From: Pseudomonas sp. KBW05
Lineage (GTDB): Bacteria > Pseudomonadota > Gammaproteobacteria > Pseudomonadales > Pseudomonadaceae
Length of the DNA: 64,000 nt
Direction of reading: 5' to 3'
NCBI RefSeq assembly: GCF_003852405.1
Contig: NZ_QAJM01000027.1
Span: forward strand, 62,001-126,000
Of the stretch, positions 1 to 64,000 are shown one piece after another. The notes below the pieces were generated by a model. The model was given only the letters and a program-made list of their open reading frames with translations, was not told where the DNA came from and ran no database searches. The first letter of the stretch is position 1, and every line of letters starts with the position of its first letter. The translations under genes were made by a program, and so were the position numbers.

Positions 1-166
1 GGTGGCGAAAGCCCCGTAGGACGGCCTCGCGTCCTGATGAATTGCGATGGTCAGGGCCGGCTGTGTGCCGCATGTCCTCTGGCCAGGCCGCTTTTGGCGG
101 CGTTCGCGACTATAGCAGCAATGATTAAGTGCTTCAATTCCATAAAAAATTGTTATCATCGCCGGC
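1..166. other. Leader/promoter region upstream of rluC
   Basis: No gene is seen here. In Pseudomonas the RNase E gene rne usually lies divergently upstream of rluC, so this stretch probably holds the long rne 5' leader (read on the minus strand) together with the rluC promoter. The bases just before rluC are AT-rich. The rne assignment is inferred from known gene order; rne itself lies outside the window. Confidence 0.4.
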
Positions 167-1126
167 ATGACGACTACCGCCCCCCAGACCCCCAGCGTCC
201 AGCTGCTTGAGGTCTCGCCGGAATATGCCGGCCAACGCATCGACAATTTTCTCCTGGCCAGGCTCAAAGGCGTGCCCAAGACCTTGATTTACCGCATCTT
301 GCGTAAAGGTGAAGTGCGGGTGAACAAGGGCCGGATCAAGCCCGAGTACAAGCTGCAGGCGGGCGATATCGTCCGCGTGCCGCCGGTGCGCGTGCCTGAG
401 CGTGACGAGCCTGTGCCATTGGCTCAGGGCTTGTTGCAGCGCCTGGAAGCCTCGATTGTCTTCGAAGACAACAAGCTGATCGTAATCAACAAGCCCTGCG
501 GCATTGCCGTGCACGGTGGCAGCGGCCTGACGTTCGGCGTGATTGAAGCCTTCCGTCAGTTGCGCCCGGATGCCAAGGAGCTGGAACTGGTCCACCGCCT
601 GGACCGTGACACCTCCGGTCTGCTGATGATCGCCAAGAAGCGCAGCATGTTGCGTCACCTGCACACCGCCCTGCGTGGCGATGGCGTGGACAAGCGCTAC
701 ATGGCGCTGGTGCGTGGCAACTGGGCCAGCTCGATCAAGAGCGTGCGTGCACCGTTGCAGAAGAGCAACCTGCGCTCCGGCGAACGCATGGTCGAAGTGG
801 ACGAGGAGGGCAAAGAAGCCCTGACCCTGTTCAAGGTGCTGCGCCGTTTCGGTGACTTCGCCACGATGGTCGAGGCCAAGCCGGTGACCGGGCGTACCCA
901 CCAGATCCGTGTGCACACGCTGCACGCCGGGCATTGCATCGCGGGCGACACCAAGTATGGCGACGAGGATTTCTCCAGGGAGATCCGCGACCTGGGCGGC
1001 AAGCGCCTGTTCCTGCACGCCTACATGCTCACTGTGCCGCTGCCCGATGGCGGTGAATTGAAGTTGCAGGCCCCGGTCGATGAGATGTGGGCCAAGACCG
1101 TGGAGCGTTTGAGTGTCGCACCTTGA
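167..1126 (+). CDS. rluC: 23S rRNA pseudouridine synthase RluC
   Basis: Converts uridines of 23S rRNA (positions 955, 2504 and 2580 in E. coli numbering) to pseudouridine. An S4 RNA-binding domain covers about residues 20-75, followed by the RsuA/RluA catalytic domain. The diagnostic HRLDRDTSG motif is at 143-151, with catalytic Asp146. The length (319 aa) is normal for the family. The 3' end overlaps the next gene by 14 bases, so the two are probably co-transcribed. The position next to the usual site of rne, and the downstream order, match RluC rather than RluA or RluD. Confidence 0.96.
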
Positions 1127-1775
1127 TTACAAGCTGCTGATTTTTGATTGGGACGGCACCCTGGCCAATTCCATTGGCCGGATCGTCGAGTCGATGCATG
1201 CCGCGTCGACCCGCTCGGGTTATGCGTTGTGCACGGATCACGCGGTCAAGGGCATCATCGGCCTGGGTTTGCCTGAGGCGATCCGCACCTTGTACCCCGA
1301 CATCAGCGACGCTGAGCTGATCGCCTTTCGCGAGCACTACGCCGATCACTACATTGCGCTGGAGGCCGAGCCTTCGCCGCTGTTTGAGGGCGTGGTGCAG
1401 TCCCTGGCCGCGTTCCGTGCCGAGGGCTACCAGTTGGCCGTCGCCACCGGCAAGGCCCGTCGCGGCCTGGATCGGGTGCTCAAGGCCCACGGTTGGGAAG
1501 ATTATTTCGACATCACCCGTGCTGCCGATGAAACCGCCAGCAAGCCGCACCCGTTGATGCTGGAGCAGATCCTGGCCCATTGCGGCGTATCGCCGCGCCA
1601 GGCGTTGATGGTGGGTGATGCTTCCTTCGACCTGATGATGGCTCGCAATGCTGGCATGGACAGTGTCGCGGTCAGCTATGGTGCCCAGGCCGCCGAGGCC
1701 TTGCAGCAATACGAGCCGCGGCTGACGATCGATCATTTTTCCGAATTGCAGGCCTGGCTCGGCCGGGCCCAATAA
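1113..1775 (+). CDS. HAD-IA family hydrolase (phosphoglycolate phosphatase-like)
   Basis: A 220-aa haloacid-dehalogenase phosphatase. Motif I is DWDGTLANS with the nucleophile Asp12 and Asp14; a conserved lysine (SKPHP) and the acidic GDASFD motif follow in the right order, with a helical cap between. The substrate cannot be told from sequence; relatives are annotated as phosphoglycolate phosphatase-like. The start is GTG, inside the end of rluC, which suggests translational coupling. The next gene begins 21 bases after the stop, so rluC, this gene and sppA look like one operon, as in other pseudomonads. Confidence 0.92.
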
Positions 1776-1796
1776 GTCTTTGCTGGGGTTAATGGC

Positions 1797-2780
1797 ATGA
1801 GTGATGAGTGGAAAGCGCCCGAAAAGGCCCAGAGTGGTGACGACAAGAGCTGGAAGCTGCTGGAGAAGACCCTCCTGGCCAGCGTCCAGGAGCAGCGTCG
1901 TTCGCGGCGTTGGGGGATTTTCTTCAAGCTGCTGACCTTCACCTACCTGTTCGGCATGCTGGTGTTGTTCAGCCCGCTGGTGGACATGGAGAAAAGCGCC
2001 ACCCGTGGCAGTCATTACACCGCCTTGATCGAAGTGTGTGGGGTGATTGCCGACAAGGAGTCCGCCAGTGCCGACAATATTGTCGGCAGCCTGCGCACCG
2101 CGTTTGAAGACCCCAAGGTCAAGGGCGTGATCCTGCGCATCAACAGCCCTGGCGGCAGCCCGGTGCAGTCGGGTTATGTGTATGACGAGATTCGCCGTCT
2201 GCGTGCCCTGCACCCGGATACCAAGCTGTACGCGGTGATTTCCGACCTGGGTGCCTCCGGCGCCTATTACATCGCCAGTGCCGCCGACCAGATCTATGCC
2301 GACAAGGCCAGCCTGGTGGGGTCCATTGGTGTGACGGCGGCCGGTTACGGCTTTGTCGGCACCATGGAGAAGCTGGGGGTGGAACGTCGCACCTACAATT
2401 CAGGCGAGCACAAATCGTTCCTTGACCCTTTCCAGCCGCAAAAGGCGGATGAAACCCAGTTCTGGCAGGGCGTGCTCGACACTACCCATCGCCAGTTCAT
2501 TGCCAGTGTGAAGCAAGGGCGTGGCGATCGTCTGAAGGATAAGGATCACCCAGAGCTGTTTTCCGGGTTGGTCTGGTCGGGCGAGCAAGCGTTGCCGCTG
2601 GGCTTGATCGATGGCTTGGGCAGTGCCAGCTCGGTAGCGCGCGATGTCATCGGCGAGAAAGAGCTGGTGGACTTCACTGTGCAGGAATCGCCGTTTGACC
2701 GGTTCTCCAAGAAGCTGGGGGCCAGTGTGGCAGAGAAGCTCGCGCTGTATATGGGCTTCCAGGGGCCGACCCTGCGCTGA
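1797..2780 (+). CDS. sppA: Signal peptide peptidase SppA (S49 family, short form)
   Basis: Inner-membrane serine protease that degrades cleaved signal peptides. A single membrane segment lies at about residues 41-62, followed by a periplasmic S49 domain. The Ser-Lys dyad is visible: Ser154 in GASGAYY and Lys206 in GEHKSF, spaced as in the 36-kDa bacterial SppA. The length of 327 aa fits the short form rather than the 67-kDa E. coli form. It is last in the rluC operon; a large palindrome follows the stop. Confidence 0.94.
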   Translation: MSDEWKAPEKAQSGDDKSWKLLEKTLLASVQEQRRSRRWGIFFKLLTFTYLFGMLVLFSPLVDMEKSATRGSHYTALIEVCGVIADKESASADNIVGSLRTAFEDPKVKGVILRINSPGGSPVQSGYVYDEIRRLRALHPDTKLYAVISDLGASGAYYIASAADQIYADKASLVGSIGVTAAGYGFVGTMEKLGVERRTYNSGEHKSFLDPFQPQKADETQFWQGVLDTTHRQFIASVKQGRGDRLKDKDHPELFSGLVWSGEQALPLGLIDGLGSASSVARDVIGEKELVDFTVQESPFDRFSKKLGASVAEKLALYMGFQGPTLR

Positions 2781-2804
2781 GATTCTGAACCTGTTGTAGA
2801 TCTA

Positions 2805-2898
2805 AATGTGGGAGCGGGCTTGCTCGCGAATGCGGTGTTTCAGTCACCTGATGTATTGGCTGACCCACTGCATTCGCGAGCAAGCCCGCTCCCACATT
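2805..2898. repeat. Pseudomonas REP palindrome pair (REPIN-like)
   Basis: Two inverted 33-base arms (2805-2837 and 2866-2898) match at all but one position and are separated by 28 bases. Each arm contains GTGGGAGCGGGCTTGCTCGCG, the typical core of the P. fluorescens-group REP family. It lies between the convergent sppA and maf genes, where it can act as a transcription barrier. Such doublets are mobilised in trans by RAYT transposases; none is in the window. Confidence 0.92.
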
Positions 2899-2913
2899 TG
2901 CTTTGCGATGTGT

Positions 2914-3492
2914 TTAAGGGATTTGCACACCCTCGGCCAGCAGCATATCCACCAGTCGAATCAGTGGCAGCCCGATCAAGCTGGTCGCATCCGGCCCTTC
3001 GGTACTCTGGAACAGGCTCACCCCTAGCCCTTCAGCCTTGAAGCTGCCTGCGCAGTCATACGGCTGCTCGATCCGCAGGTAACGCTCGATTCGCTCGGCG
3101 TCCAGCGCGCGCATCTGCACCGTAAACGGCACGCAGTCCACCTGGCAGTGCCCCGTCTCGCTGTTGAGCAGTGCCAGGCCGGTCAGGAAGCTCACGCGCT
3201 TGCCGCTGGCGGCCAGCAGCTGTTCGCGGGCGTTCTCGAAGGTGTGCGGCTTGCCGATGATCCGTCCGTCGAGCGCGGCCACCTGGTCGGAGCCAATGAT
3301 CAAATGCCCCGGATGAGCGGCGGCAAGGGCGCGGGCCTTTTCTTCGGCGAGGCGTTTGACCAGTTCGACGGCGGACTCATTGGCGCGATGGCTTTCGTCA
3401 ATATCCGGCGAGCTGCAGATGAACGGCAAGTGCAGGCGGCCGAGCAATTCCCGGCGATAAACCGAGCTGGAAGCGAGTAATAAAGGCAGCAT
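2914..3492 (-). CDS. Maf-family nucleotide pyrophosphatase (YceF type)
   Basis: Hydrolyses non-canonical nucleotides to monophosphates; the YceF subgroup acts on 7-methyl-GTP. The 192-aa protein begins LLLASSSVYRRELL, the Maf signature, and has Asp69 in SDQVAALDG as the probable catalytic base. The start at 3492 was chosen because GGAGACG lies just upstream and the first residues fit the family; a longer in-frame extension is not supported. It is divergent from yceD-rpmF-plsX, the same neighbourhood as E. coli yceF, which supports the YceF assignment. Confidence 0.92.
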   Translation of the reverse strand: MLPLLLASSSVYRRELLGRLHLPFICSSPDIDESHRANESAVELVKRLAEEKARALAAAHPGHLIIGSDQVAALDGRIIGKPHTFENAREQLLAASGKRVSFLTGLALLNSETGHCQVDCVPFTVQMRALDAERIERYLRIEQPYDCAGSFKAEGLGVSLFQSTEGPDATSLIGLPLIRLVDMLLAEGVQIP

Positions 3493-3560
3493 GGGCGTCT
3501 CCTCAAGGCAGTCGCGGATTCTAGCGAGGAGTCCAGGTGACGGACAGGGCTGAATTTCCT

Positions 3561-3588
3561 TTGACATGGCTGGGTGCATCCCTATAAT
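3561..3588 (+). promoter_or_regulatory. Near-consensus sigma-70 promoter for yceD-rpmF
   Basis: TTGACA (3561-3566) and TATAAT (3583-3588) are perfect hexamers separated by 16 bases. A transcript would start near 3595, only a few bases before the yceD ATG at 3598, so the mRNA would be almost leaderless. Confidence 0.8.
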
Positions 3589-3597
3589 GCTGCGCCT

Positions 3598-4128
3598 ATG
3601 TTGAATGACCCGATTCCACCTCACGTTGACCCGCGCAAATTGGCAGATCGTGGCACTTCCCTTCAAGGTGAATTGCTGCTGGCCGATTTGGAGAGACTCT
3701 GCGACCCGCTTTCCGACACTGTCGGTACGGTGCAGGCGAAATTCGTTTTTGAACGAGATGAACGTAAATCTGTGGTAATTCACAGCTTTATCGACACCGA
3801 GGTCAAAATGGTTTGCCAGCGTTGTCTTGAGCTGGTCACCCTGCCGATTCACAGCGAATGCAGTTACGCTGTGGTGAAGGAGGGTGCGAATACCCAGTCG
3901 TTACCGAAAGGTTATGACGTGCTGGAACTGGGCGAAGATCCATTGGATCTGCATGCACTGATCGAGGAGGAGCTCTTGCTCGCCTTGCCCATTGTGCCTG
4001 CTCATCATCCGGAAGAATGCCAGCAGCCGGAGGGGCTCGATGACGAGCCCGAACCGAGCGAGGACGAGGTAACGCGGTCCAACCCGTTCAGTGTATTGGC
4101 GCAGTTAAAGCGTGACCCAAACGTTTAG
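3598..4128 (+). CDS. yceD: YceD/DUF177 protein, large-subunit rRNA accumulation protein
   Basis: A 176-aa DUF177 protein. Relatives upstream of rpmF (E. coli YceD, plant DUF177A) are implicated in 23S rRNA accumulation and ribosome assembly. Cysteines in the CQRC motif and a third in SEC are in the family pattern, and the C-terminal third is acidic. The start at 3598 gives the sequence seen in other pseudomonads; an in-frame ATG at 3574 lies inside the promoter and is rejected. The near-consensus promoter leaves almost no room for a ribosome-binding site. rpmF follows after 13 bases. Confidence 0.9.
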   Translation: MLNDPIPPHVDPRKLADRGTSLQGELLLADLERLCDPLSDTVGTVQAKFVFERDERKSVVIHSFIDTEVKMVCQRCLELVTLPIHSECSYAVVKEGANTQSLPKGYDVLELGEDPLDLHALIEEELLLALPIVPAHHPEECQQPEGLDDEPEPSEDEVTRSNPFSVLAQLKRDPNV

Positions 4129-4141
4129 GAGTTAATCAATT

Positions 4142-4324
4142 ATGGCTGTTCAGCAGAACAAAAAATCCCGCTCTGCCCGTGACATGCGTCGTTCGCACGA
4201 CGCCCTGACGGCGAGCACTCTGTCTGTAGAAAAAACCACCGGTGAAATTCACCTGCGTCACCACGTATCGCCAGAAGGCGTATACCGTGGCCGTAAAGTG
4301 ATCGACAAGGGCGCTGACGAGTAA
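4142..4324 (+). CDS. rpmF: 50S ribosomal protein L32
   Basis: A 60-aa basic protein of the large ribosomal subunit, with the standard N-terminus [20 protein letters not shown]. It has no cysteines, so it is the zinc-independent form. A good Shine-Dalgarno (AGGAGTTA) lies upstream. It sits between yceD and plsX as in most gammaproteobacteria, coupling ribosome and phospholipid synthesis. Confidence 0.97.
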
Positions 4325-4328
4325 TCAC

Positions 4329-5339
4329 TTGTCTGCTCTAGTCATCGCGATAGACGCAATGGGCGGGGACTTCGGTCCCCGCAGCATTGTTCAGGCCTGC
4401 ATTGCCAGCCTGTCTGCAACGCCCTCGCTGCACCTGACCCTCGTCGGTCAACCCTCCTTACTTGAAGACTTGATTGCCAGCCATCCGGCGGTGGATCGCG
4501 CGCGCCTGACAATTACGCCAGCCAGCGAAACCATCACCATGGATGAAAAGCCGGCGGCTGCCCTGCGTGGCAAGCCTGACTCTTCAATGCGCGTGGCCTT
4601 GGAGCTGTTGCGCGATGGCAAGGTGCAAGCCTGTGTCAGTGCCGGCAACACCGGCGCGCTGATGGCGTTGTCGCGCTATGTGCTCAAGACGTTGCCGGGC
4701 ATTGATCGCCCGGCGATGGTCGCGGCGATTCCGACGCAGAAAGGCTATTGCCAGCTGCTGGACCTGGGCGCAAACGTCGATTGCAGTGCCGAGCATCTGT
4801 TCCAGTTTGCGGTGATGGGCTCTGTGGCCGCCGAAGCACTGGGCGTGGCGCGGCCGCGGGTGGCCCTGCTGAATATCGGCACCGAAGACATCAAGGGCAA
4901 CCAGCAGGTCAAGCTCGCGGCCACGTTGTTACAGGGCGCGCGCGGCTTGAACTACATCGGTTTTGTCGAGGGGGACGGTTTGTACCGGGGCGAAGCGGAT
5001 GTGGTGGTGTGCGACGGATTTGTCGGCAATATCCTGCTTAAATCCAGTGAAGGCCTGGCGACGATGATCGCCACGCGCATTGAAGCGCTGTTCAAGCAGA
5101 GCGTCGCTTCACGCCTGGTGGGTGCTTTGGCGCTGCCATTGATGCGCCGCTTGCAGGCTGACCTGGCGCCGGCGCGGCATAACGGTGCGAGCTTTCTCGG
5201 CTTGCAGGGCATTGTGGTGAAAAGCCATGGCTCGGCCGGTGTGGAAGGCTTTCAAAGTGCGATTGCGCGGGCTGTGATCGAGATCCAGGAAAACCTGCCG
5301 CAACGCTTGCACGGCCGTCTCGGGGACCTGTTGCCTTAG
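4329..5339 (+). CDS. plsX: Phosphate acyltransferase PlsX
   Basis: Converts acyl-ACP and phosphate to acyl-phosphate, the donor for PlsY in phospholipid synthesis. The N-terminal [11 protein letters not shown] and the long glycine-rich body are typical, and 336 aa is a normal length. The chosen start is TTG, four bases after the rpmF stop, giving [14 protein letters not shown]. It is transcribed with rpmF and leads into the fab cluster, linking phospholipid and fatty-acid synthesis. Confidence 0.95.
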
Positions 5340-5465
5340 GCGAATCGGCCCGAAAATGCTTAAATGTGACCGGCCAGTTCAATTGACCATCCAATTTGTC
5401 AGTTTCGTGCGCTCCCACCGTAGGCGCGTTCATTTTTGACGACCAGATCATTAGGGGCTTGTTAC

Positions 5466-6404
5466 ATGTCTACATCCCTCGCATTCGTCTTTCCAGGGCA
5501 GGGTTCGCAGTCCCTCGGCATGTTGGCCGAGCTGGGCGCGCAATACCCGCTGATCCTGGATACCTTCAAGGAAGCTTCCGACGCCCTGGGTTACGACCTG
5601 TGGGCACTGACCCAGCAAGGGCCGGAAGAGCAACTCAATCAAACCGATAAAACCCAGCCGGCCATCCTGACCGCTTCGATCGCCCTGTGGCGCTTGTGGC
5701 TGGCAGAAGGCGGCGCGCGTCCGGCATTCGTTGCCGGTCATAGCCTGGGCGAATACAGCGCCCTGGTGGCGGCGGGCAGCCTGACGCTCGCGGAAGCGGT
5801 CAAGCTGGTCGAGCGCCGTGGCCAATTGATGCAAGAAGCAGTTCCGGCCGGGCAGGGCGGCATGGCCGCTATCCTGGGGCTGGACGACGCCGTGGTGATC
5901 GAAGCCTGTGCCGAAGCGGCCCAGGGCGAAGTGGTCAGCGCGGTGAACTTCAACTCACCTGGCCAGGTTGTGATCGCTGGTGCCAAGGCTGCCGTTGAAC
6001 GCGCCATCGAAGGCTGCAAGGCCCGTGGCGCCAAGCGTGCTTTGCCGTTGCCGGTAAGCGTGCCGTCGCACTGCGAGCTGATGCGCCCGGCAGCCGAGCG
6101 CTTTGCCGAGTCCATCGCCGCCATCAACTGGCAGGCGCCGCAGATCCCGCTGGTGCAGAACGTCAGCGCGGCCGTTGCCGCTGATCTCGACACCCTCAAG
6201 CGCGACCTGCTGGAGCAACTCTACAAGCCAGTGCGCTGGGTTGAATCGGTGCAGACCCTGGCTGCCAATGGCGCCACCGAGCTGGTCGAGTGCGGTCCGG
6301 GCAAAGTCCTGGCCGGCCTGAACAAGCGCTGCGCCGACGGCGTGTCGACTGCCAACCTCAATACCCCGGATGCCTTCGCTGCCGCTCGTGCAGCACTGGC
6401 CTGA
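5466..6404 (+). CDS. fabD: Malonyl-CoA:ACP transacylase FabD
   Basis: Transfers malonyl from CoA to acyl carrier protein for fatty acid elongation. The GQGSQ motif is at residues 11-15 and the nucleophile elbow GHSLGEYSA contains Ser93; the later PSHCELM carries the conserved histidine. The ATG at 5466 gives the normal 312-aa protein. fabG follows 31 bases downstream, so fabD and fabG are probably one transcript. Confidence 0.96.
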   Translation: MSTSLAFVFPGQGSQSLGMLAELGAQYPLILDTFKEASDALGYDLWALTQQGPEEQLNQTDKTQPAILTASIALWRLWLAEGGARPAFVAGHSLGEYSALVAAGSLTLAEAVKLVERRGQLMQEAVPAGQGGMAAILGLDDAVVIEACAEAAQGEVVSAVNFNSPGQVVIAGAKAAVERAIEGCKARGAKRALPLPVSVPSHCELMRPAAERFAESIAAINWQAPQIPLVQNVSAAVAADLDTLKRDLLEQLYKPVRWVESVQTLAANGATELVECGPGKVLAGLNKRCADGVSTANLNTPDAFAAARAALA

Positions 6405-6435
6405 GCCTTTATTTACGAACTTGGGAGAAGCCTGC

Positions 6436-7179
6436 ATGAGTCTGCAAGGTAAAGTTGCACTGGTTACCGGCGCCAGCCGTGGCATTGGCCAGGCGATCGC
6501 CCTGGAACTGGGCCGTCAGGGCGCCGTTGTGATCGGCACCGCCACTTCCGCTTCGGGCGCCGAGCGTATCGCCGCGACCCTGAAGGAAAACGGCGTGCAA
6601 GGCACCGGCCTGGAGCTGAACGTGACCAGCGATGAGTCCGTGGCCGCTGTATTGGCCCAGATCACCGCAGAGTTCGGCGCGCCGGCTATTCTGGTAAACA
6701 ACGCCGGTATCACCCGCGACAACCTGATGATGCGCATGAAAGACGACGAGTGGTACGACGTGGTCGATACCAACTTGAACAGTCTGTTTCGCCTGTCCAA
6801 GGGCGTTCTGCGCGGCATGACCAAGGCGCGTTGGGGCCGAATTATCAATATTGGCTCCGTAGTGGGTGCCATGGGCAACGCAGGCCAAGTAAACTACGCG
6901 TCCGCCAAGGCCGGTCTGGAAGGTTTCAGCCGGGCATTGGCACGTGAAGTCGGTTCGCGGTCGATTACGGTCAACTCGGTGGCCCCTGGGTTCATCGACA
7001 CCGATATGACCCGCGAACTGCCGGAAGCACAGCGTGAAGCCTTGCTGACGCAGATTCCGCTGGGCCGTCTGGGCCAGGCTCAAGAGATCGCGAATGTGGT
7101 GTCTTTCCTGGCATCCGACGGTGCGGCATACGTGACTGGGGCTACAATCCCGGTTAACGGCGGGATGTACATGAGTTAA
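6436..7179 (+). CDS. fabG: 3-oxoacyl-ACP reductase FabG
   Basis: NADPH-dependent reductase of the fatty acid cycle, a classical short-chain dehydrogenase of 247 aa. Visible are the TGASRGIG nucleotide-binding motif (11-18), the NNAG motif (88-91), and the catalytic Ser141, Tyr154 and Lys158. A GGGAGAAG ribosome-binding site lies upstream of the ATG at 6436. It is followed by acpP after 191 bases. Confidence 0.97.
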   Translation: MSLQGKVALVTGASRGIGQAIALELGRQGAVVIGTATSASGAERIAATLKENGVQGTGLELNVTSDESVAAVLAQITAEFGAPAILVNNAGITRDNLMMRMKDDEWYDVVDTNLNSLFRLSKGVLRGMTKARWGRIINIGSVVGAMGNAGQVNYASAKAGLEGFSRALAREVGSRSITVNSVAPGFIDTDMTRELPEAQREALLTQIPLGRLGQAQEIANVVSFLASDGAAYVTGATIPVNGGMYMS

Positions 7180-7370
7180 ATTGTGACGGATCGCTTCAAA
7201 AAAATGTCATACGAGCTGTCTAAAATCCGTTATAAAGCTGCAACTTAATTTAGAGGCGGGTGGCCGAACGGGTAGGTGGTGAAGCTTTCAGTTGAAAAGC
7301 TGAAAAGGCTTTCTATACACTTACCCACTGGCCAGCTGCCTGAATTTGTCCATTAGGAGTTAAACAAGGT

Positions 7371-7607
7371 ATGAGCACCATCGAAGAGCGCGTCAAGAAA
7401 ATCGTTGCCGAGCAACTGGGCGTTAAAGAAGAAGAAGTGGTCAACACTGCTTCCTTCGTAGAAGACCTGGGTGCCGATTCCCTTGACACCGTTGAGCTGG
7501 TGATGGCTCTGGAAGAGGAATTCGAGACCGAAATCCCGGACGAAGAAGCTGAAAAAATCACTACTGTTCAAGCTGCTATCGACTACGTTACCAGCCATCA
7601 GGCGTAA
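7371..7607 (+). CDS. acpP: Acyl carrier protein AcpP
   Basis: Carries growing acyl chains on a phosphopantetheine attached to Ser37 in the DSL motif. The 78-aa acidic protein has the standard sequence [17 protein letters not shown]. Codon use is typical of very highly expressed genes, and AGGAG sits upstream. The 190-base leader from fabG is long enough for its own promoter, and a strong terminator follows, so acpP is probably also made as a separate abundant mRNA. Confidence 0.98.
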
Positions 7608-7634
7608 TAGTTTTTAGTCGTCGCTTGCTGTTGG

Positions 7635-7674
7635 GAAAAACCGCACTGCTGTTACAGCGTGCGGTTTTTTCTTT
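7635..7674 (+). terminator. Rho-independent terminator after acpP
   Basis: AAAAACCGCAC pairs with GTGCGGTTTTT around a short partly paired loop, and the right arm runs into a T-rich tail. It lies 28 bases after acpP and before fabF, so it separates or attenuates expression of the two genes. Confidence 0.9.
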
Positions 7675-7732
7675 AGCTCTGACGAAAAGTGGTTTTGAAG
7701 CGAAGTGTCGTCATTAGAAAAAGGAGAGTGCT

Positions 7733-8977
7733 GTGTCGCGTAGACGCGTCGTAGTCACCGGTATGGGTATGTTGTCGCCACTGGGTACGGATGTGCCGAG
7801 CAGTTGGCAGGGCATTCTGGCTGGCCGCAGTGGTATTGGTCTGATTGAACACACGGACCTTTCTGCCTATTCCACCCGTTTTGGCGGCTCGGTAAAGGGT
7901 TTCAATGTCGAGGAATATCTCTCGGTCAAAGAGTCCCGCAAGCTCGACCTGTTCATTCAGTACGGCCTGGCAGCCGGTTTTCAGGCAGTGCGTAACGCCG
8001 GCCTGGAAGTCACCGACGCCAACCGTGACCGCATTGGCGTGGCCATGGGCTCGGGTATTGGTGGTCTGACCAATATCGAAGAAACCAGCCGCATCTTGCA
8101 CGATACTGGCCCCCGTCGAATTTCACCGTTCTTCGTGCCGGGCTCGATCATCAATATGATTTCCGGTTTCCTGTCCATCCACCTGGGTGCACAGGGGCCT
8201 AACTACGCCATTGCCACGGCGTGCACCACGGGTACGCATTGCATCGGCATGGCGGCGCGCAACATCGCCTACGACGAAGCCGACGTGATGATTGCCGGTG
8301 GCGCCGAAATGGCCGCCTGCGGCCTCGGCATGGGCGGCTTCGGCGCGTCTCGTGCGCTGTCCACCCGCAACGATGAGCCGACCCGTGCCAGCCGTCCGTG
8401 GGACAAGGGCCGTGACGGTTTCGTCCTGTCCGACGGTGCCGGTGCCCTGGTGCTGGAAGAGTTGGAGCACGCCAAGGCGCGTGGTGCCACCATCTACGCC
8501 GAGCTGATCGGTTTTGGCATGAGCGGTGACGCCTATCACATGACTTCGCCACCGTCCGACGGTGCCGGTGCTGCGCGTTGCATCACCAATGCTCTGCGCG
8601 ATGCGAAGATCAATGCCGACCAGGTGCAGTACATCAACGCCCACGGCACCTCGACGCCGACTGGCGACCTGGCGGAAGCCGAGGCCATCAAATCGGTGTT
8701 CGGCGAGCATGCCTACAAGCTGGCGGTCAGCTCCACCAAGTCCATGACGGGCCACCTGTTGGGCGCGGCGGGCGCGGTCGAAGCGATCTTCAGCGTCATG
8801 GCCATCAAGGACCAGGTCGCTCCGCCGACCATCAACCTGGATGAGCCGGACGAAGGTTGCGACCTGAACTTCGTACCGCACGAAGCGCAGCCGATGCCGA
8901 TCGACGTGACGATTTCCAACTCGTTCGGCTTTGGTGGCACCAACGGCTCCCTGGTGTTCCGCCGGTTCGCCGAGTGA
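7733..8977 (+). CDS. fabF: 3-oxoacyl-ACP synthase II FabF
   Basis: Condensing enzyme that extends acyl-ACP with malonyl-ACP. The Cys-His-His triad is visible: Cys164 in ATACTTGTH, His304 in [11 protein letters not shown] and His341 in [11 protein letters not shown]. The start is GTG at 7733 preceded by AAAGGAGAG. The length is 414 aa. The stop TGA overlaps the pabC ATG by one base, so pabC translation is coupled to it. Confidence 0.97.
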
Positions 8978-9792
8978 TGGAAAGCTGGGTCGACGGTCAG
9001 CCAGCGGACAGCGTGCCCCTGAAAGATCGCGGCCTGGCCTATGGCGATGGGCTGTTCGAGACCATCGCCGTCAAGGCCGGGCAGCCTGTGCTGCTCGACC
9101 GTCACCTGCAACGTCTCGACGACGGCTGCAGGCGCCTCGCTTTAGTTGCGGATCACGGGGTGATCCGCAACGAAGTGCTGGCCTATGCCGCCGCCCTTGG
9201 TGGTGGTGTGCTCAAGTTGATCCTCACCCGCGGCGACAGCCTGCGCGGTTATGGCATCAACCCCGGCGCCTCGGTGCGCCGTATCTTGCAGGGCAGTCCG
9301 CCCGCAACCTATCCCCCCGCCCATGGAACCGACGGCATCCGCCTGTTTCCGTGTGCCACCCGTTTGGCCGAGCAACCCTTGTTGGCTGGCCTCAAGCATC
9401 TCAATCGCCTGGAGCAAGTGATTGCCCGCACCGAATGGCAGGATGCCGAGCACGCCGAAGGCTTGATGCTGGATGTGTCTGGTCGTGTCATCGAAGGTGT
9501 GTTCAGCAACCTGTTCTTGGTGCGCAACGGCTTGTTACTAACCGCTGATCTGACGCGTTGCGGGGTTGCCGGCGTCATGCGTGCCGAGATCCTGGCCCAG
9601 GCGCAAACCCTGGGCGTCCCGGTGGCCGTGGCCGACATCAGCCTTGAGCAGTTGCGACAGGCTGACGAAGTCTTTGTCTGCAACAGCGTTTATGGCATTT
9701 GGCCGGTGCGCGGCTGCGCTGCGATGAGCTGGCCGGTTGGGCCGCTCACCCGTAAACTGCAGGGCATTGTTCGCGCGCTATTGGATATTTGA
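8977..9792 (+). CDS. pabC: Aminodeoxychorismate lyase PabC
   Basis: PLP enzyme that releases pyruvate from 4-amino-4-deoxychorismate to give p-aminobenzoate for folate synthesis. It is a 271-aa fold-type IV aminotransferase relative; the PLP lysine is Lys140 in GLKHLNRLEQV, and the GDGLFET motif near residue 23 is conserved. It overlaps fabF by one base (TGATG) and is followed by mltG two bases after its stop. The order fabF-pabC-mltG-tmk is standard in gammaproteobacteria. Confidence 0.95.
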   Translation: MESWVDGQPADSVPLKDRGLAYGDGLFETIAVKAGQPVLLDRHLQRLDDGCRRLALVADHGVIRNEVLAYAAALGGGVLKLILTRGDSLRGYGINPGASVRRILQGSPPATYPPAHGTDGIRLFPCATRLAEQPLLAGLKHLNRLEQVIARTEWQDAEHAEGLMLDVSGRVIEGVFSNLFLVRNGLLLTADLTRCGVAGVMRAEILAQAQTLGVPVAVADISLEQLRQADEVFVCNSVYGIWPVRGCAAMSWPVGPLTRKLQGIVRALLDI

Positions 9793-9793
9793 G

Positions 9794-10894
9794 TTGATAC
9801 GAAAACTGGTTGTACTGCTGCTGGTCGGTGTGTTCTCGGCGGCCTTGCTGTTGGGCTATGGCGCCTGGAAATACGACGCTGCCCTCAAGCAGCCCCTGAA
9901 CCTGACCCAGGAGCAATTGCTCGACGTACCGGCCGGGGCGACCCCCACCGGTACCTTCAATCGCCTGGAAGCCGACGGTGTGCTCGACGGCGCGTTCTGG
10001 CTGCGCCTGTACTGGCGCTTCAACCTAGATGGCCAGCCTCTGCACAGCGGTGAATACCGCATGACCCCCGGCATGACGGCCCAGGGCTTGATCGGCCTGT
10101 GGCAGCGCGGCGAAGTCGTGCAATACAGCCTTACCCTGGTGGAAGGCTGGAATTTCCGCCAAGTACGCTCAGCGCTGGCAAAGCATGAAAAAATCGTACA
10201 AACCCTGTCGGGCCTGACTGACAGCGAAGTCATGGAGAAACTCGGCCACCCCGGCGTGTTCCCTGAAGGGCGGTTCTTCCCCGACACCTACCGCTTCGTG
10301 CGCGGGATGACCGACGCCGAGTTCCTGAAAAAAGCCTACAACCGCCTGGACGATGTGCTCGCCCAGGAGTGGAGCAAGCGCGCCCCAGATGCGCCCTACA
10401 CCGAGCCCTATCAAGCGCTGATCATGGCGTCGCTGGTCGAGAAAGAGACCGGCGTACCGGAAGAGCGTGGCCAGATCGCCGGCGTGTTTGTGCGCCGCCT
10501 GAAGATCGGCATGCTGCTGCAGACCGACCCGACAGTGATCTACGGCCTCGGCGAGCGCTACAACGGCAAGTTGACCCGCGCCCACCTCAAGGAAGCCAAC
10601 CCTTACAACACCTACATGATTGCCGGCCTGCCGCCGACGCCGATCGCCATGGTCGGCCGCGAAGCGATCCATGCCGCGCTGAACCCGGTGCCAGGCAGCA
10701 GCCTGTATTTTGTCGCCCGTGGCGATGGCAGCCATATTTTCTCCGATGACCTGGATGCCCACAATGCCGCCGTGCGTGAGTTCCAACTCAAGCGCCGCGC
10801 CGATTACCGCTCCAGCCCGGCGCCCGTGGTAAAACCGGCGGAAGAGGCGGCGCCTGCGGCCGACACGCCCGCCGAGCCGCAAAGCCCGCAATGA
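9794..10894 (+). CDS. mltG: Endolytic murein transglycosylase MltG
   Basis: Inner-membrane lytic transglycosylase that cuts nascent glycan strands and sets their length. One N-terminal membrane segment (about residues 5-22) is followed by the YceG domain; the catalytic glutamate is in SLVEKETGVPEERG. The TTG at 9794 gives a compact N-terminus and begins two bases after the pabC stop; an in-frame start at 9737 inside pabC is less likely. The C-terminal 30 residues are low-complexity Pro/Ala/Glu, typical of pseudomonads. Confidence 0.92.
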   Translation: MIRKLVVLLLVGVFSAALLLGYGAWKYDAALKQPLNLTQEQLLDVPAGATPTGTFNRLEADGVLDGAFWLRLYWRFNLDGQPLHSGEYRMTPGMTAQGLIGLWQRGEVVQYSLTLVEGWNFRQVRSALAKHEKIVQTLSGLTDSEVMEKLGHPGVFPEGRFFPDTYRFVRGMTDAEFLKKAYNRLDDVLAQEWSKRAPDAPYTEPYQALIMASLVEKETGVPEERGQIAGVFVRRLKIGMLLQTDPTVIYGLGERYNGKLTRAHLKEANPYNTYMIAGLPPTPIAMVGREAIHAALNPVPGSSLYFVARGDGSHIFSDDLDAHNAAVREFQLKRRADYRSSPAPVVKPAEEAAPAADTPAEPQSPQ

Positions 10895-10904
10895 CTCTGA
10901 CTAA

Positions 10905-11832
<928 letters not shown>

Positions 11833-14541
11833 TCATATCGCTTGTGATGGCGGCTTCAAGTTAAGTAATTGGTGGTACACATTTATAGCGGTGTCATTGA
11901 CGTAGCGTATTTCCTCGTAATACCAAGCTGTTGCCTTTGGCATATGCATAATTTTACGACGGAGGTTTCGAGGTCGGCCTATTTCAAAACCTTTGTACTC
12001 CAGATTTCTAACGTACTTTTCATATTCGGAACAAAGTTTAGGGAAGTCGTCAGAAGCTGTATAAATCACGATAAATATGGGGCTAGTACCCGTAGAGTTA
12101 TATCCGCATACCTTATCTAGGTGCTTCTTGATTACGGTTCGATCAATCTTATCGCCTAATCGAAAAGCCTCAATCACGGACACAAGATTTCCATTGCCGT
12201 CCTGAATCCATCCGTCAGTTTCACCAACTTGCTGGCCTGAAGCTGACCAGCCCATCCGTGATTGATCATGAACTGTCCATCCAACAAAGTTCATACGTTG
12301 CTTAATCAACGATACTAGCCAGTCATTGATCATGTCTTCATCATCCAGCGGTATTACGGAAGATCCGGCATCAGCTTTCTTCCGAAGTAGATTTCCATTT
12401 CGTAGCAAGAGCTCATTTCCTACCTGCTCTATTATCTGAAGGAGATAGGTGTCAATCGAATTATTAGGCTCCATCAATATCTGGCTTTGGTCGTTAGCGT
12501 TCAGGGCGCGAATTCTCAGCCAGCTAGTTCTAAGGTCAGTTTGTACTGAATTGATCGTAGGGCCTTGGGAAGAAGTGAGCTGAGGCAAGTAATTAGTCTG
12601 TTGAGACAGGAGGCTCGATTCGATGATCGATAATTCGTCTATCGCAAAAGGTGGGAGCACGGTCTCATCTGAACGAAGAGTTTGAATGTAACTGAGTGCC
12701 TCATGCCGGCGACCCGATCTCGATAAATACTCGGCGCGTTCGGCAGCGAACTGATAGCTATTTCGCTGTCGGGTTGTAGCCATGCCCCAGAACTCGCCGA
12801 ATTCATTGAGGTGCCTGGTTTTCAAGCAAAGCTGAAGTATGCTGCGTAATTCTTCATCTGGAAGTTCGGACTTTTTTAAATCAGGGCCAGACGTCTTGAA
12901 AATAGACGCCCATGTCTTGAAATGCCCTCTAAGCTGTTTGGAAGACTCAGGGGAGGCTGGGGCAGATAAGGCGCTCTTGATAAGGCCTGTGGCATGTTGT
13001 AGGGTTGGTGCGGCTTTGACCAGCTGAGCAAACTGTCTAATAGATGTATCGCTATCGATCGTTATGTTGAGACTTGCAATGAGATAGTTTTTAAATTCAT
13101 TGACTGATCTTACGACCTCCTTGGAGTCGTTTGCTGTCTTGAAGTTACGGATTAGTTCGCGCTTTTCCTTGATGTCGGGCTCTGCGTTGTCAAATATACT
13201 TTTCAGTTCTACTTTGTCGGTTAATTCTTCAATCTTGTTTTTATGTGTTTTATGTGCGGAGTTTCTAATGGAATTTAGGAAGTGTTTGGCAATGTCAATA
13301 TGACCGTTGTTGGCAGCCTTGAGAACAATCTCAAAGATTTCTGGAATCCAGTTCGGTGAATCTTGCTCTATATCCCGACCCTTGATGATGGATTCAATCT
13401 GCTCCTTTCGCTGCTCTGGGATTGTTTTCTCCAAAAGCGTGAATAGTGCGCTCAAAGGAGTAATTGCAGGGGCAAGTACGGTAAGAAGATCATAAAATTG
13501 ATCATCGTTAAACTCGTTTACGGCTTCGCAAAATGTCGGCCAAAGACGAATGGGGCTGTAATCAGAGTTGTCATTGGAGTAGTTTAAAGCGCCAGAATAA
13601 TGGTCATGTGCGAAACCAAACCGTCTTGTGAGAGAGATGAGTTCTGAGCTAATGTCATTTCTTGTTTGACTGTCTCGGGCTACGGTGAAGAGCTGAAGTA
13701 GAACCCGCAGATGTAGTCTCACTGCTGAGTTCAGGTTGCTCGATCTTTCCGCCGATAGGTTTTTTTCTCGATCATCGCAAGTTTCTAGGGCGAATATCCA
13801 CTTGGCTCGTTGCCCTTTTGTCAAGCATTCATGGAGTTGGCCCCAAGGTAGTTCGTCAACCGCTAATGGGTCATCTCCACCATACCATCGACCATCAAGT
13901 CTCTCTTTTAGGGTATTCAAATAGCTTGAAATGAGTACCTCGCAGAGTTTTTTCAAAGCCTCATTGCTTTCTAAGTTTGGATTGGTCTGGGTTAGTTCAA
14001 TTGCCCAGAATGCTATGATCCACTCTCCTAGAGGAATAGGCTCAAACGCCTTTCGGTTCAATGTGGCGCGTTGCTCGATAATAACCGCTAGAAGCGGGAG
14101 ATGGTTTTCAATTAAATTATGCTTATCGCCATGCGGTGCTAGGTAGCTTATCGAGGTGATAGCGTTTCGTAGACTTGACAGGCGGGTGTCTGCGATTACT
14201 TGTGTGCGAGAACTTCGGGTGATCTCGTGATCGGCGAACCATGCGACCATTTCGCAGATCGAATCAATCGCAGAATGTATGTCTGTGTACTCGAAATGAT
14301 CCTCGTAAGCCAGGCAATAGATTTCAAGTCCTTGACTCCACACTAAATCTTGCCATATGCGTTCGTATGCAACTTTATCGGAGATAGGACGCCCGACTCT
14401 GGAAATATTTTTGTACAGGCCAATTAACCCTATATGATTTGTTGGCCTATGAGAAAGTAGGAAGCACAGGTACGCAGCGTCATGTACATGGGTGAACAAA
14501 AGATTTATTAGTTTTGGGGAAGTAGAGGAAATATCAATCAA
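11833..14541 (-). CDS. Unknown 902-aa protein with a nuclease-like C-terminus
   Basis: Not recognised. Most of the protein is predicted helical with repeated Leu/Ala patterns like TPR-type scaffolds; the final 150 residues differ. There, WSASGQQVGETDGWI, then VSVIEAFRL, then IFIVIYTAS follow the order Asp, Glu-containing strand, hydrophobic strand, as in PD-(D/E)xK nuclease folds, although the lysine is not obvious. The likely start is TTG at 14541 with a weak ribosome-binding site. The upstream gene at 15580 is 94 bases away in the same direction, so the two probably work together. It sits at the island edge, where defence genes are common. The nuclease assignment is an inference. Confidence 0.75.
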   Translation of the reverse strand: MIDISSTSPKLINLLFTHVHDAAYLCFLLSHRPTNHIGLIGLYKNISRVGRPISDKVAYERIWQDLVWSQGLEIYCLAYEDHFEYTDIHSAIDSICEMVAWFADHEITRSSRTQVIADTRLSSLRNAITSISYLAPHGDKHNLIENHLPLLAVIIEQRATLNRKAFEPIPLGEWIIAFWAIELTQTNPNLESNEALKKLCEVLISSYLNTLKERLDGRWYGGDDPLAVDELPWGQLHECLTKGQRAKWIFALETCDDREKNLSAERSSNLNSAVRLHLRVLLQLFTVARDSQTRNDISSELISLTRRFGFAHDHYSGALNYSNDNSDYSPIRLWPTFCEAVNEFNDDQFYDLLTVLAPAITPLSALFTLLEKTIPEQRKEQIESIIKGRDIEQDSPNWIPEIFEIVLKAANNGHIDIAKHFLNSIRNSAHKTHKNKIEELTDKVELKSIFDNAEPDIKEKRELIRNFKTANDSKEVVRSVNEFKNYLIASLNITIDSDTSIRQFAQLVKAAPTLQHATGLIKSALSAPASPESSKQLRGHFKTWASIFKTSGPDLKKSELPDEELRSILQLCLKTRHLNEFGEFWGMATTRQRNSYQFAAERAEYLSRSGRRHEALSYIQTLRSDETVLPPFAIDELSIIESSLLSQQTNYLPQLTSSQGPTINSVQTDLRTSWLRIRALNANDQSQILMEPNNSIDTYLLQIIEQVGNELLLRNGNLLRKKADAGSSVIPLDDEDMINDWLVSLIKQRMNFVGWTVHDQSRMGWSASGQQVGETDGWIQDGNGNLVSVIEAFRLGDKIDRTVIKKHLDKVCGYNSTGTSPIFIVIYTASDDFPKLCSEYEKYVRNLEYKGFEIGRPRNLRRKIMHMPKATAWYYEEIRYVNDTAINVYHQLLNLKPPSQAI

Positions 14542-14635
14542 TTTTTTGGTGAGAGGAAAACTAGAATGGCGCGAGTAGATGTTTCTCTCGTGCTTTATAA
14601 TCAGCCAAACTAGACTGTCGGATACGCGATCCCGA

Positions 14636-15580
14636 TCATGAAAGCCATCCTCGATGGCCTTCCTCGAACCACGTGATTTTTTCGAGTAAAGTATTCTTTG
14701 GCTTGCGCACCAAGTTATTTATCACGTCAGCTAGCGGACTTAAGTTTAGTGAGTCGTTATACACGATTTCAGTGGTGGCACTGGCTGTTTGTATCTGTGT
14801 CAACGATTCAACGCGGTTGTAGTCGATCGCAATTTCGGCAGCGCAGCCTTCCCAATCTGCACGCAGGCTTTCATCGGTAATTATGTAGTTGAGCGCGCAC
14901 TCAAGAAATTCGTCTAAATCTACGTGATGGTCGAAGTCAATTTCGAAGACGTACGGCCGGTCAGCCGCCATGCGCATCCTAGTCGTGTACTCTTCAAAGG
15001 CTTCTTTAATCTCCGTAATTTCGGTACGTAGCCTCTTCCATACGAAGGTGCCAACGCCGAAGATATCATCATCGCTGATTGAAAGCGTTACGTGATCTTC
15101 CGTCAAGGTTAGGTGTGGCTGCAGCAGTACAAGCTGGTCGCGGGTTATTTTGCTTTTAGAAATCCTTAAATGAGGAGCTTCCAGTTCTCCGCCGCGATAA
15201 GACACATCGTAAAGAAGGTCGTGAGCGTGTAGTTGGTTGCGCAGTTTTGCGGGCATTTCCGGTGACGTTGTGACGGTACGCTGAACACACAGATTGTTAT
15301 GTGGGAAACTGATCATCCTAACCTCCTCTAGATCTTTGATGCTGACGGGATAAGCTAGGCAGTAATTGCCACTATCAACGGCTGGCCAAGGTTGCCTGTC
15401 CTCGATCAACCCTTTGACTACCTTTCGTGTTAACAGCCGAGGGTAGATAGTCGCTCTGCAGATTAAGTCCGCTAACAATTCATGTATTCGGTTTGGCCGC
15501 ACTTGCGACGTTACTGCATGGTGATCCTTATAAAGTGTAAGCTTTTTTTCCAAGTCTTTGATTAGCTCGTACGCACTCAT
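14636..15580 (-). CDS. Unknown 314-aa protein, partner of the 902-aa gene
   Basis: No family recognised. It is a soluble protein without signal peptide or membrane segments, mixed alpha/beta, with an acidic middle region (TEITEIKEAFEEYTTRMRM) and a histidine/aspartate stretch FDHHVDLDEF. The ATG at 15580 is a clear start. It precedes the 902-aa gene on the same strand, and the two form an isolated pair between the island end and an XRE regulator gene. Base composition is lower in G+C than the core genes, in keeping with acquired DNA. Confidence 0.72.
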   Translation of the reverse strand: MSAYELIKDLEKKLTLYKDHHAVTSQVRPNRIHELLADLICRATIYPRLLTRKVVKGLIEDRQPWPAVDSGNYCLAYPVSIKDLEEVRMISFPHNNLCVQRTVTTSPEMPAKLRNQLHAHDLLYDVSYRGGELEAPHLRISKSKITRDQLVLLQPHLTLTEDHVTLSISDDDIFGVGTFVWKRLRTEITEIKEAFEEYTTRMRMAADRPYVFEIDFDHHVDLDEFLECALNYIITDESLRADWEGCAAEIAIDYNRVESLTQIQTASATTEIVYNDSLNLSPLADVINNLVRKPKNTLLEKITWFEEGHRGWLS

Positions 15581-15742
15581 CTACTTCCACACTCCATTGT
15601 TTTCGTCACGTCACCGGCGCCCGCGCCGAGCTTACTGATGGAGCTTATACCGTCGCACTGGATTTCGTTTTGACAACTCAGGCCATGATTTCGGTTTTTC
15701 CGGCTGTCGAATGTCGCTATGTCCGAATAGGTGCTTGTAAGC

Positions 15743-16213
15743 TCAAGTGTCGTTAGCAGGATCATTGGCCACCCACAGCCGGTCAACGGTCGTCCAAGAA
15801 CAGCCAAGCTCCCGCGCTGTCTGGGCACGACTGTAGCCCTGAGCTTTCAATCGCTGAACCTGATCCTTCCTCTCCCGAGCTTCTGCCACAACTGGCGCTT
15901 CGAGCTTCTGAGGTTCTGCAGGAAGAACGGTATCCGCCAATCCTAGTGCTTCCATTTCAGCGATGGCTGAAAGCATCACCTCGCGAGGAGTCTGGTGTTG
16001 ACTGGCTGCGATGACTAATCCGAAGAAAGTTGCAGCATTCACCTGTAGGGCGTCAGCTAGGGCTTTCGTGGAGTCCACGGTGGCTGTGGTTTTCGAAGCC
16101 TCAAGGTTGCTGACAAACGACTGGGCAACCTCGCTGGCGATCGCGTACTGGTGCAACCCTTTGGATGTGCGTAGTAATTGGAGTACGGCTGCGTAAGGGC
16201 GGCGCAGTGACAT
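15743..16213 (-). CDS. XRE-family regulator with a second C-terminal HTH
   Basis: DNA-binding protein of 156 aa. Residues 5-65 form a lambda-repressor-like helix-turn-helix (SKGLHQYAIASEVAQSFVSNLE). The last 40 residues hold another HTH-like unit, RAQTARELGCSWTTVDRLW, like resolvase or HTH_38 tails. The middle resembles the XRE protein at 54950-55354, including the segment with AEMEALG, so the two are paralogs. It is divergent from a row of four small genes starting at 16375 and could control them. The target is unknown. Confidence 0.85.
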   Translation of the reverse strand: MSLRRPYAAVLQLLRTSKGLHQYAIASEVAQSFVSNLEASKTTATVDSTKALADALQVNAATFFGLVIAASQHQTPREVMLSAIAEMEALGLADTVLPAEPQKLEAPVVAEARERKDQVQRLKAQGYSRAQTARELGCSWTTVDRLWVANDPANDT

Positions 16214-16374
16214 CTTGGCGACTCTTCAAAAAGAGACGGTATGCCGCGTTTGCCAATCAACATACAAATATATATAGTGATTCGTGTGTTGATTTTGCTG
16301 ATTTTCCGGCTTGCCGCACCGCGATGCCGACCTCGTCACTGTCAATTGATGCATAACCATGATGGAGCGTTAGC

Positions 16375-16770
16375 TTGACCGGCCCAGTCCATAGTGACCT
16401 TCTTCTGGAAGACAGTGATCTCCGACAGGGCTCTTCAGCTTCAGTGGAAGAGATCGTTGCAACGCTAGCTCTGCGTGTGCCACCCAAGGCTTATTGCCTG
16501 GTGGAGGAGTGGACAATCTTTCGAGCCGATCTCACGCCTGCAGAGCTCATGCGTGTTCATGCCGCTGATCACCTACCGCTCATAATGTTTGCCCACAAGG
16601 TGGTAGTGGACTCGCGAGCTCGCTTTCAACCTGGCGATTGGGTGCGTTCTAGCATGTGTACTGCTTTCGATGACGGCGTCATGTTCGAGACCAAGAATAC
16701 GATTTACGTTTTGATGGGGTCGGGGCATGAGCAAACTGCGAGTCTCAAGTCCATTTTTTCCTTCTTCTAA
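16375..16770 (+). CDS. Small Pseudomonas protein, DUF6957-like
   Basis: A 131-aa soluble protein. The region FRADLTPAEL, a run near WVRSSM, and a C-terminus ending SLKSIFSFF resemble a small Pseudomonas family that I recall as DUF6957; function unknown. The start is TTG at 16375. It is the first of four same-strand genes (16375-18127) with gaps of 40-90 bases that are likely a loose operon facing the XRE gene. Confidence 0.7.
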   Translation: MTGPVHSDLLLEDSDLRQGSSASVEEIVATLALRVPPKAYCLVEEWTIFRADLTPAELMRVHAADHLPLIMFAHKVVVDSRARFQPGDWVRSSMCTAFDDGVMFETKNTIYVLMGSGHEQTASLKSIFSFF

Positions 16771-16810
16771 TTTCCGTTTTATATGAGCTCTGCAAAGCAA
16801 AGGACATCCC

Positions 16811-17254
16811 ATGTTCAGAACACAAGACTCAGATCTTATCGGCGTCCCGGGGATCTTTGGTGAAGGCCTTGCGCATTGGCATAGCGTGTCACGGATTCTC
16901 AGAACTCACTGGTACCACCTCACCGTCCGTGTGAGCGAACAGGGGCGAAGCACTGAACTTACTCACATGATTGAGGGTGAGCACAGGTTGCAGAACATGC
17001 TCGTGACCCAGAGCGATGAACAAGAGCTAGTCGACGTCCAGGTTATGACTCCGGCTTGGATGAACAGAAGGGTTGGATGGGATATGGAGCGCGTAACAAA
17101 AGTAACTCTCGGCTACGACAGTGATTTTGAGGTTTGCCTGATAGAGGTTGAGGGAGGGGCTGTCTACCACAACTCGCATCGTCCAGGCTTTCAAATCGAT
17201 TCGCTGACAGACCTTCGCCCGATCTTCCTCTCGAACATGATTCGATCAGTCTGA
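16811..17254 (+). CDS. Unknown 147-aa protein
   Basis: Not recognised. It is a soluble protein, probably mostly beta, with an aromatic and histidine-rich N-terminal third (AHWHSVSRILRTHWYHL). AAAGGA lies upstream of the ATG. It is second in the row of four small genes after the divergent XRE regulator. No signal peptide or membrane segment is seen. Confidence 0.65.
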   Translation: MFRTQDSDLIGVPGIFGEGLAHWHSVSRILRTHWYHLTVRVSEQGRSTELTHMIEGEHRLQNMLVTQSDEQELVDVQVMTPAWMNRRVGWDMERVTKVTLGYDSDFEVCLIEVEGGAVYHNSHRPGFQIDSLTDLRPIFLSNMIRSV

Positions 17255-17343
17255 AATTACCAAGATTTGCGCACGATACCAGCGCGTCTGGTTGCGTGCG
17301 CAATTCTTGATAACGCCCTACGAACTGCAACTGGAGCGCAATC

Positions 17344-17724
17344 ATGCTCGACACGTTAGACGTCAATTTTCATGGGAAACGCCATACTGATTTCGATCTC
17401 ACACGAATTATCAAGGCTGAGGCGCAGGGCTTCGATTTACCGGTAACGGCCTATCTGTGTGGAGTTTCAATTAAGGCTCGTGCAGGCATCGGTGTGGTCT
17501 TCGGCCACAAGCGTAAAGACCAATATGGTCGGTTTGGTGATGGTCATCTGATCAGGACTTCTGATGTGTTGAAAGTCGAGCGCGAAGGGCGCTTCTGGGT
17601 GATGACGACCGAGAATTCGCGCTATGTGCTGGCCACGTTTCAGCGGGGCAATGGTCGTTCAAGCTTACGTGAGTTCTTACGCCTCTCCCGAACGCTCCAC
17701 CCAACACCTCGGCTTCTGCAGTGA
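17344..17724 (+). CDS. Unknown 126-aa protein
   Basis: Not recognised. It starts at an ATG with GGAGCG upstream. The protein is basic and soluble; the central GVVFGHKRKDQYGRFGDGHL is glycine- and lysine-rich, and a beta-rich stretch FWVMTTENSRYVLATF follows. It is third in the row of small same-strand genes 16375-18127. Its presence beside other small Pseudomonas-specific proteins suggests accessory cargo. Confidence 0.6.
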   Translation: MLDTLDVNFHGKRHTDFDLTRIIKAEAQGFDLPVTAYLCGVSIKARAGIGVVFGHKRKDQYGRFGDGHLIRTSDVLKVEREGRFWVMTTENSRYVLATFQRGNGRSSLREFLRLSRTLHPTPRLLQ

Positions 17725-17782
17725 TTTTCGTCGGGCTATCGACGATACATTTCCCTGTCCAACCTGATCCTGAGGGCAGGTC

Positions 17783-18127
17783 ATGATCGTCAAGAAGGGC
17801 GACGTTATTACTTTGGCCTCAGGGATCTTTGAGTCGTACAACCGTGAGGGGCCATTTATTGCCGTCCATGGTTTCGATATTGATGCGTTTGTTTCGGAGA
17901 GGGCTCGTGCGGGCATGACGAGGTTAGAAGTGGATGACCTACTTGAGGACATTCCCGCAATGCTCATTGAGCGAGGGCTCATTGCAGAGTTGCCATGTCG
18001 TAGGATCTATCTCGGAGCGATGGGTGAGATCGATATCAAAGCCGAAAAGTGTGACCATAAGGGCACGTTTTGTAGGCCCCTTCGCCCGGGAATCAGGGTG
18101 TCTCTGTCGTCTAATACCAGCATTTAG
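17783..18127 (+). CDS. Unknown 114-aa protein
   Basis: Not recognised. GAGGGCAGG precedes the ATG. It is acidic in the middle (RLEVDDLLEDIPAML), with two cysteines near the C-terminus. It ends the row of four small genes. Its stop codon lies one base from the 3' edge of a dispersed structured repeat (copy D, minus strand), so the repeat may act as its transcription boundary. Confidence 0.6.
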   Translation: MIVKKGDVITLASGIFESYNREGPFIAVHGFDIDAFVSERARAGMTRLEVDDLLEDIPAMLIERGLIAELPCRRIYLGAMGEIDIKAEKCDHKGTFCRPLRPGIRVSLSSNTSI

Positions 18128-18128
18128 T

Positions 18129-18236
18129 GGCGTGCCCTGCGGGATGGCTGTCGTGAACCGAGCCTCGTGCCGAGTCTCGACCCTTCGGGCGTCCATCCTC
18201 ACGCCTCCGGCCTTAGGCCTGCGCGCTCCGCTTGCC
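18129..18236 (-). repeat. Dispersed structured element, copy D
   Basis: Read on the minus strand it begins GGCAAGCGGAGCGCGCAG, then a GGCC/GGCC hairpin, then GAGGATGGACGCCCGAAGGG, a variable stem (GACTCGGCACGAGGCTCGG), the conserved GTTCACGACAGCCATCCC and a final small GC hairpin. GGATGG can pair with CCATCC across the element. The same plan occurs at 50732, 55757 and 57909. Conserved stems with changing bases suggest a structured RNA or a folded single-strand recombination substrate. Confidence 0.75.
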
Positions 18237-18497
18237 AAAAAAGCAGCTAGGCGATCCCAGCAATACGGACGCTGTTTTCCACCAGAAAAATACGTGGACA
18301 CCATCGCCGTAAATGCTACTGCTCTGAAAACGCATAGGCGGGAAACGTATGATGCTGTGACGTCTACTTGGCCGGTTTGGAGCTTGGCTTCTACCTAGCT
18401 TTCAAGTGCGCTGCGTTTATGAGCCGCCTCTCTAAAAGGGCTGAGCATTCCTCAGACACTGAGAATGTCATGCCCTCAGGGTCGCCGGCTGATCACT

Positions 18498-18980
18498 CTA
18501 ATCGTTGTCGAAGATCTGCCATCCGTCCTCGAGGGGGAAAATCGGGCTGTGTTGAAATTTTCCAAATGGTGACCGTGCATCATGTGGAAGGAGCGGGAAT
18601 GAATTCCGGCCATCCAATAACTCTGGGTAGATCTTGAAGATCCTCAGATGGTGCAAAGGGAGCGTCTGAATGTACGCCAGAAGATTGCCTAGGTTGATAG
18701 CCACTTTAGGGTTTCCTGGCGCTTGGAGTTCAGCAGTTATTGCCTCCGAGATGTTCCACTCGACTTCGGTGATCTCCATGCCTGGCCGGGCGTCGGGCCA
18801 AGACGAGGATAATTCTTTGGCGTGATGGAAGCTTTTATAGCCAAGACCTTTGGCGATAACAGTTAGTGCTTGAGAGTGACTGATGGGCTTCAAGCCGGGC
18901 CAGGTTTTGAAGAGAACGCGAGCGGCTTTCTTCAGGCCTGCGTGACGTTCAAGATCAACAGGGAAAACGGGAAGGATCAT
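18498..18980 (-). CDS. Unknown 160-aa protein
   Basis: Not recognised. The region ALTVIAKGLGYKSFHHAKEL, with its short helix and aromatic residues, resembles N-terminal segments found in several small Pseudomonas proteins of unknown role. It has a good ribosome-binding site (GGAG) upstream of the ATG at 18980. It stands alone between copy D of the dispersed repeat and the helicase operon, on the same strand as the operon but 347 bases away from the end of the helicase gene. Confidence 0.65.
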   Translation of the reverse strand: MILPVFPVDLERHAGLKKAARVLFKTWPGLKPISHSQALTVIAKGLGYKSFHHAKELSSSWPDARPGMEITEVEWNISEAITAELQAPGNPKVAINLGNLLAYIQTLPLHHLRIFKIYPELLDGRNSFPLLPHDARSPFGKFQHSPIFPLEDGWQIFDND

Positions 18981-19327
18981 CGCAAACTCCGGTCGTTAGC
19001 GGTGTCGGCTGCCCGCGAATGACGACTGTCGAATGCGTGGTATGGAGGGTGCATCACCTGTGACAAAGTCTTTGCGTGCCGACCGCGCGATTCAGGTACT
19101 CGCTTGGTCAGCATGCTACTGATGGCTCGCCAGTGGGTCAATAAGGGAGTCGGTGCTACTGCTCGTTGCCTACGGATGCGCTCACGAGGCCTATATCTCC
19201 AACGACGAAATTTCTACCGTAGCCATTCTTCTCCAGCCTCAACACTCTGGCCCTAAAGTCACGGCTCCCTTCACGCCAGGAATATGGATTGACGCGCGGA
19301 CACGACCTCGGCTACGTAAATTCAGCG
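18981..19327. other. Intergenic stretch, no gene supported
   Basis: I see no convincing coding region or RNA here. It separates the 160-aa gene from the 3' end of the helicase operon and may hold the promoter of the former and the terminator of the latter. Confidence 0.4.
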
Positions 19328-21619
19328 TTAATGGACGGTAGTGCTTTCGAAAGCGTTTCCTCCGTGCAGCCATCGAGTAGTAAACAACCTTGCAAACTCT
19401 ACCGCACCTTTGAAATTCAACTGAGATGACGCATAGGATTTCATGAGCAGGGAGCGGGGCAGTGCCCAGTCCCACTTCTCCTTGATTAGATTCTCGACTC
19501 CATCCAGTAACGCCTCAATATCGTCGGGATCCAGTTCCGCAACTCTTGCGAGGGCGTCAGCGACACTTTTTTGTGAGTCGCCGAGCGACAATGCAAGGCC
19601 CGAACTCTCGCAAGACAGTCCTACATAGTTGAACATGAGCACTAGAGCGTCGTTGGTTTGGTCGCCACGCCAAGTCAACAAATGAGTTTTCGAGTCAGAG
19701 CCGTAGGTGAATTCATGTGCTAGCCCGAGAGATCTGAAGGATTTACGGGCTTCGCTCAACAGCTCCTGCGCTTTGCTATCGATGAAGGGGCAGGGCGTTA
19801 TTTCAGTCAGTACGGCCCTCATCTCCTCTCTTACATGGTCATGTACCGTCGCACCAAGCCCGTCGAATTGGGGTGGCTGACCGCCTCGAGCGGCGGTTAC
19901 GACGATCACCTTTTTTTCGATATCTACATCCAGTACGCGCCAACGCCGGCCACCAAAGATAATCCGCTGCCCCTTCATTAGAGGCCGACTGACAGGGATT
20001 GACCCAAGCGGCTTGCCCTCGCGGATAAGCCTGAATTCTTCATCGCTGGTGAAGGCGCTATAGAACTCGTAATGGTTGATCAGTCGTTCGCCGACTTCTC
20101 CTGGTAGTAGGTAACCTGAGCTGTCCTGCACGATCAGTTTCTTCTCGCCGAGTCCCTTCAGTAGAGCAAAGAAGTCAGGCTTGGAAATGCTTTTAAATGT
20201 CCCGCTTTCAACCAGACTACCCCATAGCTGCGCCGCGCTGGCTCCTCCTTGCTGTGCGATTACTGACAGAATTTGTTGTACCAATGTCGAGGCATGCAAT
20301 CCCTCTGCCCTAGGCGGCTCAAACCAGTTGCCAATCAGCAGCCTGATCATCGCGATGGTTTGGACGAGGTTCTGGCGAAGTAGATCTGATAGCAACGATT
20401 GATCTGTAAGCTCACGTTCCTGACAGTACGCCCGTAGCGTAGCGGGTTCATCGTTCCGGCGACCTGACCGACCTAGACGTTGGCGCAGGCTTGCGACTGA
20501 TGGCGGAGAGCCTATCTGGACGACCGTCTTGATGTTGCCGATGTCTATCCCAAGCTCCAGAGTGGTGGTGCACACGGCGGTTGCTGGCGATGTGCCTGCT
20601 TTGAGCGCGCGCTCCGTGTCTTCGCGAAGATCTTTCGAAAGACTACCGTGATGAGGCAGGAATTCGTTCGGCATACCGCTGATTTCACACAGGCGACGTA
20701 GGCGGTCTGCGTACCACTCCACCTCCTGCCGGCTGTTCGGGAAGACCAAATTGTTACTGCCACGCAGCACCTTGTACATATGGGCGGCGATGGCATGTCT
20801 GGAGCCCGATTCGTCTTCCTCCTCCTCCTCTTCATCTTGATTCTGATCAGGCTCAGCTTTCGGTGCTTCAACGAGGAGCAGCTTTTGCATTGGCGGCATC
20901 ACGTAGCCGCGCACTTGCACTTGAAGATTCTGGCCGGATGATTTTGATTCAATTACCTGTACCCGCTGAGGATGCCCGGGCCGAAGAAACTCACTTGCTA
21001 GCGACATATCTCCCAGCGTGGCGGACAACCCGACTCTCGGTAGAGCCTTTCCGGCGACAAGCTCTACACGCTGCATCAATGACTGGAGCTGCTTACCACG
21101 CTCGCTACCAATGAAAGCATGTAGCTCGTCGACCACGATGTAACGCAGGTTCTGGAACAGCCCGGCCAAACTAGAGCCCCTGTTTACGAATAATGCTTCC
21201 AGAGACTCAGGTGTGATCAGCAGAACGCCTTTGGGAGACTTGAGGAACTTGTGTTTTTTGCTTGCTGACACATCACCGTGCCATGCCACAACAGGGAGAT
21301 CCAGTTGCTCACACAGTCGACTCAGTCTGTCCCACTGATCGTTGATGAGTGCCTTCAGTGGGCTGATATAGAGGACAGCACCTGCAGGGTCGGGGTGATT
21401 CATCAGGTTTGTGAGGATGGGCAAGAACGCGGCCTCAGTTTTACCCGCAGCAGTTGAGGCGGCGATGATCACGTCCCGGTCAGCTTCGACTAGCGCTGAA
21501 ATCGCCCATTCCTGGGCGTCCCGCAATGCTGTCCATCCTTGGGCCCAAACCCATTGTTGGACGGCTGGATGCAGGCGCTCGAAAGACGAGGATTCAGAGT
21601 TTGAAACTGGTGAGCTCAT
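19328..21619 (-). CDS. Lhr-like superfamily 2 DEAD/DEAH helicase (BrxHI-like)
   Basis: ATP-driven nucleic-acid helicase of 763 aa. Motif I is STAAGKT (55-61), motif II DELH (164-167), motif III SAT (199-201), and motif VI QRLGRSGRR is near residue 395. An acidic run of Asp/Glu around 260-272 sits in an insert. The C-terminal half resembles Lhr-type helicases such as BrxHI of type 2 BREX. It is the last gene of a three-gene operon: the preceding ATPase gene overlaps it by 26 bases. A role in DNA processing or phage defence is inferred from the partners, not shown. Confidence 0.88.
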   Translation of the reverse strand: MSSPVSNSESSSFERLHPAVQQWVWAQGWTALRDAQEWAISALVEADRDVIIAASTAAGKTEAAFLPILTNLMNHPDPAGAVLYISPLKALINDQWDRLSRLCEQLDLPVVAWHGDVSASKKHKFLKSPKGVLLITPESLEALFVNRGSSLAGLFQNLRYIVVDELHAFIGSERGKQLQSLMQRVELVAGKALPRVGLSATLGDMSLASEFLRPGHPQRVQVIESKSSGQNLQVQVRGYVMPPMQKLLLVEAPKAEPDQNQDEEEEEEDESGSRHAIAAHMYKVLRGSNNLVFPNSRQEVEWYADRLRRLCEISGMPNEFLPHHGSLSKDLREDTERALKAGTSPATAVCTTTLELGIDIGNIKTVVQIGSPPSVASLRQRLGRSGRRNDEPATLRAYCQERELTDQSLLSDLLRQNLVQTIAMIRLLIGNWFEPPRAEGLHASTLVQQILSVIAQQGGASAAQLWGSLVESGTFKSISKPDFFALLKGLGEKKLIVQDSSGYLLPGEVGERLINHYEFYSAFTSDEEFRLIREGKPLGSIPVSRPLMKGQRIIFGGRRWRVLDVDIEKKVIVVTAARGGQPPQFDGLGATVHDHVREEMRAVLTEITPCPFIDSKAQELLSEARKSFRSLGLAHEFTYGSDSKTHLLTWRGDQTNDALVLMFNYVGLSCESSGLALSLGDSQKSVADALARVAELDPDDIEALLDGVENLIKEKWDWALPRSLLMKSYASSQLNFKGAVEFARLFTTRWLHGGNAFESTTVH

Positions 21620-22889
21620 CGTCTGCCTCGATGCTTAAATCCTGCATGGCGCCATCGTCTTGAGCAATCTGAACAGCGCCTACCAATGCACGCCAGTCCG
21701 CGCCGGGGTTCTGCTCCAGTACGGCGAGCAAGTTGATGAACGCCGTAATAGTCGTACGAGGCGTCCGGAAGTAGGCTTCCCCCAATCGTTGATTGCAGTG
21801 CGACATGAATGCAGGAATTGCCTCATCTGGCATCAAATACTTGTCCGGGTCGCCGTAGGCATAAACGTTACGCAGCTTTTGAAGCAGTACGTAGAAGTCT
21901 TCCGGAGTCAGGCTGCTCAGGCGGATTACGGGCCCGGACAGGTCGATCAATCCAGATTTGGCAAACGTGTTTTCAGCAAGCCGTGACTGCAAGGCGGGGT
22001 AGCTGTAAAGCCCGCGACGCGTGTCCATCAAAAACTCTGGCGTACCGCCGAGGACGAAGCCTAGACCCTCAGTGGTGCCTTGTAAGGAATCATTTAAAAT
22101 CCGCAAGATCTGCTCGTAGTTGGCGTTGCGTGCCTGGGTGTTCGCTAGCTTGTACAGGTTGACAAGCTCGTCCAGACAAATCATGAGGCCGCCAAACCCT
22201 GCAAGCCGGACGAACCGCGACAGTAACTTCAACTGATCGTAGACCGATGCGTCATCAATGATTGTTCGGACACCAAGCGCCGCACGAGCATCTGTTCTAG
22301 TAGTGAATTCTCCTCGCAGCCATCGAATGGCATCTGCCTTCAGCTGCTCGTCGCCTTGTTCAAACCCTTGGCAGTATTTGGCAATTACGTCGGCGAAATC
22401 GTAGCCGTTTACCATCTCAGTGAGTTCGGCCAGAAATTCGCGAATGACGATTTCGCTCTCGACACCTCGCGTTTTGGCTTCAGATTTGGCTTGGGAAATG
22501 AATTTCTCAACAATACCCTGCAGCGCGCCACCGTCCGGTTTCGTCCGGGTGGACATGTTTTTAGCGAGCTCGGCATACAGGGAGCGTGCTTGTCCTCCGG
22601 ATGCATGAAGCCTACGGTCGGGATTCAAATCGGCGTGCATTGTGACCAGCTTTCGCTCCATCGCAATGCCTCTGACAAGGTTGAGAAAAAAGGTTTTCCC
22701 CGCACCATATTCGCCTACAACGACCCTAAAAGCGGAGCCGCCGTCAGCTAGTCGATCTATGTCTTTCAGAAGAGCGTCTAGCTCTTTCGCTCGACCCACC
22801 TGAATAAGATGTTGGCCCGCACGAGGAACTACACCGGCTCGCAATGACTGGATGACCGCATCGCGATCTTTGGGGCGTATCGTGCTCAT
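21594..22889 (-). CDS. DUF2791 P-loop ATPase (BrxD-like)
   Basis: AAA-type ATPase of 431 aa. Walker A is GEYGAGKT (59-66) and Walker B LMICLDE (235-241), preceded by the family-typical N-terminus with GRAKELDALL. This is the DUF2791 family, which includes BrxD of type 2 BREX. It overlaps the TerB_N-protein gene upstream by 4 bases (ATGA) and the helicase gene downstream by 26 bases, so the three are translationally coupled. It probably loads or powers the helicase. No BREX pglX, brxC or pglZ gene is present in the window. Confidence 0.88.
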   Translation of the reverse strand: MSTIRPKDRDAVIQSLRAGVVPRAGQHLIQVGRAKELDALLKDIDRLADGGSAFRVVVGEYGAGKTFFLNLVRGIAMERKLVTMHADLNPDRRLHASGGQARSLYAELAKNMSTRTKPDGGALQGIVEKFISQAKSEAKTRGVESEIVIREFLAELTEMVNGYDFADVIAKYCQGFEQGDEQLKADAIRWLRGEFTTRTDARAALGVRTIIDDASVYDQLKLLSRFVRLAGFGGLMICLDELVNLYKLANTQARNANYEQILRILNDSLQGTTEGLGFVLGGTPEFLMDTRRGLYSYPALQSRLAENTFAKSGLIDLSGPVIRLSSLTPEDFYVLLQKLRNVYAYGDPDKYLMPDEAIPAFMSHCNQRLGEAYFRTPRTTITAFINLLAVLEQNPGADWRALVGAVQIAQDDGAMQDLSIEADDELTSFKL

Positions 22890-25324
22890 AAGGCTAATTC
22901 TTCCAGGATATCTGGGTTGATCTCGATGGGGTCATCCCCCTCGGAGACTGGCATGTCGAACCGTTCAAACGCCATGTCGTTGATGTGCTCGAGAGCACCG
23001 TCCAGCATGAGTTCCATATCAGTGGCAACATCTTCCAGCTCTTGGCGGCTCCATTCTCGGCGTGACACGATCATTCGTAGAAACGCTGAGTGTTCTGTGT
23101 CGAGCCCATGCACAGTCGCCGTATGATCAGTTGGCTGATCCCTGATACTGACCTTCACGATAGGCGGTTCCGGAGATTCATCATTGAATACCTCCGCCAA
23201 CAATGCTGAAACCGCTGCCGTCTCGCGTTGGAGCTGCGCAATTTTGTCCATGTCCAAATTGAAGCCTTGGGAGGCGTCAGTAATGCTTGACGTACCACCG
23301 GCCTGTTTGGCACTAGGCTCGGCACCAAGTGCGGACGCAGCGGAAGAATTCCTAGAAGGGGTGATGGCCGCGCCGTGTAAGTCCCCGTAAAGCAGCTGCG
23401 TATCCAGCTCAAGTGTTTTATAAACGCGCTCCAGCAGCCGGACTTCCTGAGGCGAAACGTTTCCGTCAGCTTGAGCGAGATGAGCTAGGAACCCAGCTAT
23501 GGTGCGTTTGGCGTCGGCACTCAGAGGGCTTAACTTTTTCTTTAGGCTCGCCAGTGTAGGCGGCTGAAGAATTTGGATTTGCAGGTGGGCTTTGAGCCGT
23601 TTCTGATGAGATACGCGAAGATGACTCCAGGAATCGATATGCCGCCCTAGCTGGGTCATCTCATCGCCTGAGCTTTCACCATCTACGGCCGCAACCGCGC
23701 TTGCCAAATCCAGTGTTACCGCTGCAGCGTGATAGTCCGAAGATGTCCTTAGGCTTCCATCATCGTCACTCGTCGCGAACAATACGATCGTGTCGGAATT
23801 TTTGGGAGTACGGCTACCCGATAGTACATCTGGCTCAAAGCCGATATTCAAAGACTCGAGGGCTCTTGCCAAGGCTACAATTGTTCCACGAGGCAGAGCT
23901 CCTGAAGATCCAAAGCGACCTGCCAGATCCCCAAAACTCATCACCAACTGCTCATCCCCGGCTTGGAGTTGCAGTTCAGCGATTGCATCCTTCGCCGCTG
24001 CCGGCCATAGGGCCACCGGCAGTTGCAGAATACCCTCCAGATTTGAGGCTCCTTCTGGGTTACGACCTAGGTATCTGCTGTATGGGTCGAGGGCTATAGT
24101 GCATTCATCCACCATAGCCTGCAGCTTGTTACGCGTTGCCGAAGTAGCGGAAACATCCGGTATATCACCCAACGCAATTTCGGGAGCGCTCAAGCGCGAA
24201 GAGGCGGAGCGATAGGCGATTTTGAGCAGAGTCTTATTTTGGGTAAGCACAAGGCCCTTCGGATAAAGGGCTGAATACCGGGCCACGAACAGCTGCGCAA
24301 ACTGATCCGCGCATCTGCTCACAGCAGTGCGGCGGCTGATGTTAGGGTCTGACTGTACCCATGCCATTGCCCACGCCGCGTTCAGGGGATGTTTATCCAA
24401 AGCCATTTGGCCTAATGCCAGTCGTAGCGCAATCGGCAATTCAAAGCCATTCGACTCAAATCGAGGCGGTGCATTCAAGTACATCTGCGGTTCCACATCC
24501 ATGAGTTGTATGTGGTTGAGCAGATTCGACGCGTAGTTTCGAAACGATGAATTGTCCCCGTAGAGGGTTTTAAGACGCTCAATCTCCGCTGCGATGGTGG
24601 GGAGTTCCGAGCGCGCGGCCTCATCTGTAATTGAATCAATGATGGCCCGACGCTCGAGACCGTAAAAAAAGATGAAGACATATCCTATATCCACACTGGG
24701 TGCACAGCGGCCCTCGGACAGCCATTGCAGGTACCCACGTCGTGCTGCAGGAGAAATGCCGCTGTAACTCGGCCAATACCCGGTTAGCTTCTCAGTGAGA
24801 TCCACATGCGCAGCGTGCACAGTCAACTGGCCGTCAATCAACGAGGGCTCTTGGTCAAACGCCCGATCTGCTCTCTCAGTGAAATACACCAAGGCAACCT
24901 TAAGGGCCTGTCCGCCGACGGTGATGGTTTCATCTTTTCCAATCCATCGCGCTTTCGGGGTTAGGTTTTTAGGCTTGGGAATCGTGAATTGCTGCTCAGG
25001 CGAGCTCACCCTGATCGTATGGAAATCTGAGCCAGCGCGGTCTCCGCTGTTCACATCAACGCTGATTTCAGATTTTTGCTCGTGATTTGACAAGGAGGCG
25101 GTCTGACCTAATGAGTCGGCTAGGATATTCGTTTTAAGGCGAGGAGGGCGCTTCGGTGGCGCTGCGGAGTACTTCATTATTAGCCAGATGACGGCAACGA
25201 TTCCTGCCAAAACTGCGACTGTGAGCCGCAGCTTTGATGGTGCAGCGGCGATGGCCACGACCAGTATCAGTATCAAGATCACCGCGCTCGACATGCCTAG
25301 GCTGCTTTTTTGCTTCCGTGCCAT
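22886..25324 (-). CDS. Membrane-anchored TerB_N/TerB/TerB_C protein
   Basis: A protein of 812 aa that begins with two membrane segments (about 12-28 and 33-51) and a linker. From about 125 to 330 follows a TerB_N-type domain (VGGQALKVALVYF, GYWPSYSGISPAARRGYLQWL). An acidic TerB-like helical bundle lies around 620-670 (HLAQADGNVSPQEVRLLERVY), and a TerB_C-like acidic tail closes the protein. TerB domains bind metal and are linked to tellurite and stress systems. The start at 25324 is chosen because GGAG lies eight bases upstream; longer N-terminal readings are possible. It is first in the operon with the ATPase and helicase and could tether them to the membrane. Confidence 0.85.
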   Translation of the reverse strand: MARKQKSSLGMSSAVILILILVVAIAAAPSKLRLTVAVLAGIVAVIWLIMKYSAAPPKRPPRLKTNILADSLGQTASLSNHEQKSEISVDVNSGDRAGSDFHTIRVSSPEQQFTIPKPKNLTPKARWIGKDETITVGGQALKVALVYFTERADRAFDQEPSLIDGQLTVHAAHVDLTEKLTGYWPSYSGISPAARRGYLQWLSEGRCAPSVDIGYVFIFFYGLERRAIIDSITDEAARSELPTIAAEIERLKTLYGDNSSFRNYASNLLNHIQLMDVEPQMYLNAPPRFESNGFELPIALRLALGQMALDKHPLNAAWAMAWVQSDPNISRRTAVSRCADQFAQLFVARYSALYPKGLVLTQNKTLLKIAYRSASSRLSAPEIALGDIPDVSATSATRNKLQAMVDECTIALDPYSRYLGRNPEGASNLEGILQLPVALWPAAAKDAIAELQLQAGDEQLVMSFGDLAGRFGSSGALPRGTIVALARALESLNIGFEPDVLSGSRTPKNSDTIVLFATSDDDGSLRTSSDYHAAAVTLDLASAVAAVDGESSGDEMTQLGRHIDSWSHLRVSHQKRLKAHLQIQILQPPTLASLKKKLSPLSADAKRTIAGFLAHLAQADGNVSPQEVRLLERVYKTLELDTQLLYGDLHGAAITPSRNSSAASALGAEPSAKQAGGTSSITDASQGFNLDMDKIAQLQRETAAVSALLAEVFNDESPEPPIVKVSIRDQPTDHTATVHGLDTEHSAFLRMIVSRREWSRQELEDVATDMELMLDGALEHINDMAFERFDMPVSEGDDPIEINPDILEELAL

Positions 25325-25765
25325 CAGGCGCTCCATGAAGTTCGGCTGGCTTATTGGCAGTATCTGCATTTTTTCGATTGGCGCCAAGCATGGCAGTTGA
25401 TGTAGGTTTATCTCGCCGATGTACCGCAACAAAATTCTCCATAGATTGAGCTAGGTGGAGAGCATCGTCCTTATTTCTGGAATCGCGTAACTTTGTCTCT
25501 AACGAAGTCATCGTCGCGGGTTTGCGTGCAGCAGAGGTTTGGCCGCTGCTAAGCCAGGCGCAGAGATGGCCCTCGTACTATGCCAATTCGGCAAACGTCG
25601 TACTTCATTATCACATCGGGCCGGATCTTAAAGACGGGGTATCTTTCTACTTCGAAACGTTCGGCTTAATGCGCACTTCGATGAATCGCGGATGAGCGCT
25701 TTGGCCGCTATCACTCCGTCGCGATAATCTGACTTTGTAAAGTAGCGTCCGCTTAGGCCGGAGCG

Positions 25766-27046
25766 CTACCTAGCCTTGACCGTCCACAACTGATCCATTT
25801 TGGTCGTGTAGCTCTGACTCATCAGCTCCCGACGCATCGCCCAACCAGGCGCTGCTGGCACACTCGCTACCCGAAGGATTCCCTTTCCCCAGCGGCCATT
25901 GATCTCATCCAGAACGCTCATGACCTTGTCTGCCATTACAGGTTGCGAATGAGCGAACAGGTCATCAGTGAACTCGCCAGGCTGCCGTAGATCCATCAGC
26001 AGAACCTCCGCCTTACTGTATTTGTAGCCCGGTCGGAAGAGGCGATTGACCGCATCGGTTGCGGCCTTCGTCATGAGTCGCACGTCGTTGGTCGGGTACG
26101 GCAATTCCACCAGAGCTCCATTTGCATATTTCGCTTCCTGGGGATTGAACATGCCGGTTCTAATGCTCACACGGATCTTCTTGCATAGCGAGGTTTGTGC
26201 TCGGAGCTTTTCCGCCGCGCGTTGTGTATAGGTAGCGACCGCTTCCCTAATCGGCTCAATTTCGGTGAGCCGCGTACCGAACATCCTGCTACAGCAAATC
26301 TCCTGCTTGGGAGGATCAGCCTGACCCAACTCCAGACATGGGGTGCCGGCGAGTTCGCGAGCGGTTTTCTCGACCACCACGCTGAATTTTTGGCGAAGCA
26401 TCCACGGGTTGGCTTTTGCCAAGTCCATCGCGGTCTTGATGCCCAGCGTTTCCAGGTGCGCCTTCATGCGCCTGCCGATGCCCCAGACCTCGCCGACATC
26501 GGTGTTGCGCAACGTCCAGTCCCGTTTGAACGGGTCGCAAAGATCGACCACGCCGCCGGTGATATCTAACAGTCGCTTGGCGGTATGGTTTGCGAGCTTC
26601 GCCAGCGTCTTGGTGTGAGCAATACCCACCCCGACTGGAATCCCCGTGCACTTGAAAAGAGTGGAACGCATACGTCGCCCAAAAGCAGATAGATCACCTG
26701 GGACGCCAGTGAGGTCGGCAAACGCTTCATCGATGCTATATACCTCGAGCGCTGGCACCATCGATTCGATAATCGTCATGACGCGTTCGCTCATGTCGCC
26801 GTACAGACCGTAATTACTGCTAAAAGCCACGATTCCATGCCGGCGTAGATGGTCTTTGATCTGGAAGTACGGCTGGCCCATTTTCACGAAAGGCTTCGCG
26901 TCGTAGCTGCGCGCAATCACACAGCCGTCGTTGTTGGACAGCACCACAATAGGCGTCTTGGCGAGGTCAGGTCTGAAGACGCGCTCGCAGCTCGCATAGA
27001 AGCTGTTGCAGTCGATCAGGGCGAAGACAGGTTCACGTATTGTCAT
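25766..27046 (-). CDS. umuC: DNA polymerase V catalytic subunit UmuC
   Basis: Y-family translesion polymerase of 426 aa. The N-terminus ALIDCNSFYASCERVF holds the first catalytic Asp, and SIDEAFAD holds the second acidic pair; a little-finger domain follows. It overlaps umuD by 14 bases, the usual umuDC arrangement. Together with cleaved UmuD it copies damaged DNA with low fidelity. The operon is under a LexA box at 27488-27503. Pseudomonas plasmids and islands often carry such genes (rulAB), so mobility is likely. Confidence 0.94.
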   Translation of the reverse strand: MTIREPVFALIDCNSFYASCERVFRPDLAKTPIVVLSNNDGCVIARSYDAKPFVKMGQPYFQIKDHLRRHGIVAFSSNYGLYGDMSERVMTIIESMVPALEVYSIDEAFADLTGVPGDLSAFGRRMRSTLFKCTGIPVGVGIAHTKTLAKLANHTAKRLLDITGGVVDLCDPFKRDWTLRNTDVGEVWGIGRRMKAHLETLGIKTAMDLAKANPWMLRQKFSVVVEKTARELAGTPCLELGQADPPKQEICCSRMFGTRLTEIEPIREAVATYTQRAAEKLRAQTSLCKKIRVSIRTGMFNPQEAKYANGALVELPYPTNDVRLMTKAATDAVNRLFRPGYKYSKAEVLLMDLRQPGEFTDDLFAHSQPVMADKVMSVLDEINGRWGKGILRVASVPAAPGWAMRRELMSQSYTTKMDQLWTVKAR

Positions 27047-27464
27047 GATCGCGGACGCTGTACTTCACGACACCCCAGATCACAAGCTCATCACCTTCCA
27101 TGACATGTCTCGCCGGATATTTTGGATTCTCCGACAAAAGCATCACGGCGTTCTCGCGCAGAAGCAGGCGCTTGCAGAACGGTTCCGAATTCAACGCTGC
27201 GATGACGATATCGCCACTGACCGCATCAATGCTCCGATCAACCACCACCAGATCCCCTGAATAGATCCCGGCGCCCTGCATACTGTCTCCATCGATCCTT
27301 ACCAGGTACACGTGCGGTGCACGTATATCGAACAACTCATCGAGGGAAATGTGTTTCTCAATGTGGTCAGCAGCTGGCGAAGGGAACCCCGCAGGCACCT
27401 TGGAGGAATAGAGAGGTAGTTTCTTACCGCCAAGTGCGAGTGGGCCGAGGATGGTGATGCTCAT
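27033..27464 (-). CDS. umuD: UmuD, self-cleaving subunit of polymerase V
   Basis: A 143-aa S24/LexA-like protease. The Ser-Lys dyad is Ser61 (GDSMQGAGI) and Lys98 (FCKRLLL), and the expected cleavage site Ala25-Gly26 is present in VPAGFPSP. RecA filaments trigger cleavage, producing the active UmuD' that binds UmuC. The ATG at 27464 lies 24 bases downstream of the LexA box. It is first in the umuDC operon. Confidence 0.95.
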   Translation of the reverse strand: MSITILGPLALGGKKLPLYSSKVPAGFPSPAADHIEKHISLDELFDIRAPHVYLVRIDGDSMQGAGIYSGDLVVVDRSIDAVSGDIVIAALNSEPFCKRLLLRENAVMLLSENPKYPARHVMEGDELVIWGVVKYSVRDHDNT

Positions 27465-27487
27465 GATGCAAGCCTTTTGGAGATTAA

Positions 27488-27503
27488 CTGTACATACATA
27501 CAG
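27488..27503. promoter_or_regulatory. LexA box shared by umuDC and the SRAP gene
   Basis: CTGTACATACATACAG fits the SOS consensus CTG-N10-CAG, and the symmetry extends to TTAACTGTA on the left and TACAGTTAA on the right (27484-27507). It lies in the 98-base gap between the divergent umuD and SRAP genes, so one LexA site can repress both. Confidence 0.9.
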
Positions 27504-27562
27504 TTAACGATTTGCTACGCTTGCGGTCAATCTCATAAGACAACAATTAGACGGGTGACAGC

Positions 27563-28273
27563 ATGTGCGGACGCTACTCGGTCTACGAATCGATGGATCA
27601 CTATCTCAAGGAGCTTGCGCCGAAGCAGCTGGTGATCAATGGCTATGACCTGTGGCCCGTCGAGCGGTACAACGTCGCGCCCTCTACGCGGGTGGAAATC
27701 ATCCCGCCAGCGGCGGACGGCTTGAGTGTCGATAAGGTCAAATGGGGATGGGCGCCGTTCTGGGCGAAGGGAAAGCGTCCTGACCCAATAAACGCGAGGG
27801 TCGAGACCGTCATGACCGGGAAGTTTTTCAATGAGCTCTGGCCAAATGGTCGCGTACTCGCGCCGGCGAACGGTTGGTTTGAATGGGTTAAAGACCCCGA
27901 TGATGCTAAGAAAAAGCAGCCCTACTTCATCACGCTGAAAGAGCAGATTCCGATGTTCTTCGCCGGCCTGGCTGAAGTACACCAAGGCCTGGAACCGGAT
28001 AATCGCGACGGTTTCGTCATCATCACCGCTGCGAGTGATCAGGGCATGGTCGATATCCATGACCGCAAACCGCTTGTTCTGGCACCTGAGCACGCTCGCG
28101 AATGGATTGATCCTGAGATTTCAGTTGAACGAGCGAAGGAAATCGCGATAGACCATTGCCGACCGGTTACCGATTTTCATTGGTACAAGGTTCGCAAAGA
28201 TGTGGGTAACGTGCGTAATCAAGGCCCGCATCTGATTCAGCCCCTCTCACTGGCCGAAGACGTCGATGACTGA
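27563..28273 (+). CDS. SRAP-family protein (HMCES/YedK-like abasic-site shield)
   Basis: Forms a covalent crosslink to abasic sites in single-stranded DNA through Cys2 after removal of Met1, protecting them from breakage. The 236-aa protein starts MCGRYS; Asn77 (INARVET), Glu107 (GWFEW) and His166 (IHDRKP) match the known active-site residues. It is divergent from umuDC across a single LexA box, so it is probably SOS-induced. The link to translesion synthesis is sensible: both deal with damaged template strands. Confidence 0.93.
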   Translation: MCGRYSVYESMDHYLKELAPKQLVINGYDLWPVERYNVAPSTRVEIIPPAADGLSVDKVKWGWAPFWAKGKRPDPINARVETVMTGKFFNELWPNGRVLAPANGWFEWVKDPDDAKKKQPYFITLKEQIPMFFAGLAEVHQGLEPDNRDGFVIITAASDQGMVDIHDRKPLVLAPEHAREWIDPEISVERAKEIAIDHCRPVTDFHWYKVRKDVGNVRNQGPHLIQPLSLAEDVDD

Positions 28274-28561
28274 TTTCAGTCGCAGTCCAGCGTATCGGCA
28301 ACTGCACGCCTGCGAATTGAAGTATTGGCATGAGGAGGGGAATAAGGTTTTTCCATGCGCGGCCATCTGAATGTAAAAGCAGCCGGATTAGTCATGGAAT
28401 TCCCAACGTTTATCCGTACTTGCCGGCTTCAATCGTTGATTGTCCGACCTCAATTCGGGAAGTATTTCACCACCATCGGGTTTGGAGAACTGGCTGGAGT
28501 TGGAACGACCCCCTGTGGCCGGAAGTCTACCTGTAACTGTTTATAGGTAAGGTACAGAGCA

Positions 28562-28861
28562 ATGGATAAGACAATCACCGTCGATCAACTGGCTACCACC
28601 GACCTAAGGTCAATCAACGAGATATGGCTCGGCGAGACTCATACCCAGCTGTGCCTATGGCGTGGAGAGCAGGTCTTCACCCACGAGATGATGAGTGAGG
28701 GCACTCACGATCAGAATGTCCGACGCCTGTGCTTGCAGTTGGTCGATCCTGACGATCAAGCCGCTATTGTCAGCATTGAGTTGATCGTGCGCGAACAGCT
28801 AAAAAGAATGGGGAAGGAGGGGGAGTTTTATCCGGCTGAGGAGACCAATACTCATCTATAA
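28562..28861 (+). CDS. Unknown 99-aa protein
   Basis: Not recognised. It is an acidic soluble protein with an N-terminal helix and a central WLGETHTQLCLW segment. A weak ribosome-binding site (AGGTAAGG) lies upstream of the ATG. It stands between the SRAP gene and the mvaT-like gene on the same strand. I see no other feature in the 288 bases before it; short overlapping frames there look spurious. Confidence 0.55.
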   Translation: MDKTITVDQLATTDLRSINEIWLGETHTQLCLWRGEQVFTHEMMSEGTHDQNVRRLCLQLVDPDDQAAIVSIELIVREQLKRMGKEGEFYPAEETNTHL

Positions 28862-29030
28862 GAAAAGGCGCATCGGCCATTCACACGGAATCAATCCAAG
28901 ACCTACTGTCGCTTGGGAACAGCTTTTAATATCGGCTGGCCGGGTGAAAGACCTCACGAGCAGCTACTTGTAAGTGCGGGCCGTGATTTATCGTGTAACC
29001 TTCTTGTATTACTCACATCGAGAATTTCTT

Positions 29031-29396
29031 ATGTCTAAACTCGCTGAATTCCGCCAGCTCGAAAAACACCTCGCAGAGCAGCTCCAAGCGCTCGAAGCCC
29101 TCAAAGGTGATGCTGGCCTGAAGCAGGAAATCGAATTTGAAACCAAGCTTCGCGCCTTGCTTGCCAAGTACGGCTACAGCTTGAAAGACATCATAAATCT
29201 GCTTGATCCACAGGCAGCTCGTCGTGCGCCAGCTGCCCAGCCGCAATCGGTGACCCGCAAGCCTCGCCAGTTGAAGGTCTATAAAAATCCTCACACCGGC
29301 GAAGTCGTAGAAACCAAGGGTGGGAATCACAAGACGTTGAAAGATTGGAAAGCAGAACACGGCTCGTCGACTGTCGAGTCCTGGCTGACAAAATAA
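29031..29396 (+). CDS. MvaT/MvaU-family xenogeneic silencer
   Basis: H-NS-like DNA-binding protein of Pseudomonas that coats AT-rich acquired DNA and silences it. The 121-aa protein has an N-terminal coiled coil (FRQLEKHLAEQLQALEALKG) for oligomerisation and the conserved C-terminal KNPHTGEVVETKGGNHKTL DNA-binding motif. It is not one of the usual core copies by context, being carried on the accessory region, so it is an additional paralog that may heteromerise with host MvaT. The ATG at 29031 is chosen over an upstream frame extension. A terminator follows. Confidence 0.92.
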   Translation: MSKLAEFRQLEKHLAEQLQALEALKGDAGLKQEIEFETKLRALLAKYGYSLKDIINLLDPQAARRAPAAQPQSVTRKPRQLKVYKNPHTGEVVETKGGNHKTLKDWKAEHGSSTVESWLTK

Positions 29397-29412
29397 TTTC
29401 GGTTTGAGTACA

Positions 29413-29437
29413 AAAGGGCCTATTAGGGCCCTTTTTT
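29413..29437 (+). terminator. Terminator after the mvaT-like gene
   Basis: AAAGGGCC (29413-29420) and GGCCCTTT (29427-29434) form an eight-base stem with a six-base loop, followed by more T residues. It lies 17 bases after the stop codon. Confidence 0.88.
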
Positions 29438-29626
29438 ATTGCTTTTTAGTCAACTTGAGGGTGACTCCATAGCTCTGTTCAGGTTATAGGAGCGGTGCCT
29501 CCTTCCCGACTCTTTGCCAAGATATGTGAACTTTAGACACCCGCAAATTTCAATTGCTTGAAAGTACAGCCACCCAGCTACTAGCTGGGAATGCGCTGTT
29601 GAATCCTCAAGCCAGGAAGTTTAAAC

Positions 29627-30943
29627 GTGAAGACCTCGCCGCCGAAGAATTCGCTGCGCCGCGCCGTTACCGGCCCGATGCTTTTTCTATTCATTCTCGG
29701 CGATGTTCTCGGGGCGGGCGTTTATGCGCTCGCCGGGACAATTGCAGGTGAGGTAGGTGGCGCAATATGGGTGCCTCTGCTCATCGCTCTGTTTTTCGCG
29801 ATGCTTACTGCAGGTTCCTACGCAGAGTTGGTGACAAAATATCCCCACGCGGGCGCCGCATCGGTTTTCGCAGAGAAGGCGTTCCGATCTCCGCTCATTT
29901 CTTTTCTCGTTGGCTTTTGCATGCTATCGGCAGCTGTCACGAGCGCGGCGGGGTTATCGCTAGCGTTCGCGGGTGACTACCTAACGGCGTTCATCCATGT
30001 ACCGCCTCACATCGCAGCCTTACTTTTCCTTCTGGTTATCGCGCTACTAAACGCGAGGGGAATTAAAGAGTCATTGGGAGCCAACCTGGTGATGACAGTG
30101 ATTGAGCTGACAGGTCTTCTTTTGGTCGTTGTTGCTGCTGCTTGGTATTTCCGTACTGGCGAAGCGGATTTGGGTCGCAGCCTGGAGTTCAAGCCGGGGA
30201 TCAGCCCGGTGTTAGCCGTTTTGGGCGCAGCATTGATCGCCTTCTATTCTTTTGTAGGATTTGAAACATCCGCCAATCTCGCGGAAGAAATTCGAGACGT
30301 CCGAAAAGTTTATCCGCGCGCATTATTTGCCGCATTGCTAACCGCCGGGGTCGTCTACATGGCTGTAGGCGTCGCGGCATCTTCCGTACTGCCCATGGAA
30401 AAACTCGTGGCAACCTCGGCTCCTCTTCTTGAGGTGGTTCGGGCGTCAGGTTTAAACATTCCGCCTCGCGTCTTCGCCTTCATTGCACTGATCGCGGTAG
30501 CCAACGGTGCGCTGTTAACCATGATAATGGCGAGTCGTCTTACTTATGGCATGGCCTGTCTAGGACTTTTGCCGACCACTTTGAGCAAGGTGCTGCCTCG
30601 GCGACGCACCCCTTGGATCGCGGTCATTGCAACCACTCTCGTAGCAATCGCACTCACGCTTACGGGAACGCTAGCTACATTGGCCGAAACCGTCGTCTTG
30701 CTCCTGCTGTTTGTATTTCTCAGCACTAATTTGTCGGTGTTAATCCTGCGCCGTGACGAGGTTGCGGAAAATCATTTTCGGGTGCCGACGTGGGTACCCG
30801 TTTTTGCTATCGTCTCGTGCCTGGTACTGCTTAGTCAGCAAAGTCTGGAGACATGGATGCGGGGAGGGGCCATGATCTTGATAGGCAGTCTGCTGTTCGC
30901 GTGTTCAAGGGGCGCGCTACCCGCACCAGCGGAGCCCAGCTAA
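29627..30943 (+). CDS. APC-family amino-acid permease
   Basis: Inner-membrane transporter of 438 aa with about twelve hydrophobic segments. The first segment contains the typical LGDVLGAGVYALAG motif of the APC superfamily, and AFYSFVGFETSANLAEE is the conserved helix-6 region. The amino acid carried cannot be told. The chosen start is GTG at 29627. It stands alone between the silencer gene and the convergent DUF421 gene. Confidence 0.88.
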   Translation: MKTSPPKNSLRRAVTGPMLFLFILGDVLGAGVYALAGTIAGEVGGAIWVPLLIALFFAMLTAGSYAELVTKYPHAGAASVFAEKAFRSPLISFLVGFCMLSAAVTSAAGLSLAFAGDYLTAFIHVPPHIAALLFLLVIALLNARGIKESLGANLVMTVIELTGLLLVVVAAAWYFRTGEADLGRSLEFKPGISPVLAVLGAALIAFYSFVGFETSANLAEEIRDVRKVYPRALFAALLTAGVVYMAVGVAASSVLPMEKLVATSAPLLEVVRASGLNIPPRVFAFIALIAVANGALLTMIMASRLTYGMACLGLLPTTLSKVLPRRRTPWIAVIATTLVAIALTLTGTLATLAETVVLLLLFVFLSTNLSVLILRRDEVAENHFRVPTWVPVFAIVSCLVLLSQQSLETWMRGGAMILIGSLLFACSRGALPAPAEPS

Positions 30944-31058
30944 CCCATTAAGTGCATTCGAGCCAATTGAAAAAGCGCCGGCGATTGTCATCAAATTATT
31001 GGCTAAAACTACTGAGGGGGCGAGTGCGTTAGGCAACTCGCGCTTCTCATGTGAAAGC

Positions 31059-31751
31059 TTACCTGGAGCGACGAGTGCTCAATGGCGTTGACCAGATATT
31101 ATGATCACATCGTAAGCAGCGCGCTTCCTGCTCCTTATCGATAGATTGCGCGAAACCGCACTTCACGCAGCAGTAGAGTGCTGAAGCGGGAGCTTGCTGA
31201 AATTCAGGTCGATGCTCTTCAGGAAGGACTGATAGCCCAGGGCAGAGATCTTTCTCGTCATGAAAATAAAGACTGAGGTCTCCATCAGTTTCTACTAACC
31301 CTAATCTCACTTGTCCTAGATGCTCAACGCCTTGCTGCCTTAGCTCCATCAATAATTCGCTATTTGACATGTTGAGCGTTTCAAATGCTTTCATCTCGAA
31401 CATTCCGTTGCTTATCACGGTAACCGGCAACCCATCGATCCAAGCTTCAAATTTCTTGCTCTTTGTCATAGCCAGAACAATCATGCGGTAAAGTAGCAAA
31501 AGAGTCAGGAAGACTACTACGACCGGCAGTAGTGGCACATCATGATAGAACGATACGTCTCCCGCAGCTGAACCCAGCGTTAGAATTACAACGAGCTCAA
31601 ATAGCGAGAGTTGTCGTATCCCTCGCCGGCCACTTGATTTTAAAAAAAGAAAGACCGCTAAAAAAGCAAATGTAGCCCGAAAGCCTACCTCTAACAAAAA
31701 TGAGAGGGGGAATTCATCTATCAACATCCGCTGTATATCAAAAGGTGTCAT
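31059..31751 (-). CDS. DUF421 (YetF-type) membrane protein with C-terminal zinc ribbon
   Basis: A 230-aa protein with three membrane segments in the first 90 residues, including FELVVILTLGSAAGD, the hallmark of the DUF421 family, followed by the cytoplasmic DUF421 domain (VTVISNGMFE, NMSNSELLMELRQQGV). At the C-terminus two CxxC pairs (CVKC and CLRC) form a probable zinc ribbon, not usual in the family. ATG at 31751 with AGAGGTAA upstream is the start. The role is unknown; relatives affect spore or envelope properties. Confidence 0.88.
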   Translation of the reverse strand: MTPFDIQRMLIDEFPLSFLLEVGFRATFAFLAVFLFLKSSGRRGIRQLSLFELVVILTLGSAAGDVSFYHDVPLLPVVVVFLTLLLLYRMIVLAMTKSKKFEAWIDGLPVTVISNGMFEMKAFETLNMSNSELLMELRQQGVEHLGQVRLGLVETDGDLSLYFHDEKDLCPGLSVLPEEHRPEFQQAPASALYCCVKCGFAQSIDKEQEARCLRCDHNIWSTPLSTRRSR

Positions 31752-31892
31752 GATTACCTCTGTGTTATTTTTGTAATGCCTAGGGGTGAGTGATCCTGCA
31801 GAAATTAAATGCTTGTTAAATTTAACTGGCACCCTTACAAATCTTTTCTGGTCTAAAATCAGGCTAACCAACTAATCCTGGTTTGAACACAA

Positions 31893-31917
31893 AAGGGTTT
31901 ACGAATTCCCCCTTTTT
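31893..31917 (-). terminator. Possible terminator after the DUF2256 gene
   Basis: Read on the minus strand, AAAAGGG pairs with CCCTTTT around a 10-12 base loop and the right arm ends in T residues. It lies just downstream of the short DUF2256 gene. Confidence 0.5.
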
Positions 31918-31920
31918 CGT

Positions 31921-32061
31921 TCAGGTTGTTGGTGACTTGCTGCGTCTGCAGCGCTCTGAGCAGTAGCGCACGTCGTCCCAGCAACGAGCCCATTTCTTTC
32001 GCCATGTGAAAGGAAGCCCACAGGTAGCACACGTTTTGACTGGAAGCTCTGACTTTTTCAA
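31921..32061 (-). CDS. DUF2256 small zinc-finger protein
   Basis: A 46-aa protein starting at TTG (32061) with AAGGA upstream. It carries [14 protein letters not shown] and RYCSERCRR, two Cys pairs in the C-x2-C...C-x3-C spacing that define DUF2256. The family is widespread in proteobacteria and often lies beside photolyase genes, but none is seen here. The function is unknown; a zinc-binding nucleic-acid role is a guess. Confidence 0.85.
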
Positions 32062-32228
32062 TAGGCGTCCTTGATATTAAGTTCGTATGCCCATACCTGG
32101 TCGAACCGTAAAACGGTGCGCAGCTTAAGCGCAGATCAACAGTCCTGAAACTCGAGACAATAGCTGTCTTTCCATAAACTTAATTTGAGCGTCTTACATA
32201 AGTCCTCCAAGACAAGAGGAGAGAGGTC

Positions 32229-32711
32229 GTGTCTAAGCTTCATCCAGAAAATCGTGAGAATAACTCGACATTCAAAAATTTTAAAATCCAATGGGCTTTG
32301 ATGAGCGCCTATGAACGCTTCGAGCAACTGGTGGTGCTGACGCTGAGCCTGATCATAGCGCTGGTGATCGTTATCGCTGTGTTGCAACTCTGCAGGAATG
32401 TAGTGCCCCTCCTGATAGGAGGAGCTATTGATCCGCTGGATCATAACGCATTCCAAGCGCTATTCGGCTCCATTTTCACAGTATTGATTGCCTTGGAATT
32501 CAAGCATTCGATAGTGCGGCCCGCCCTCAGGCGAAACAGCGTCGTGCAGGTGAGAACGGTATTGATGATTGCATTGCTGGCTCTAAGCCGAAAATTTGTC
32601 ATCCTGGATTCAGCCGTTACTCCGGCTTCAACCATCGCGGCGCTAGGTTTCGCGACATTGGTGCTGGGCCTGCTTTGCTGGCTTTTGCGGCACCGCGACC
32701 TGTCTGAGTAG
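32229..32711 (+). CDS. PsiE-like phosphate-starvation-type membrane protein
   Basis: A 160-aa protein with four membrane segments: about residues 33-53, 65-85, 105-120 and 130-150. The pattern FEQLVVLTLSLIIALVIVIAV and EFKHSIVRP resembles PsiE, a phosphate-starvation-inducible inner-membrane protein of unknown activity. The start is GTG preceded by GAGGAGAGAGG. It is followed after 245 bases by the hsp20 gene on the same strand. Confidence 0.82.
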   Translation: MSKLHPENRENNSTFKNFKIQWALMSAYERFEQLVVLTLSLIIALVIVIAVLQLCRNVVPLLIGGAIDPLDHNAFQALFGSIFTVLIALEFKHSIVRPALRRNSVVQVRTVLMIALLALSRKFVILDSAVTPASTIAALGFATLVLGLLCWLLRHRDLSE

Positions 32712-32859
32712 CAATTTACTGTACCTGAGCCGCTGACGAATTCGCTCGCTGCAGGCGCGTTCTGCCGTTAGAAAATCGGTTCAGACCTGTGCCTGCCTGA
32801 AGCGGTGTGCGCAAGGCTTAACCCGAGAATAGGTGTTGGAAAAATTTTTTCGGAATGCC

Positions 32860-32888
32860 CTTGAAAATATTTTGGGCGTACCTATTTT
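32860..32888 (+). promoter_or_regulatory. Possible sigma-32 (heat-shock) promoter of hsp20
   Basis: CTTGAAA (32860-32866) matches the -35 element of sigma-32 promoters exactly. CCTATTTT (32881-32888) after 14 bases is a partial match to the -10 element. It lies 68 bases before the hsp20 start, the right place. No RNA thermometer was identified. Confidence 0.55.
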
Positions 32889-32956
32889 CGGTTTTACGCG
32901 ATGCCGCAAACGGGTCGCGTCTTAAATCACTTGGAGAAAACTCAGGAGATTTTACT

Positions 32957-33415
32957 ATGGCTACTACTCTTTCTTTGGCCCCTCTGTTTCGTCAGTCTGT
33001 GGGTTTTGATCGCTTCAACGACCTGTTTGAATCGGCGCTTCGTAGCGAGGCTGGTAATACCTATCCACCTCATAACGTCGAGAAACACGGTGATGATCAA
33101 TACCGCATCGTGATTGCAGTGGCGGGTCTTACTGAGGAGGACATAGACATTCAGGTTGAAAATGGCGTACTGAACGTTTCTGGTGGAAAACGTGAAAGCG
33201 ACGAGAAGGTGACTTACCTTCACCAAGGCATCGCGCAACGGGCCTTCCGCTTGTCCTTCCGGCTGGCTGACCATATCGAAGTGCAAGGTGCATCGCTCAC
33301 TCATGGTCTATTGGCAATCGAGCTGCTTCGAGTGATTCCCGAAGAAGCCAAGCCAAAACGTATCCAGATCGGTACGGCCAGCAAGCCAAACCAGCGTCAG
33401 GTAAGCCTGCAATAA
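32957..33415 (+). CDS. Hsp20 small heat-shock protein (IbpA type)
   Basis: ATP-independent holdase chaperone of 152 aa that binds unfolding proteins. The N-terminal region (LAPLFRQSVGFDRFNDLFES) is of the IbpA/B class and the alpha-crystallin core follows (DQYRIVIAVAGLTEEDI, GVLNVSGGKRE). The ATG at 32957 has AGGAG nine bases upstream; the longer upstream frame is rejected. A sigma-32-like promoter precedes it and a strong terminator follows. Confidence 0.93.
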   Translation: MATTLSLAPLFRQSVGFDRFNDLFESALRSEAGNTYPPHNVEKHGDDQYRIVIAVAGLTEEDIDIQVENGVLNVSGGKRESDEKVTYLHQGIAQRAFRLSFRLADHIEVQGASLTHGLLAIELLRVIPEEAKPKRIQIGTASKPNQRQVSLQ

Positions 33416-33423
33416 TTTTGTTC

Positions 33424-33449
33424 AAGGCGCTCTCCGGAGCGCCTTTTTT
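33424..33449 (+). terminator. Terminator after hsp20
   Basis: AAGGCGCTC and GAGCGCCTT form a nine-base perfect stem with a TCCG tetraloop, followed by a T run. It lies eight bases after the hsp20 stop. Confidence 0.92.
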
Positions 33450-33515
33450 CATCTACTTTAATCAACCTCAGAGGCGAGCAAGTGTTGGGGTTCAGCACCC
33501 CAAGTAATTCGAGCG

Positions 33516-33740
33516 CTAGCCTTTGGTTTTCTTCGGGTCGGCGCTCCGAGGATACGTGCGCTCTTCCTGGATCGTACCGTCTTCCTTATGGATCTTCAGC
33601 GATGCTGTTTTTCCATCAAGAAACTCAGTAGCAAGCTTTATGATCTCGACCTTTGTAGTGGCCGTTTTCGACGCTCGTTCTGCGCCTTGCTTCTTTAATG
33701 CCCAACCATTTTCAGTGGGCGTGATGTGGTAGTTATCCAT
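33516..33740 (-). CDS. DUF2188 small protein
   Basis: A 74-aa protein with the DUF2188 pattern: HITPTENGWALKKQGAERAS, where the Trp and the residues around it are conserved, and a second beta unit IHKEDGTIQEERTYP. Related proteins are small and of unknown role. It lies 22 bases downstream of the XthA-LigD gene on the same strand and is probably co-transcribed with it. Upstream AGGAG is inside the intergenic gap. Confidence 0.85.
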   Translation of the reverse strand: MDNYHITPTENGWALKKQGAERASKTATTKVEIIKLATEFLDGKTASLKIHKEDGTIQEERTYPRSADPKKTKG

Positions 33741-33762
33741 CTCATTTCTCCTGCAGTTGGTG

Positions 33763-36700
33763 CTACTTAAGCCCGATGCGTTTGCGCATTTGGGCTGTGA
33801 TGGTTTGCTTTGTTTTAGGCATATCAGCCCATGGATCGACGTCCAGCTCGCCTAGACGTTGATGGAGGTTTTGTATGTTCCAGACGTTAGCGCCTTTGAT
33901 CTCTTTTAGCTCATCTCGGAAGATCGGCACTGACACTGGCAGTCCATCACGAGTACGTGCCGAATAGGCGCAGATCGTGGTCGCGCCCAAGCCGTTGCGC
34001 AGATAGTCGATGAAGATCCGTCCCACGCGATTTTTGGGGCCAGAAACTGCAGAGAACCGATCTGGAAGCAGATTGGCGATATGTTTAACAATCGAGTGGC
34101 TAAAGCTTTTCACCGTGTCCCAGTCTGCTTTCGGCGTCAAAGGGACGACAATGTGGATGCCCTTACCACCGCTTGTTTTCAGGAAAGATTTAAGGCCTAG
34201 TTCATCCAGTACCGTCAATGTCAGCTGGGTCGCCTCCACCATGCTTTTCCATGGCAGTGCAGGATCGGGGTCAAGGTCTAGGATAAATCGATCAGGGCGA
34301 TGTAGATCCTTGGATACGGCGTTCCAGGTATGCAGCTCAATCGTGCTCATCTGAACCGCGCCTATCAGTGCCTCAATGTTGTTGATCAACATCACAGGGT
34401 GACCCGTCTCTTCTTTGCCGATGATTTCGATCCCAGGGATTGCCAGACGCTCTGCATTTTTCTGAAAGAATAGCTCTCCGCCGATTCCGTCTGGAGCGCG
34501 CACCAGCGCGACAGGGCGATTTAGTAACTGCGGCAGAAGCCAGTCAGAGATGCCAATGTAGTAATCCGCTAAGTCACGTTTGGTCGAGCCGCTACTCGGG
34601 TCAATCACGCGCTGGGGATGCGTGAGTCGGATCTTTGTTGACCCATCGTCGCCGGCTTTACGTTTGGCTTTCACTTCAGTCGATTGGTTTTCTTCTGACT
34701 TTCTCTCGACTTCTGGGGCAGGGGCCGGGCGCTCTTCGATGATCGACTTTGCAGGTTTATCATTGCGCAGGCCCTGGAATACTGCGTGTCTTACGGAGCC
34801 ATCCTTTGTGATTTCTGCAAAGGCGACCTCTGCCAGAAGCGACGGCTTCAGCCAATGCACGTCTTTTGCTTCGAATCCGGTGGGAGGGTTTACGACAGCA
34901 GGCTTCTTGGCTTCAAGGGGGGTTAACTGTTCGTAGATCGTATTCAGTGTCACCTGGTTGAATCCAGTACCGACTTTGCCAGCGTATTTGAGCTCGCCGC
35001 TGTCTACGTCGTGCAGACCCAATAGCAGAGCCCCGAACTTACTGCGCGAACCCTTTGGCTCGGTATAGCCGACGACTACAAACTCCTGTCGACGTTTACA
35101 TTTGAGCTTGATCCAGTCGCCGCTGCGACGTGATACGTAGGGACTGCCAACGCGTTTGCCGATGAGGCCTTCCATCTGCATTTGGCAGGCGCTGTTCAAC
35201 AGTGCCTCCGGCGTTTCGGCGAAGTCTTCCGAATACCTAAGTACCTCATCCTCACTGCGCTCCAGAACCTTGGTTAAGGCTTCGCGGCGTTGCTCTACCG
35301 GCACCTCGCGTAAATCCATGCCGTTGAGAAAAGGCATGTCGAAGAGGTAGAAAATGATGTTGCCGCTGCGGCCTAGCTCAAAGGCATTTTGGAGAGCCTG
35401 AAAATCAGGAACGCCTTGCTCATTGGCAACAACCATCTCGCCATCCAGCCAGCCCGATTCCAATGCGAGACCAGCAATCGCTTCCGCCTGGCGGGGGAGC
35501 TTATGAGTCCAATCATGGCCATTGCGAGTGAACAACTGCACTTTACCTTGATCCACCCTAGCCATGATGCGGTAGCCGTCGAACTTGATCTCATATCGCC
35601 AATCACCATCCGGGGCGGAATCCACAAGCGTGGCCAGTTCAGGTTTCAGACTATCGGGCAGGTCTGATGGGTGGGCATTGTCTAGCTGTGTGGTTCTCGG
35701 CTTAGCGGGCGGAGCAGGGGCCTTCTCGCCAGTTTTTGGTTGGGCCGATTTCCCGGAGCGCTTCTTCTGCACGATAGTGCGCTCGCTGAGTACGCTGTGT
35801 GATTCTGCTTTCACGATATCGTAATCGCTTTCTGGTCGAGCGAATTCATCCTGATGTTTGATCAGAAACCACTGCTCCTGTTTGCCAGGGATATGCGTCT
35901 TGACCAGGTTCCATATGCCGCCAAGCTTCTCGCCCTGCAACTCAAATTTCAGTCGACCTTTAGCGTAGGCCTGAGCTGGATCAAATAAGGGTTTCCAGAT
36001 ACCGCGATCCCATACAATGACGTCGCCAGCGCCGTAATGGCCTTGCGGTATCGTGCCTTCAAACGTTGCGTAGTCGAGAGGGTGGTCTTCGACGTGTACA
36101 GCCAGGCGTTTGGATTTGGGATCGAGCGAAGGGCCCTTGGGCACTGCCCAACTTTTCAGGTTGCCGTCAAGCTCAAGGCGAAAATCGTAATGCAGCCGAG
36201 TCGCGTCATGTTTTTGTATGCAAAACTGCAGCGCAGCCGGTTCAACGGTTTTGTTCTTTGCTGGTTTACGCTTTGTCGCGGCGCCCGATGGCTCTGAGGT
36301 TGCATCGAAATCACGCTTACGATTGTATTCATCAAGGGTGTTACTGGTTTGCGTTGCTGCTTGCGCGTCGCTTGTTTTTTCCTTTGGCTTCCTTTTTGAC
36401 CTGGTTTTTCGCGATGAGATCTCAATCCATGTCGGGGCGTGATCGCTGGCATGCTCTTCGCCCCGAACCCATGCATCCACGCCGGCGTTCTTCAAGTGGG
36501 GAACAAGCACGGGGTTCAGCAGAAGGTGATCGATGCGCAAACCGGAATTTTTTTGCCAGTGCTGGCGGAAATAATCCCAGAACGTGTAAACCCGCTCCTC
36601 CGGATAAAGGTGTCTCACAGAGTCGATCCAACCTTGGCTCAACAGCCTTTGGAAACATTCACGGCTTTCCGGCTGAAGGAGGGCGTCTTTGAGCCATGAG

Positions 36701-37191
36701 CGGGTGTTGTAGATATCAAAGTCGGTGGGCACGACATTGTAGTCACCTGCGAGAACAACGGGATGTTCGCTGGCTTGTAGTGTTTCTGCATGCGCAATCA
36801 GATGCTCAAACCACCTGAGCTTGTAATCAAATTTTGGCCCCGGTTGCGGATTTCCATTTGGAAGATACAGGCACCCGACGATAACACCATGGACAGCAGC
36901 TTCTAGGTATCGAGACTGCGTATCGTCTTCAGCCCCGGGCAGGCCTTTGTGAATCAGAAGGGGTTCGGAATCGCGCGCAAGAATGGCCACTCCGTTCCAT
37001 GCGGCTTGGCCATGGTGGAGCGAACCATAGCCAGCCGCCTCAAGATCTCCCGCCGGGAAAGCTTTGTCCTGAGCCTTCAGTTCCTGCAGACATACAATGT
37101 CCGGTCGCTCCTTCTCAAGCCATTGCAGAAGGTTAGGCAAGCGCGCTCCTATGCCGTTGACGTTGAATGTGGCGATCTTGAGGTTCTGCAT
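33763..37191 (-). CDS. Exonuclease III-DNA ligase D fusion protein
   Basis: One open frame of 1142 aa joining two repair enzymes. Residues 1-260 are an exonuclease III/AP endonuclease, with Asn12, Glu37, Asp150/Asn152 and Asp250-His251 in place. After a Lys-rich linker (261-285) follows a complete LigD: its N-terminal signature EYNRKRDFDATSEPSG (288-303), the 3'-phosphoesterase with HDATRLHYDFRLELDG, the ligase core with Lys536 in EIKFDG, and the primase-polymerase with DLDPDP (972-977). Ordinary LigD is about 840 aa and has no such N-terminus. It should cut abasic sites, clean 3' ends, fill and seal. No ku gene is in the window. Confidence 0.93.
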   Translation of the reverse strand: MQNLKIATFNVNGIGARLPNLLQWLEKERPDIVCLQELKAQDKAFPAGDLEAAGYGSLHHGQAAWNGVAILARDSEPLLIHKGLPGAEDDTQSRYLEAAVHGVIVGCLYLPNGNPQPGPKFDYKLRWFEHLIAHAETLQASEHPVVLAGDYNVVPTDFDIYNTRSWLKDALLQPESRECFQRLLSQGWIDSVRHLYPEERVYTFWDYFRQHWQKNSGLRIDHLLLNPVLVPHLKNAGVDAWVRGEEHASDHAPTWIEISSRKTRSKRKPKEKTSDAQAATQTSNTLDEYNRKRDFDATSEPSGAATKRKPAKNKTVEPAALQFCIQKHDATRLHYDFRLELDGNLKSWAVPKGPSLDPKSKRLAVHVEDHPLDYATFEGTIPQGHYGAGDVIVWDRGIWKPLFDPAQAYAKGRLKFELQGEKLGGIWNLVKTHIPGKQEQWFLIKHQDEFARPESDYDIVKAESHSVLSERTIVQKKRSGKSAQPKTGEKAPAPPAKPRTTQLDNAHPSDLPDSLKPELATLVDSAPDGDWRYEIKFDGYRIMARVDQGKVQLFTRNGHDWTHKLPRQAEAIAGLALESGWLDGEMVVANEQGVPDFQALQNAFELGRSGNIIFYLFDMPFLNGMDLREVPVEQRREALTKVLERSEDEVLRYSEDFAETPEALLNSACQMQMEGLIGKRVGSPYVSRRSGDWIKLKCKRRQEFVVVGYTEPKGSRSKFGALLLGLHDVDSGELKYAGKVGTGFNQVTLNTIYEQLTPLEAKKPAVVNPPTGFEAKDVHWLKPSLLAEVAFAEITKDGSVRHAVFQGLRNDKPAKSIIEERPAPAPEVERKSEENQSTEVKAKRKAGDDGSTKIRLTHPQRVIDPSSGSTKRDLADYYIGISDWLLPQLLNRPVALVRAPDGIGGELFFQKNAERLAIPGIEIIGKEETGHPVMLINNIEALIGAVQMSTIELHTWNAVSKDLHRPDRFILDLDPDPALPWKSMVEATQLTLTVLDELGLKSFLKTSGGKGIHIVVPLTPKADWDTVKSFSHSIVKHIANLLPDRFSAVSGPKNRVGRIFIDYLRNGLGATTICAYSARTRDGLPVSVPIFRDELKEIKGANVWNIQNLHQRLGELDVDPWADMPKTKQTITAQMRKRIGLK

Positions 37192-37428
37192 TGCCTCGAT
37201 CCTTCAATGTGCCTGGAACCTTCTCATCCGATCAATTGAGAGAGGGATGCGTTCTAAATTCATTCTGAAAGCACTGCAGTAGGATGCGGTTGTACAAAAG
37301 TATCGCTGCAGCTCAGTATAAATTCTTGATGTCGTTCTTTTGGAACTAGCGGGGTGATTGAACGTTCAAGAAATTTAGCCGTAAACAATTGATGGGAAGT
37401 GTCGAAAATACTAGCCGGAGGCGTACCC

Positions 37429-38061
37429 ATGACCCTGAACCAGCTCATTTTGTTTCTTCCCTCTGCCTTGATCGTCGCCTCGTCGCCTGGGGCGAACAAT
37501 CTCCTAGCATTCGCCAATGGAAGCATGGAAGGGTTGAGGCCCGCTATCCTCGCCTTGGCAGGTCGGTGTGTAGCGTTCGTGTTCCTCGTCGCAGTAGTAA
37601 TTGGCGGGTTAGGTGCGGTGCTTGAAGCATCCGAAATTGCTTTCCAGATCATCAAGTGGGCAGGAGTTGCCTATCTCGCCTTTCTCGGTGTGAAAATGAT
37701 GAGGGGTGGCGGAAAATCCGAAGGTGTGGGCTTAGGAGCATTCGTCCACGCCGATACCTATAGCTTGGTGCGCCGTGAATTCGTCACGGCAATGATGAAT
37801 CCGAAAGCGATACTTCTCTTCACGGCGTTCGTTCCACAGTTTGTAGTGGCCGATTCGAGTTTCTCGATAACCAACCAACTGCTTTTTCTCAGTGCGATCT
37901 ACATATCCATTGAGCTCATGGCGGCCACCGGTTGGGCGCTTGCGGGCAGCATTATCCGCTCCCTTCACTCCTCGAGCAGGCAACTCGCGATCTTCAATCG
38001 CATAACGGGTGCCACCCTGCTGGGAGCGGCAGTTATGTTAGCAACCGCCAGACGTACTTAG
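37429..38061 (+). CDS. LysE-family amino-acid exporter
   Basis: Inner-membrane exporter of 210 aa with about six membrane segments. The N-terminal PSALIVASSPGANNLLAFANGS is the family signature. Substrates in the LysE/RhtB family are amino acids such as lysine or threonine; the substrate here is unknown. The ATG at 37429 with CGGAGG upstream is preferred to an in-frame start at 37399. It is divergent from the XthA-LigD gene. Confidence 0.88.
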   Translation: MTLNQLILFLPSALIVASSPGANNLLAFANGSMEGLRPAILALAGRCVAFVFLVAVVIGGLGAVLEASEIAFQIIKWAGVAYLAFLGVKMMRGGGKSEGVGLGAFVHADTYSLVRREFVTAMMNPKAILLFTAFVPQFVVADSSFSITNQLLFLSAIYISIELMAATGWALAGSIIRSLHSSSRQLAIFNRITGATLLGAAVMLATARRT

Positions 38062-38143
38062 CGCTGGTCTTCCAATAGCTGGCCGGAGTGGCTTATTCGT
38101 TTGGGTTCCCTCTTTCGCCTTAACGACAAAAGAGGGCATGCCC

Positions 38144-39250
38144 TTATTCAGTCGGCGATTCTGTATCTATATAGTCGGGAACCTCGGCGAGCTCGTAGTG
38201 GCGTTTCTGGTCTGAGCCTGGCACCGTCTTTGCGGGTAGCGCATCCAGTTTTTGAGGTTGACCAGTTGCCAATGCCCGTTCTACGGCGAGCAGCACTCGA
38301 ACGTCCCTGAAGCCTTCTTCGCCACAGGGCTCTGGTGTTGAGCCATTAAGAATGCAATCGGAGAAGTACGCCGTCTCGCCTGCAAACTGGTCGACAACGC
38401 CATGCGAGTGTTCATTGGTTTGATCACCGACGGTAGCGCGGTAGGTAATACCTACGCCCTCACCATAACCGAAACAGGGAGATGCTTCGATTTCGCCCTC
38501 AGTGCCAATGAGCTGGAAACGCTCGCTGCTTGGAAGGGTGTAGCTGATGGTGAATTGCGCCATGCGCTCTTCGGAAAACCTAAGGCACACACTCACCGTA
38601 TCAGGGGTTCCCAATTTACTGCCGGGTGCGGTCGTACCCACCGCGCTGACCTCGATGGGCTCATCACCAAATAGCTGTCGCACCATATTCAGCGGGTACG
38701 GCCCCATATCCAGCACGGGGCCTGCTGCAAAGCCGTTTTGCATCCGATGATTGGATGGTTTCACCGTCTGCGTGAATGTCGACGTGAACAGGCGAGGTCG
38801 CCCGAAGTCTCCGGCATGCACGCGCTCGATCATTTCAAGAGTGCCTGGCTCAGAGTGTAGGCGGTAAGCAATCATAAACTTTGCATTCGAGCGTTGCGCC
38901 GCTGCGAGCATCGCTTCGCAATCATCCTCGTTCGCGGCCATCGGCTTTTCCAACAGCACATGTATGCCTGCTTCCAAGGCGGGTACTACAAATTCACGGT
39001 GCAGGAAGTTGGGCGTAGCGACGTAGACGGCATCAATCTCACCGGATGCCAACAACTCGGGGTATTGCGAATAGCTGTAGCTTTTCAGGTCGTAGCGTTT
39101 GGCGAGCTTGTCTGCCTTAATTGGGTCACCCGTTACAAGGGTAGTCATGACGGAATTTTCTGTCTGTCCGATCCCTGGCATAAAGGCACCTTGGGAAATC
39201 GATCCGCCGCCGACCACTGCGTAACGAATTTTGCCGTTCAAATCGGGCAT
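38144..39250 (-). CDS. Gfo/Idh/MocA-family NAD(P)-dependent oxidoreductase
   Basis: A 368-aa sugar-type dehydrogenase. The N-terminal VVGGGSISQGAFMPGI is the Rossmann motif, VATPNFLHREFVVPALEAG and LEKPMAANEDDCE are family signatures, and the EKP lysine is present. Substrate unknown. Relatives include glucose-fructose oxidoreductase. The ATG at 39250 with GGAGG upstream is the start. It stands alone among stress-type genes, between the convergent LysE gene and the OBAP-like lipoprotein gene. Confidence 0.88.
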   Translation of the reverse strand: MPDLNGKIRYAVVGGGSISQGAFMPGIGQTENSVMTTLVTGDPIKADKLAKRYDLKSYSYSQYPELLASGEIDAVYVATPNFLHREFVVPALEAGIHVLLEKPMAANEDDCEAMLAAAQRSNAKFMIAYRLHSEPGTLEMIERVHAGDFGRPRLFTSTFTQTVKPSNHRMQNGFAAGPVLDMGPYPLNMVRQLFGDEPIEVSAVGTTAPGSKLGTPDTVSVCLRFSEERMAQFTISYTLPSSERFQLIGTEGEIEASPCFGYGEGVGITYRATVGDQTNEHSHGVVDQFAGETAYFSDCILNGSTPEPCGEEGFRDVRVLLAVERALATGQPQKLDALPAKTVPGSDQKRHYELAEVPDYIDTESPTE

Positions 39251-39448
39251 GTGAGCCTCCTTGTGTTTAGGCAATCAACGTGTCGCCTGCTAAATGTCGG
39301 CCATCGTAGAAGCCTGGAGTTCCATCTACGTGCAGATGGAAACCAGGTACCGATTCAAAATTGTCATTGCAGGCGACGTTTTTCGGGAGCCTACGAGCGA
39401 GCGCCGTCGTCAATGGCTGGAGCCATTACGCCAATACCAGTGATGAAA

Positions 39449-40222
39449 TCAGTGTTGATGAGGTGTGTTCGTCGGATCCACTATCTGAAAAACCTCACCC
39501 TGACTCCACGCATCCGCGCCTGGCGCAACGACGGGCGTCGGTATGTCCGCTCGAGCTTTCTTCTTCTGCGCGCTATCCAACCTGAATCGACGATCCCGAT
39601 CTGCAACCATCTGTGGATCCGCTTGCCCGTCTGCTGTAAAGCCCATCATGAGCAGAGGAACGCCAAGGGGCAGGTCTTTATTGAGGTCGGTATGCCAGGT
39701 ATGCCACGTCTTGCCGTAGGTATGGACGAGTTTTTCCATCAATGCATGCTCGGCTACCTCAGGGATCCCAGGCGCTACGAGCTGACCTGATTTCACTTCG
39801 TGAACATGACTGTGCCAAAGCGCTTGTTCGGCTTTGGGAAGACCTGCGAACAATTGTTCGCTGATGATGTACTCGACCCCCATCAGCTTGGCGTCCTTAC
39901 GATTGCCATCGTAGATCACGCACTGGATAACTTCCTCATTGAGGATAGCGCAGTAATGGTGGGCCTCCATCTGGGCATCCATGTGGCCGTTATAAAAATG
40001 GAAGCCGTCCAGGTACGCATTCAATGCGTCTATCGGAGGGCGTGATTGAAGCAAGGCCGCGCCGGCATCAAGGGATTGCGTGGCGGGCGATTTGATATCG
40101 CCAGGAGCAACAACATTGGAGTCCGAGTTGTTGCCTGCGCAAGCAGTAAGCAAAGCGATAAAGACTGCGAGAAGGATTGGGAAGACTGCTTTGATAGCAG
40201 CCCCATATATGACGCTGTTCAT
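39449..40222 (-). CDS. OBAP/DUF1264-family lipoprotein
   Basis: A 257-aa lipoprotein. The signal peptide ends in LLTACAGN, a lipobox with Cys28. The rest is the DUF1264 family, related to plant oil-body-associated protein, recognisable by FHFYNGHMDAQMEAHHYCA and by LWHSHVHEVKSG. The role in bacteria is unknown. The ATG at 40222 starts the signal peptide. It is monocistronic. Confidence 0.87.
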   Translation of the reverse strand: MNSVIYGAAIKAVFPILLAVFIALLTACAGNNSDSNVVAPGDIKSPATQSLDAGAALLQSRPPIDALNAYLDGFHFYNGHMDAQMEAHHYCAILNEEVIQCVIYDGNRKDAKLMGVEYIISEQLFAGLPKAEQALWHSHVHEVKSGQLVAPGIPEVAEHALMEKLVHTYGKTWHTWHTDLNKDLPLGVPLLMMGFTADGQADPQMVADRDRRFRLDSAQKKKARADIPTPVVAPGADAWSQGEVFQIVDPTNTPHQH

Positions 40223-40368
40223 TGACGATTCCTTTCTATCAATTATTCCAAACGAGACGGTTTCGAAGCTGTTTTGAAATTCTTAACTGGCCGCAGTGAG
40301 AGAGTGAGATACCCGCGCTCCGTCTCTTGCTGATGACAGCAACTGGCTGTGCTGCACCCATCCTGAGT

Positions 40369-40623
40369 TCACGGTGTAGCGATTTCAGTCCAGTTAGGTG
40401 CCGCAGACTCCTTCCATCTCACGTCTGAAAGGCCATACTGCTCAGCCTGCGGTTTCGACACTAGCTTCAAAGGAGGTCGACCAGGTTTGGGAATTGGAGA
40501 AATACCGGCGTCACAGCTTGCCCAGTGCCAGGCATCTGCATTGCGCATCATTTTGGATCGAATGATGAATGACTTTCGCTCGCCGTGGAGCTGGTATTCG
40601 ATGATGTAGAGATCAGTATTCAT
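40369..40623 (-). CDS. Small Pseudomonas protein (DUF6555-like)
   Basis: An 84-aa soluble protein with MNTDLYIIEYQLHGERKSF and DAWHWASCDAGI, features of a small Pseudomonas family that I recall as DUF6555. The start at 40623 is chosen over an upstream frame because GGAGGCTTT lies just before it. Function unknown. It neighbours another small Pseudomonas-specific gene (DUF1652-like) on the other strand. Confidence 0.75.
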   Translation of the reverse strand: MNTDLYIIEYQLHGERKSFIIRSKMMRNADAWHWASCDAGISPIPKPGRPPLKLVSKPQAEQYGLSDVRWKESAAPNWTEIATP

Positions 40624-40846
40624 AAAGCCTCCGTAACGTCCATAAGGATCGATTCGTTGCATTAGGAAAAATTCCACTCCCTTTTGGCTATTTCGAACGC
40701 GTATGGAGTTTTATGAATGTGCGTCACCCAAATCGAAGGTTAAACGGTTCACTTGGAAAAAAATCCGGGCGAGTAAGCACTTTTACGCTACGCGGCTACT
40801 CTCAATTGAGCCCTGATTTTCAACGTTGGCTGAAGGAGCCCCTCTG

Positions 40847-41131
40847 ATGATTTCCGCGCTTGAGCTTAGACATATTATTGAATGCGGTTTTCTGCCGCTG
40901 TCTTGCCATTGCACCGTCAACCCTGACGGGTCGTTGATGATCAAAGTATTCGAGCCGACCTCTGGTCGTGTTGACCTTCTAGTCACCTCAGTAACAACCA
41001 GCGGCCTGAACTCAAGTCGCGCAATCGCGAATTTGATCGGGGAGCTGCGCAGTGAGATGACAGAGCGTTCAGTAAATTTTTCTAAAACAGCCATCGATGA
41101 GGGCAGGAAGCCAGAGTTCGTTTCAAAATAG
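40847..41131 (+). CDS. DUF1652 small protein
   Basis: A 94-aa protein of the Pseudomonas-specific DUF1652 family: the N-terminus MISALELRHIIECGFLPL and the central PDGSLMIKVFEP are characteristic. Function unknown. The start at 40847 with AAGGAG upstream is preferred to 40826. It is divergent from the DUF6555-like gene. Confidence 0.85.
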   Translation: MISALELRHIIECGFLPLSCHCTVNPDGSLMIKVFEPTSGRVDLLVTSVTTSGLNSSRAIANLIGELRSEMTERSVNFSKTAIDEGRKPEFVSK

Positions 41132-41254
41132 AGAGCCCAGACGAATCAAGGCCCAAGGTGCTGCTAGGGGCGCGCTCTGGGCAGGAAATCGGCTTTCGGG
41201 GCTACTGTTTCCCAACCGGAGCAGTGAGCCTGGCGTTTTTGAGGAAGGATATAC

Positions 41255-41665
41255 TCAAGTCTTCCTGAGTGGATGACCAGGCTGTAGTAAGGCAGCTACA
41301 GAGATAACCAGTTCGTCCAAAGACCACGGTTTGTGCAGATAGATTGTCGCGGGTGGGATGGTTGTGAGATCAAGTGCATATCCTGAAGTAAGAATCGCTT
41401 CAATTGATGGCCACTTGCCTCTAACCATTTCAATAAATTCTGTTCCCTGAATCTGCCCAGGTACGCCGTGATCCGCAATCACCATACGACATTTCTCGTG
41501 AGCCTGAAGTAGATAGGTTAGGGCATCATCAGCTGAATCGAACTGCCTTACTGTCGCTCCAATTTCAGAAACAATGTCTACCATCAGCAGCCTTAGCGTG
41601 GGATCGTCTTCTACGACGACTATTTCTCCTTGAATCGGTAATAGCCCTTCCCAATTTACTTTCAC
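41255..41665 (-). CDS. Single-domain response regulator
   Basis: A 136-aa receiver domain without output domain. The acidic pair is in VVVEDDPTLRLL, the phosphoacceptor Asp is in VIADHGVPG (the usual D-x-x-M/L-P pattern is altered to D-x-G-V-P), and the conserved Lys is in YLHKPWS. It may be phosphorylated by a hybrid kinase elsewhere and act through protein contacts. No kinase gene is adjacent. Confidence 0.9.
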   Translation of the reverse strand: MKVNWEGLLPIQGEIVVVEDDPTLRLLMVDIVSEIGATVRQFDSADDALTYLLQAHEKCRMVIADHGVPGQIQGTEFIEMVRGKWPSIEAILTSGYALDLTTIPPATIYLHKPWSLDELVISVAALLQPGHPLRKT

Positions 41666-41821
41666 TTTTAAATGCCCTTAGCCGAGTTATATTCAGCGTT
41701 TCCGAAGTCATTCTGAGTGTATTCGCAAACCCCAGTTCTGCCCCGGATCATTAAATTTTAGACAATAATTTTTCTCAGTGCTACAGGCGACCGGCTTTGC
41801 TTGGGCTTTTCGCCTAGTAGC

Positions 41822-42358
41822 CTATTTAGGCTGTCCAATCGCCCATTGCTTGGTCAACCCACCATCCTTACCAAGAACTGGGTCATGTTCGGGAAATGGC
41901 AGGGTAGCGATATTCTCAAGCTGCGCTTCGCTAGGAGCTTCACGTCGAATATCTGCGTGCTGGCCAGGTGGGTAAGCACCCACGACGAGAAAGTCTGCGC
42001 TAGACCCGAGATTGCAATGACCCGTCCCAGCCGGAAGCAGCAGTACATCTCCTTTTTTCACCTCTACGACTTGCCCATCGGGCCCGCCCAACATTAAGCG
42101 TGCTTGGCCACTCACGACACCTAATACCTCATGTCCTTCGGTGTGATAGTGATGGTAGCCGAAGACACCGTCTCGCCATTGGGGAGGCCAGCCATGAGCT
42201 GAAAATATCTTTTCAAAAAGTGCTGCCGGATCGTTACCAGTCACAGAGATCGCACTTTCGTAAATGATGACCGGGAGGCGGCGGTTATTGGGTACCCAGT
42301 CATTTGGATTGAGCATAAGGGTCTTCAAGGTACTTGCCACTTGGCGAGTATTTTTCAT
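41822..42358 (-). CDS. Cupin-domain protein
   Basis: A 178-aa protein whose middle holds a cupin core: [19 protein letters not shown] carries the metal-binding His and Glu residues, and [12 protein letters not shown] the second motif. The protein resembles YjlB-type cupins. The exact activity is unknown; sugar or small-acid binding is common. The ATG at 42358 with GGAGATG upstream is the start; a longer frame to 42463 lacks a site. Confidence 0.85.
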
Positions 42359-42556
42359 GGAGGCATCTCCCCGGTGGACAAATACATTGCTTGAAAGATA
42401 TGAACGGAGGGCGGCATGTTCGTTCCTACTTGCGATTGGGCCGAATTGGATTTCATGCCTCACTGTAGAATTGGTCGAAGTCGCACATCCAGATACTTTA
42501 AACCTTCTGCATGAGCGCAGTGTCGATTGCTGGAGACACTGTGCCAGGCTGAGGGA

Positions 42557-43273
42557 ATGTCAATGATAGGGATCGTGATACCTGCCCATAACGAAGAAAG
42601 GCTTATAGGCGATTGCCTGGACGCCATGGTGCTTGCCGCTGAGCATCCTTCTCTTCAAGGGCAACCGGTTGAGATACTCGTCGTATTGGATCATTGCTCC
42701 GACAACACGGGAGCAGTGGTAACAGCGAAGGGGATAACGTCGGTAGAGGTCTGCTTTCGAAACGTGGGTAAGGCAAGAGCCGTTGGGGCTGAGCAGTTAC
42801 TTAAAGCAGGTGCTCGGTGGCTCGCATTCACGGATGCCGATACCGTTGTACCGCCTGATTGGCTAGCGCGCCAGATTGAGTTTGGAGCCGACGCGGTGTG
42901 CGGAACGGTTGAGGTGGACAGCTGGAGTGGATATGGAGAGGCTGTTCGTACCAAGTACCTCGCGCTGTACCAGTTCATCGAGAATCATCGCCACATCCAT
43001 GGGGCCAATCTTGGACTGAGTGCCGAGGCCTATCGGAATGCTGGCGGGTTCCAGCATTTGATTGCGCACGAAGACGTTCAGCTGATTGCAGACCTCGAGA
43101 GGATTGGCGCGCATATCGTCTGGACAGCCACCAACCCTGTGATCACCAGTGCGCGCCGGGACTATAAGTGTAGTGGTGGATTTGGCGACTATCTGGCTTC
43201 CCTTATGCCTCCCAATACGCACATTGGAGCCGAGCCTTCCATAAGTCCTGATTCAAGCCTCGGAGCGGGGTGA
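42557..43273 (+). CDS. Family 2 glycosyltransferase
   Basis: Inverting glycosyltransferase of 238 aa, GT-A fold. The N-terminus [18 protein letters not shown] is typical of the GT2 family, LDHCSDNTG holds the first acidic residue, and TDADT is the DxD metal motif. No membrane segment is seen, so it is cytosolic or peripheral. The sugar acceptor is unknown. It is four bases from the small membrane protein gene that follows and may be co-transcribed with it. Confidence 0.88.
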
Positions 43274-43276
43274 CCT

Positions 43277-43525
43277 TTGGACTTGATCGATTGGGTGCAA
43301 TGGCCCGCTATGGTCGTGACCGTCATCTCGGCTTGGTTTAGCGGATCTCAACAACCGCGCCGACGCATGATTGCCTTTTGGGGGTTCATCCTCAGCAATG
43401 CGTTATGGGTTGTATGGGGATGGCACACAAATGCTTTCGGACTAATCGTGCTCGAGTGCATTTTGCTGGGTATGAACGCACGCGGGTTCAGGAAAAATCA
43501 ACGCGGGAGGCAGGCCTCCGGTTGA
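43277..43525 (+). CDS. Small membrane protein, paralog of the convergent gene
   Basis: An 82-aa protein with two to three membrane segments. It shares WVQWPAM-VTVI-AW, the RRRMIAFW / FILSNALWV block and the C-terminal N-RGF/RGC-KN segment with the gene at 43533-43769, which faces it tail to tail. The start is TTG at 43277. The family is small, Pseudomonas-rich and of unknown function; the half-transporter look (SemiSWEET-like length) is only an impression. Confidence 0.78.
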   Translation: MDLIDWVQWPAMVVTVISAWFSGSQQPRRRMIAFWGFILSNALWVVWGWHTNAFGLIVLECILLGMNARGFRKNQRGRQASG

Positions 43526-43532
43526 ATCGTCA

Positions 43533-43769
43533 TTACTGGTTCTGAAAGTTCTTTTTACAACCGCGCAAGTTCATCGAACAGAGGCAGATCTGCAGTACGA
43601 TCAATGCATAGGCCCCAGCGTAAGCACCCCAAATGACCCACAGAACATTACTCAAAATGAAACAGAAGAACCCCGCCATTCTTCTCGCGGGACGTTGAGA
43701 GCCAATAAGCCACGCGGCGATAACCGTCACTGCCATAGCTGGCCACTGCACCCAATCCAGATAACTCAA
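43533..43769 (-). CDS. Small membrane protein, paralog of 43277-43525
   Basis: A 78-aa protein with two to three membrane segments. It matches the convergent neighbour at over half of positions by eye, including DWVQWPAM, the GSQ-P-RRM motif, FILSNVLWVIWG and the C-terminal Lys-Asn. Only seven bases separate the stops of the pair, so their mRNAs would be complementary at the ends. Function unknown. Confidence 0.78.
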   Translation of the reverse strand: MSYLDWVQWPAMAVTVIAAWLIGSQRPARRMAGFFCFILSNVLWVIWGAYAGAYALIVLQICLCSMNLRGCKKNFQNQ

Positions 43770-43963
43770 GTCAACCCCTCAATCTCTTATCGATTTAAAA
43801 GAGAGAGATTCAATGGCGAATAATTCAGATTTTTTGGGCGATTTTGAGAATGTACCGCTCGTCAGACATGCCTCGAATTTCTTGAACATACGATTTGCTC
43901 TCTCGGACAAACTAAACATGTGCTGACGAAAAATCCCTTTCGTCTTGCCTCTGGGAGAATGTA

Positions 43964-45103
43964 ATGAAAGCCATCGTTTACAACGGCCCCCGTGACGTCA
44001 GTGTGCAAAATGTGCCGGACGCCAAAATCGAAAAACCTACCGACGCTCTGGTGCGAGTGACTGCCACAAACATCTGCGGATCTGATCTGCACATGTACGA
44101 AGGCCGTACTTCTTTTGAAACGGGCAGAGTGTTTGGCCATGAGAATCTGGGCGAGGTCATCGAAGTAGGCTCCGGCGTAGATCGGGTCAAGGTAGGAGAT
44201 CTGGTATGCCTGCCATTCAACATCGGCTGCGGCTTTTGCGAAAACTGTGAAAAAGGCCTGACGGGGTTTTGCCTGACCGCTAACCCAGGCAGCGCGGGTG
44301 CGGCCTATGGGTTCGCTGACATGGGCCCGTATCAGGGGGGGCAGGCTGAACTACTTCGAGTGCCTTATGCAGACTTCAACTGCCTGGTGTTGCCCGAGGA
44401 CGCGCAAGAACGTGAAGAAGATTACGTCATGCTCTCCGACATCTTCCCGACTGGTTGGCATGCAACCGAGTTGGCAGGCCTCCTTCCCGGGGAAAGTATT
44501 GCCATCTACGGCGCCGGCCCAGTTGGTTTGATGGCTGCCCACTCGGCCATGATCAAGGGTGCCTCTCAGGTGTTCGTAGTCGATAATCATCCTGACCGCT
44601 TGAAGCTTGCTGCTCAAATGGGCGCTACGCCCATCAACTCGCTTGAGAAAGAGGCGGTGGATCAGATCTTGAACTTGACCCATGGCAAGGGCACTGATCG
44701 CGGTTGCGAGTGCGTGGGTTATCAGTGCTGCGACCGCCATGGTCATGAAGCTAATCACCTGACCATGAACAACCTTGTCGCTTCGACCAAAGCGACCGGA
44801 GGCATCGGCGTCGTAGGTGTGTTCGTACCCCAAGACCCAGGAGCCAAAAATGAGCTGGCTAAGGAAGGCAAGATGGCTTTCGATTTCGGCGCTTTCTGGT
44901 TCAAGGGGCAGCAGATTCGAACGGGCCAAGCCAACGTCAAAGTCTACAACCGTCGCCTGGCTGAGCTAATCCACCATGGCCGAGCAAAACCTTCTCAGAT
45001 CATCTCCCACCGCCTCAAGCTTGCCGAGGGCCCAGATGCCTATAAGCACTTCGACGCACGTGACGATGGCTGGACGAAGGTTGTACTCAAGCCAGCAGCT
45101 TAA
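43964..45103 (+). CDS. Zinc-dependent alcohol dehydrogenase, formaldehyde-dehydrogenase-like
   Basis: A 379-aa MDR enzyme. Cys38 and Asp41 in ATNICGSDLHMYEGR and the HE pair in FGHENLGE bind the catalytic zinc; a cysteine-rich loop IGCGFCENCEKG binds the structural zinc. The Rossmann motif is GAGPVGLM. The sequence QCCDRHGHEAN and the length resemble glutathione-independent formaldehyde dehydrogenase FdhA. The enzyme probably oxidises aldehydes with NAD. A GGGAG site precedes the ATG. A short lipoprotein gene follows. Confidence 0.92.
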   Translation: MKAIVYNGPRDVSVQNVPDAKIEKPTDALVRVTATNICGSDLHMYEGRTSFETGRVFGHENLGEVIEVGSGVDRVKVGDLVCLPFNIGCGFCENCEKGLTGFCLTANPGSAGAAYGFADMGPYQGGQAELLRVPYADFNCLVLPEDAQEREEDYVMLSDIFPTGWHATELAGLLPGESIAIYGAGPVGLMAAHSAMIKGASQVFVVDNHPDRLKLAAQMGATPINSLEKEAVDQILNLTHGKGTDRGCECVGYQCCDRHGHEANHLTMNNLVASTKATGGIGVVGVFVPQDPGAKNELAKEGKMAFDFGAFWFKGQQIRTGQANVKVYNRRLAELIHHGRAKPSQIISHRLKLAEGPDAYKHFDARDDGWTKVVLKPAA

Positions 45104-45184
45104 ACGCCAACCTCCGGCTTCGCCGGCTCCCTTTGGGCCGGCCTCTTCAGTAGAAATGATTCAACAGCTAGCAGGAGAATGATC

Positions 45185-45334
45185 ATGAAAAAGCTATCTA
45201 TGTGCTTATGTCTATGCAGTGTATTCATGCTTCATGGATGCTTTGACAACGCGGATAACGCCACGAAAGACAATTCCAGTGGCACCAAGTCTTCTGTCCA
45301 AATGCAGGAAGGAAAGTCTGACGAGAATAAGTAG
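45185..45334 (+). CDS. Small lipoprotein
   Basis: A 49-aa protein: a short charged N-terminus, a hydrophobic core with several cysteines (CLCLCSVF) and a lipobox-like LHGC with Cys19. The mature part is about 30 polar residues rich in Asn, Asp and Lys. CAGGAGAATG precedes the ATG. It has no recognised family; such small lipoproteins are common in Pseudomonas. Confidence 0.7.
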   Translation: MKKLSMCLCLCSVFMLHGCFDNADNATKDNSSGTKSSVQMQEGKSDENK

Positions 45335-45395
45335 GGCAGCTAGGCGGCCCAGGTAGGAGTGAACCTCCTGGGCCAGAGATAGCTACAACAATAAA

Positions 45396-45674
45396 ATGGT
45401 GATCGAGATGAATTGCCTGATTTGCGTGGGAGCTGCAGAACGCGTTATGTGCGAAGGCCCGTGGGAAGAGCGTGACTGTCCGGAGTGCGGTCGGTATCGA
45501 ATCTCAGACGAGCTGATTCTCGTGTTGATGGATCAGGGGCAGATTTTCGATGTGCTTAAAACCAGGCGCTGGCTAGATACGCGGCGAACTGAAGGTTTCC
45601 TGCCCTGCATCCAAAGCCCTGAAGGGCTACTGGTTACCGTTGTCGAGCCTACTTCACCTGCGCAAGTGAAGTGA
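45396..45674 (+). CDS. Unknown 92-aa protein with two CxxC zinc motifs
   Basis: An acidic small protein with CLIC near the N-terminus and CPECGRY at about 28-34, enough cysteines to bind one zinc. The rest includes a helical DELILVLMDQG and a C-terminal VTVVEPTSPA. Starts at 45396 and 45408 are both possible; neither has a strong ribosome-binding site. It is not recognised and is likely a Pseudomonas accessory gene. Confidence 0.6.
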   Translation: MVIEMNCLICVGAAERVMCEGPWEERDCPECGRYRISDELILVLMDQGQIFDVLKTRRWLDTRRTEGFLPCIQSPEGLLVTVVEPTSPAQVK

Positions 45675-45780
45675 ATTCCAGTACGGGGATGGGGGCTGCA
45701 ACCCCCCCAGAGCATCGAAACGTTATCGGCGAAAACGCATGAATCCGCTGATAAAAAGCCCTGAAGGTGATTGTCGGAAA

Positions 45781-46455
45781 TCAAGGTCGGGATGCTATTT
45801 CCTCTAAATGTTGCAATAGGTCTTGAGGATCCTCGTACACCCTCAGGGCTCCCGCTCTTTCTAGCTCGCTAATATCGTAGCCGCCTGAGAGCAAGCCCAC
45901 ACCTGTCGCTTTGCACCGCCTTGCTGCAAGCATGTCCCATATGGCGTCACCAACCACTAAACAGTCCTCAATGGGTACCTTGAGCTTTTGCGCTGCGGCA
46001 AGGAAAAGATCTGGATCAGGCTTTCCATATTTGACATCGTTGCGGGTGATTATATTAATGTCGTTAATGTCTAAGCCCAGCGCCTTTAAATTGATCTTGG
46101 CTGTAGAAACGCCACCACTGGTTGCGATGCACCACTGTACATTTTCGTGGGTGAGCGTCTTTAGTAGCTCGACTGAACCTGGGAGTGCCGTTATTTGGCT
46201 TTTGAGGGCCTCATACGCAGCCGCATGCTTTTTGCTTAAGATTCTTCCTTGCTCATCAGTAATTTCTACACCCGTTTCACGGGACAAGGTTTTTAACATC
46301 AGCCCTCCGCTCATACCAATCTTCCGATGAATACGCCACATGGCCAGCGGGATATTCTCGGAATCGAGTGCCTCTTTCCATGCGGCTACGTTCTGGTACA
46401 CGCTGTCGGTCAGCGTGCCATCAAGGTCGAATATAAAAGATGTTTGAGGTCGCAT
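45781..46455 (-). CDS. HAD-family phosphatase (beta-phosphoglucomutase-like)
   Basis: A 224-aa HAD-IA enzyme. Motif I is FDLDGTLTDS (nucleophile Asp10), the cap follows, ATSGG is motif II, the GKPDPD lysine is motif III, and GDAIWD the acidic motif IV. The substrate is probably a sugar or short-chain phosphate. GGAGGATTCCC precedes the ATG at 46455. Its nearest relatives are small phosphatases used in sugar and stress metabolism. Confidence 0.88.
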   Translation of the reverse strand: MRPQTSFIFDLDGTLTDSVYQNVAAWKEALDSENIPLAMWRIHRKIGMSGGLMLKTLSRETGVEITDEQGRILSKKHAAAYEALKSQITALPGSVELLKTLTHENVQWCIATSGGVSTAKINLKALGLDINDINIITRNDVKYGKPDPDLFLAAAQKLKVPIEDCLVVGDAIWDMLAARRCKATGVGLLSGGYDISELERAGALRVYEDPQDLLQHLEEIASRP

Positions 46456-47114
46456 GGGAATCCTCCAGATTCATTAGAGTTGGCGCTGTGGGTATATTGT
46501 TAGGAGCATGCGAGTAAATTGTTACCTAGCAGTTGGCATTCGCTCGACATCCGCAGGGCCGGGTGCGGCGCGATCCCCATCGGGAATCTCATCATCCTCT
46601 CGAATAGCTCTCTCATCGTCATGACGGCCCGCATGCCCGCATACAGTTCTGAGACTTGAGGCAGCGACGCGTTCATTATTTCTGGACGATTCGGGTGTTC
46701 TAAGGAGAATGGTGGTCGGGGCCGACAACATGGCTTTTTGAATCCGTGTGACGTTTCCTCAGCCCATGCGTCCAGCCAAGTAGCTATAGATGTGAGCTTC
46801 GCCTTGGGCGATCTGACGGTTAGTAGACCACTGACGACCGCAATTGCCATTCCGGACGCCATATGCTTGGCGGGAGAGGGCGGTGTTCTTGCCACTTCTA
46901 CTGCAAACCAGGAGGGATTGCGCGCCGTCGCGTCGTACTATCCTAGTATAGGGCTGTTGAAAACGTTGATCAGGAAAGACGTGACCAAATCGGCCTGTCT
47001 ATTTTAACGCAATAAAAATTTGAACCGCCCGTGAACGCGCTCACCTAATGATTAGCTTGTGAAGAATTGCACAGGCATTTTGCCAACAACGGCATACTCT
47101 GAGAGGTGGTCAAC
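46456..47114. other. Long intergenic stretch, no gene supported
   Basis: 660 bases with several open frames on both strands (for example 46500-46895 minus and 46738-47007 plus), none with a convincing ribosome-binding site, domain or codon pattern. It could hold decayed gene remnants. I cannot assign it. Confidence 0.35.
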
Positions 47115-47354
47115 GTGGCTAAAGACGACAAGAAAAGCAAAGGTGAAACTTCGAAAGCCAGCAAGGACTTGAAAGACAAAAAGTCCTCACCAGCAAAAAA
47201 ATCTGCAGCGGCATCGGCTCTTTCAAAGTCTTCCGAAAAGAAAGACAAGAAAAAAGACTCCGAACCGAAGAAATCTGTAAAGAAAGCTGATAGCAAGCCA
47301 GAAAAGGCGAAGAAATCAGACAAGGCAGAGAAACCTGCAAAAAAGAAAAAGTGA
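47115..47354 (+). CDS. Lysine-rich histone-H1-like protein
   Basis: A 79-aa protein that is mostly Lys, Ser and Ala, with PAKKS / KKKDSEPKKS / EKAKKS repeats like the tails of AlgP or histone H1. The start is GTG at 47115 after GAGAGG. Such proteins bind DNA nonspecifically. An 8-base hairpin follows the stop. No other domain is seen, so it may be a small nucleoid or polyphosphate-associated protein. Confidence 0.75.
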   Translation: MAKDDKKSKGETSKASKDLKDKKSSPAKKSAAASALSKSSEKKDKKKDSEPKKSVKKADSKPEKAKKSDKAEKPAKKKK

Positions 47355-47359
47355 GATCT

Positions 47360-47387
47360 GCTAGGGCTTAACGCCCTAGCTTCCTCA
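47360..47387 (+). terminator. Hairpin after the lysine-rich gene
   Basis: GCTAGGGC and GCCCTAGC form a perfect eight-base stem with a five-base loop, followed by a weak T-rich tail. It lies five bases after the stop codon. Confidence 0.55.
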
Positions 47388-47527
47388 GGATGTGCTGCCT
47401 TCGATCAAGGCTAAATCAATAGCGCTTATGGCAGTAAGGCCACGCGTCGAATGTGGAAGTAAAATCTATCTGAGACATTAGAACACCGACTGGATGCAGG
47501 GATTATCGCTTAGGATGCGACCTTCGC

Positions 47528-48073
47528 TTAGACACCGTAGCGCTTGTTCCCACCTGAGGTAATGCAGTACCTACCGCCCCGTGGCCCTATGCAGACTGTT
47601 CCAGATGAACAAGGGCAGGAAGATCCGTAGCTCGGGGTTTGCCTAGGTGTCGGCTGAGGTGAAAGGCGTGCAGGGCGAGTTGTTTCCGGCCTGGAGATTC
47701 CATAGCAATTCACCGCATTGCAGAGGCTTTTAGATGACAGCCATTTAGCCGGTTGCCCATCGGCGCTTATCCGCACCCAATCATCCTTCCTTTCAAACAC
47801 CTGCACCTTGTCACCCCTTTTCATGGAAGCAATCACCTTTCCAGCAGGCTGACTCCGGATGTTCAGCTTATCAGCGTTCACATATTGATTGATCAGTTGG
47901 GTTTGGAGAGGCAGGGTCTCAGGAAGGGGAGCTGACACCAGGGTATTTGCGGGAGGAGGTGGGTTTGGTTTAGCTGGGCTTGGAGGTGTGTCTTTCTTCC
48001 CCATTGCCCATAAGACAGCGATAAGAATTAGAAGCGGGACAAGCCACGGTTGAGATTTTTTGCGCATATCCAT
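47528..48073 (-). CDS. SH3-domain protein with N-terminal membrane anchor
   Basis: A 181-aa protein with one membrane segment at about residues 9-25, a Pro-rich linker, then an SH3b domain (NADKLNIRSQPAGKVIASMK, DDWVRISADGQPAKWLSS) and a cysteine-rich C-terminus, SSCPCSSGTVC and GGRYCITSGG. The last part resembles extracellular small repeats found in Pseudomonas SH3b proteins. It is probably exposed to the periplasm. Function unknown. Confidence 0.8.
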   Translation of the reverse strand: MDMRKKSQPWLVPLLILIAVLWAMGKKDTPPSPAKPNPPPPANTLVSAPLPETLPLQTQLINQYVNADKLNIRSQPAGKVIASMKRGDKVQVFERKDDWVRISADGQPAKWLSSKSLCNAVNCYGISRPETTRPARLSPQPTPRQTPSYGSSCPCSSGTVCIGPRGGRYCITSGGNKRYGV

Positions 48074-48126
48074 TGCCCTCGTTGTGCTCGCCCTGTGCGG
48101 GCTGCATTCCTATTGCTCCATTGACG

Positions 48127-48603
48127 TTACTGCGAGCTGAGCCAAAGCTCCACCTTTTCTAGTTTTCCTATTTCTTGAAGCTTTGACTTCCCAGTATCCA
48201 GGAGATCAAGCAGTCGTTGCTTTTCGTCTGCTGACGGAAACCACTCAGCCAATTCAATATTGCAGTGCCTGGACTCACTCAGCGCCCACTTCATGACCAT
48301 GTCGGCTGTAGCTCGGTAGTGATCGGCCATGAAGAGGCTTTGACCCTCGGTCATCCAGCCCCGATTAGCGAGAAGGTCAGCGGCATTAAGGATGCCTTGC
48401 TCGCCGAAAAAAACTGTCGTGTCAGGATAGTGAATACCCGCGAGAGATACCTTGGCTACGCCGGACACTCGGTCAAAGTAGGACAGGTAATGCCAACCAC
48501 CCGTTGTGCTTCCTGAATGCGGAAAGTTGATGGCTGCTTTCCCTGTAACGTAGTGCTCGCGTGAGACACGTTTGAGATCAAAATCAAAAAGCGGCTGCCT
48601 CAT
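48127..48603 (-). CDS. Unknown 158-aa protein, paralog of 54399-54869
   Basis: Not recognised. It shares TGKAAINFP, GGWHYL, AKVSLAGIHYPDT, G-GILNA, RGW and MADH-RAT-DMV-KW with the protein at 54399-54869, so the two are clear paralogs about 6 kb apart. It overlaps the preceding small gene by four bases (ATGA) and is translationally coupled to it. Conserved aromatic, His and Asp residues hint at a catalytic or ligand-binding role. Confidence 0.75.
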   Translation of the reverse strand: MRQPLFDFDLKRVSREHYVTGKAAINFPHSGSTTGGWHYLSYFDRVSGVAKVSLAGIHYPDTTVFFGEQGILNAADLLANRGWMTEGQSLFMADHYRATADMVMKWALSESRHCNIELAEWFPSADEKQRLLDLLDTGKSKLQEIGKLEKVELWLSSQ

Positions 48604-48809
48604 GGGAGTTTTTTGAGCCGGGCTAGACCTTGCTTGATATGTCCGGCGTTTTCGCCAATGGTCTCAAGGGCGCCACGGACGTTGTTTCCTACATCCGAAT
48701 GTCCGTGAGCCTCCACATGGAGGGTCAATTCCATGAGTGCAGCTTCGAGAGCGAGCTGATTTTGGTACATTCTTTCCAGAACGTCTGATAACGAATATTC
48801 GCTTGCCAT
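48600..48809 (-). CDS. Small helical protein coupled to 48127-48603
   Basis: A 69-aa protein, mostly alpha-helical and amphipathic (LERMYQNQLALEAALMELTLHVE), probably a coiled-coil or small bundle. GGAGAGGAGAGGG precedes the ATG at 48809; a longer frame to 48857 is less likely. It overlaps the next gene by four bases, so the two form a coupled pair, perhaps a two-protein complex. Not recognised. Confidence 0.7.
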   Translation of the reverse strand: MASEYSLSDVLERMYQNQLALEAALMELTLHVEAHGHSDVGNNVRGALETIGENAGHIKQGLARLKKLP

Positions 48810-48860
48810 TTTCCCTCTCCTCTCCTTGGAATCATCTGAGCATATCCGTTGTGGCACGAC

Positions 48861-49922
48861 CTAGGGTATCAAGCGCATCTCGCGTAGTTTGTCGAACACA
48901 TCGAAAAATGCTTGATCGCTCGCTTGGTAGGCAGTGAAGCCCATGGCACGGCTTTTCGACATATCCGTCACTACTTCGATTGGTCGACCGAGGTCTGCAT
49001 CGGTATGCCATGGGGATATCAGGCGACCAATATCGGATTCTTTCAAGCCGTTCTCCGCGACTATTTGCGTCCATACGGCTTGATCGTCAGCCATCTGCTT
49101 CTCAAGAGGGGAGAGTGAAGCGGGATAATCGGCGGCAGGCAAGTCGAAGTAGTCGGCAATTCGGCTCCACATCCATTTCCAACGAAATACATCGCCGTTA
49201 GTGACGTTGAATGCTTGATTGGCCGCAGCCGGTGTGGTGGCCGCCCACAGTTGTTGTTTCGCCAACTGCCGGGTGTCCGTCATATCGGTGAGGCTGTCCC
49301 ACTGCACCCTTGATCCGGGAAACACAAAAGGGCGATTGGTCTGTTTGCAAATCGAGGCATAGACGGCGAGGGTAGTTGCCATGTTCATAGCATTACCTAC
49401 AGCAACCCCGGTGACGGTATGCGGGCGATGAACGCTCCATGTGAAGCCGTCCTTTTCAGCAGCAACGAAGAGTTCGTCTTCTTGGGCGTAGTAGAAATTC
49501 TCAACGTCCAAACGACCCTGCTCTTCGCGGAACGGCGTTTGCGGGAGGCTGCCTTTTCCATAGGCTTCGAATGGGCCGAGGTAGTGTTTCAGGCCAGTGA
49601 CCAATGCTACGTGCTCGACGCTCTTGGCTGGGCGAATGGCGGTGAGCACATTGCGAACCATGGCGGCATTAACGCGAATGTTTTCGGCCTCCGTGGCTTG
49701 CCGTGACCATGTGGTGATGAACACATGAGTAGGTTTCAGATCCGCAAGCGCATCTTCCAGCGAAGCTGGATCTTGGAGATCTGCCGCGACGGGGATCACG
49801 CCTTGCGATTGCGACGGGTGCCTCGATAGCGCGGCGACCTGCCACTTGTTGTCGATTAGTAACTGAGTGATGGCGCTGCCGACGATGCCACTGGCGCCCA
49901 CAACCAAAGCTGTCTGGGTCAT
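48861..49922 (-). CDS. Extended SDR oxidoreductase (PRISE-like)
   Basis: A 353-aa NAD(P)-dependent oxidoreductase. The N-terminal VVGASGIVGSAI is the Rossmann motif; TTWSRQATEAENIRVNAAM and WSVHRPHTVTG with the later FPGSRVQWDSLTDMTD match progesterone-5-beta-reductase/iridoid-synthase-like (PRISE) enzymes. These reduce activated enones. The natural substrate is unknown. AGGAGAAACGT precedes the ATG. Confidence 0.88.
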   Translation of the reverse strand: MTQTALVVGASGIVGSAITQLLIDNKWQVAALSRHPSQSQGVIPVAADLQDPASLEDALADLKPTHVFITTWSRQATEAENIRVNAAMVRNVLTAIRPAKSVEHVALVTGLKHYLGPFEAYGKGSLPQTPFREEQGRLDVENFYYAQEDELFVAAEKDGFTWSVHRPHTVTGVAVGNAMNMATTLAVYASICKQTNRPFVFPGSRVQWDSLTDMTDTRQLAKQQLWAATTPAAANQAFNVTNGDVFRWKWMWSRIADYFDLPAADYPASLSPLEKQMADDQAVWTQIVAENGLKESDIGRLISPWHTDADLGRPIEVVTDMSKSRAMGFTAYQASDQAFFDVFDKLREMRLIP

Positions 49923-50167
49923 ACGTTTCTCCTGGATTTAGATTTGGGAGTCCTCCTAAATAACAGAGGTTCAACCTAAACCGGATCCGTACGGGGGGCC
50001 GTCGTAAGAGGATGTCGAACACACCTCCCGAACTCCAGTATTGGGAGCGATGGTGTCTCCCGTTTTTAAGCGGACTCTCATGTAGCCCACCTTGCCATCA
50101 ATATCTCGCCCAAGCAGGGCTTTTGGGCCTACAGTCTTGAGTGTCGCTCATTGCGTAAGGAATACAA

Positions 50168-50632
50168 ATGAACGCGTTGCCTTTAACCTCTATGCCAAAG
50201 CACGTCAGCCTGCTGGGTTATGGCGGTCTGTTGCCGTTTATTTTTCTGGCGCTGCTGATCCCGTTCTCTCTCGACTATCGGCCATTGTTTGAAATTGCGC
50301 TTGTTAACTATGGCGCAGTCATCCTGAGCTTCGTCGGAGCCTTGCACTGGGGCTTCGCCATGAGCGTGCAAGACATAAGCGCCGAGCAGCGCTCCGACCG
50401 GTTTATCTGGAGTGTCATTCCTGCGCTTATTGCTTGGATTGCCACGTTATTGCCAATGCCATTGGGTTGCTTGCTGTTGGTCATCGGCTTTGTTGTCCAC
50501 CTCCGGCAGGACAGGCAGCTGTTGCGGGTTATGAGCTTGCCCGCCTGGTACCTGCCGATGCGATTACGGCTTACCTTCGTGGCGAGCGTCTGCTTGCTGC
50601 TTGCCGCGCTCGTTGAGGCGCTTCATTCGTGA
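50168..50632 (+). CDS. DUF3429 membrane protein
   Basis: A 154-aa inner-membrane protein with five membrane segments, including the conserved YGAVILSFVGALHWGFAM. AAGGAATACAA precedes the ATG. The DUF3429 family is of unknown function and is often chromosomal. It is divergent from the SDR gene. Confidence 0.87.
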   Translation: MNALPLTSMPKHVSLLGYGGLLPFIFLALLIPFSLDYRPLFEIALVNYGAVILSFVGALHWGFAMSVQDISAEQRSDRFIWSVIPALIAWIATLLPMPLGCLLLVIGFVVHLRQDRQLLRVMSLPAWYLPMRLRLTFVASVCLLLAALVEALHS

Positions 50633-50731
50633 AGTCTCGTGTGCCCGACTCACTTCCATCCAAGCACCGCGTCTGAATTAGGACGAGGCTGTTGGGCCTC
50701 TTGGCTCGTGGAAAGGTGACATGGGGTCAGT

Positions 50732-50830
50732 AGCGAGCGGAGCGCGCAGGCGGGAGGATGGAAGCCCACAGGGCCAAGACTCGGCAACGGCGAGGCTTGG
50801 TTCACGACAGCCGTCCTCGCAGAGGCCCGC
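50732..50830 (+). repeat. Dispersed structured element, copy A
   Basis: Plus-strand copy: GCGAGCGGAGCGCGCAG, GGATGGAAGCCC, AGGGCCAAGAC, a variable stem (CTCGGCAACGGCGAG), then GGCTTGGTTCACGACAGCC and GTCC. GGATGG (50756-50761) can pair with CCGTCC (50811-50816) using a G-U pair. It lies between the convergent DUF3429 and histidine-phosphatase genes. Confidence 0.8.
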
Positions 50831-50844
50831 TCGACATTGGCTCC

Positions 50845-51771
50845 CTAGAGCGCCTTCAGGAGACGCTCAAGCGTCTGATGCTCCCATGTACTGAGCAACG
50901 CAATGGGATCTGTTCCAAACCGATCCCCTGAGCCAAACGACCATCGCCGTCCTTCCGGACTCACGCATTCTTCGCAGTAGTCGAGCGTGCCACAGTCGTT
51001 GTAGATCGATATCCGCCAACCCTCGACTCTTACCACGAAATGGCCCGCATAAATCTCATCCCAAGTCGCCTGACTCACCTTGGTCATCGTCCGTCGCTCG
51101 AAGGTAACCTCTCGCAATACTTGGCATACCTCTCTTGCTGAGAGCTCAGAGTTATCTGCACTTACTTTCCAGCCAGCGCCGTCCGGGTGCTTGGTCAGCT
51201 TGTAGCCAGAGCAGTTAGGCACTTGGTTGGTGATCTCATACTCGCGCCACTCGGCCATTGCCTGGCCATCGATTGTCTTCGGGTTGCGCTCGATCAGCCA
51301 AGCCACGGCATTGATAAATTGCCCATGTGAGAACACGGCGATGTCATGAGCAGGATGCTGTGCAAGTCGATATAAGAAAGACTGAGCTCGAGATATAAAG
51401 TCTAGGAATGACTCTGCGCCTTCACCATCCGTGAACGCTGGGTCTGAGTTGGCCCAGTATCCCTCCACCCAATCTCGTCTCTGGGCTACGGTCGTGTTGA
51501 TACACCGTGCGGGCTCAAGATAGGTGAATTCGTGGATTGGCCATATTTCGAAAGGCACTGAAGGGAAAGCAGTCACTGTCTGCATAGCAGTTGCTTGAGC
51601 TCTGGAAAACGGAGATGCGACAATCAGATCTGGGGCCTGGGTGAATGACCCTGCCACTAAGCTCGCTTGCTCCACACCCTTGGTCGTAAGAGGAATGGTC
51701 GCGTGATCCAAGCTGGCTTCGCCGGCGTTCGCGGCACTTTCTCCATGGCGGATGAGTCTGGTGTGCTTCAT
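50845..51771 (-). CDS. Histidine phosphatase fused to a DUF7693-like domain
   Basis: A 308-aa protein. The first 180 residues are a phosphoglycerate-mutase-like histidine phosphatase with catalytic His in LIRHGES and the second His in VFSHGQF. The last 85 (ATWDEIYAGHFVVRVEGW, CEECVSPEGRRW) match a small Pseudomonas domain that I recall as DUF7693, usually found alone. The fusion is unusual. The ATG at 51771 is preferred to GTG 51783. The substrate is unknown. Confidence 0.82.
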   Translation of the reverse strand: MKHTRLIRHGESAANAGEASLDHATIPLTTKGVEQASLVAGSFTQAPDLIVASPFSRAQATAMQTVTAFPSVPFEIWPIHEFTYLEPARCINTTVAQRRDWVEGYWANSDPAFTDGEGAESFLDFISRAQSFLYRLAQHPAHDIAVFSHGQFINAVAWLIERNPKTIDGQAMAEWREYEITNQVPNCSGYKLTKHPDGAGWKVSADNSELSAREVCQVLREVTFERRTMTKVSQATWDEIYAGHFVVRVEGWRISIYNDCGTLDYCEECVSPEGRRWSFGSGDRFGTDPIALLSTWEHQTLERLLKAL

Positions 51772-52046
51772 AACTGCTTGCACTCACAGTCTAGTGTGTG
51801 TCGTGGAGCATCCATTCGCGGGCTTCTAAGAGAGGTCATGACTTGTAGCTGTTGGAAAACTGCTCCAACGATATCAGAGCGCGATGACCATCGGTGCTGC
51901 TCGCAAGTGAACAGGGGAATTTAACGCTTGTCTGCAGCAGCCCTGTGGTGATCAGCCATGTACAACCGCCTTCCTACACTAGGAGTGAGTACAATAGAGT
52001 CATATCAGACTATCAATTGGCCAATGCTCCGGGGTAACGATTCCAA

Positions 52047-53051
52047 ATGACGCAGGCGGTTTTACGACTCCCCAAGAATGAAGTGGGCCGTGACTTCGTA
52101 GTCGGGGATATCCACTTCAAAACGATCGAACTCCATAAGGGGCTTCGCGCGCTTGGCTTTGACAGCTCGATTGATCGCGTCATCGCTGTAGGCGATCTGA
52201 TCGACCGTGGGCCCGGGATGCTAGATGGACTAAAGCTGCTCGGCGAACCTTGGTTCTTTTGTGTCCAAGGCAATCACGAGCAGATGCTGATAAACGCTTA
52301 CCGTGAGAACCCACAAGCACGCTACAGCTCCCACGGTGCGGGATGGTGGCCAACGATCGCCGATGAGTCGAAAGGAATGGTGATCGAAAGGCTGGAACAT
52401 CTCCCTACCTCCATAGAAATTCAGTCCGCACGTGGCCTGGTCGGTGTCGTTCATGCGGATGTGCCGGCAGGGATTTCTTGGCAGGAGTTCGTGGGGAGCC
52501 TAGACAATGCTCAGATCGAAGAGATCGCTCTGTGGGGGAGGGAACGGGTCATCAAGCATTATCGTGATGGTGTTCCAGGCATCTGGAGAGTTTGCACGGG
52601 ACATACGTGGATTCCGAAACCGCTGAGACTGGGGAATTTTCTAGCGCTTGATTGCACGGGAGGAGGGGAAGGCCCTTTGGCAATCTACTGTGTCCAAGAA
52701 GACACTATCTATGTTGATGGACGTCCTGTGTCGCTTGATAGCGCAGAGCGCATTTCAGAGCAGCTGCAGGAGCTCGAGAATGTCATCAGTCAGCTTAAGA
52801 CAGAAGTGAATGGCAACAGATTGATTGAGTCACAGACCCTTAGCCGAAAGGCTGAAGCGTTGGCCAAGCAGGCAAACTCATCGTGGATCACAATGAGAGA
52901 TGAGGACGCCGAATCTGAGAAGCTCATTAACGCGTTGCACGGGCTTAGCTTACTTACTGGCGAGCGCAGAGGTGCCAAGCTTGATGAGCTGAAGGCAAGG
53001 TACAGAGGAACGCAGACGGAGCAGCTGCTTCAGCGGCTTTTCGGCGCCTGA
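52047..53051 (+). CDS. Ser/Thr-type metallophosphatase (PrpA/B-like)
   Basis: A 334-aa protein. Motifs of the calcineurin-like superfamily are in order: GDIHFK, GDLIDRGPG, GNHEQ and the later HADVP and GHTWIPKP histidines. The N-terminal 200 residues are the PrpA/lambda-NinI phosphatase; the C-terminal 130 residues are a helical extension. It probably dephosphorylates proteins or diadenosine polyphosphates. It lies among other phosphatase genes. Confidence 0.87.
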   Translation: MTQAVLRLPKNEVGRDFVVGDIHFKTIELHKGLRALGFDSSIDRVIAVGDLIDRGPGMLDGLKLLGEPWFFCVQGNHEQMLINAYRENPQARYSSHGAGWWPTIADESKGMVIERLEHLPTSIEIQSARGLVGVVHADVPAGISWQEFVGSLDNAQIEEIALWGRERVIKHYRDGVPGIWRVCTGHTWIPKPLRLGNFLALDCTGGGEGPLAIYCVQEDTIYVDGRPVSLDSAERISEQLQELENVISQLKTEVNGNRLIESQTLSRKAEALAKQANSSWITMRDEDAESEKLINALHGLSLLTGERRGAKLDELKARYRGTQTEQLLQRLFGA

Positions 53052-53130
53052 TTTACTGCTCTAGACTTCGAAAAATGGTTCTTCAAGACGCTTTCGCCAC
53101 ACAAACCGAAAATATATTTTTCGCGCCCCC

Positions 53131-53406
53131 TTGAAAGTAAAATTTCAAACCGGAGACCTTATATTTGAAAACAAACAAAAAGCGACGTTCTCCAAAATTC
53201 CCCCTTTTTTTCGGCCTGCCTTGAGCTGTGGGGCAATCGACCCGATTGCCTTGATGTTGCTCTATTGGTTTGCGCTCCTTGTGCTTTTCATCTTTTGGCT
53301 TCTGTTTTCCGGTTTCTCTGCGTTGGAATGCTTGATGGAGGGCGGCGAAGCCAGTGTTGTGTATGCTGATCGCACCTTTGCGACGTCAGTCGCGGCTACT
53401 TTTTGA
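53131..53406 (+). CDS. Doubtful 91-aa open frame with a membrane segment
   Basis: The frame begins at TTG in AT-rich DNA, has a hydrophobic run IALMLLYWFALLVLFIFWLLF and ends 91 residues later. There is no ribosome-binding site and no family. It occupies the 440 bases between the metallophosphatase and the inositol-phosphatase-like gene and may be coincidental or a remnant. Confidence 0.3.
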   Translation: MKVKFQTGDLIFENKQKATFSKIPPFFRPALSCGAIDPIALMLLYWFALLVLFIFWLLFSGFSALECLMEGGEASVVYADRTFATSVAATF

Positions 53407-53492
53407 TTCCAAAAGACATCAATTTTTGTCGAAAAAAACCGGCCATGTGCCATCTCCAATGTGTAAGTGATGATCCCGCTTTTCAAGGCGCA

Positions 53493-54317
53493 TTAGTTCG
53501 CCGACGTCTGAAAGACTTTGGCCCAGTCGCGACTCACGAGTTCAGAACAAGCATTGGGTGCTCCGCCAAAGCATTGTTGGCAAACCCTCAACATTTCCAC
53601 CTCAGTACGATACTGAATAGGGTTTCCGAATTCGTCGACCAAAACGCCTTTGGCACCAATCAGCAATGCGTGCCCCGCGACTACGTCATGGGCTGACACC
53701 GGATACAGAGACAGTCCGCAAACGCCATCCCCAGCGGCGACCTTAGCCAGTCTGTACGCAATCGATGGCATGGGATAAAAACCTGCCGGCGCACAGAGCT
53801 CGCGATTGGTCTGCGGCTTGTTGCCGGCTGCAGCACTCACCATCACCAAGCTTCCGTCCGTCAGCTCCTGCTTTGAGAGGTCTACATATACGGGTTTTCC
53901 ATTTCTAGCCAGGTGATCCATGCCTTGCGCCCAACTGATGCAGTCTGAATTCTCGGTTGGTGTGACAGGTGCATGTACTACGCCCAAAACGGGATGATTA
54001 TTGTGAAGCAATCCTACTGAGATGGCCGATCCATCTAGGCCCTTGAGGAAATCACTGGTGCCGTCGTTGGGGTCAACAACCCAGCAGAAAGAGTTGCCGG
54101 AAAGTATGTGGCCGGTCTCTTCACCCCACCAATCGCATAGCAAAATTTTCAGCAACTCCTCTCGGAGAAACACCTCAATTTCAACGTCGATTTCAGCTTT
54201 ATCACCGTAGCCTCTACGGCCTTCCGGACGGACACATTCCTCCGCCAGTAAAATACCTGCCCGCTCCACAACCTTGATCACCTGGGGAAGAATCTGCTGC
54301 ATTTGTGTGTTGATCAT
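53493..54317 (-). CDS. Inositol-monophosphatase-family protein (CysQ-like)
   Basis: A 274-aa enzyme with the family metal motifs: Glu in WGEETGH, CWVVDPNDGTSDFLKG (D-P-x-D-G-T) and the C-terminal SAHDVVAGHAL. It most resembles 3'(2'),5'-bisphosphate nucleotidase CysQ, but a sugar or inositol phosphate is possible. It neighbours a histidine phosphatase and a metallophosphatase. A short AGG site precedes the ATG. Confidence 0.85.
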   Translation of the reverse strand: MINTQMQQILPQVIKVVERAGILLAEECVRPEGRRGYGDKAEIDVEIEVFLREELLKILLCDWWGEETGHILSGNSFCWVVDPNDGTSDFLKGLDGSAISVGLLHNNHPVLGVVHAPVTPTENSDCISWAQGMDHLARNGKPVYVDLSKQELTDGSLVMVSAAAGNKPQTNRELCAPAGFYPMPSIAYRLAKVAAGDGVCGLSLYPVSAHDVVAGHALLIGAKGVLVDEFGNPIQYRTEVEMLRVCQQCFGGAPNACSELVSRDWAKVFQTSAN

Positions 54318-54398
54318 GGCGACCTGGAGAGCTAATGGGCGGAGGAGCGTAGGGGGGATATTTTGTCCGTAAGCAAATAGACGATTCTCCTACTCATC

Positions 54399-54869
54399 TT
54401 ACAGGAGCTGCGAACCAAGCCATCGACTAAGACGATCACCTTGAACGTTTTCCAGCTTGTTGATGGCTCCTCTGAGCATTCCGACCATGGCATCTAAATC
54501 ATGATCGTCCGGAAACCATTCTGACAGCTCGACGTTGCAAAACTCTGAGCGGCCGAGCACCCACTTGAGAACCATATCTCCGGTCGCGCGGAAGTGATCG
54601 GCCATATAGATCTGGTGATCGGTCTTCCACCCCCTCCGCTCTAGTTCATCGGTGGCGTTCAAGATGCCCGTGTCACCAAAGCAAAATGCCGTGTCGGGGT
54701 AGTGGATACCAGCAAGCGACACCTTGGCCTCACCGACCTCGCTGTTCCAATATGCTAGGTAGTGCCATCCACCCGAAGTGATGTGAGGTCTCGGGAAATT
54801 TATGGCTGCCTTGCCGGTGATGAAGTGCTCGTGGATAACCCTACTAAGGTCAAGATCGAAATTACGCAT
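54399..54869 (-). CDS. Unknown 156-aa protein, paralog of 48127-48603
   Basis: Not recognised. It shares the same blocks (TGKAAINFPRPHITSGGWHYLA, AKVSLAGIHYPDTAFCFG, GILNATDELERRGW, MADHFRATGDMVLKW) with the protein at 48127-48603. It lacks the small coupled partner that the other copy has, and lies between the CysQ-like gene and an XRE gene on the same strand. AAGG precedes the ATG at 54869. Confidence 0.75.
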   Translation of the reverse strand: MRNFDLDLSRVIHEHFITGKAAINFPRPHITSGGWHYLAYWNSEVGEAKVSLAGIHYPDTAFCFGDTGILNATDELERRGWKTDHQIYMADHFRATGDMVLKWVLGRSEFCNVELSEWFPDDHDLDAMVGMLRGAINKLENVQGDRLSRWLGSQLL

Positions 54870-54949
54870 TACTCGACCTTTTGGATTTTCCAGAGGTAGG
54901 CCACGACCGCAGCCGTGTCTGCCGTCTGATTAGTGGCAATGAAAAGCGT

Positions 54950-55354
54950 TTATTCAGCGAAACAAAATTCAACTTGCTGGGAGTTCGTCACTGAACGATG
55001 ACTTTGGGGCTTTGGAGAGCGAGGTCGCGCTGGCGTCTCGTCACACGACGAAATCGCCAGATTTTTGAGAACTCCCTCATGGCCTAGGCTCGCCAATTCC
55101 TCTTGGGTGCGACGCAGCAAAGCGTCAACGGACTCTCCCGACTCAGCGCAAAGAGTAATGGCGACCAGGGTCATAGGACTCACTCTGAGCGGGCCGCTCA
55201 AAGCCGTTATCATCTCCAGCGTGGGGCTTGACTGGGCGCGCTCTAGTTTCGAAACGTATGTTCGACTGCTGACTTCCGCAAGATTTTTCTGGGTCAATCC
55301 TTTGCCCGCGCGCATCGCTTTTAGCACGGCAGCAAAAGCATTTTTGAGCGTCAT
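54950..55354 (-). CDS. XRE-family regulator, paralog of 15743-16213
   Basis: A 134-aa protein with an N-terminal lambda-repressor-like HTH (AGKGLTQKNLAEVSSRTYVSKLE) and a C-terminal tail rich in Pro, Arg and Ser. AAVLKAMRAGKGLTQ and the later EELASLG match the other XRE protein of the window, but this one lacks the second HTH. Start at 55354 with AGGAACG upstream. It could control its neighbours; target unknown. Confidence 0.82.
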   Translation of the reverse strand: MTLKNAFAAVLKAMRAGKGLTQKNLAEVSSRTYVSKLERAQSSPTLEMITALSGPLRVSPMTLVAITLCAESGESVDALLRRTQEELASLGHEGVLKNLAISSCDETPARPRSPKPQSHRSVTNSQQVEFCFAE

Positions 55355-55418
55355 GAACACGTTCCTAATCAGCCAGTCTTTTTGAGCGTGGTTGCGCATT
55401 TTAGCCATGTGGAGCCAA

Positions 55419-55643
55419 TCACGGTATGTCGATTGGGGTGACTTCGCTCACCAGACAAGGTTGGGGTTCCCGCGCCGCCTCTCTAGCCTCGTGCAGTCTT
55501 TGCTCAGCGTACATCGCCGGGTCATCCTCAGGCAGCGGGTAGCCGGCCGCTGATAGCGCCTCTGCTCGCTCTTCGATCAGCACCCGCTCAGGATCTCGAG
55601 CGGATTGGTAAGCCCTCCCTTTTGCCCGTTTAGTTTTATCCAT
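55419..55643 (-). CDS. Unknown 74-aa charged protein
   Basis: Not recognised. It is helical and charged, with LIEERAEALSAAGYPLPEDDPAMYAEQRLHEA in a pattern seen in small Pseudomonas proteins. GAGGAGTCGCAA precedes the ATG. It lies 64 bases upstream of the XRE gene start and is on the same strand, so the two may be co-transcribed. Confidence 0.6.
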   Translation of the reverse strand: MDKTKRAKGRAYQSARDPERVLIEERAEALSAAGYPLPEDDPAMYAEQRLHEAREAAREPQPCLVSEVTPIDIP

Positions 55644-55756
55644 TTGCGACTCCTCAGAGGCTGAGTAGAAACCAGAGCAAGTTTTACCAAGGATAGGCTA
55701 AGAGAAGTATCAAATTCTTCGGGCCTGTGACACCAAAAATCAGCTGGGAGTATGGT

Positions 55757-55872
55757 GGCAAGCGGAGCGCGCAGACCGAGAGGCCGACGCGCGAGGATGG
55801 AAGCCCTACGGGTCAAGACGCCGGCCTGGCGGGTGGCTTGGTTTACGACAGCCATCCCCGGCAGGGGCGCGC
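55757..55872 (+). repeat. Dispersed structured element, copy B
   Basis: Plus-strand copy: GGCAAGCGGAGCGCGCAGAC, a hairpin (ACCGAGAGGC), GAGGATGGAAGCCC, a variable GC stem, TGGCTTGGTTTACGACAGCC, ATCC and CCGGCAGGGG. GGATGG pairs with CCATCC. It lies in the 430-base gap after the 74-aa gene, a region with no other gene. Confidence 0.85.
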
Positions 55873-56048
55873 ACCAAAACTAACGTCAATCAATCGCCGA
55901 TCCACTGCTGCATTCGGCTCGTAAGACATAGCACTCCCAACGAGGCTTGATTGCAGCACCGGTACATACCAACATCAGGGTTTCAGCTTCCTAGTTTGGA
56001 GGACTTACGAGTCGTAATGACAAAGACACGGTGTACTGCAATGTTCAA

Positions 56049-56225
56049 ATGCCGATGGCCAAGGGGAGGGAGCTTTCGCGGTTAGTAGCGGAGCTTAGAA
56101 AGTCAGGTGCTCATCCCGAGCTAGACTCAGTCTTTGAAGAAATACAGCACGAGCTGAGCTCGTCAATTGAGTTCGTGGAGGAGCAACTCTCCGGCGCTGG
56201 CGGATTTGGCCGGCGGTCACATTGA
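56049..56225 (+). CDS. Doubtful 58-aa open frame
   Basis: The frame MPMAKGRELSRLVAELRKSG is helical and charged but lacks a ribosome-binding site near its ATG. A GGAGG at about 55999 is followed by a different short frame, so a small frameshift is possible. I cannot decide whether it is real. Confidence 0.3.
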   Translation: MPMAKGRELSRLVAELRKSGAHPELDSVFEEIQHELSSSIEFVEEQLSGAGGFGRRSH

Positions 56226-56295
56226 AATAGCTCAGCCAACGAAGCCCGCGACCTTAAGCAGAGTTCAGGGTGTCCGCATTACGGAGGAGAACCTA

Positions 56296-56706
56296 ATGTC
56301 TAGCGGTGCTGTTGATCAGAATCTGCGTGAACGAGAGAAGCTCAGGAGGAAAGCTTTATGGGCGCTATCCGATCTTCTGCCGGGCGATCCCAAGGCCACT
56401 CCATTCGTGTCTATGCTCGACGAAATCGCACGCCAGGATGAAGCCGACAGGTTGCTGAAAGATGTGGCGAAACTAGAGGATCTTCGCGACCTTGTGGTTA
56501 TCGATCCTCGCTCGAGCGGCCTCCAAATTGTTCGTGAAGAGAGCATTCCGGAACCGTGGCGAGAGCGATTCCTCCAAGCGAGCATCGGATCGACTCGGGT
56601 TGAAACAGGCCCTTTCCTTAATGATTTTGAAAAATTTATTAATCTTTGGAAGCACGAAAATCAGCGCCTAGAAGCGTACCGATCAGCTATCGACGAAAAA
56701 ATCTAG
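56296..56706 (+). CDS. Unknown 136-aa protein
   Basis: Not recognised. A soluble helical protein with a charged beginning, a central motif SSGLQIVREESIPEPWRERFLQAS and ending SAIDEKI. GGAGGAGAACCTA precedes the ATG at 56296. It lies between copies B and C of the dispersed repeat, with the 173-aa gene 68 bases after it. Confidence 0.65.
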   Translation: MSSGAVDQNLREREKLRRKALWALSDLLPGDPKATPFVSMLDEIARQDEADRLLKDVAKLEDLRDLVVIDPRSSGLQIVREESIPEPWRERFLQASIGSTRVETGPFLNDFEKFINLWKHENQRLEAYRSAIDEKI

Positions 56707-56774
56707 GAAAGCATCTCAAGTTTCTCGAAACGCATCCGTTTGTATTTACAAGAGCAAATATATAAGGCGTTTCC

Positions 56775-57296
56775 ATGAAGCTTCATCCGACTTCAAAAGC
56801 ATCTTCTGATTTTCGTCTTTGTAGAGAGTTCGACTGCTGGCGCGGCCTAGATTTTGACGAGAAATACAAATGCGCAATCGAAGTGCTACCGTCGGCGCGC
56901 ATCATGATCGAGCTGGACATCGTGAGGCTCAGTGTCACTCCTGACGTCGCACAAGAGATTTCATCATGCCTGAGAGAAGCACTGGCTATAGGTGGTGATG
57001 AGGAAGCTGATCAAGCCGTAGGCGAAAGTCGTCCGACTGGATTGTTCAAGGTTCGCAGATTGATTGGAATACGCGGCTTTCAATACTCGGCTTCTGGCGA
57101 GATTGCATTTGAAGATGCGAGCGCAAACGTCTGTGAGGAGTCACTTTCAGGCACCACGTCAATCGTGGTCTGCACAATTGAGGGCGGGGGTTATGAGTTG
57201 GTATTTCCTTTTATGTGTTACTCGTTCACTGAAGATGATGCGTTTTGGCTGAGCGACGTCTTGCTTAGCGCCTGCCAAAAAATCACGAAGCCTTAA
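56775..57296 (+). CDS. Unknown 173-aa protein
   Basis: Not recognised. A soluble protein, acidic overall, with several Cys, a helical middle (AQEISSCLREALAIGGDEEADQ) and a beta-rich C-terminus, SIVVCTIEGGGYELVFPFMCYSF. It is probably a small accessory protein. It and the preceding gene lie between two copies of the dispersed repeat as one module. The start is ATG at 56775 with AAGGCG upstream. Confidence 0.65.
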   Translation: MKLHPTSKASSDFRLCREFDCWRGLDFDEKYKCAIEVLPSARIMIELDIVRLSVTPDVAQEISSCLREALAIGGDEEADQAVGESRPTGLFKVRRLIGIRGFQYSASGEIAFEDASANVCEESLSGTTSIVVCTIEGGGYELVFPFMCYSFTEDDAFWLSDVLLSACQKITKP

Positions 57297-57631
57297 ATCG
57301 AAAGATTTCCGCACAGAATGACTGCAATGACAACGTCACGAGGTTGAACAGCCAGGAACAAACTTCATCCATGCTGCCCGTACGCAATCAAGGCAGGTCG
57401 TATGCGCCCGGCGCAGCGATTAAGAAAATGCTCAGCAGTTGTTATGGAGCCTCCTTTTCATAGAAGTCGGCGCGAGCTACATAGAGGTGTTCGACTACCA
57501 CTTACGCCAGAGGGTCAGCTCGTGAAGTAAATACGAGCCTCGCTGGCGTTTGTTCGGTGGCGCAGGAGAGGATGAAAAGCAGGTCAGCCTACTCTCGATG
57601 AGGCTCCAAACTGGCTGGCCACCCGGTATCC
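57297..57631. other. Intergenic stretch, no gene supported
   Basis: About 335 bases between the 173-aa gene and the convergent small gene at 57632. I see no gene or RNA; a weak resemblance to the GGATG part of the dispersed repeat near 57570 was judged too poor. Confidence 0.35.
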
Positions 57632-57823
57632 CTATTTCTTAACCAGATCTTTGTACCTTTCTCGAGAGGCCAGAATCTGGTCTCTGAGCTCTTCAGGATC
57701 AATTTTCATGCCGCCCCGAGGGGTGGTCTGCAGCGTCTTCAAGCTGTTCACCGCTTTGATGAATTCTCGTTCTTCAGCCTGTATCCATTCAGGACGTTTG
57801 TCTTTCCAAAATGACCATAACAT
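57632..57823 (-). CDS. Small 63-aa charged protein
   Basis: Not recognised. It starts MLWSFWKDKRPEWIQ and is helical and charged to the end (RDQILASRERYKDLVKK). The start at 57823 is chosen because upstream codons run into copy C of the repeat. Weak site (GGGGTTAG) before the ATG. The role is unknown. Confidence 0.5.
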   Translation of the reverse strand: MLWSFWKDKRPEWIQAEEREFIKAVNSLKTLQTTPRGGMKIDPEELRDQILASRERYKDLVKK

Positions 57824-57908
57824 CGGGCTAACCCCACCACTGATTGGATGGAAGCAGTATGTGGGAGCTGCGGGTAATGTCCAAGCCGAGAAGTGACTCA
57901 GGTCATCA

Positions 57909-58027
57909 TGCAAGCGGAGCGCGCAGACCAGGAAGGTCGAAGGCATGAGGATGGAAGCCCGCAGGGCCAAGACCCGTCGATAGACGGGGCTTGGTTTACG
58001 ACAGCCATCCCCAGAGGGGAATGCCCC
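57909..58027 (+). repeat. Dispersed structured element, copy C
   Basis: Plus-strand copy: TGCAAGCGGAGCGCGCAGACC, a hairpin with GGTCG, GAGGATGGAAGCCCGCAGGGC, a stem ACCCGTCGATAGACGGG, GCTTGGTTTACGACAGCC, ATCC and CCCCAGAGGGG. Stem positions change in both arms relative to copies A and B, which points to conserved base pairing. Confidence 0.88.
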
Positions 58028-58045
58028 AAAAATAGCATCTAACGG

Positions 58046-58645
58046 TTATCGAACCGCGCGCTGATCGTTCGTACGAGAAGCTACACCCATGGCGTAAAGA
58101 TCATAAGTCTTTCGCAACAACAATTCGTCATCAGACGATACATGCGCATGCATGAAGACTGTCGACAAGAAACGCTTCCGTTCGCCATTGCCAATCTCAG
58201 ACCAAACCCTTGGTTGCCCTTGAGCATCTGGGACTGCCAAGCGATCAAGAAGGTACTCCTCAAGGCTATGCAACCGATGCAAGCCGTCGATCAAAATATC
58301 GCTGCTCTCAGCCATTGCTCGTCCCGAACCCGAATCACACCACTCATTAGTGAGATAGCTTCCGAGATCCCCTCCAGTCCACACAGAAATGATGAACCGA
58401 GACTTTTGCCCCAGATTCCAGACTACTGGGCGATGCCAAGATGGAACAGGAATGCCCATTACAAACTCCGCAGCCCAAGGGTACTTCTCGTGTGCAACAG
58501 ACGGCTCGACCAAGTGTTTTTCCCAGCGAGAAACGAGGATATCAATCGGATATTGGTTGGTGCTGGTTGCCAAAATTTGACGTGGCATTCGGAGGCTGGG
58601 ATCTGAAATTTCGTCGTCCGCGTAGCGCTGAAATTTGGAAGTCAT
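58046..58645 (-). CDS. DUF262-like (GmrSD/ParB-fold) minimal protein
   Basis: A 199-aa protein. The block PVPSWHRPVVWNLGQKSRFI, followed by SVWTGGDLGSYLTN and ILIDGLHRLHSLEEYL, copies the order in DUF262 domains (xx-Y-Q-R-P-Y-x-W; x-D-G-Q-Q-R), with Gln replaced by Leu and His. DUF262 is an NTPase/ParB-like fold used in GmrSD-type restriction and toxins. This is unusually short and lacks the nuclease domain of GmrSD. It overlaps its upstream gene by four bases. Role in defence is an inference. Confidence 0.72.
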   Translation of the reverse strand: MTSKFQRYADDEISDPSLRMPRQILATSTNQYPIDILVSRWEKHLVEPSVAHEKYPWAAEFVMGIPVPSWHRPVVWNLGQKSRFIISVWTGGDLGSYLTNEWCDSGSGRAMAESSDILIDGLHRLHSLEEYLLDRLAVPDAQGQPRVWSEIGNGERKRFLSTVFMHAHVSSDDELLLRKTYDLYAMGVASRTNDQRAVR

Positions 58646-58962
58646 GAATGTCCTTGGAGGAGGGGAGTGCTAAAGGTGGACGAACCATTGGTGCGGATGA
58701 AATGACGCCGCCACTCATCAACGATTGAGATGATCAGTAAGTCACGCTCTGTTGAGATTTCGATTTGCTCACCGTCGACCAGCGCTTGCGCATAGCCCTC
58801 AGCGAAGGCTGCAGCTCTGTCAAAGTCGGAAGGGGAGTCAGAGGACGCGATGTAGCTGACTAAGCGCTCCCACGCCCTGCGTTGACGATGACCCTGGGTG
58901 GTCTCGGCAAACGGCACGGCGCCTGTCAGGCATCGTGCAAATGCGATCGTTGGTAGGTTCAA
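58642..58962 (-). CDS. Unknown 106-aa partner of the DUF262-like gene
   Basis: Not recognised. A soluble helical protein with AFAEGYAQALVDGEQIEIST in the middle. Its stop overlaps the DUF262-like ATG by four bases (ATGA), so the pair is translationally coupled. The start is TTG at 58962 without a clear site. Being first in the pair it may be an antitoxin or a specificity partner, but this is a guess. Confidence 0.62.
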   Translation of the reverse strand: MNLPTIAFARCLTGAVPFAETTQGHRQRRAWERLVSYIASSDSPSDFDRAAAFAEGYAQALVDGEQIEISTERDLLIISIVDEWRRHFIRTNGSSTFSTPLLQGHS

Positions 58963-59099
58963 AACCGGTTTCTCTAGATGTCATAGATATGAAAAACGGT
59001 TCGTTTTTCGAAACCTTGAGCCGTGTAGGAAGTTTTTTTGTGCCGACGCAAACAAGCTGCTGCAGACCACAGCTTTCAACTCTGACTATATGGGGTTAG

Positions 59100-59279
59100 C
59101 TGACCCGCCACATTCGAACTGATCTTGCCGACACCTTACGTTCTTGGATTGAAGAGGCAGGAACGACATTCAGGTCTGACTTGGCTCTGTTCTATTACTA
59201 CCTTTGGGAAAATGACGTAGCTTTGGCACAAGGTACACCGGCATGCATGAACCAGGTACTTACAGGGAGGAGCAGATGA
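59100..59279 (+). pseudogene. Short frame ahead of the exoribonuclease (no normal start)
   Basis: A 59-codon open frame beginning after a TAG. It encodes a plausible protein part (DLADTLRSWIEEAGTTFRSD, FYYYLWENDVALAQG) but has no ATG, GTG or TTG near its start, only CTG at 59100. Its TGA overlaps the ATG at 59276 (ATGA), as in coupled pairs. It looks like the 3' part of a gene, likely truncated. Confidence 0.45.
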
Positions 59280-59285
59280 AGCTAT

Positions 59286-59777
59286 ATGGACTGTGAGTTC
59301 ACACAGCTGAACCGAGATACGAAGCTGATTTCCTTGGCGCTCGTGTCCGAAGCCGGGCACGAGTTTTACGTCGAGCTCACAGATACATATCTAGTGGGGG
59401 ACTGCAGCGATTTCGTGATCCTGAACGTGCTGCCTCAGCTCAACCTAGCGGCGCACGGGCAAACCTTGGTCGAAGCCCAATTCTCACTGCTCGCTTTCCT
59501 GAGTGATCTGGAAGACCCCCTCGAGGTTTGCTCTGATGCTCCAGAATGGGATTGGGATCTCTTCTGCCAACTAGCCTACGTAGATCATCGTTGGCCAGGT
59601 AACGTTGCCAATCGCGCGACTAACCTGATCCTACTATTCAGGCATCTCGAAGCGGATGATATCGGCAACGTGACGCTCCCGGAACTTCCACATCACGCGC
59701 TGCTGGATGCTCGCCTCTTAGCCGACCTTTATCGTCGACTGACTGCCGGTTCCAAACGAGGCACTGGACATGACTGA
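59286..59777 (+). CDS. DEDD-type 3'-5' exoribonuclease with a shifted start
   Basis: A 163-aa DnaQ-fold exonuclease of the Rv2179c type. The acidic DCEFTQL, then SLALVSEAG, and the C-terminal HHALLDAR are present. A normal N-terminus is MKLYMDCEF. Here a GGAGGAG site precedes ATG 59276, which reads Met-Lys-Leu-Tyr then goes out of frame and ends in TGA. Restoring two bases in the TATATA run would join it to the frame at 59286. The frame from ATG 59286 is complete but lacks the first strand and its ATG is far from the site. It is probably disabled or poorly translated. Confidence 0.7.
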   Translation: MDCEFTQLNRDTKLISLALVSEAGHEFYVELTDTYLVGDCSDFVILNVLPQLNLAAHGQTLVEAQFSLLAFLSDLEDPLEVCSDAPEWDWDLFCQLAYVDHRWPGNVANRATNLILLFRHLEADDIGNVTLPELPHHALLDARLLADLYRRLTAGSKRGTGHD

Positions 59778-59784
59778 TGATCTT

Positions 59785-59817
59785 CGTAACGACAGCCGCC
59801 CCCGGAGGGGTACGCCC
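59785..59817 (+). repeat. Dispersed structured element, partial copy E
   Basis: Only the 3' portion is present: GTAACGACAGCC, then CCCCCGGAGGGG and GCCC. The left part of the element is missing. It lies directly after the exoribonuclease stop and before the OLD-like gene. Confidence 0.7.
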
Positions 59818-60087
59818 GACTACTGGAAATGCACAGATTACCGAACAGCTCGTTGATCAAATGACCGAGGCACTACGCCCAACGCGCAAGATCGTATGTT
59901 CTGCTCAATGCCACCTCGTCGCCAGAAGACAGCCTCTTAGCAGGCGCTGGTTGCAGCTGTTCGACTTCCGGCCCTCCATGGCATCATCCGGAGGCGTTAC
60001 CTCTGCGCTCACGCTTGCTGGCCTCAGCTTGTTAGTTACTGATGGGCCTACTAAGCCACGACGGATTCTCAGGAAGAAAGGACTCTC

Positions 60088-60900
60088 ATGTATTTACGTA
60101 CCTTAGATATTCACGGTTTCAAATGCTTCGGCGTGCCTTTCACAATTGACTTCCACGATGGCCTCAATGTTTTAGTGGGCGAGAACGGAGCGGGTAAGAC
60201 AGGGGTCATCGCAGCCGTCCGCCAGATCTTTAACGACTCCGAATCGGGCAAACGCCTGATCAACGAGAGAGATTTTCACCGTGGATTTCACGAGGCGGCA
60301 GTAGCCGCACAAAGGATTGATATTCGAGCAACATTTTCTGACCTCGATGAGAATGACGCAATCGCTTTCAGGGACTGGTGCGGCAACGAAGAGGAGGCAA
60401 AACTCACTTTTACCGCGCTCAATTTAGAATCTCGGGGGAGGTTCAAAAGCCAGCTATATGGCGGGTATGCGCATGCTGCGGCGCTGGAAACCGAAACCCT
60501 TGACCTTATTCACTGCATTTATTTACCCCCTCTGCGTGATGCGGAAACAAAACTTCGGGATGGGCGGCAATCCCGGCTAGCCCGGCTGCTGAAGGCGCTC
60601 TGCCGCAAGGAACTTAATGCCGCTCGTAAGGAAGGGAAACTGCACCCCTTGGAGGAGCGAGTTGGTGCGTTCAACCAAGAGCTCTCCGCGAGCGACGATT
60701 ACGCAATCAAGCAAGCGAATGAACGAATTGGGAATAGCTTGAGAGCCGCGTTAGGAATGCACCTGTCCCAGAACACGCTCATTCAGTTCTCGGAAGTGGT
60801 CTCAAAGCCTGCGCGCCGCGTCGTTCTTCATCACGGCGGAGAGAGGAGGGACTTCATCTCTCATCAAGAGAAGAATTCATCCCCAGGTATCTTTGAGTGA
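60088..60900 (+). pseudogene. OLD-family ATPase/nuclease, truncated
   Basis: The frame MYLRTLDIHGFKCFG starts a typical OLD-like AAA domain, with Walker A GENGAGKT at residues 31-38 and YLPPLRDAE later. It ends at 270 aa before the signature, Walker B and TOPRIM nuclease. Full-length relatives have around 550-650 aa. GGAAGAAAGGA precedes the ATG. OLD proteins act in defence against phages (as in Gabija). Only the N-terminal ATPase half remains, so it is probably nonfunctional. Confidence 0.75.
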
Positions 60901-61217
60901 AAGAGACGCATCAGAGCATAAAATTTGGGACGCCTTCGACATTTGAGATATCGCATTTGCTTGGGGCCCTTCGGCGGAGGGGGTAGGAGCCACATCTTCA
61001 TTGAGCCACCGCCTGACTCTGGTGTGCGTAGCACGATGTGGCCGTGATTATCGCGAATGTAGCCATTCGCTATAAATCCTAGATGTAAGCCTGGATAGGA
61101 GTAGACCGAACCTTCGTGAAAGTAGGCGAGTGGACGGCCACAGTATGCATATAAGTGCTCGTCGTCATCTGTATACGCGATCGGCTTGTGTTGCATATCA
61201 TAGAAATCTAGGCTCAT
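60864..61217 (-). CDS. 4-fold beta-flower-type protein
   Basis: A 117-aa protein. The repeated small units IAYTDDDEHLYAYCGRPLAYF, EGSVYSYPGLHLGFIANGY, and IRDNHGHIV resemble the 4-fold beta flower domain found in small bacterial proteins. The C-terminus is Pro- and Lys-rich. It starts at 61217 with GAAGAG upstream; 61229 is an alternative. It overlaps the end of the truncated OLD gene by 37 bases in the opposite direction. Confidence 0.7.
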   Translation of the reverse strand: MSLDFYDMQHKPIAYTDDDEHLYAYCGRPLAYFHEGSVYSYPGLHLGFIANGYIRDNHGHIVLRTPESGGGSMKMWLLPPPPKGPKQMRYLKCRRRPKFYALMRLFHSKIPGDEFFS

Positions 61218-61285
61218 GAGGCTCTTCATTGCAGCGATGGGAGAACAGGGCACTTGCGTGCCCCGAGCTCTGTTAAGCAGCCAAA

Positions 61286-61432
61286 TTACTTGGATGCTTT
61301 AGGGCGAATGACGATACGAAACGGCTGACCGTTTGCACGTCGAATCACTTTCCCGGTTTTGGTGGTGATGGTCATGCGATAGATGACCTCACCTTCCTCG
61401 TCGGGCTTTTCGAACATCTCAATCTGGGACAT
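61286..61432 (-). CDS. Small 48-aa protein
   Basis: The frame starts at ATG 61432 with GGAGACATTTT upstream and encodes a 48-residue basic protein, MSQIEMFEKPDEEGEVIYRM to ending RPKASK. The strong site and even codon use suggest a real gene. It has no known family. It precedes the beta-flower-type gene on the same strand and may be co-transcribed with it. Confidence 0.65.
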   Translation of the reverse strand: MSQIEMFEKPDEEGEVIYRMTITTKTGKVIRRANGQPFRIVIRPKASK

Positions 61433-61571
61433 AAAATGTCTCCTGCTGAGGTAGGCTCAAACACAGAACTCGCTCCCTTGCGAAAGGAGCTCACAGGGGC
61501 TACCATCGCAAAGCTTTCTTCAACGAAGCGCGAGAGACATCTGGAGTCTGTTCAGACGTCTTTTCCCAAAG

Positions 61572-61604
61572 GCCGGTCAAGGTGCGAACTTGATCGGCTT
61601 TTTT
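61572..61604 (+). terminator. Plus-strand terminator with no known gene upstream
   Basis: GCCGGTCAAG (61572-61581) and CTTGATCGGC (61589-61598) form a ten-base stem with one G-U pair, a seven-base loop and a TTTTTT tail. The only plus-strand sequence before it is the 140-base stretch after 61432. It could end a small RNA from that stretch. Confidence 0.8.
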
Positions 61605-61700
61605 GTTTCTGGCTTTCCATCATCTAGTCCAATGCAGGCTCAGAAGCCTCCTCGTAGCGCTAGTGATGAATATGTATCGGTGCCATTTGCATAGCCTATC

Positions 61701-61717
61701 ATCATCATTTTGATGAC
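61701..61717. promoter_or_regulatory. Candidate operator of the WYL regulator
   Basis: TCATCA (61702-61707) and TGATGA (61711-61716) form a six-base inverted repeat with a three-base spacer, about 75 bases before the WYL gene. Repressors of the BrxR/CapW type bind such palindromes at their own promoters. Binding is not proven. Confidence 0.5.
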
Positions 61718-61788
61718 GTCAACTGCTCATGTGTTATGCTGGGTGAAAGGTGACGGCTTGACCGACTATTAGATTCTATGGAGATGAC

Positions 61789-62667
61789 ATGATTGATTTG
61801 AGCGAGTACAGCCAAGCGCAACGGGAGCGCCTGGTGTACATCGATTTCCGCCTCTACTTCACAGGCGCCGTCTCACGGGCGGATCTCATGGATAGGTTTG
61901 GCGTAGGTGCCGCTGCTGCCACCCGTGATTTCGCTCAGTACAAGGATGTTGCTCCACAGAATACGGAGCTCGACACGGTCACGAAGCAGTACGTGATACG
62001 CGAAAAATTCTCTCCATTGATCGCGCACGCATCTGAGCGAGTTCTCACTGCGCTTTCGCAGGGGTTCGGCTATGGCTTGGATTCATATGAAAAGCCGCTG
62101 ATCCCCCACGAGTCGGTTTCGTTGCTCAGCAAACCTAAGGTGGAGGTTTTAGCGCCCATCACCAGGGCAATTCACCTCAAACGGGTCGTTAAAATCAGCT
62201 ACACCTCCGGTTCAGGCCAGTCAGAGCGAACCGTAGTACCGTTCGCTATTGGTTGTGACGGTCTTCGCTGGCACGTCCGGGCGTTTGATCGAAAGCGTAA
62301 GAAGTTTGCAGACTTCGTTCTAACCCGAGTGGGGCATGCTGAAATTCAGATGGGGGAGAAAGCTGGAGACGATGAAACGCCCAAGCATGATGATCAATGG
62401 AATCGGATGCTCGAACTACCCATTGTTCCGCATCCCGATAAAGACTCTACAGAGATCGTAAAGCGCGATTACGACATGCTTGATGGGGTGCTCAAACTAC
62501 GCGTGCGCGCCGCAATGGCGGGCTACGTACTGCAGCAGTACCACGTAGATTGTTCTCCAGATCACAGCATCGCGGACAAGGCTTACCGACTATGGCTCAA
62601 GGATCCTTTAGCGCTCTATGGAGTTGAGAGCTCCATGTTCGCGCCTGGCTACCAAAGTCCTAATTAA
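61789..62667 (+). CDS. WYL-domain transcriptional regulator (BrxR/CapW-like)
   Basis: A 292-aa protein. The N-terminus is a winged HTH (YIDFRLYFTGAVSRADLMDR, then GVGAAAATRDFAQY), the middle is the WYL domain (LKRVVKISYTSGSGQSERTV, GLRWHVRAFD), and a C-terminal dimerisation part follows. The length and order match BrxR/CapW repressors that control phage-defence operons and are released by a ligand. It is convergent with the HEPN/Abi-like gene downstream and has a palindrome upstream. Confidence 0.85.
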   Translation: MIDLSEYSQAQRERLVYIDFRLYFTGAVSRADLMDRFGVGAAAATRDFAQYKDVAPQNTELDTVTKQYVIREKFSPLIAHASERVLTALSQGFGYGLDSYEKPLIPHESVSLLSKPKVEVLAPITRAIHLKRVVKISYTSGSGQSERTVVPFAIGCDGLRWHVRAFDRKRKKFADFVLTRVGHAEIQMGEKAGDDETPKHDDQWNRMLELPIVPHPDKDSTEIVKRDYDMLDGVLKLRVRAAMAGYVLQQYHVDCSPDHSIADKAYRLWLKDPLALYGVESSMFAPGYQSPN

Positions 62668-62726
62668 TTACCAGCCTAAAGCGCAGCACCGGAGAAAAGC
62701 TGTTCGCTATAGGCGCTATCTGTTCC

Positions 62727-63470
62727 TCACCCGTTGTTGGCCAGTCGATTCAAGAGTGCCCGACTGGTCACCAAAGCTATATGAAGACGCATGGTTGAAT
62801 GGTCTTCATCCGAAAGGCCTTTATGCGAACCATCTGAGTGCAACATCTTCATCAGCCCGTTGAGCATACCTTTCCCATCTTGGCTCCATTCTGAACGGCT
62901 TTCCGATAAAAAACCGCGATTGGCCAACGCTTGAAAACCGTTGTTCAAGCCCGGGTGCGGAGGGAGGTCAGCGGACGCAATCTGCGTTGCTATCTCCAGA
63001 ATGAGGCTCTCAATGAATGTCCTGATCTGCGCGTTTGCTGCAGCCCAGTCGCCTCTCGTATGCGCGTCTATAGCCTGATCAAGATGACCGCAAGATCTGA
63101 GGTAACCAAATCGTTTCAGGTGCTGGTGAACTTGATCATCGCCCGCAGGCAAGTCCACATTTCTTGGCAAGCTTCGCCGTAACCAAGGAGGTGTGCCCTG
63201 TCCGCAGTCGCCAGTATCCCAGGAAACAGTGAACCCATCCCGCGCTAGGCAGCGCTCGAATTGTTCCTGTTGCTTATGTACGGAAGGCAAGCTCATGAGC
63301 CGAACGGCTTCACGAATCAGGGCTTCGCCATGCGTCATCTGACCTTCTCTAGCCCAGAAAACCAACCCAGCCCGCTCCAAGAGTATCTTATTGAATACAA
63401 CTCTTTTTTTCGGAACCGACAGCTCACCTCCGAAAGGTACCCACTGATCAAGCTCAAGCCGTTGCACCAT
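62727..63470 (-). CDS. Possible HEPN/Abi-C-like protein
   Basis: A 247-aa protein. The C-terminal half HLDQAIDAHTRGDWAAANAQ, LNGLMKMLHSDGSHKGLSDE, followed by MRLHIALVTSRALLNRL, resembles C-terminal helical domains of abortive-infection or HEPN-type proteins. The N-terminal half is not recognised. The start at 63470 (ATG) has no strong site. It is convergent with the WYL regulator. A role in defence is inferred from the neighbours. Confidence 0.55.
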   Translation of the reverse strand: MVQRLELDQWVPFGGELSVPKKRVVFNKILLERAGLVFWAREGQMTHGEALIREAVRLMSLPSVHKQQEQFERCLARDGFTVSWDTGDCGQGTPPWLRRSLPRNVDLPAGDDQVHQHLKRFGYLRSCGHLDQAIDAHTRGDWAAANAQIRTFIESLILEIATQIASADLPPHPGLNNGFQALANRGFLSESRSEWSQDGKGMLNGLMKMLHSDGSHKGLSDEDHSTMRLHIALVTSRALLNRLANNG

Positions 63471-63541
63471 CAAATCAAAGCCTGCGTTTGTTCCTGCTTT
63501 CTCAATAAAATCCGACGCAGCCAGTAGGTGTGGGCGCTGCT

Positions 63542-63650
63542 GGTTCTGACACTTTATTCCAATGGTTATGACCCACCTACGCTGGAGGTTCTGACCATCC
63601 TTTCCAGTGATTGTGATCCACTACGCTGATGATTCTGGCCCACCCGCCAA
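63542..63650. repeat. Tandem imperfect repeats, IS21-end-like
   Basis: Two units of about 45 bases start with GGTTCTGAC (63542 and 63587) and share TTCCA-TG-TT-TGA-CCAC-TACGCTG. A third partial unit begins GATTCTGGCCCACC at 63631. Repeats of this kind mark the ends of IS21-family elements. A partial istB-like gene lies 300 bases further right. Confidence 0.55.
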
Positions 63651-63692
63651 GGGTAATATGGATGCAATTTCAAACCGCCTTGACTCCATCAA

Positions 63693-63923
63693 TTGCACGT
63701 CGAGAAAATTAGTTCAAACGCCTATGCTGATCTGGGCACACCACATGCGAACACAATGCAGCGCAAAGCTATGCTCGTCGTGCGTATCAGTGATGTTATT
63801 TCCGCTTTGGAGGCTTGGTTAAAGGGACATTTTCGAGATGCCGACGAAGCCGTAGTGCATGCCTGCTTACTCCACCTGAGATGCAGCTCACTGACTCGGC
63901 TATTTTCGCGGGCGCGAAAATAG
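63693..63923 (+). pseudogene. Remnant of a HigA-like XRE antitoxin
   Basis: The frame SSNAYADLGTPHANTMQRKAML resembles the start of HigA-like antitoxins (S-x-N-V-Y-A-D-L-G), but the HTH helices that should follow VVRISDVI are missing and the read jumps to LKGHFRDADEAVVHACLLHL, the family C-terminus. It is probably an internally deleted remnant. A possible toxin partner is not seen. Confidence 0.5.
63900..63923. repeat. Perfect inverted repeat at the right edge
   Basis: CTATTTTCGCG (63900-63910) and CGCGAAAATAG (63913-63923) are exact inverted arms with a two-base spacer. A second hairpin (AGCGAAGGGG with CCCCCTCCGCT) follows up to 63950. Both lie between the antitoxin remnant and the possible istB end and could be bidirectional terminators. 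Confidence 0.7.
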
Positions 63924-63953
63924 CGAAGGGGACAATGCCCCCTCCGCTATCGG

Positions 63954-64000
63954 TCACTGCGCCTTGACAGCCTGCTTGCGCAAGGACTCGCCCTTGAGCC
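63954..64000 (-). CDS. 3' tip of a possible istB-type ATPase (cut by window end)
   Basis: The last 14 codons read LKGESLRKQAVKAQ and a TGA. This ending resembles IstB-like helper ATPases of IS21 elements, which often close with an LKGESLR motif. Together with the repeats at 63542-63650 it suggests an IS21-family copy crossing the window edge. Only 47 bases are visible, so the call is weak. Confidence 0.4.
   Translation of the reverse strand, partial: LKGESLRKQAVKAQ

Follow-up and report, generated by a model that had tools for sequence, protein, structure and literature searches.

An in-frame fusion of exonuclease III to a complete LigD in Pseudomonas sp. KBW05 and other Pseudomonas genomes

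In Pseudomonas sp. KBW05, a single gene encodes an exonuclease III (ExoIII) domain joined in frame to a complete LigD, with its 3'-phosphoesterase (PE), ATP-dependent ligase and Prim-Pol polymerase domains. The gene lies within the 64,000-nucleotide stretch of contig NZ_QAJM01000027.1 that was analysed (hereafter, the window), where it occupies 33763..37191 on the minus strand as a continuous frame of 1142 residues that opens with ATG and contains no internal stop codon. Judged by the sequence comparisons given below, the fusion is real, conserved, under purifying selection and a single polypeptide. It constitutes a new domain architecture of a known family; we found no description of an ExoIII–LigD fusion among the open-licence papers that our searches listed, in keeping with an earlier note on this DNA, which was not aware of its having been characterised. 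With regard to function, we infer, with modest confidence, a chain that would be able to work without Ku, healing 3' ends, filling gaps and sealing nicks.

The ExoIII domain (residues 1–259; 36415..37191), as placed by Pfam, NCBIfam and alignments, is followed by a Lys/Arg/Ala/Thr-rich linker (residues 260–285; 36337..36414), the LigD N-terminal motif and PE region (residues 286–470; 35782..36336), the catalytic and C-terminal domains of the ATP-dependent ligase (residues 519–812; 34756..35637) and the LigD Prim-Pol polymerase domain (residues 870–1121; 33829..34584), all on the minus strand. Six Pfam families match the protein, each exceeding its own cut-off: Exo_endo_phos (7–251), LigD_N (PE; 326–431), ligase M (519–697), ligase C (716–812), LigD Prim-Pol (870–1121) and, nested within the latter and weaker, DNA_primase_S. 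Additionally, the NCBIfam models exoDNase_III and the LigD subfamily model span residues 4–258 and 283–1140, respectively. The earlier note had read here a single 1142-residue frame in which an ExoIII with intact catalytic residues precedes, from about residue 288, a complete LigD; the frame is confirmed, the matches over cut-off bear out the PE, ligase and polymerase domains, and the start of the LigD model at residue 283 agrees with the proposed N-terminus. With PE, ATP-dependent ligase and Prim-Pol in one protein, the chain has the composition of a LigD family member. Both TIGR00195 and TIGR00633 (ExoIII/XthA) match the fused Exo above cut-off over its full length, and PRK11756, a narrower model of the E. 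coli-type ExoIII, scores 182.8, under its cut-off of 280. The closest solved structures by sequence are Neisseria meningitidis NExo for Exo, 2lj6 and 3n9b for PE, 1vs0 for the ligase domain and 2fao for Pol; an AlphaFold model of the whole chain (16 sequences; pLDDT 35.8, pTM 0.28) was discarded. Eight bases before the ATG, the minus strand reads AAGGA (37200..37204), which resembles a ribosome-binding site, and a gene for a 74-residue DUF2188 protein (33516..33740) lies directly downstream on the same strand.

The fusion recurs across the genus. In a sample of 399 Pseudomonas genomes, the full Exo–PE–Lig–Pol frame is present in at least nine, KBW05 included (at least eight others), and two more, G158 and G068, have Exo–Lig–Pol in one frame without PE, giving at least 11 fusion genomes; these counts are lower bounds, as weaker fusions may lie below the matches listed. 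A scan of GTDB contigs found seven full-length fusions among the best 80 of 548 related loci, belonging to P. cedrina subsp. cedrina, P. cedrina subsp. fulgida, P. poae DSM 14936, P. trivialis DSM 14937, P. bohemica IA19 and strains v388 and JUb42; as P. poae, P. trivialis and P. bohemica are G136, G031 and G085 of the genus sample and are counted once, the scan contributes four further genomes. The set compared here, therefore, comprises 15 distinct Pseudomonas genomes including KBW05, 13 of them with PE, and the search for the same fusion elsewhere that the earlier note had proposed has returned 14 other genomes, two of them without PE. That an error in sequencing or assembly has erased a stop or start codon is exceedingly improbable, and we reject it, because the same kind of frame is carried by these 14 genomes, some of them assembled in one (G132) or three contigs (G059 and G338). 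The last two are also the nearest relatives among the matches listed (91 and 90%, respectively), and both are fused; the separate genes in close relatives that the earlier note had named as grounds for doubt were not seen in them. In wider samples of the order (244 genomes), class (321) and phylum (299), which overlap one another and the genus sample, the sole genomes with the fusion among the matches listed are G000 and G136, which themselves belong to Pseudomonas.

Across the 13 PE-containing fusions, the linker from the end of Exo to the LigD start motif takes eight lengths, from 17 to 35 residues, all of them in frame. The window and seven of the 12 other PE-containing fusions lack any in-frame ATG, GTG or TTG in the interval from Exo to the PE core (residue 326 in the window's protein), and the remaining five have one or two. 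KFDG, which we take to be the ligase motif, and DLDPD and TSGGKG, presumably those of Prim-Pol, are found in 15 of the 15 fusions; QKHDA, HYDFR and EDHP, which we assign to PE, are found in 13. Values of dN/dS per domain range from 0.016 to 0.10 over eight pairs, with three values saturated (two for PE and one for Exo), and the lowest belongs to Exo in four and to PE in three of the seven pairs for which Exo was computable. We count the unbroken frame in 15 genomes, the in-frame linkers, the want of a start codon for a separate LigD in the window and the low dN/dS in favour of repair by a single chain. Moreover, 10 of the 11 sampled fusion genomes have, among the matches listed, no second exo of this type beside the fused one, which likewise favours it. 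Several other LigD frames of more than 1100 residues were considered as fusions and rejected: in G040, L246, L248, L255 and L256, Ku and LigD adjoin with a stop between them; L258 has neither a Ku nor an exo match, and its extra stretch looks non-coding; and L289 and L290 have no exo inside.

The fused Exo has the catalytic positions N10, E37, Y109, D150, N152, D221, D250 and H251, and in the alignment the catalytic and metal positions are intact in all 15 fusions. Its specificity positions are occupied by Asn112, the equivalent of NExo Asn108, and by Leu171, at the position of NExo His167; the former is present, and the latter invariant, in all 43 aligned exo rows besides the three references. 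According to the available text of PMC6294502, NExo is a 3'-phosphatase without AP endonuclease activity, in which His167 shuts out AP sites and Asn108 supports the 3'-phosphatase activity, and AP sites are efficiently cut by ExoIII and NApe. At this gate for AP sites, Leu171 is neither His, as in NExo, nor Gly/Ser, and HMMER aligns it with a Ser of ExoIII, MAFFT with a Lys. NExo, itself of the ExoIII/XthA family, has in common with the fused Exo the full-length fold (by sequence), the catalytic positions and the Asn108/Asn112 pair, whereas the KBW05 domain differs at Leu171 and in being fused to a ligase. An XthA-like paralogue with motifs resembling those of E. coli ExoIII is encoded on another contig of KBW05. 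Given this separate paralogue, and Asn112 and Leu171 at the NExo positions, healing of 3' ends is the safer prediction for the fused Exo, and AP-site incision is uncertain. The earlier note had united AP-site incision, 3' end cleaning, gap filling and sealing in one chain; the union of ExoIII with a complete LigD stands, and the incision step is doubtful, in view of Leu171 and the NExo-like Asn112. The paralogue could, furthermore, supply a nuclease step without the fusion, and this we count against the single-chain reading.

In a quick LigD tree, the Ku-linked LigD1 of Pseudomonas separates from a LigD2 clade (SH-aLRT 99), and all 15 fusions fall within a 23-row LigD2 subclade (100/99), beside eight unfused LigDs from P. 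syringae GAW0119, two P. viridiflava, P. petrae, two P. graminis, CFBP 13711 and G152. On this phylogeny, the fused LigD is of the second Pseudomonas lineage, LigD2, and not the Ku-linked LigD1. The PE, ligase and Pol domains, and their order, are those of the P. aeruginosa-type LigD, the partner of Ku, with the tested motifs conserved, whereas the N-terminal ExoIII, the separate LigD2 lineage and the failure to find Ku in KBW05 set the fusion apart. The fusions do not form one clade in the LigD tree itself; a single clade is not rejected (AU p 0.109), and a single origin of the fusion is possible. The exo tree has a branch (93/88) that sets the 15 fused exos, together with those of G206, G359 and G067 and the lone exos of G261, G305 and G195, apart from the rest; the outgroup of this tree consists of two very distant KBW05 paralogues, and the root is unsure. 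The PE-less G158 nests among PE-containing fusions in the LigD tree and G068 lies outside that group, so, provided that the ancestor contained PE, this domain would have been lost two or more times. Its absence from two fusions is what would be expected if Exo covers 3' healing, and we count it for the single-chain reading.

Near-identical separate exos occur in the relatives G206, G359, G067, G261 and G305. In the first three, a truncated PE piece lies behind the exo and the ligase and polymerase are gone; the DNA likeness to the window stops inside PE, and the flank upstream of the fusion gene in the window is present at 88% (in G206, only to its contig end). Because of the cut-off PE piece and this common flank, we read them as fusions that have decayed in the same location, with Exo retained. 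The loss of Ligase–Pol with Exo kept counts against single-chain repair; it would suit, as would the lone exos of G261 and G305 and the unfused LigDs of the same LigD2 subclade, a neutral accident in which neighbouring genes were joined in frame, the domains working as before and nothing being gained. Such an accident is nevertheless distinctly improbable in our view: the parts are joined in 15 genomes, the linker has changed in length and yet stayed in frame, and the chromosomal contexts differ. This last point follows from a DNA comparison of the other fusion loci with the window, in which the likeness is mostly confined to the gene alone, with or without DUF2188 (directly downstream in seven of the 14 other fusion loci compared; the L150 contig ends too soon to tell). 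At 11 loci with an unfused LigD2, three of them being second copies from genomes already represented, no relict exo was detected nearby at E 10.

Of the 1567 plasmid records that matched at all, 10 have a single place at which 80% or more of the query is covered, and five of these are from Mycetohabitans, the megaplasmids of which have an exo directly upstream of a LigD2-like ligD. The pair is annotated as one CDS in M. rhizoxinica B12, which we rejected as an independent working fusion; unlike the Pseudomonas fusions, its exo part has lost catalytic motifs, being altered at D150 and D221 and without the SDHAP motif. In the M. rhizoxinica type strain, HKI 454, the open frame ends within Pol, and in M. 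endofungorum B5 and M. rhizoxinica B49, exo and ligD are two genes.

A Ku profile has no match in KBW05, the genome of which is rated 100% complete, and matches 22 of the 24 genomes tested; the other exception, G206, is not counted as a Ku loss, its assembly consisting of 1150 contigs. The single Prim-Pol match in KBW05 is the fusion, which is, therefore, the only LigD found. At the site where G059 has ku and ligD1, the same two flanks lie 5 bases apart in KBW05, inside a 166-kb contig and with no N bases in the 6 kb read, so the absence of ku–ligD1 is, by sequence, real and not an assembly gap. We count it in favour of repair by a single chain; it lowers the case for a classical NHEJ ligase in KBW05, not that for membership of the LigD family. 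The second LigD lineage, the missing Ku and the loss of PE in two relatives are absent from the earlier note.

All 10 of the other sampled fusion genomes keep Ku. The fusion is the only LigD match in G031, G136 and G132; elsewhere it is accompanied by a full-length LigD1 (G059, G235, G085 and G068), by a reduced LigD1 frame of 645 residues in G338 or 534 residues in G158 (Ku-linked, with the ligase domain lost in frame and PE and Pol kept), or, in G086, by a Ku-linked LigD2-type protein and a 552-residue frame. The fusion can, thus, coexist with Ku, and in G031, G136 and G132 it probably serves it. Ku in 10 of 11 sampled fusion genomes, with the fusion as sole LigD found in three, fits a role in end joining and counts against the single-chain reading. 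The fusion would then be mainly an end-joining enzyme, its tethered ExoIII trimming blocked 3' ends at Ku-held double-strand breaks, and the Ku-less genome would be either a recent remnant or one that joins ends without Ku. We consider this rather unlikely, as Ku adjoins the fusion in none of the loci compared (over flanks of 3.5 to 6 kb, in some cases shortened by the end of a contig), and the ku–ligD1 site of KBW05 is empty, yet the fusion there is intact and has a low dN/dS relative to its nearest relative.

The company kept by the exo type bears on the same question. With a threshold of E up to 1e-100, and the 399 genomes partitioned by the E-values of their LigD matches, the exo type occurs among the matches listed in 206 of the 293 Pseudomonas genomes with a strong LigD match and in none of the 106 with no (96) or a partial (10) match, kinship being ignored. 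This co-occurrence counts for the single-chain reading, and the 87 LigD genomes without the exo type at this threshold count against it. A LigD-specific ExoIII subfamily spanning phyla, first hinted at by exo identities of 54–59% at plasmid ligD loci, was ruled out because many genomes of other classes have exos of 50–63% identity that are distant from ligD or on a different contig; the link stands only inside Pseudomonas, and beyond it exos of this type are common, most of them away from ligD. Exo and ligD are neighbours in Sphingobium, Novosphingobium (where the ligD frame is broken), Rhizobium SSA_523, Ancylobacter (with the exo in two frames), Dyadobacter and G1119. In four of these, the stretch seen also contains Ku: Ku, ligD and xth are close together on the Sphingobium, Novosphingobium and Rhizobium plasmids, and LigD, Ku and exo lie on the same strand within 6 kb in G1119. 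Within Pseudomonas, a divergent exo adjoins ku–ligD in G387, G086 and G051. Such neighbourhoods speak for end joining and count against the single-chain reading. Overall, we favour gap and nick repair by a single chain, by a modest preference and as somewhat the more probable account, over mainly Ku-dependent end joining, to which we give appreciably less credence.

Precedents in two other systems also count for the single-chain reading. In the available text of PMC4770248, the LigDs of Bacillus subtilis and P. aeruginosa possess 5'-dRP lyase activity, LigD completes excision repair in vitro after AP endonuclease, and a Ku-independent role of P. putida LigD is cited; the role in excision repair besides end joining is based there on in vitro activities and spore genetics. 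The same set of activities is proposed to act jointly in B. subtilis, although the endonuclease is separate in that system and ExoIII is covalently attached in the fusion. Likewise, in the portion of PMC5663958 available, the mycobacterial LigC1/Prim-PolC complex brings together an ATP-dependent ligase and a Prim-Pol that act with ExoIII-type nucleases: LigC1 binds ExoIII and XthA, and 3' cleaning, gap filling with ribonucleotides (RNA) and sealing have been reconstituted. These are separate proteins of LigC type held by interaction, whereas the fusion is one chain. EndoIV performed better than ExoIII/XthA in that reconstitution, since it lacks strong 3'-5' exonuclease activity, which argues that untethered ExoIII can over-resect. 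A survey of 5,973 genomes (PMC7719229) reports, in its available part, 619 with LigD and without Ku, and POL and PE lacking in 90% of LigD-only genomes; the words fused, fusion and exonuclease are absent from that part.

A short, basic linker tethers the ExoIII to the N-terminal end of a complete, Ku-unlinked LigD2, and in the single-chain reading the substrate would be a 3'-blocked nick or gap left behind by oxidative damage or base excision. There, Exo and PE would restore the 3'-OH, the 5'-dRP-lyase and Prim-Pol activities (known from LigD) would clean the short gap and fill it, and sealing by the ligase would follow, the whole sequence taking place in one chain. The tether may limit resection by ExoIII and hand the end directly to the polymerase and ligase. 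In KBW05, where the searches found no Ku and no Ku-linked LigD1, such repair would have to dispense with Ku; in the Ku-bearing relatives, the fusion may also serve end joining. We hold, only tentatively, a bolder form of this proposal: a natural one-gene, Ku-independent repair machine (3' healing, gap filling, dRP removal and sealing) that would have fixed the proposed excision-repair branch of LigD and replaced the lost Ku–LigD1 in the KBW05 lineage.

With a conserved ExoIII–LigD fusion in a genome that is without Ku where a relative has it, a single protein and a single knockout would suffice to test whether LigD acts in excision repair, and the fusion offers a compact multifunctional repair enzyme. 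Moreover, the clade, with its differing combinations of missing PE, ligase, Ku and LigD1, is a natural experiment on which of these parts may substitute for one another.

Directly behind the fused exonuclease III–LigD gene, on the same (-) strand, lies a DUF2188 gene (window 33516–33740), which recurs in this position at 8 of the 15 Pseudomonas fusion loci compared; a DUF2188 gene is also annotated behind ligD-xth on a plasmid of Dyadobacter (Bacteroidota). It is possible that its product is an unknown repair partner. Some 6 kb from the fusion, at 25766–28273, a pair of umuD/umuC-like genes is accompanied by an SRAP gene in divergent orientation, and DNA-damage genes are thus well represented in this part of the window.

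The window also carries three (-)-strand genes (19328–25432) that PADLOC matches to SngC, SngB and SngA (E-values 5e-297, 1.3e-184 and 2.2e-112, respectively), a set that corresponds to a Shango-type anti-phage system. Upstream of these, two further ORFs of 902 and 314 aa (window 11833–15580, (-) strand) gave no match in searches of Pfam and PADLOC; they may be either non-genes or unknown genes. Additionally, an element of about 100 bases at 6135–6252 of locus L273 matches the window's genome at dozens of sites spread over both strands, and is probably a REP-like repeat.

In the relative G158, the two LigD proteins show reciprocal domain loss: the Ku-linked LigD1 (L278 5541–7145, (-) strand) is a PE-Pol protein without the ligase, whereas the fusion (L088 4276–7200, (-) strand) is Exo-Lig-Pol without PE. 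At the megaplasmid loci of Mycetohabitans (L236, L238 and L244 were compared), exo and ligD are separate genes in strain B49, a frame change fuses them in B12, where the exo part is degenerate, and in the type strain, HKI 454, the locus is broken within Pol. Overall, this seems to be a repair gene pair in decay in an endofungal symbiont.
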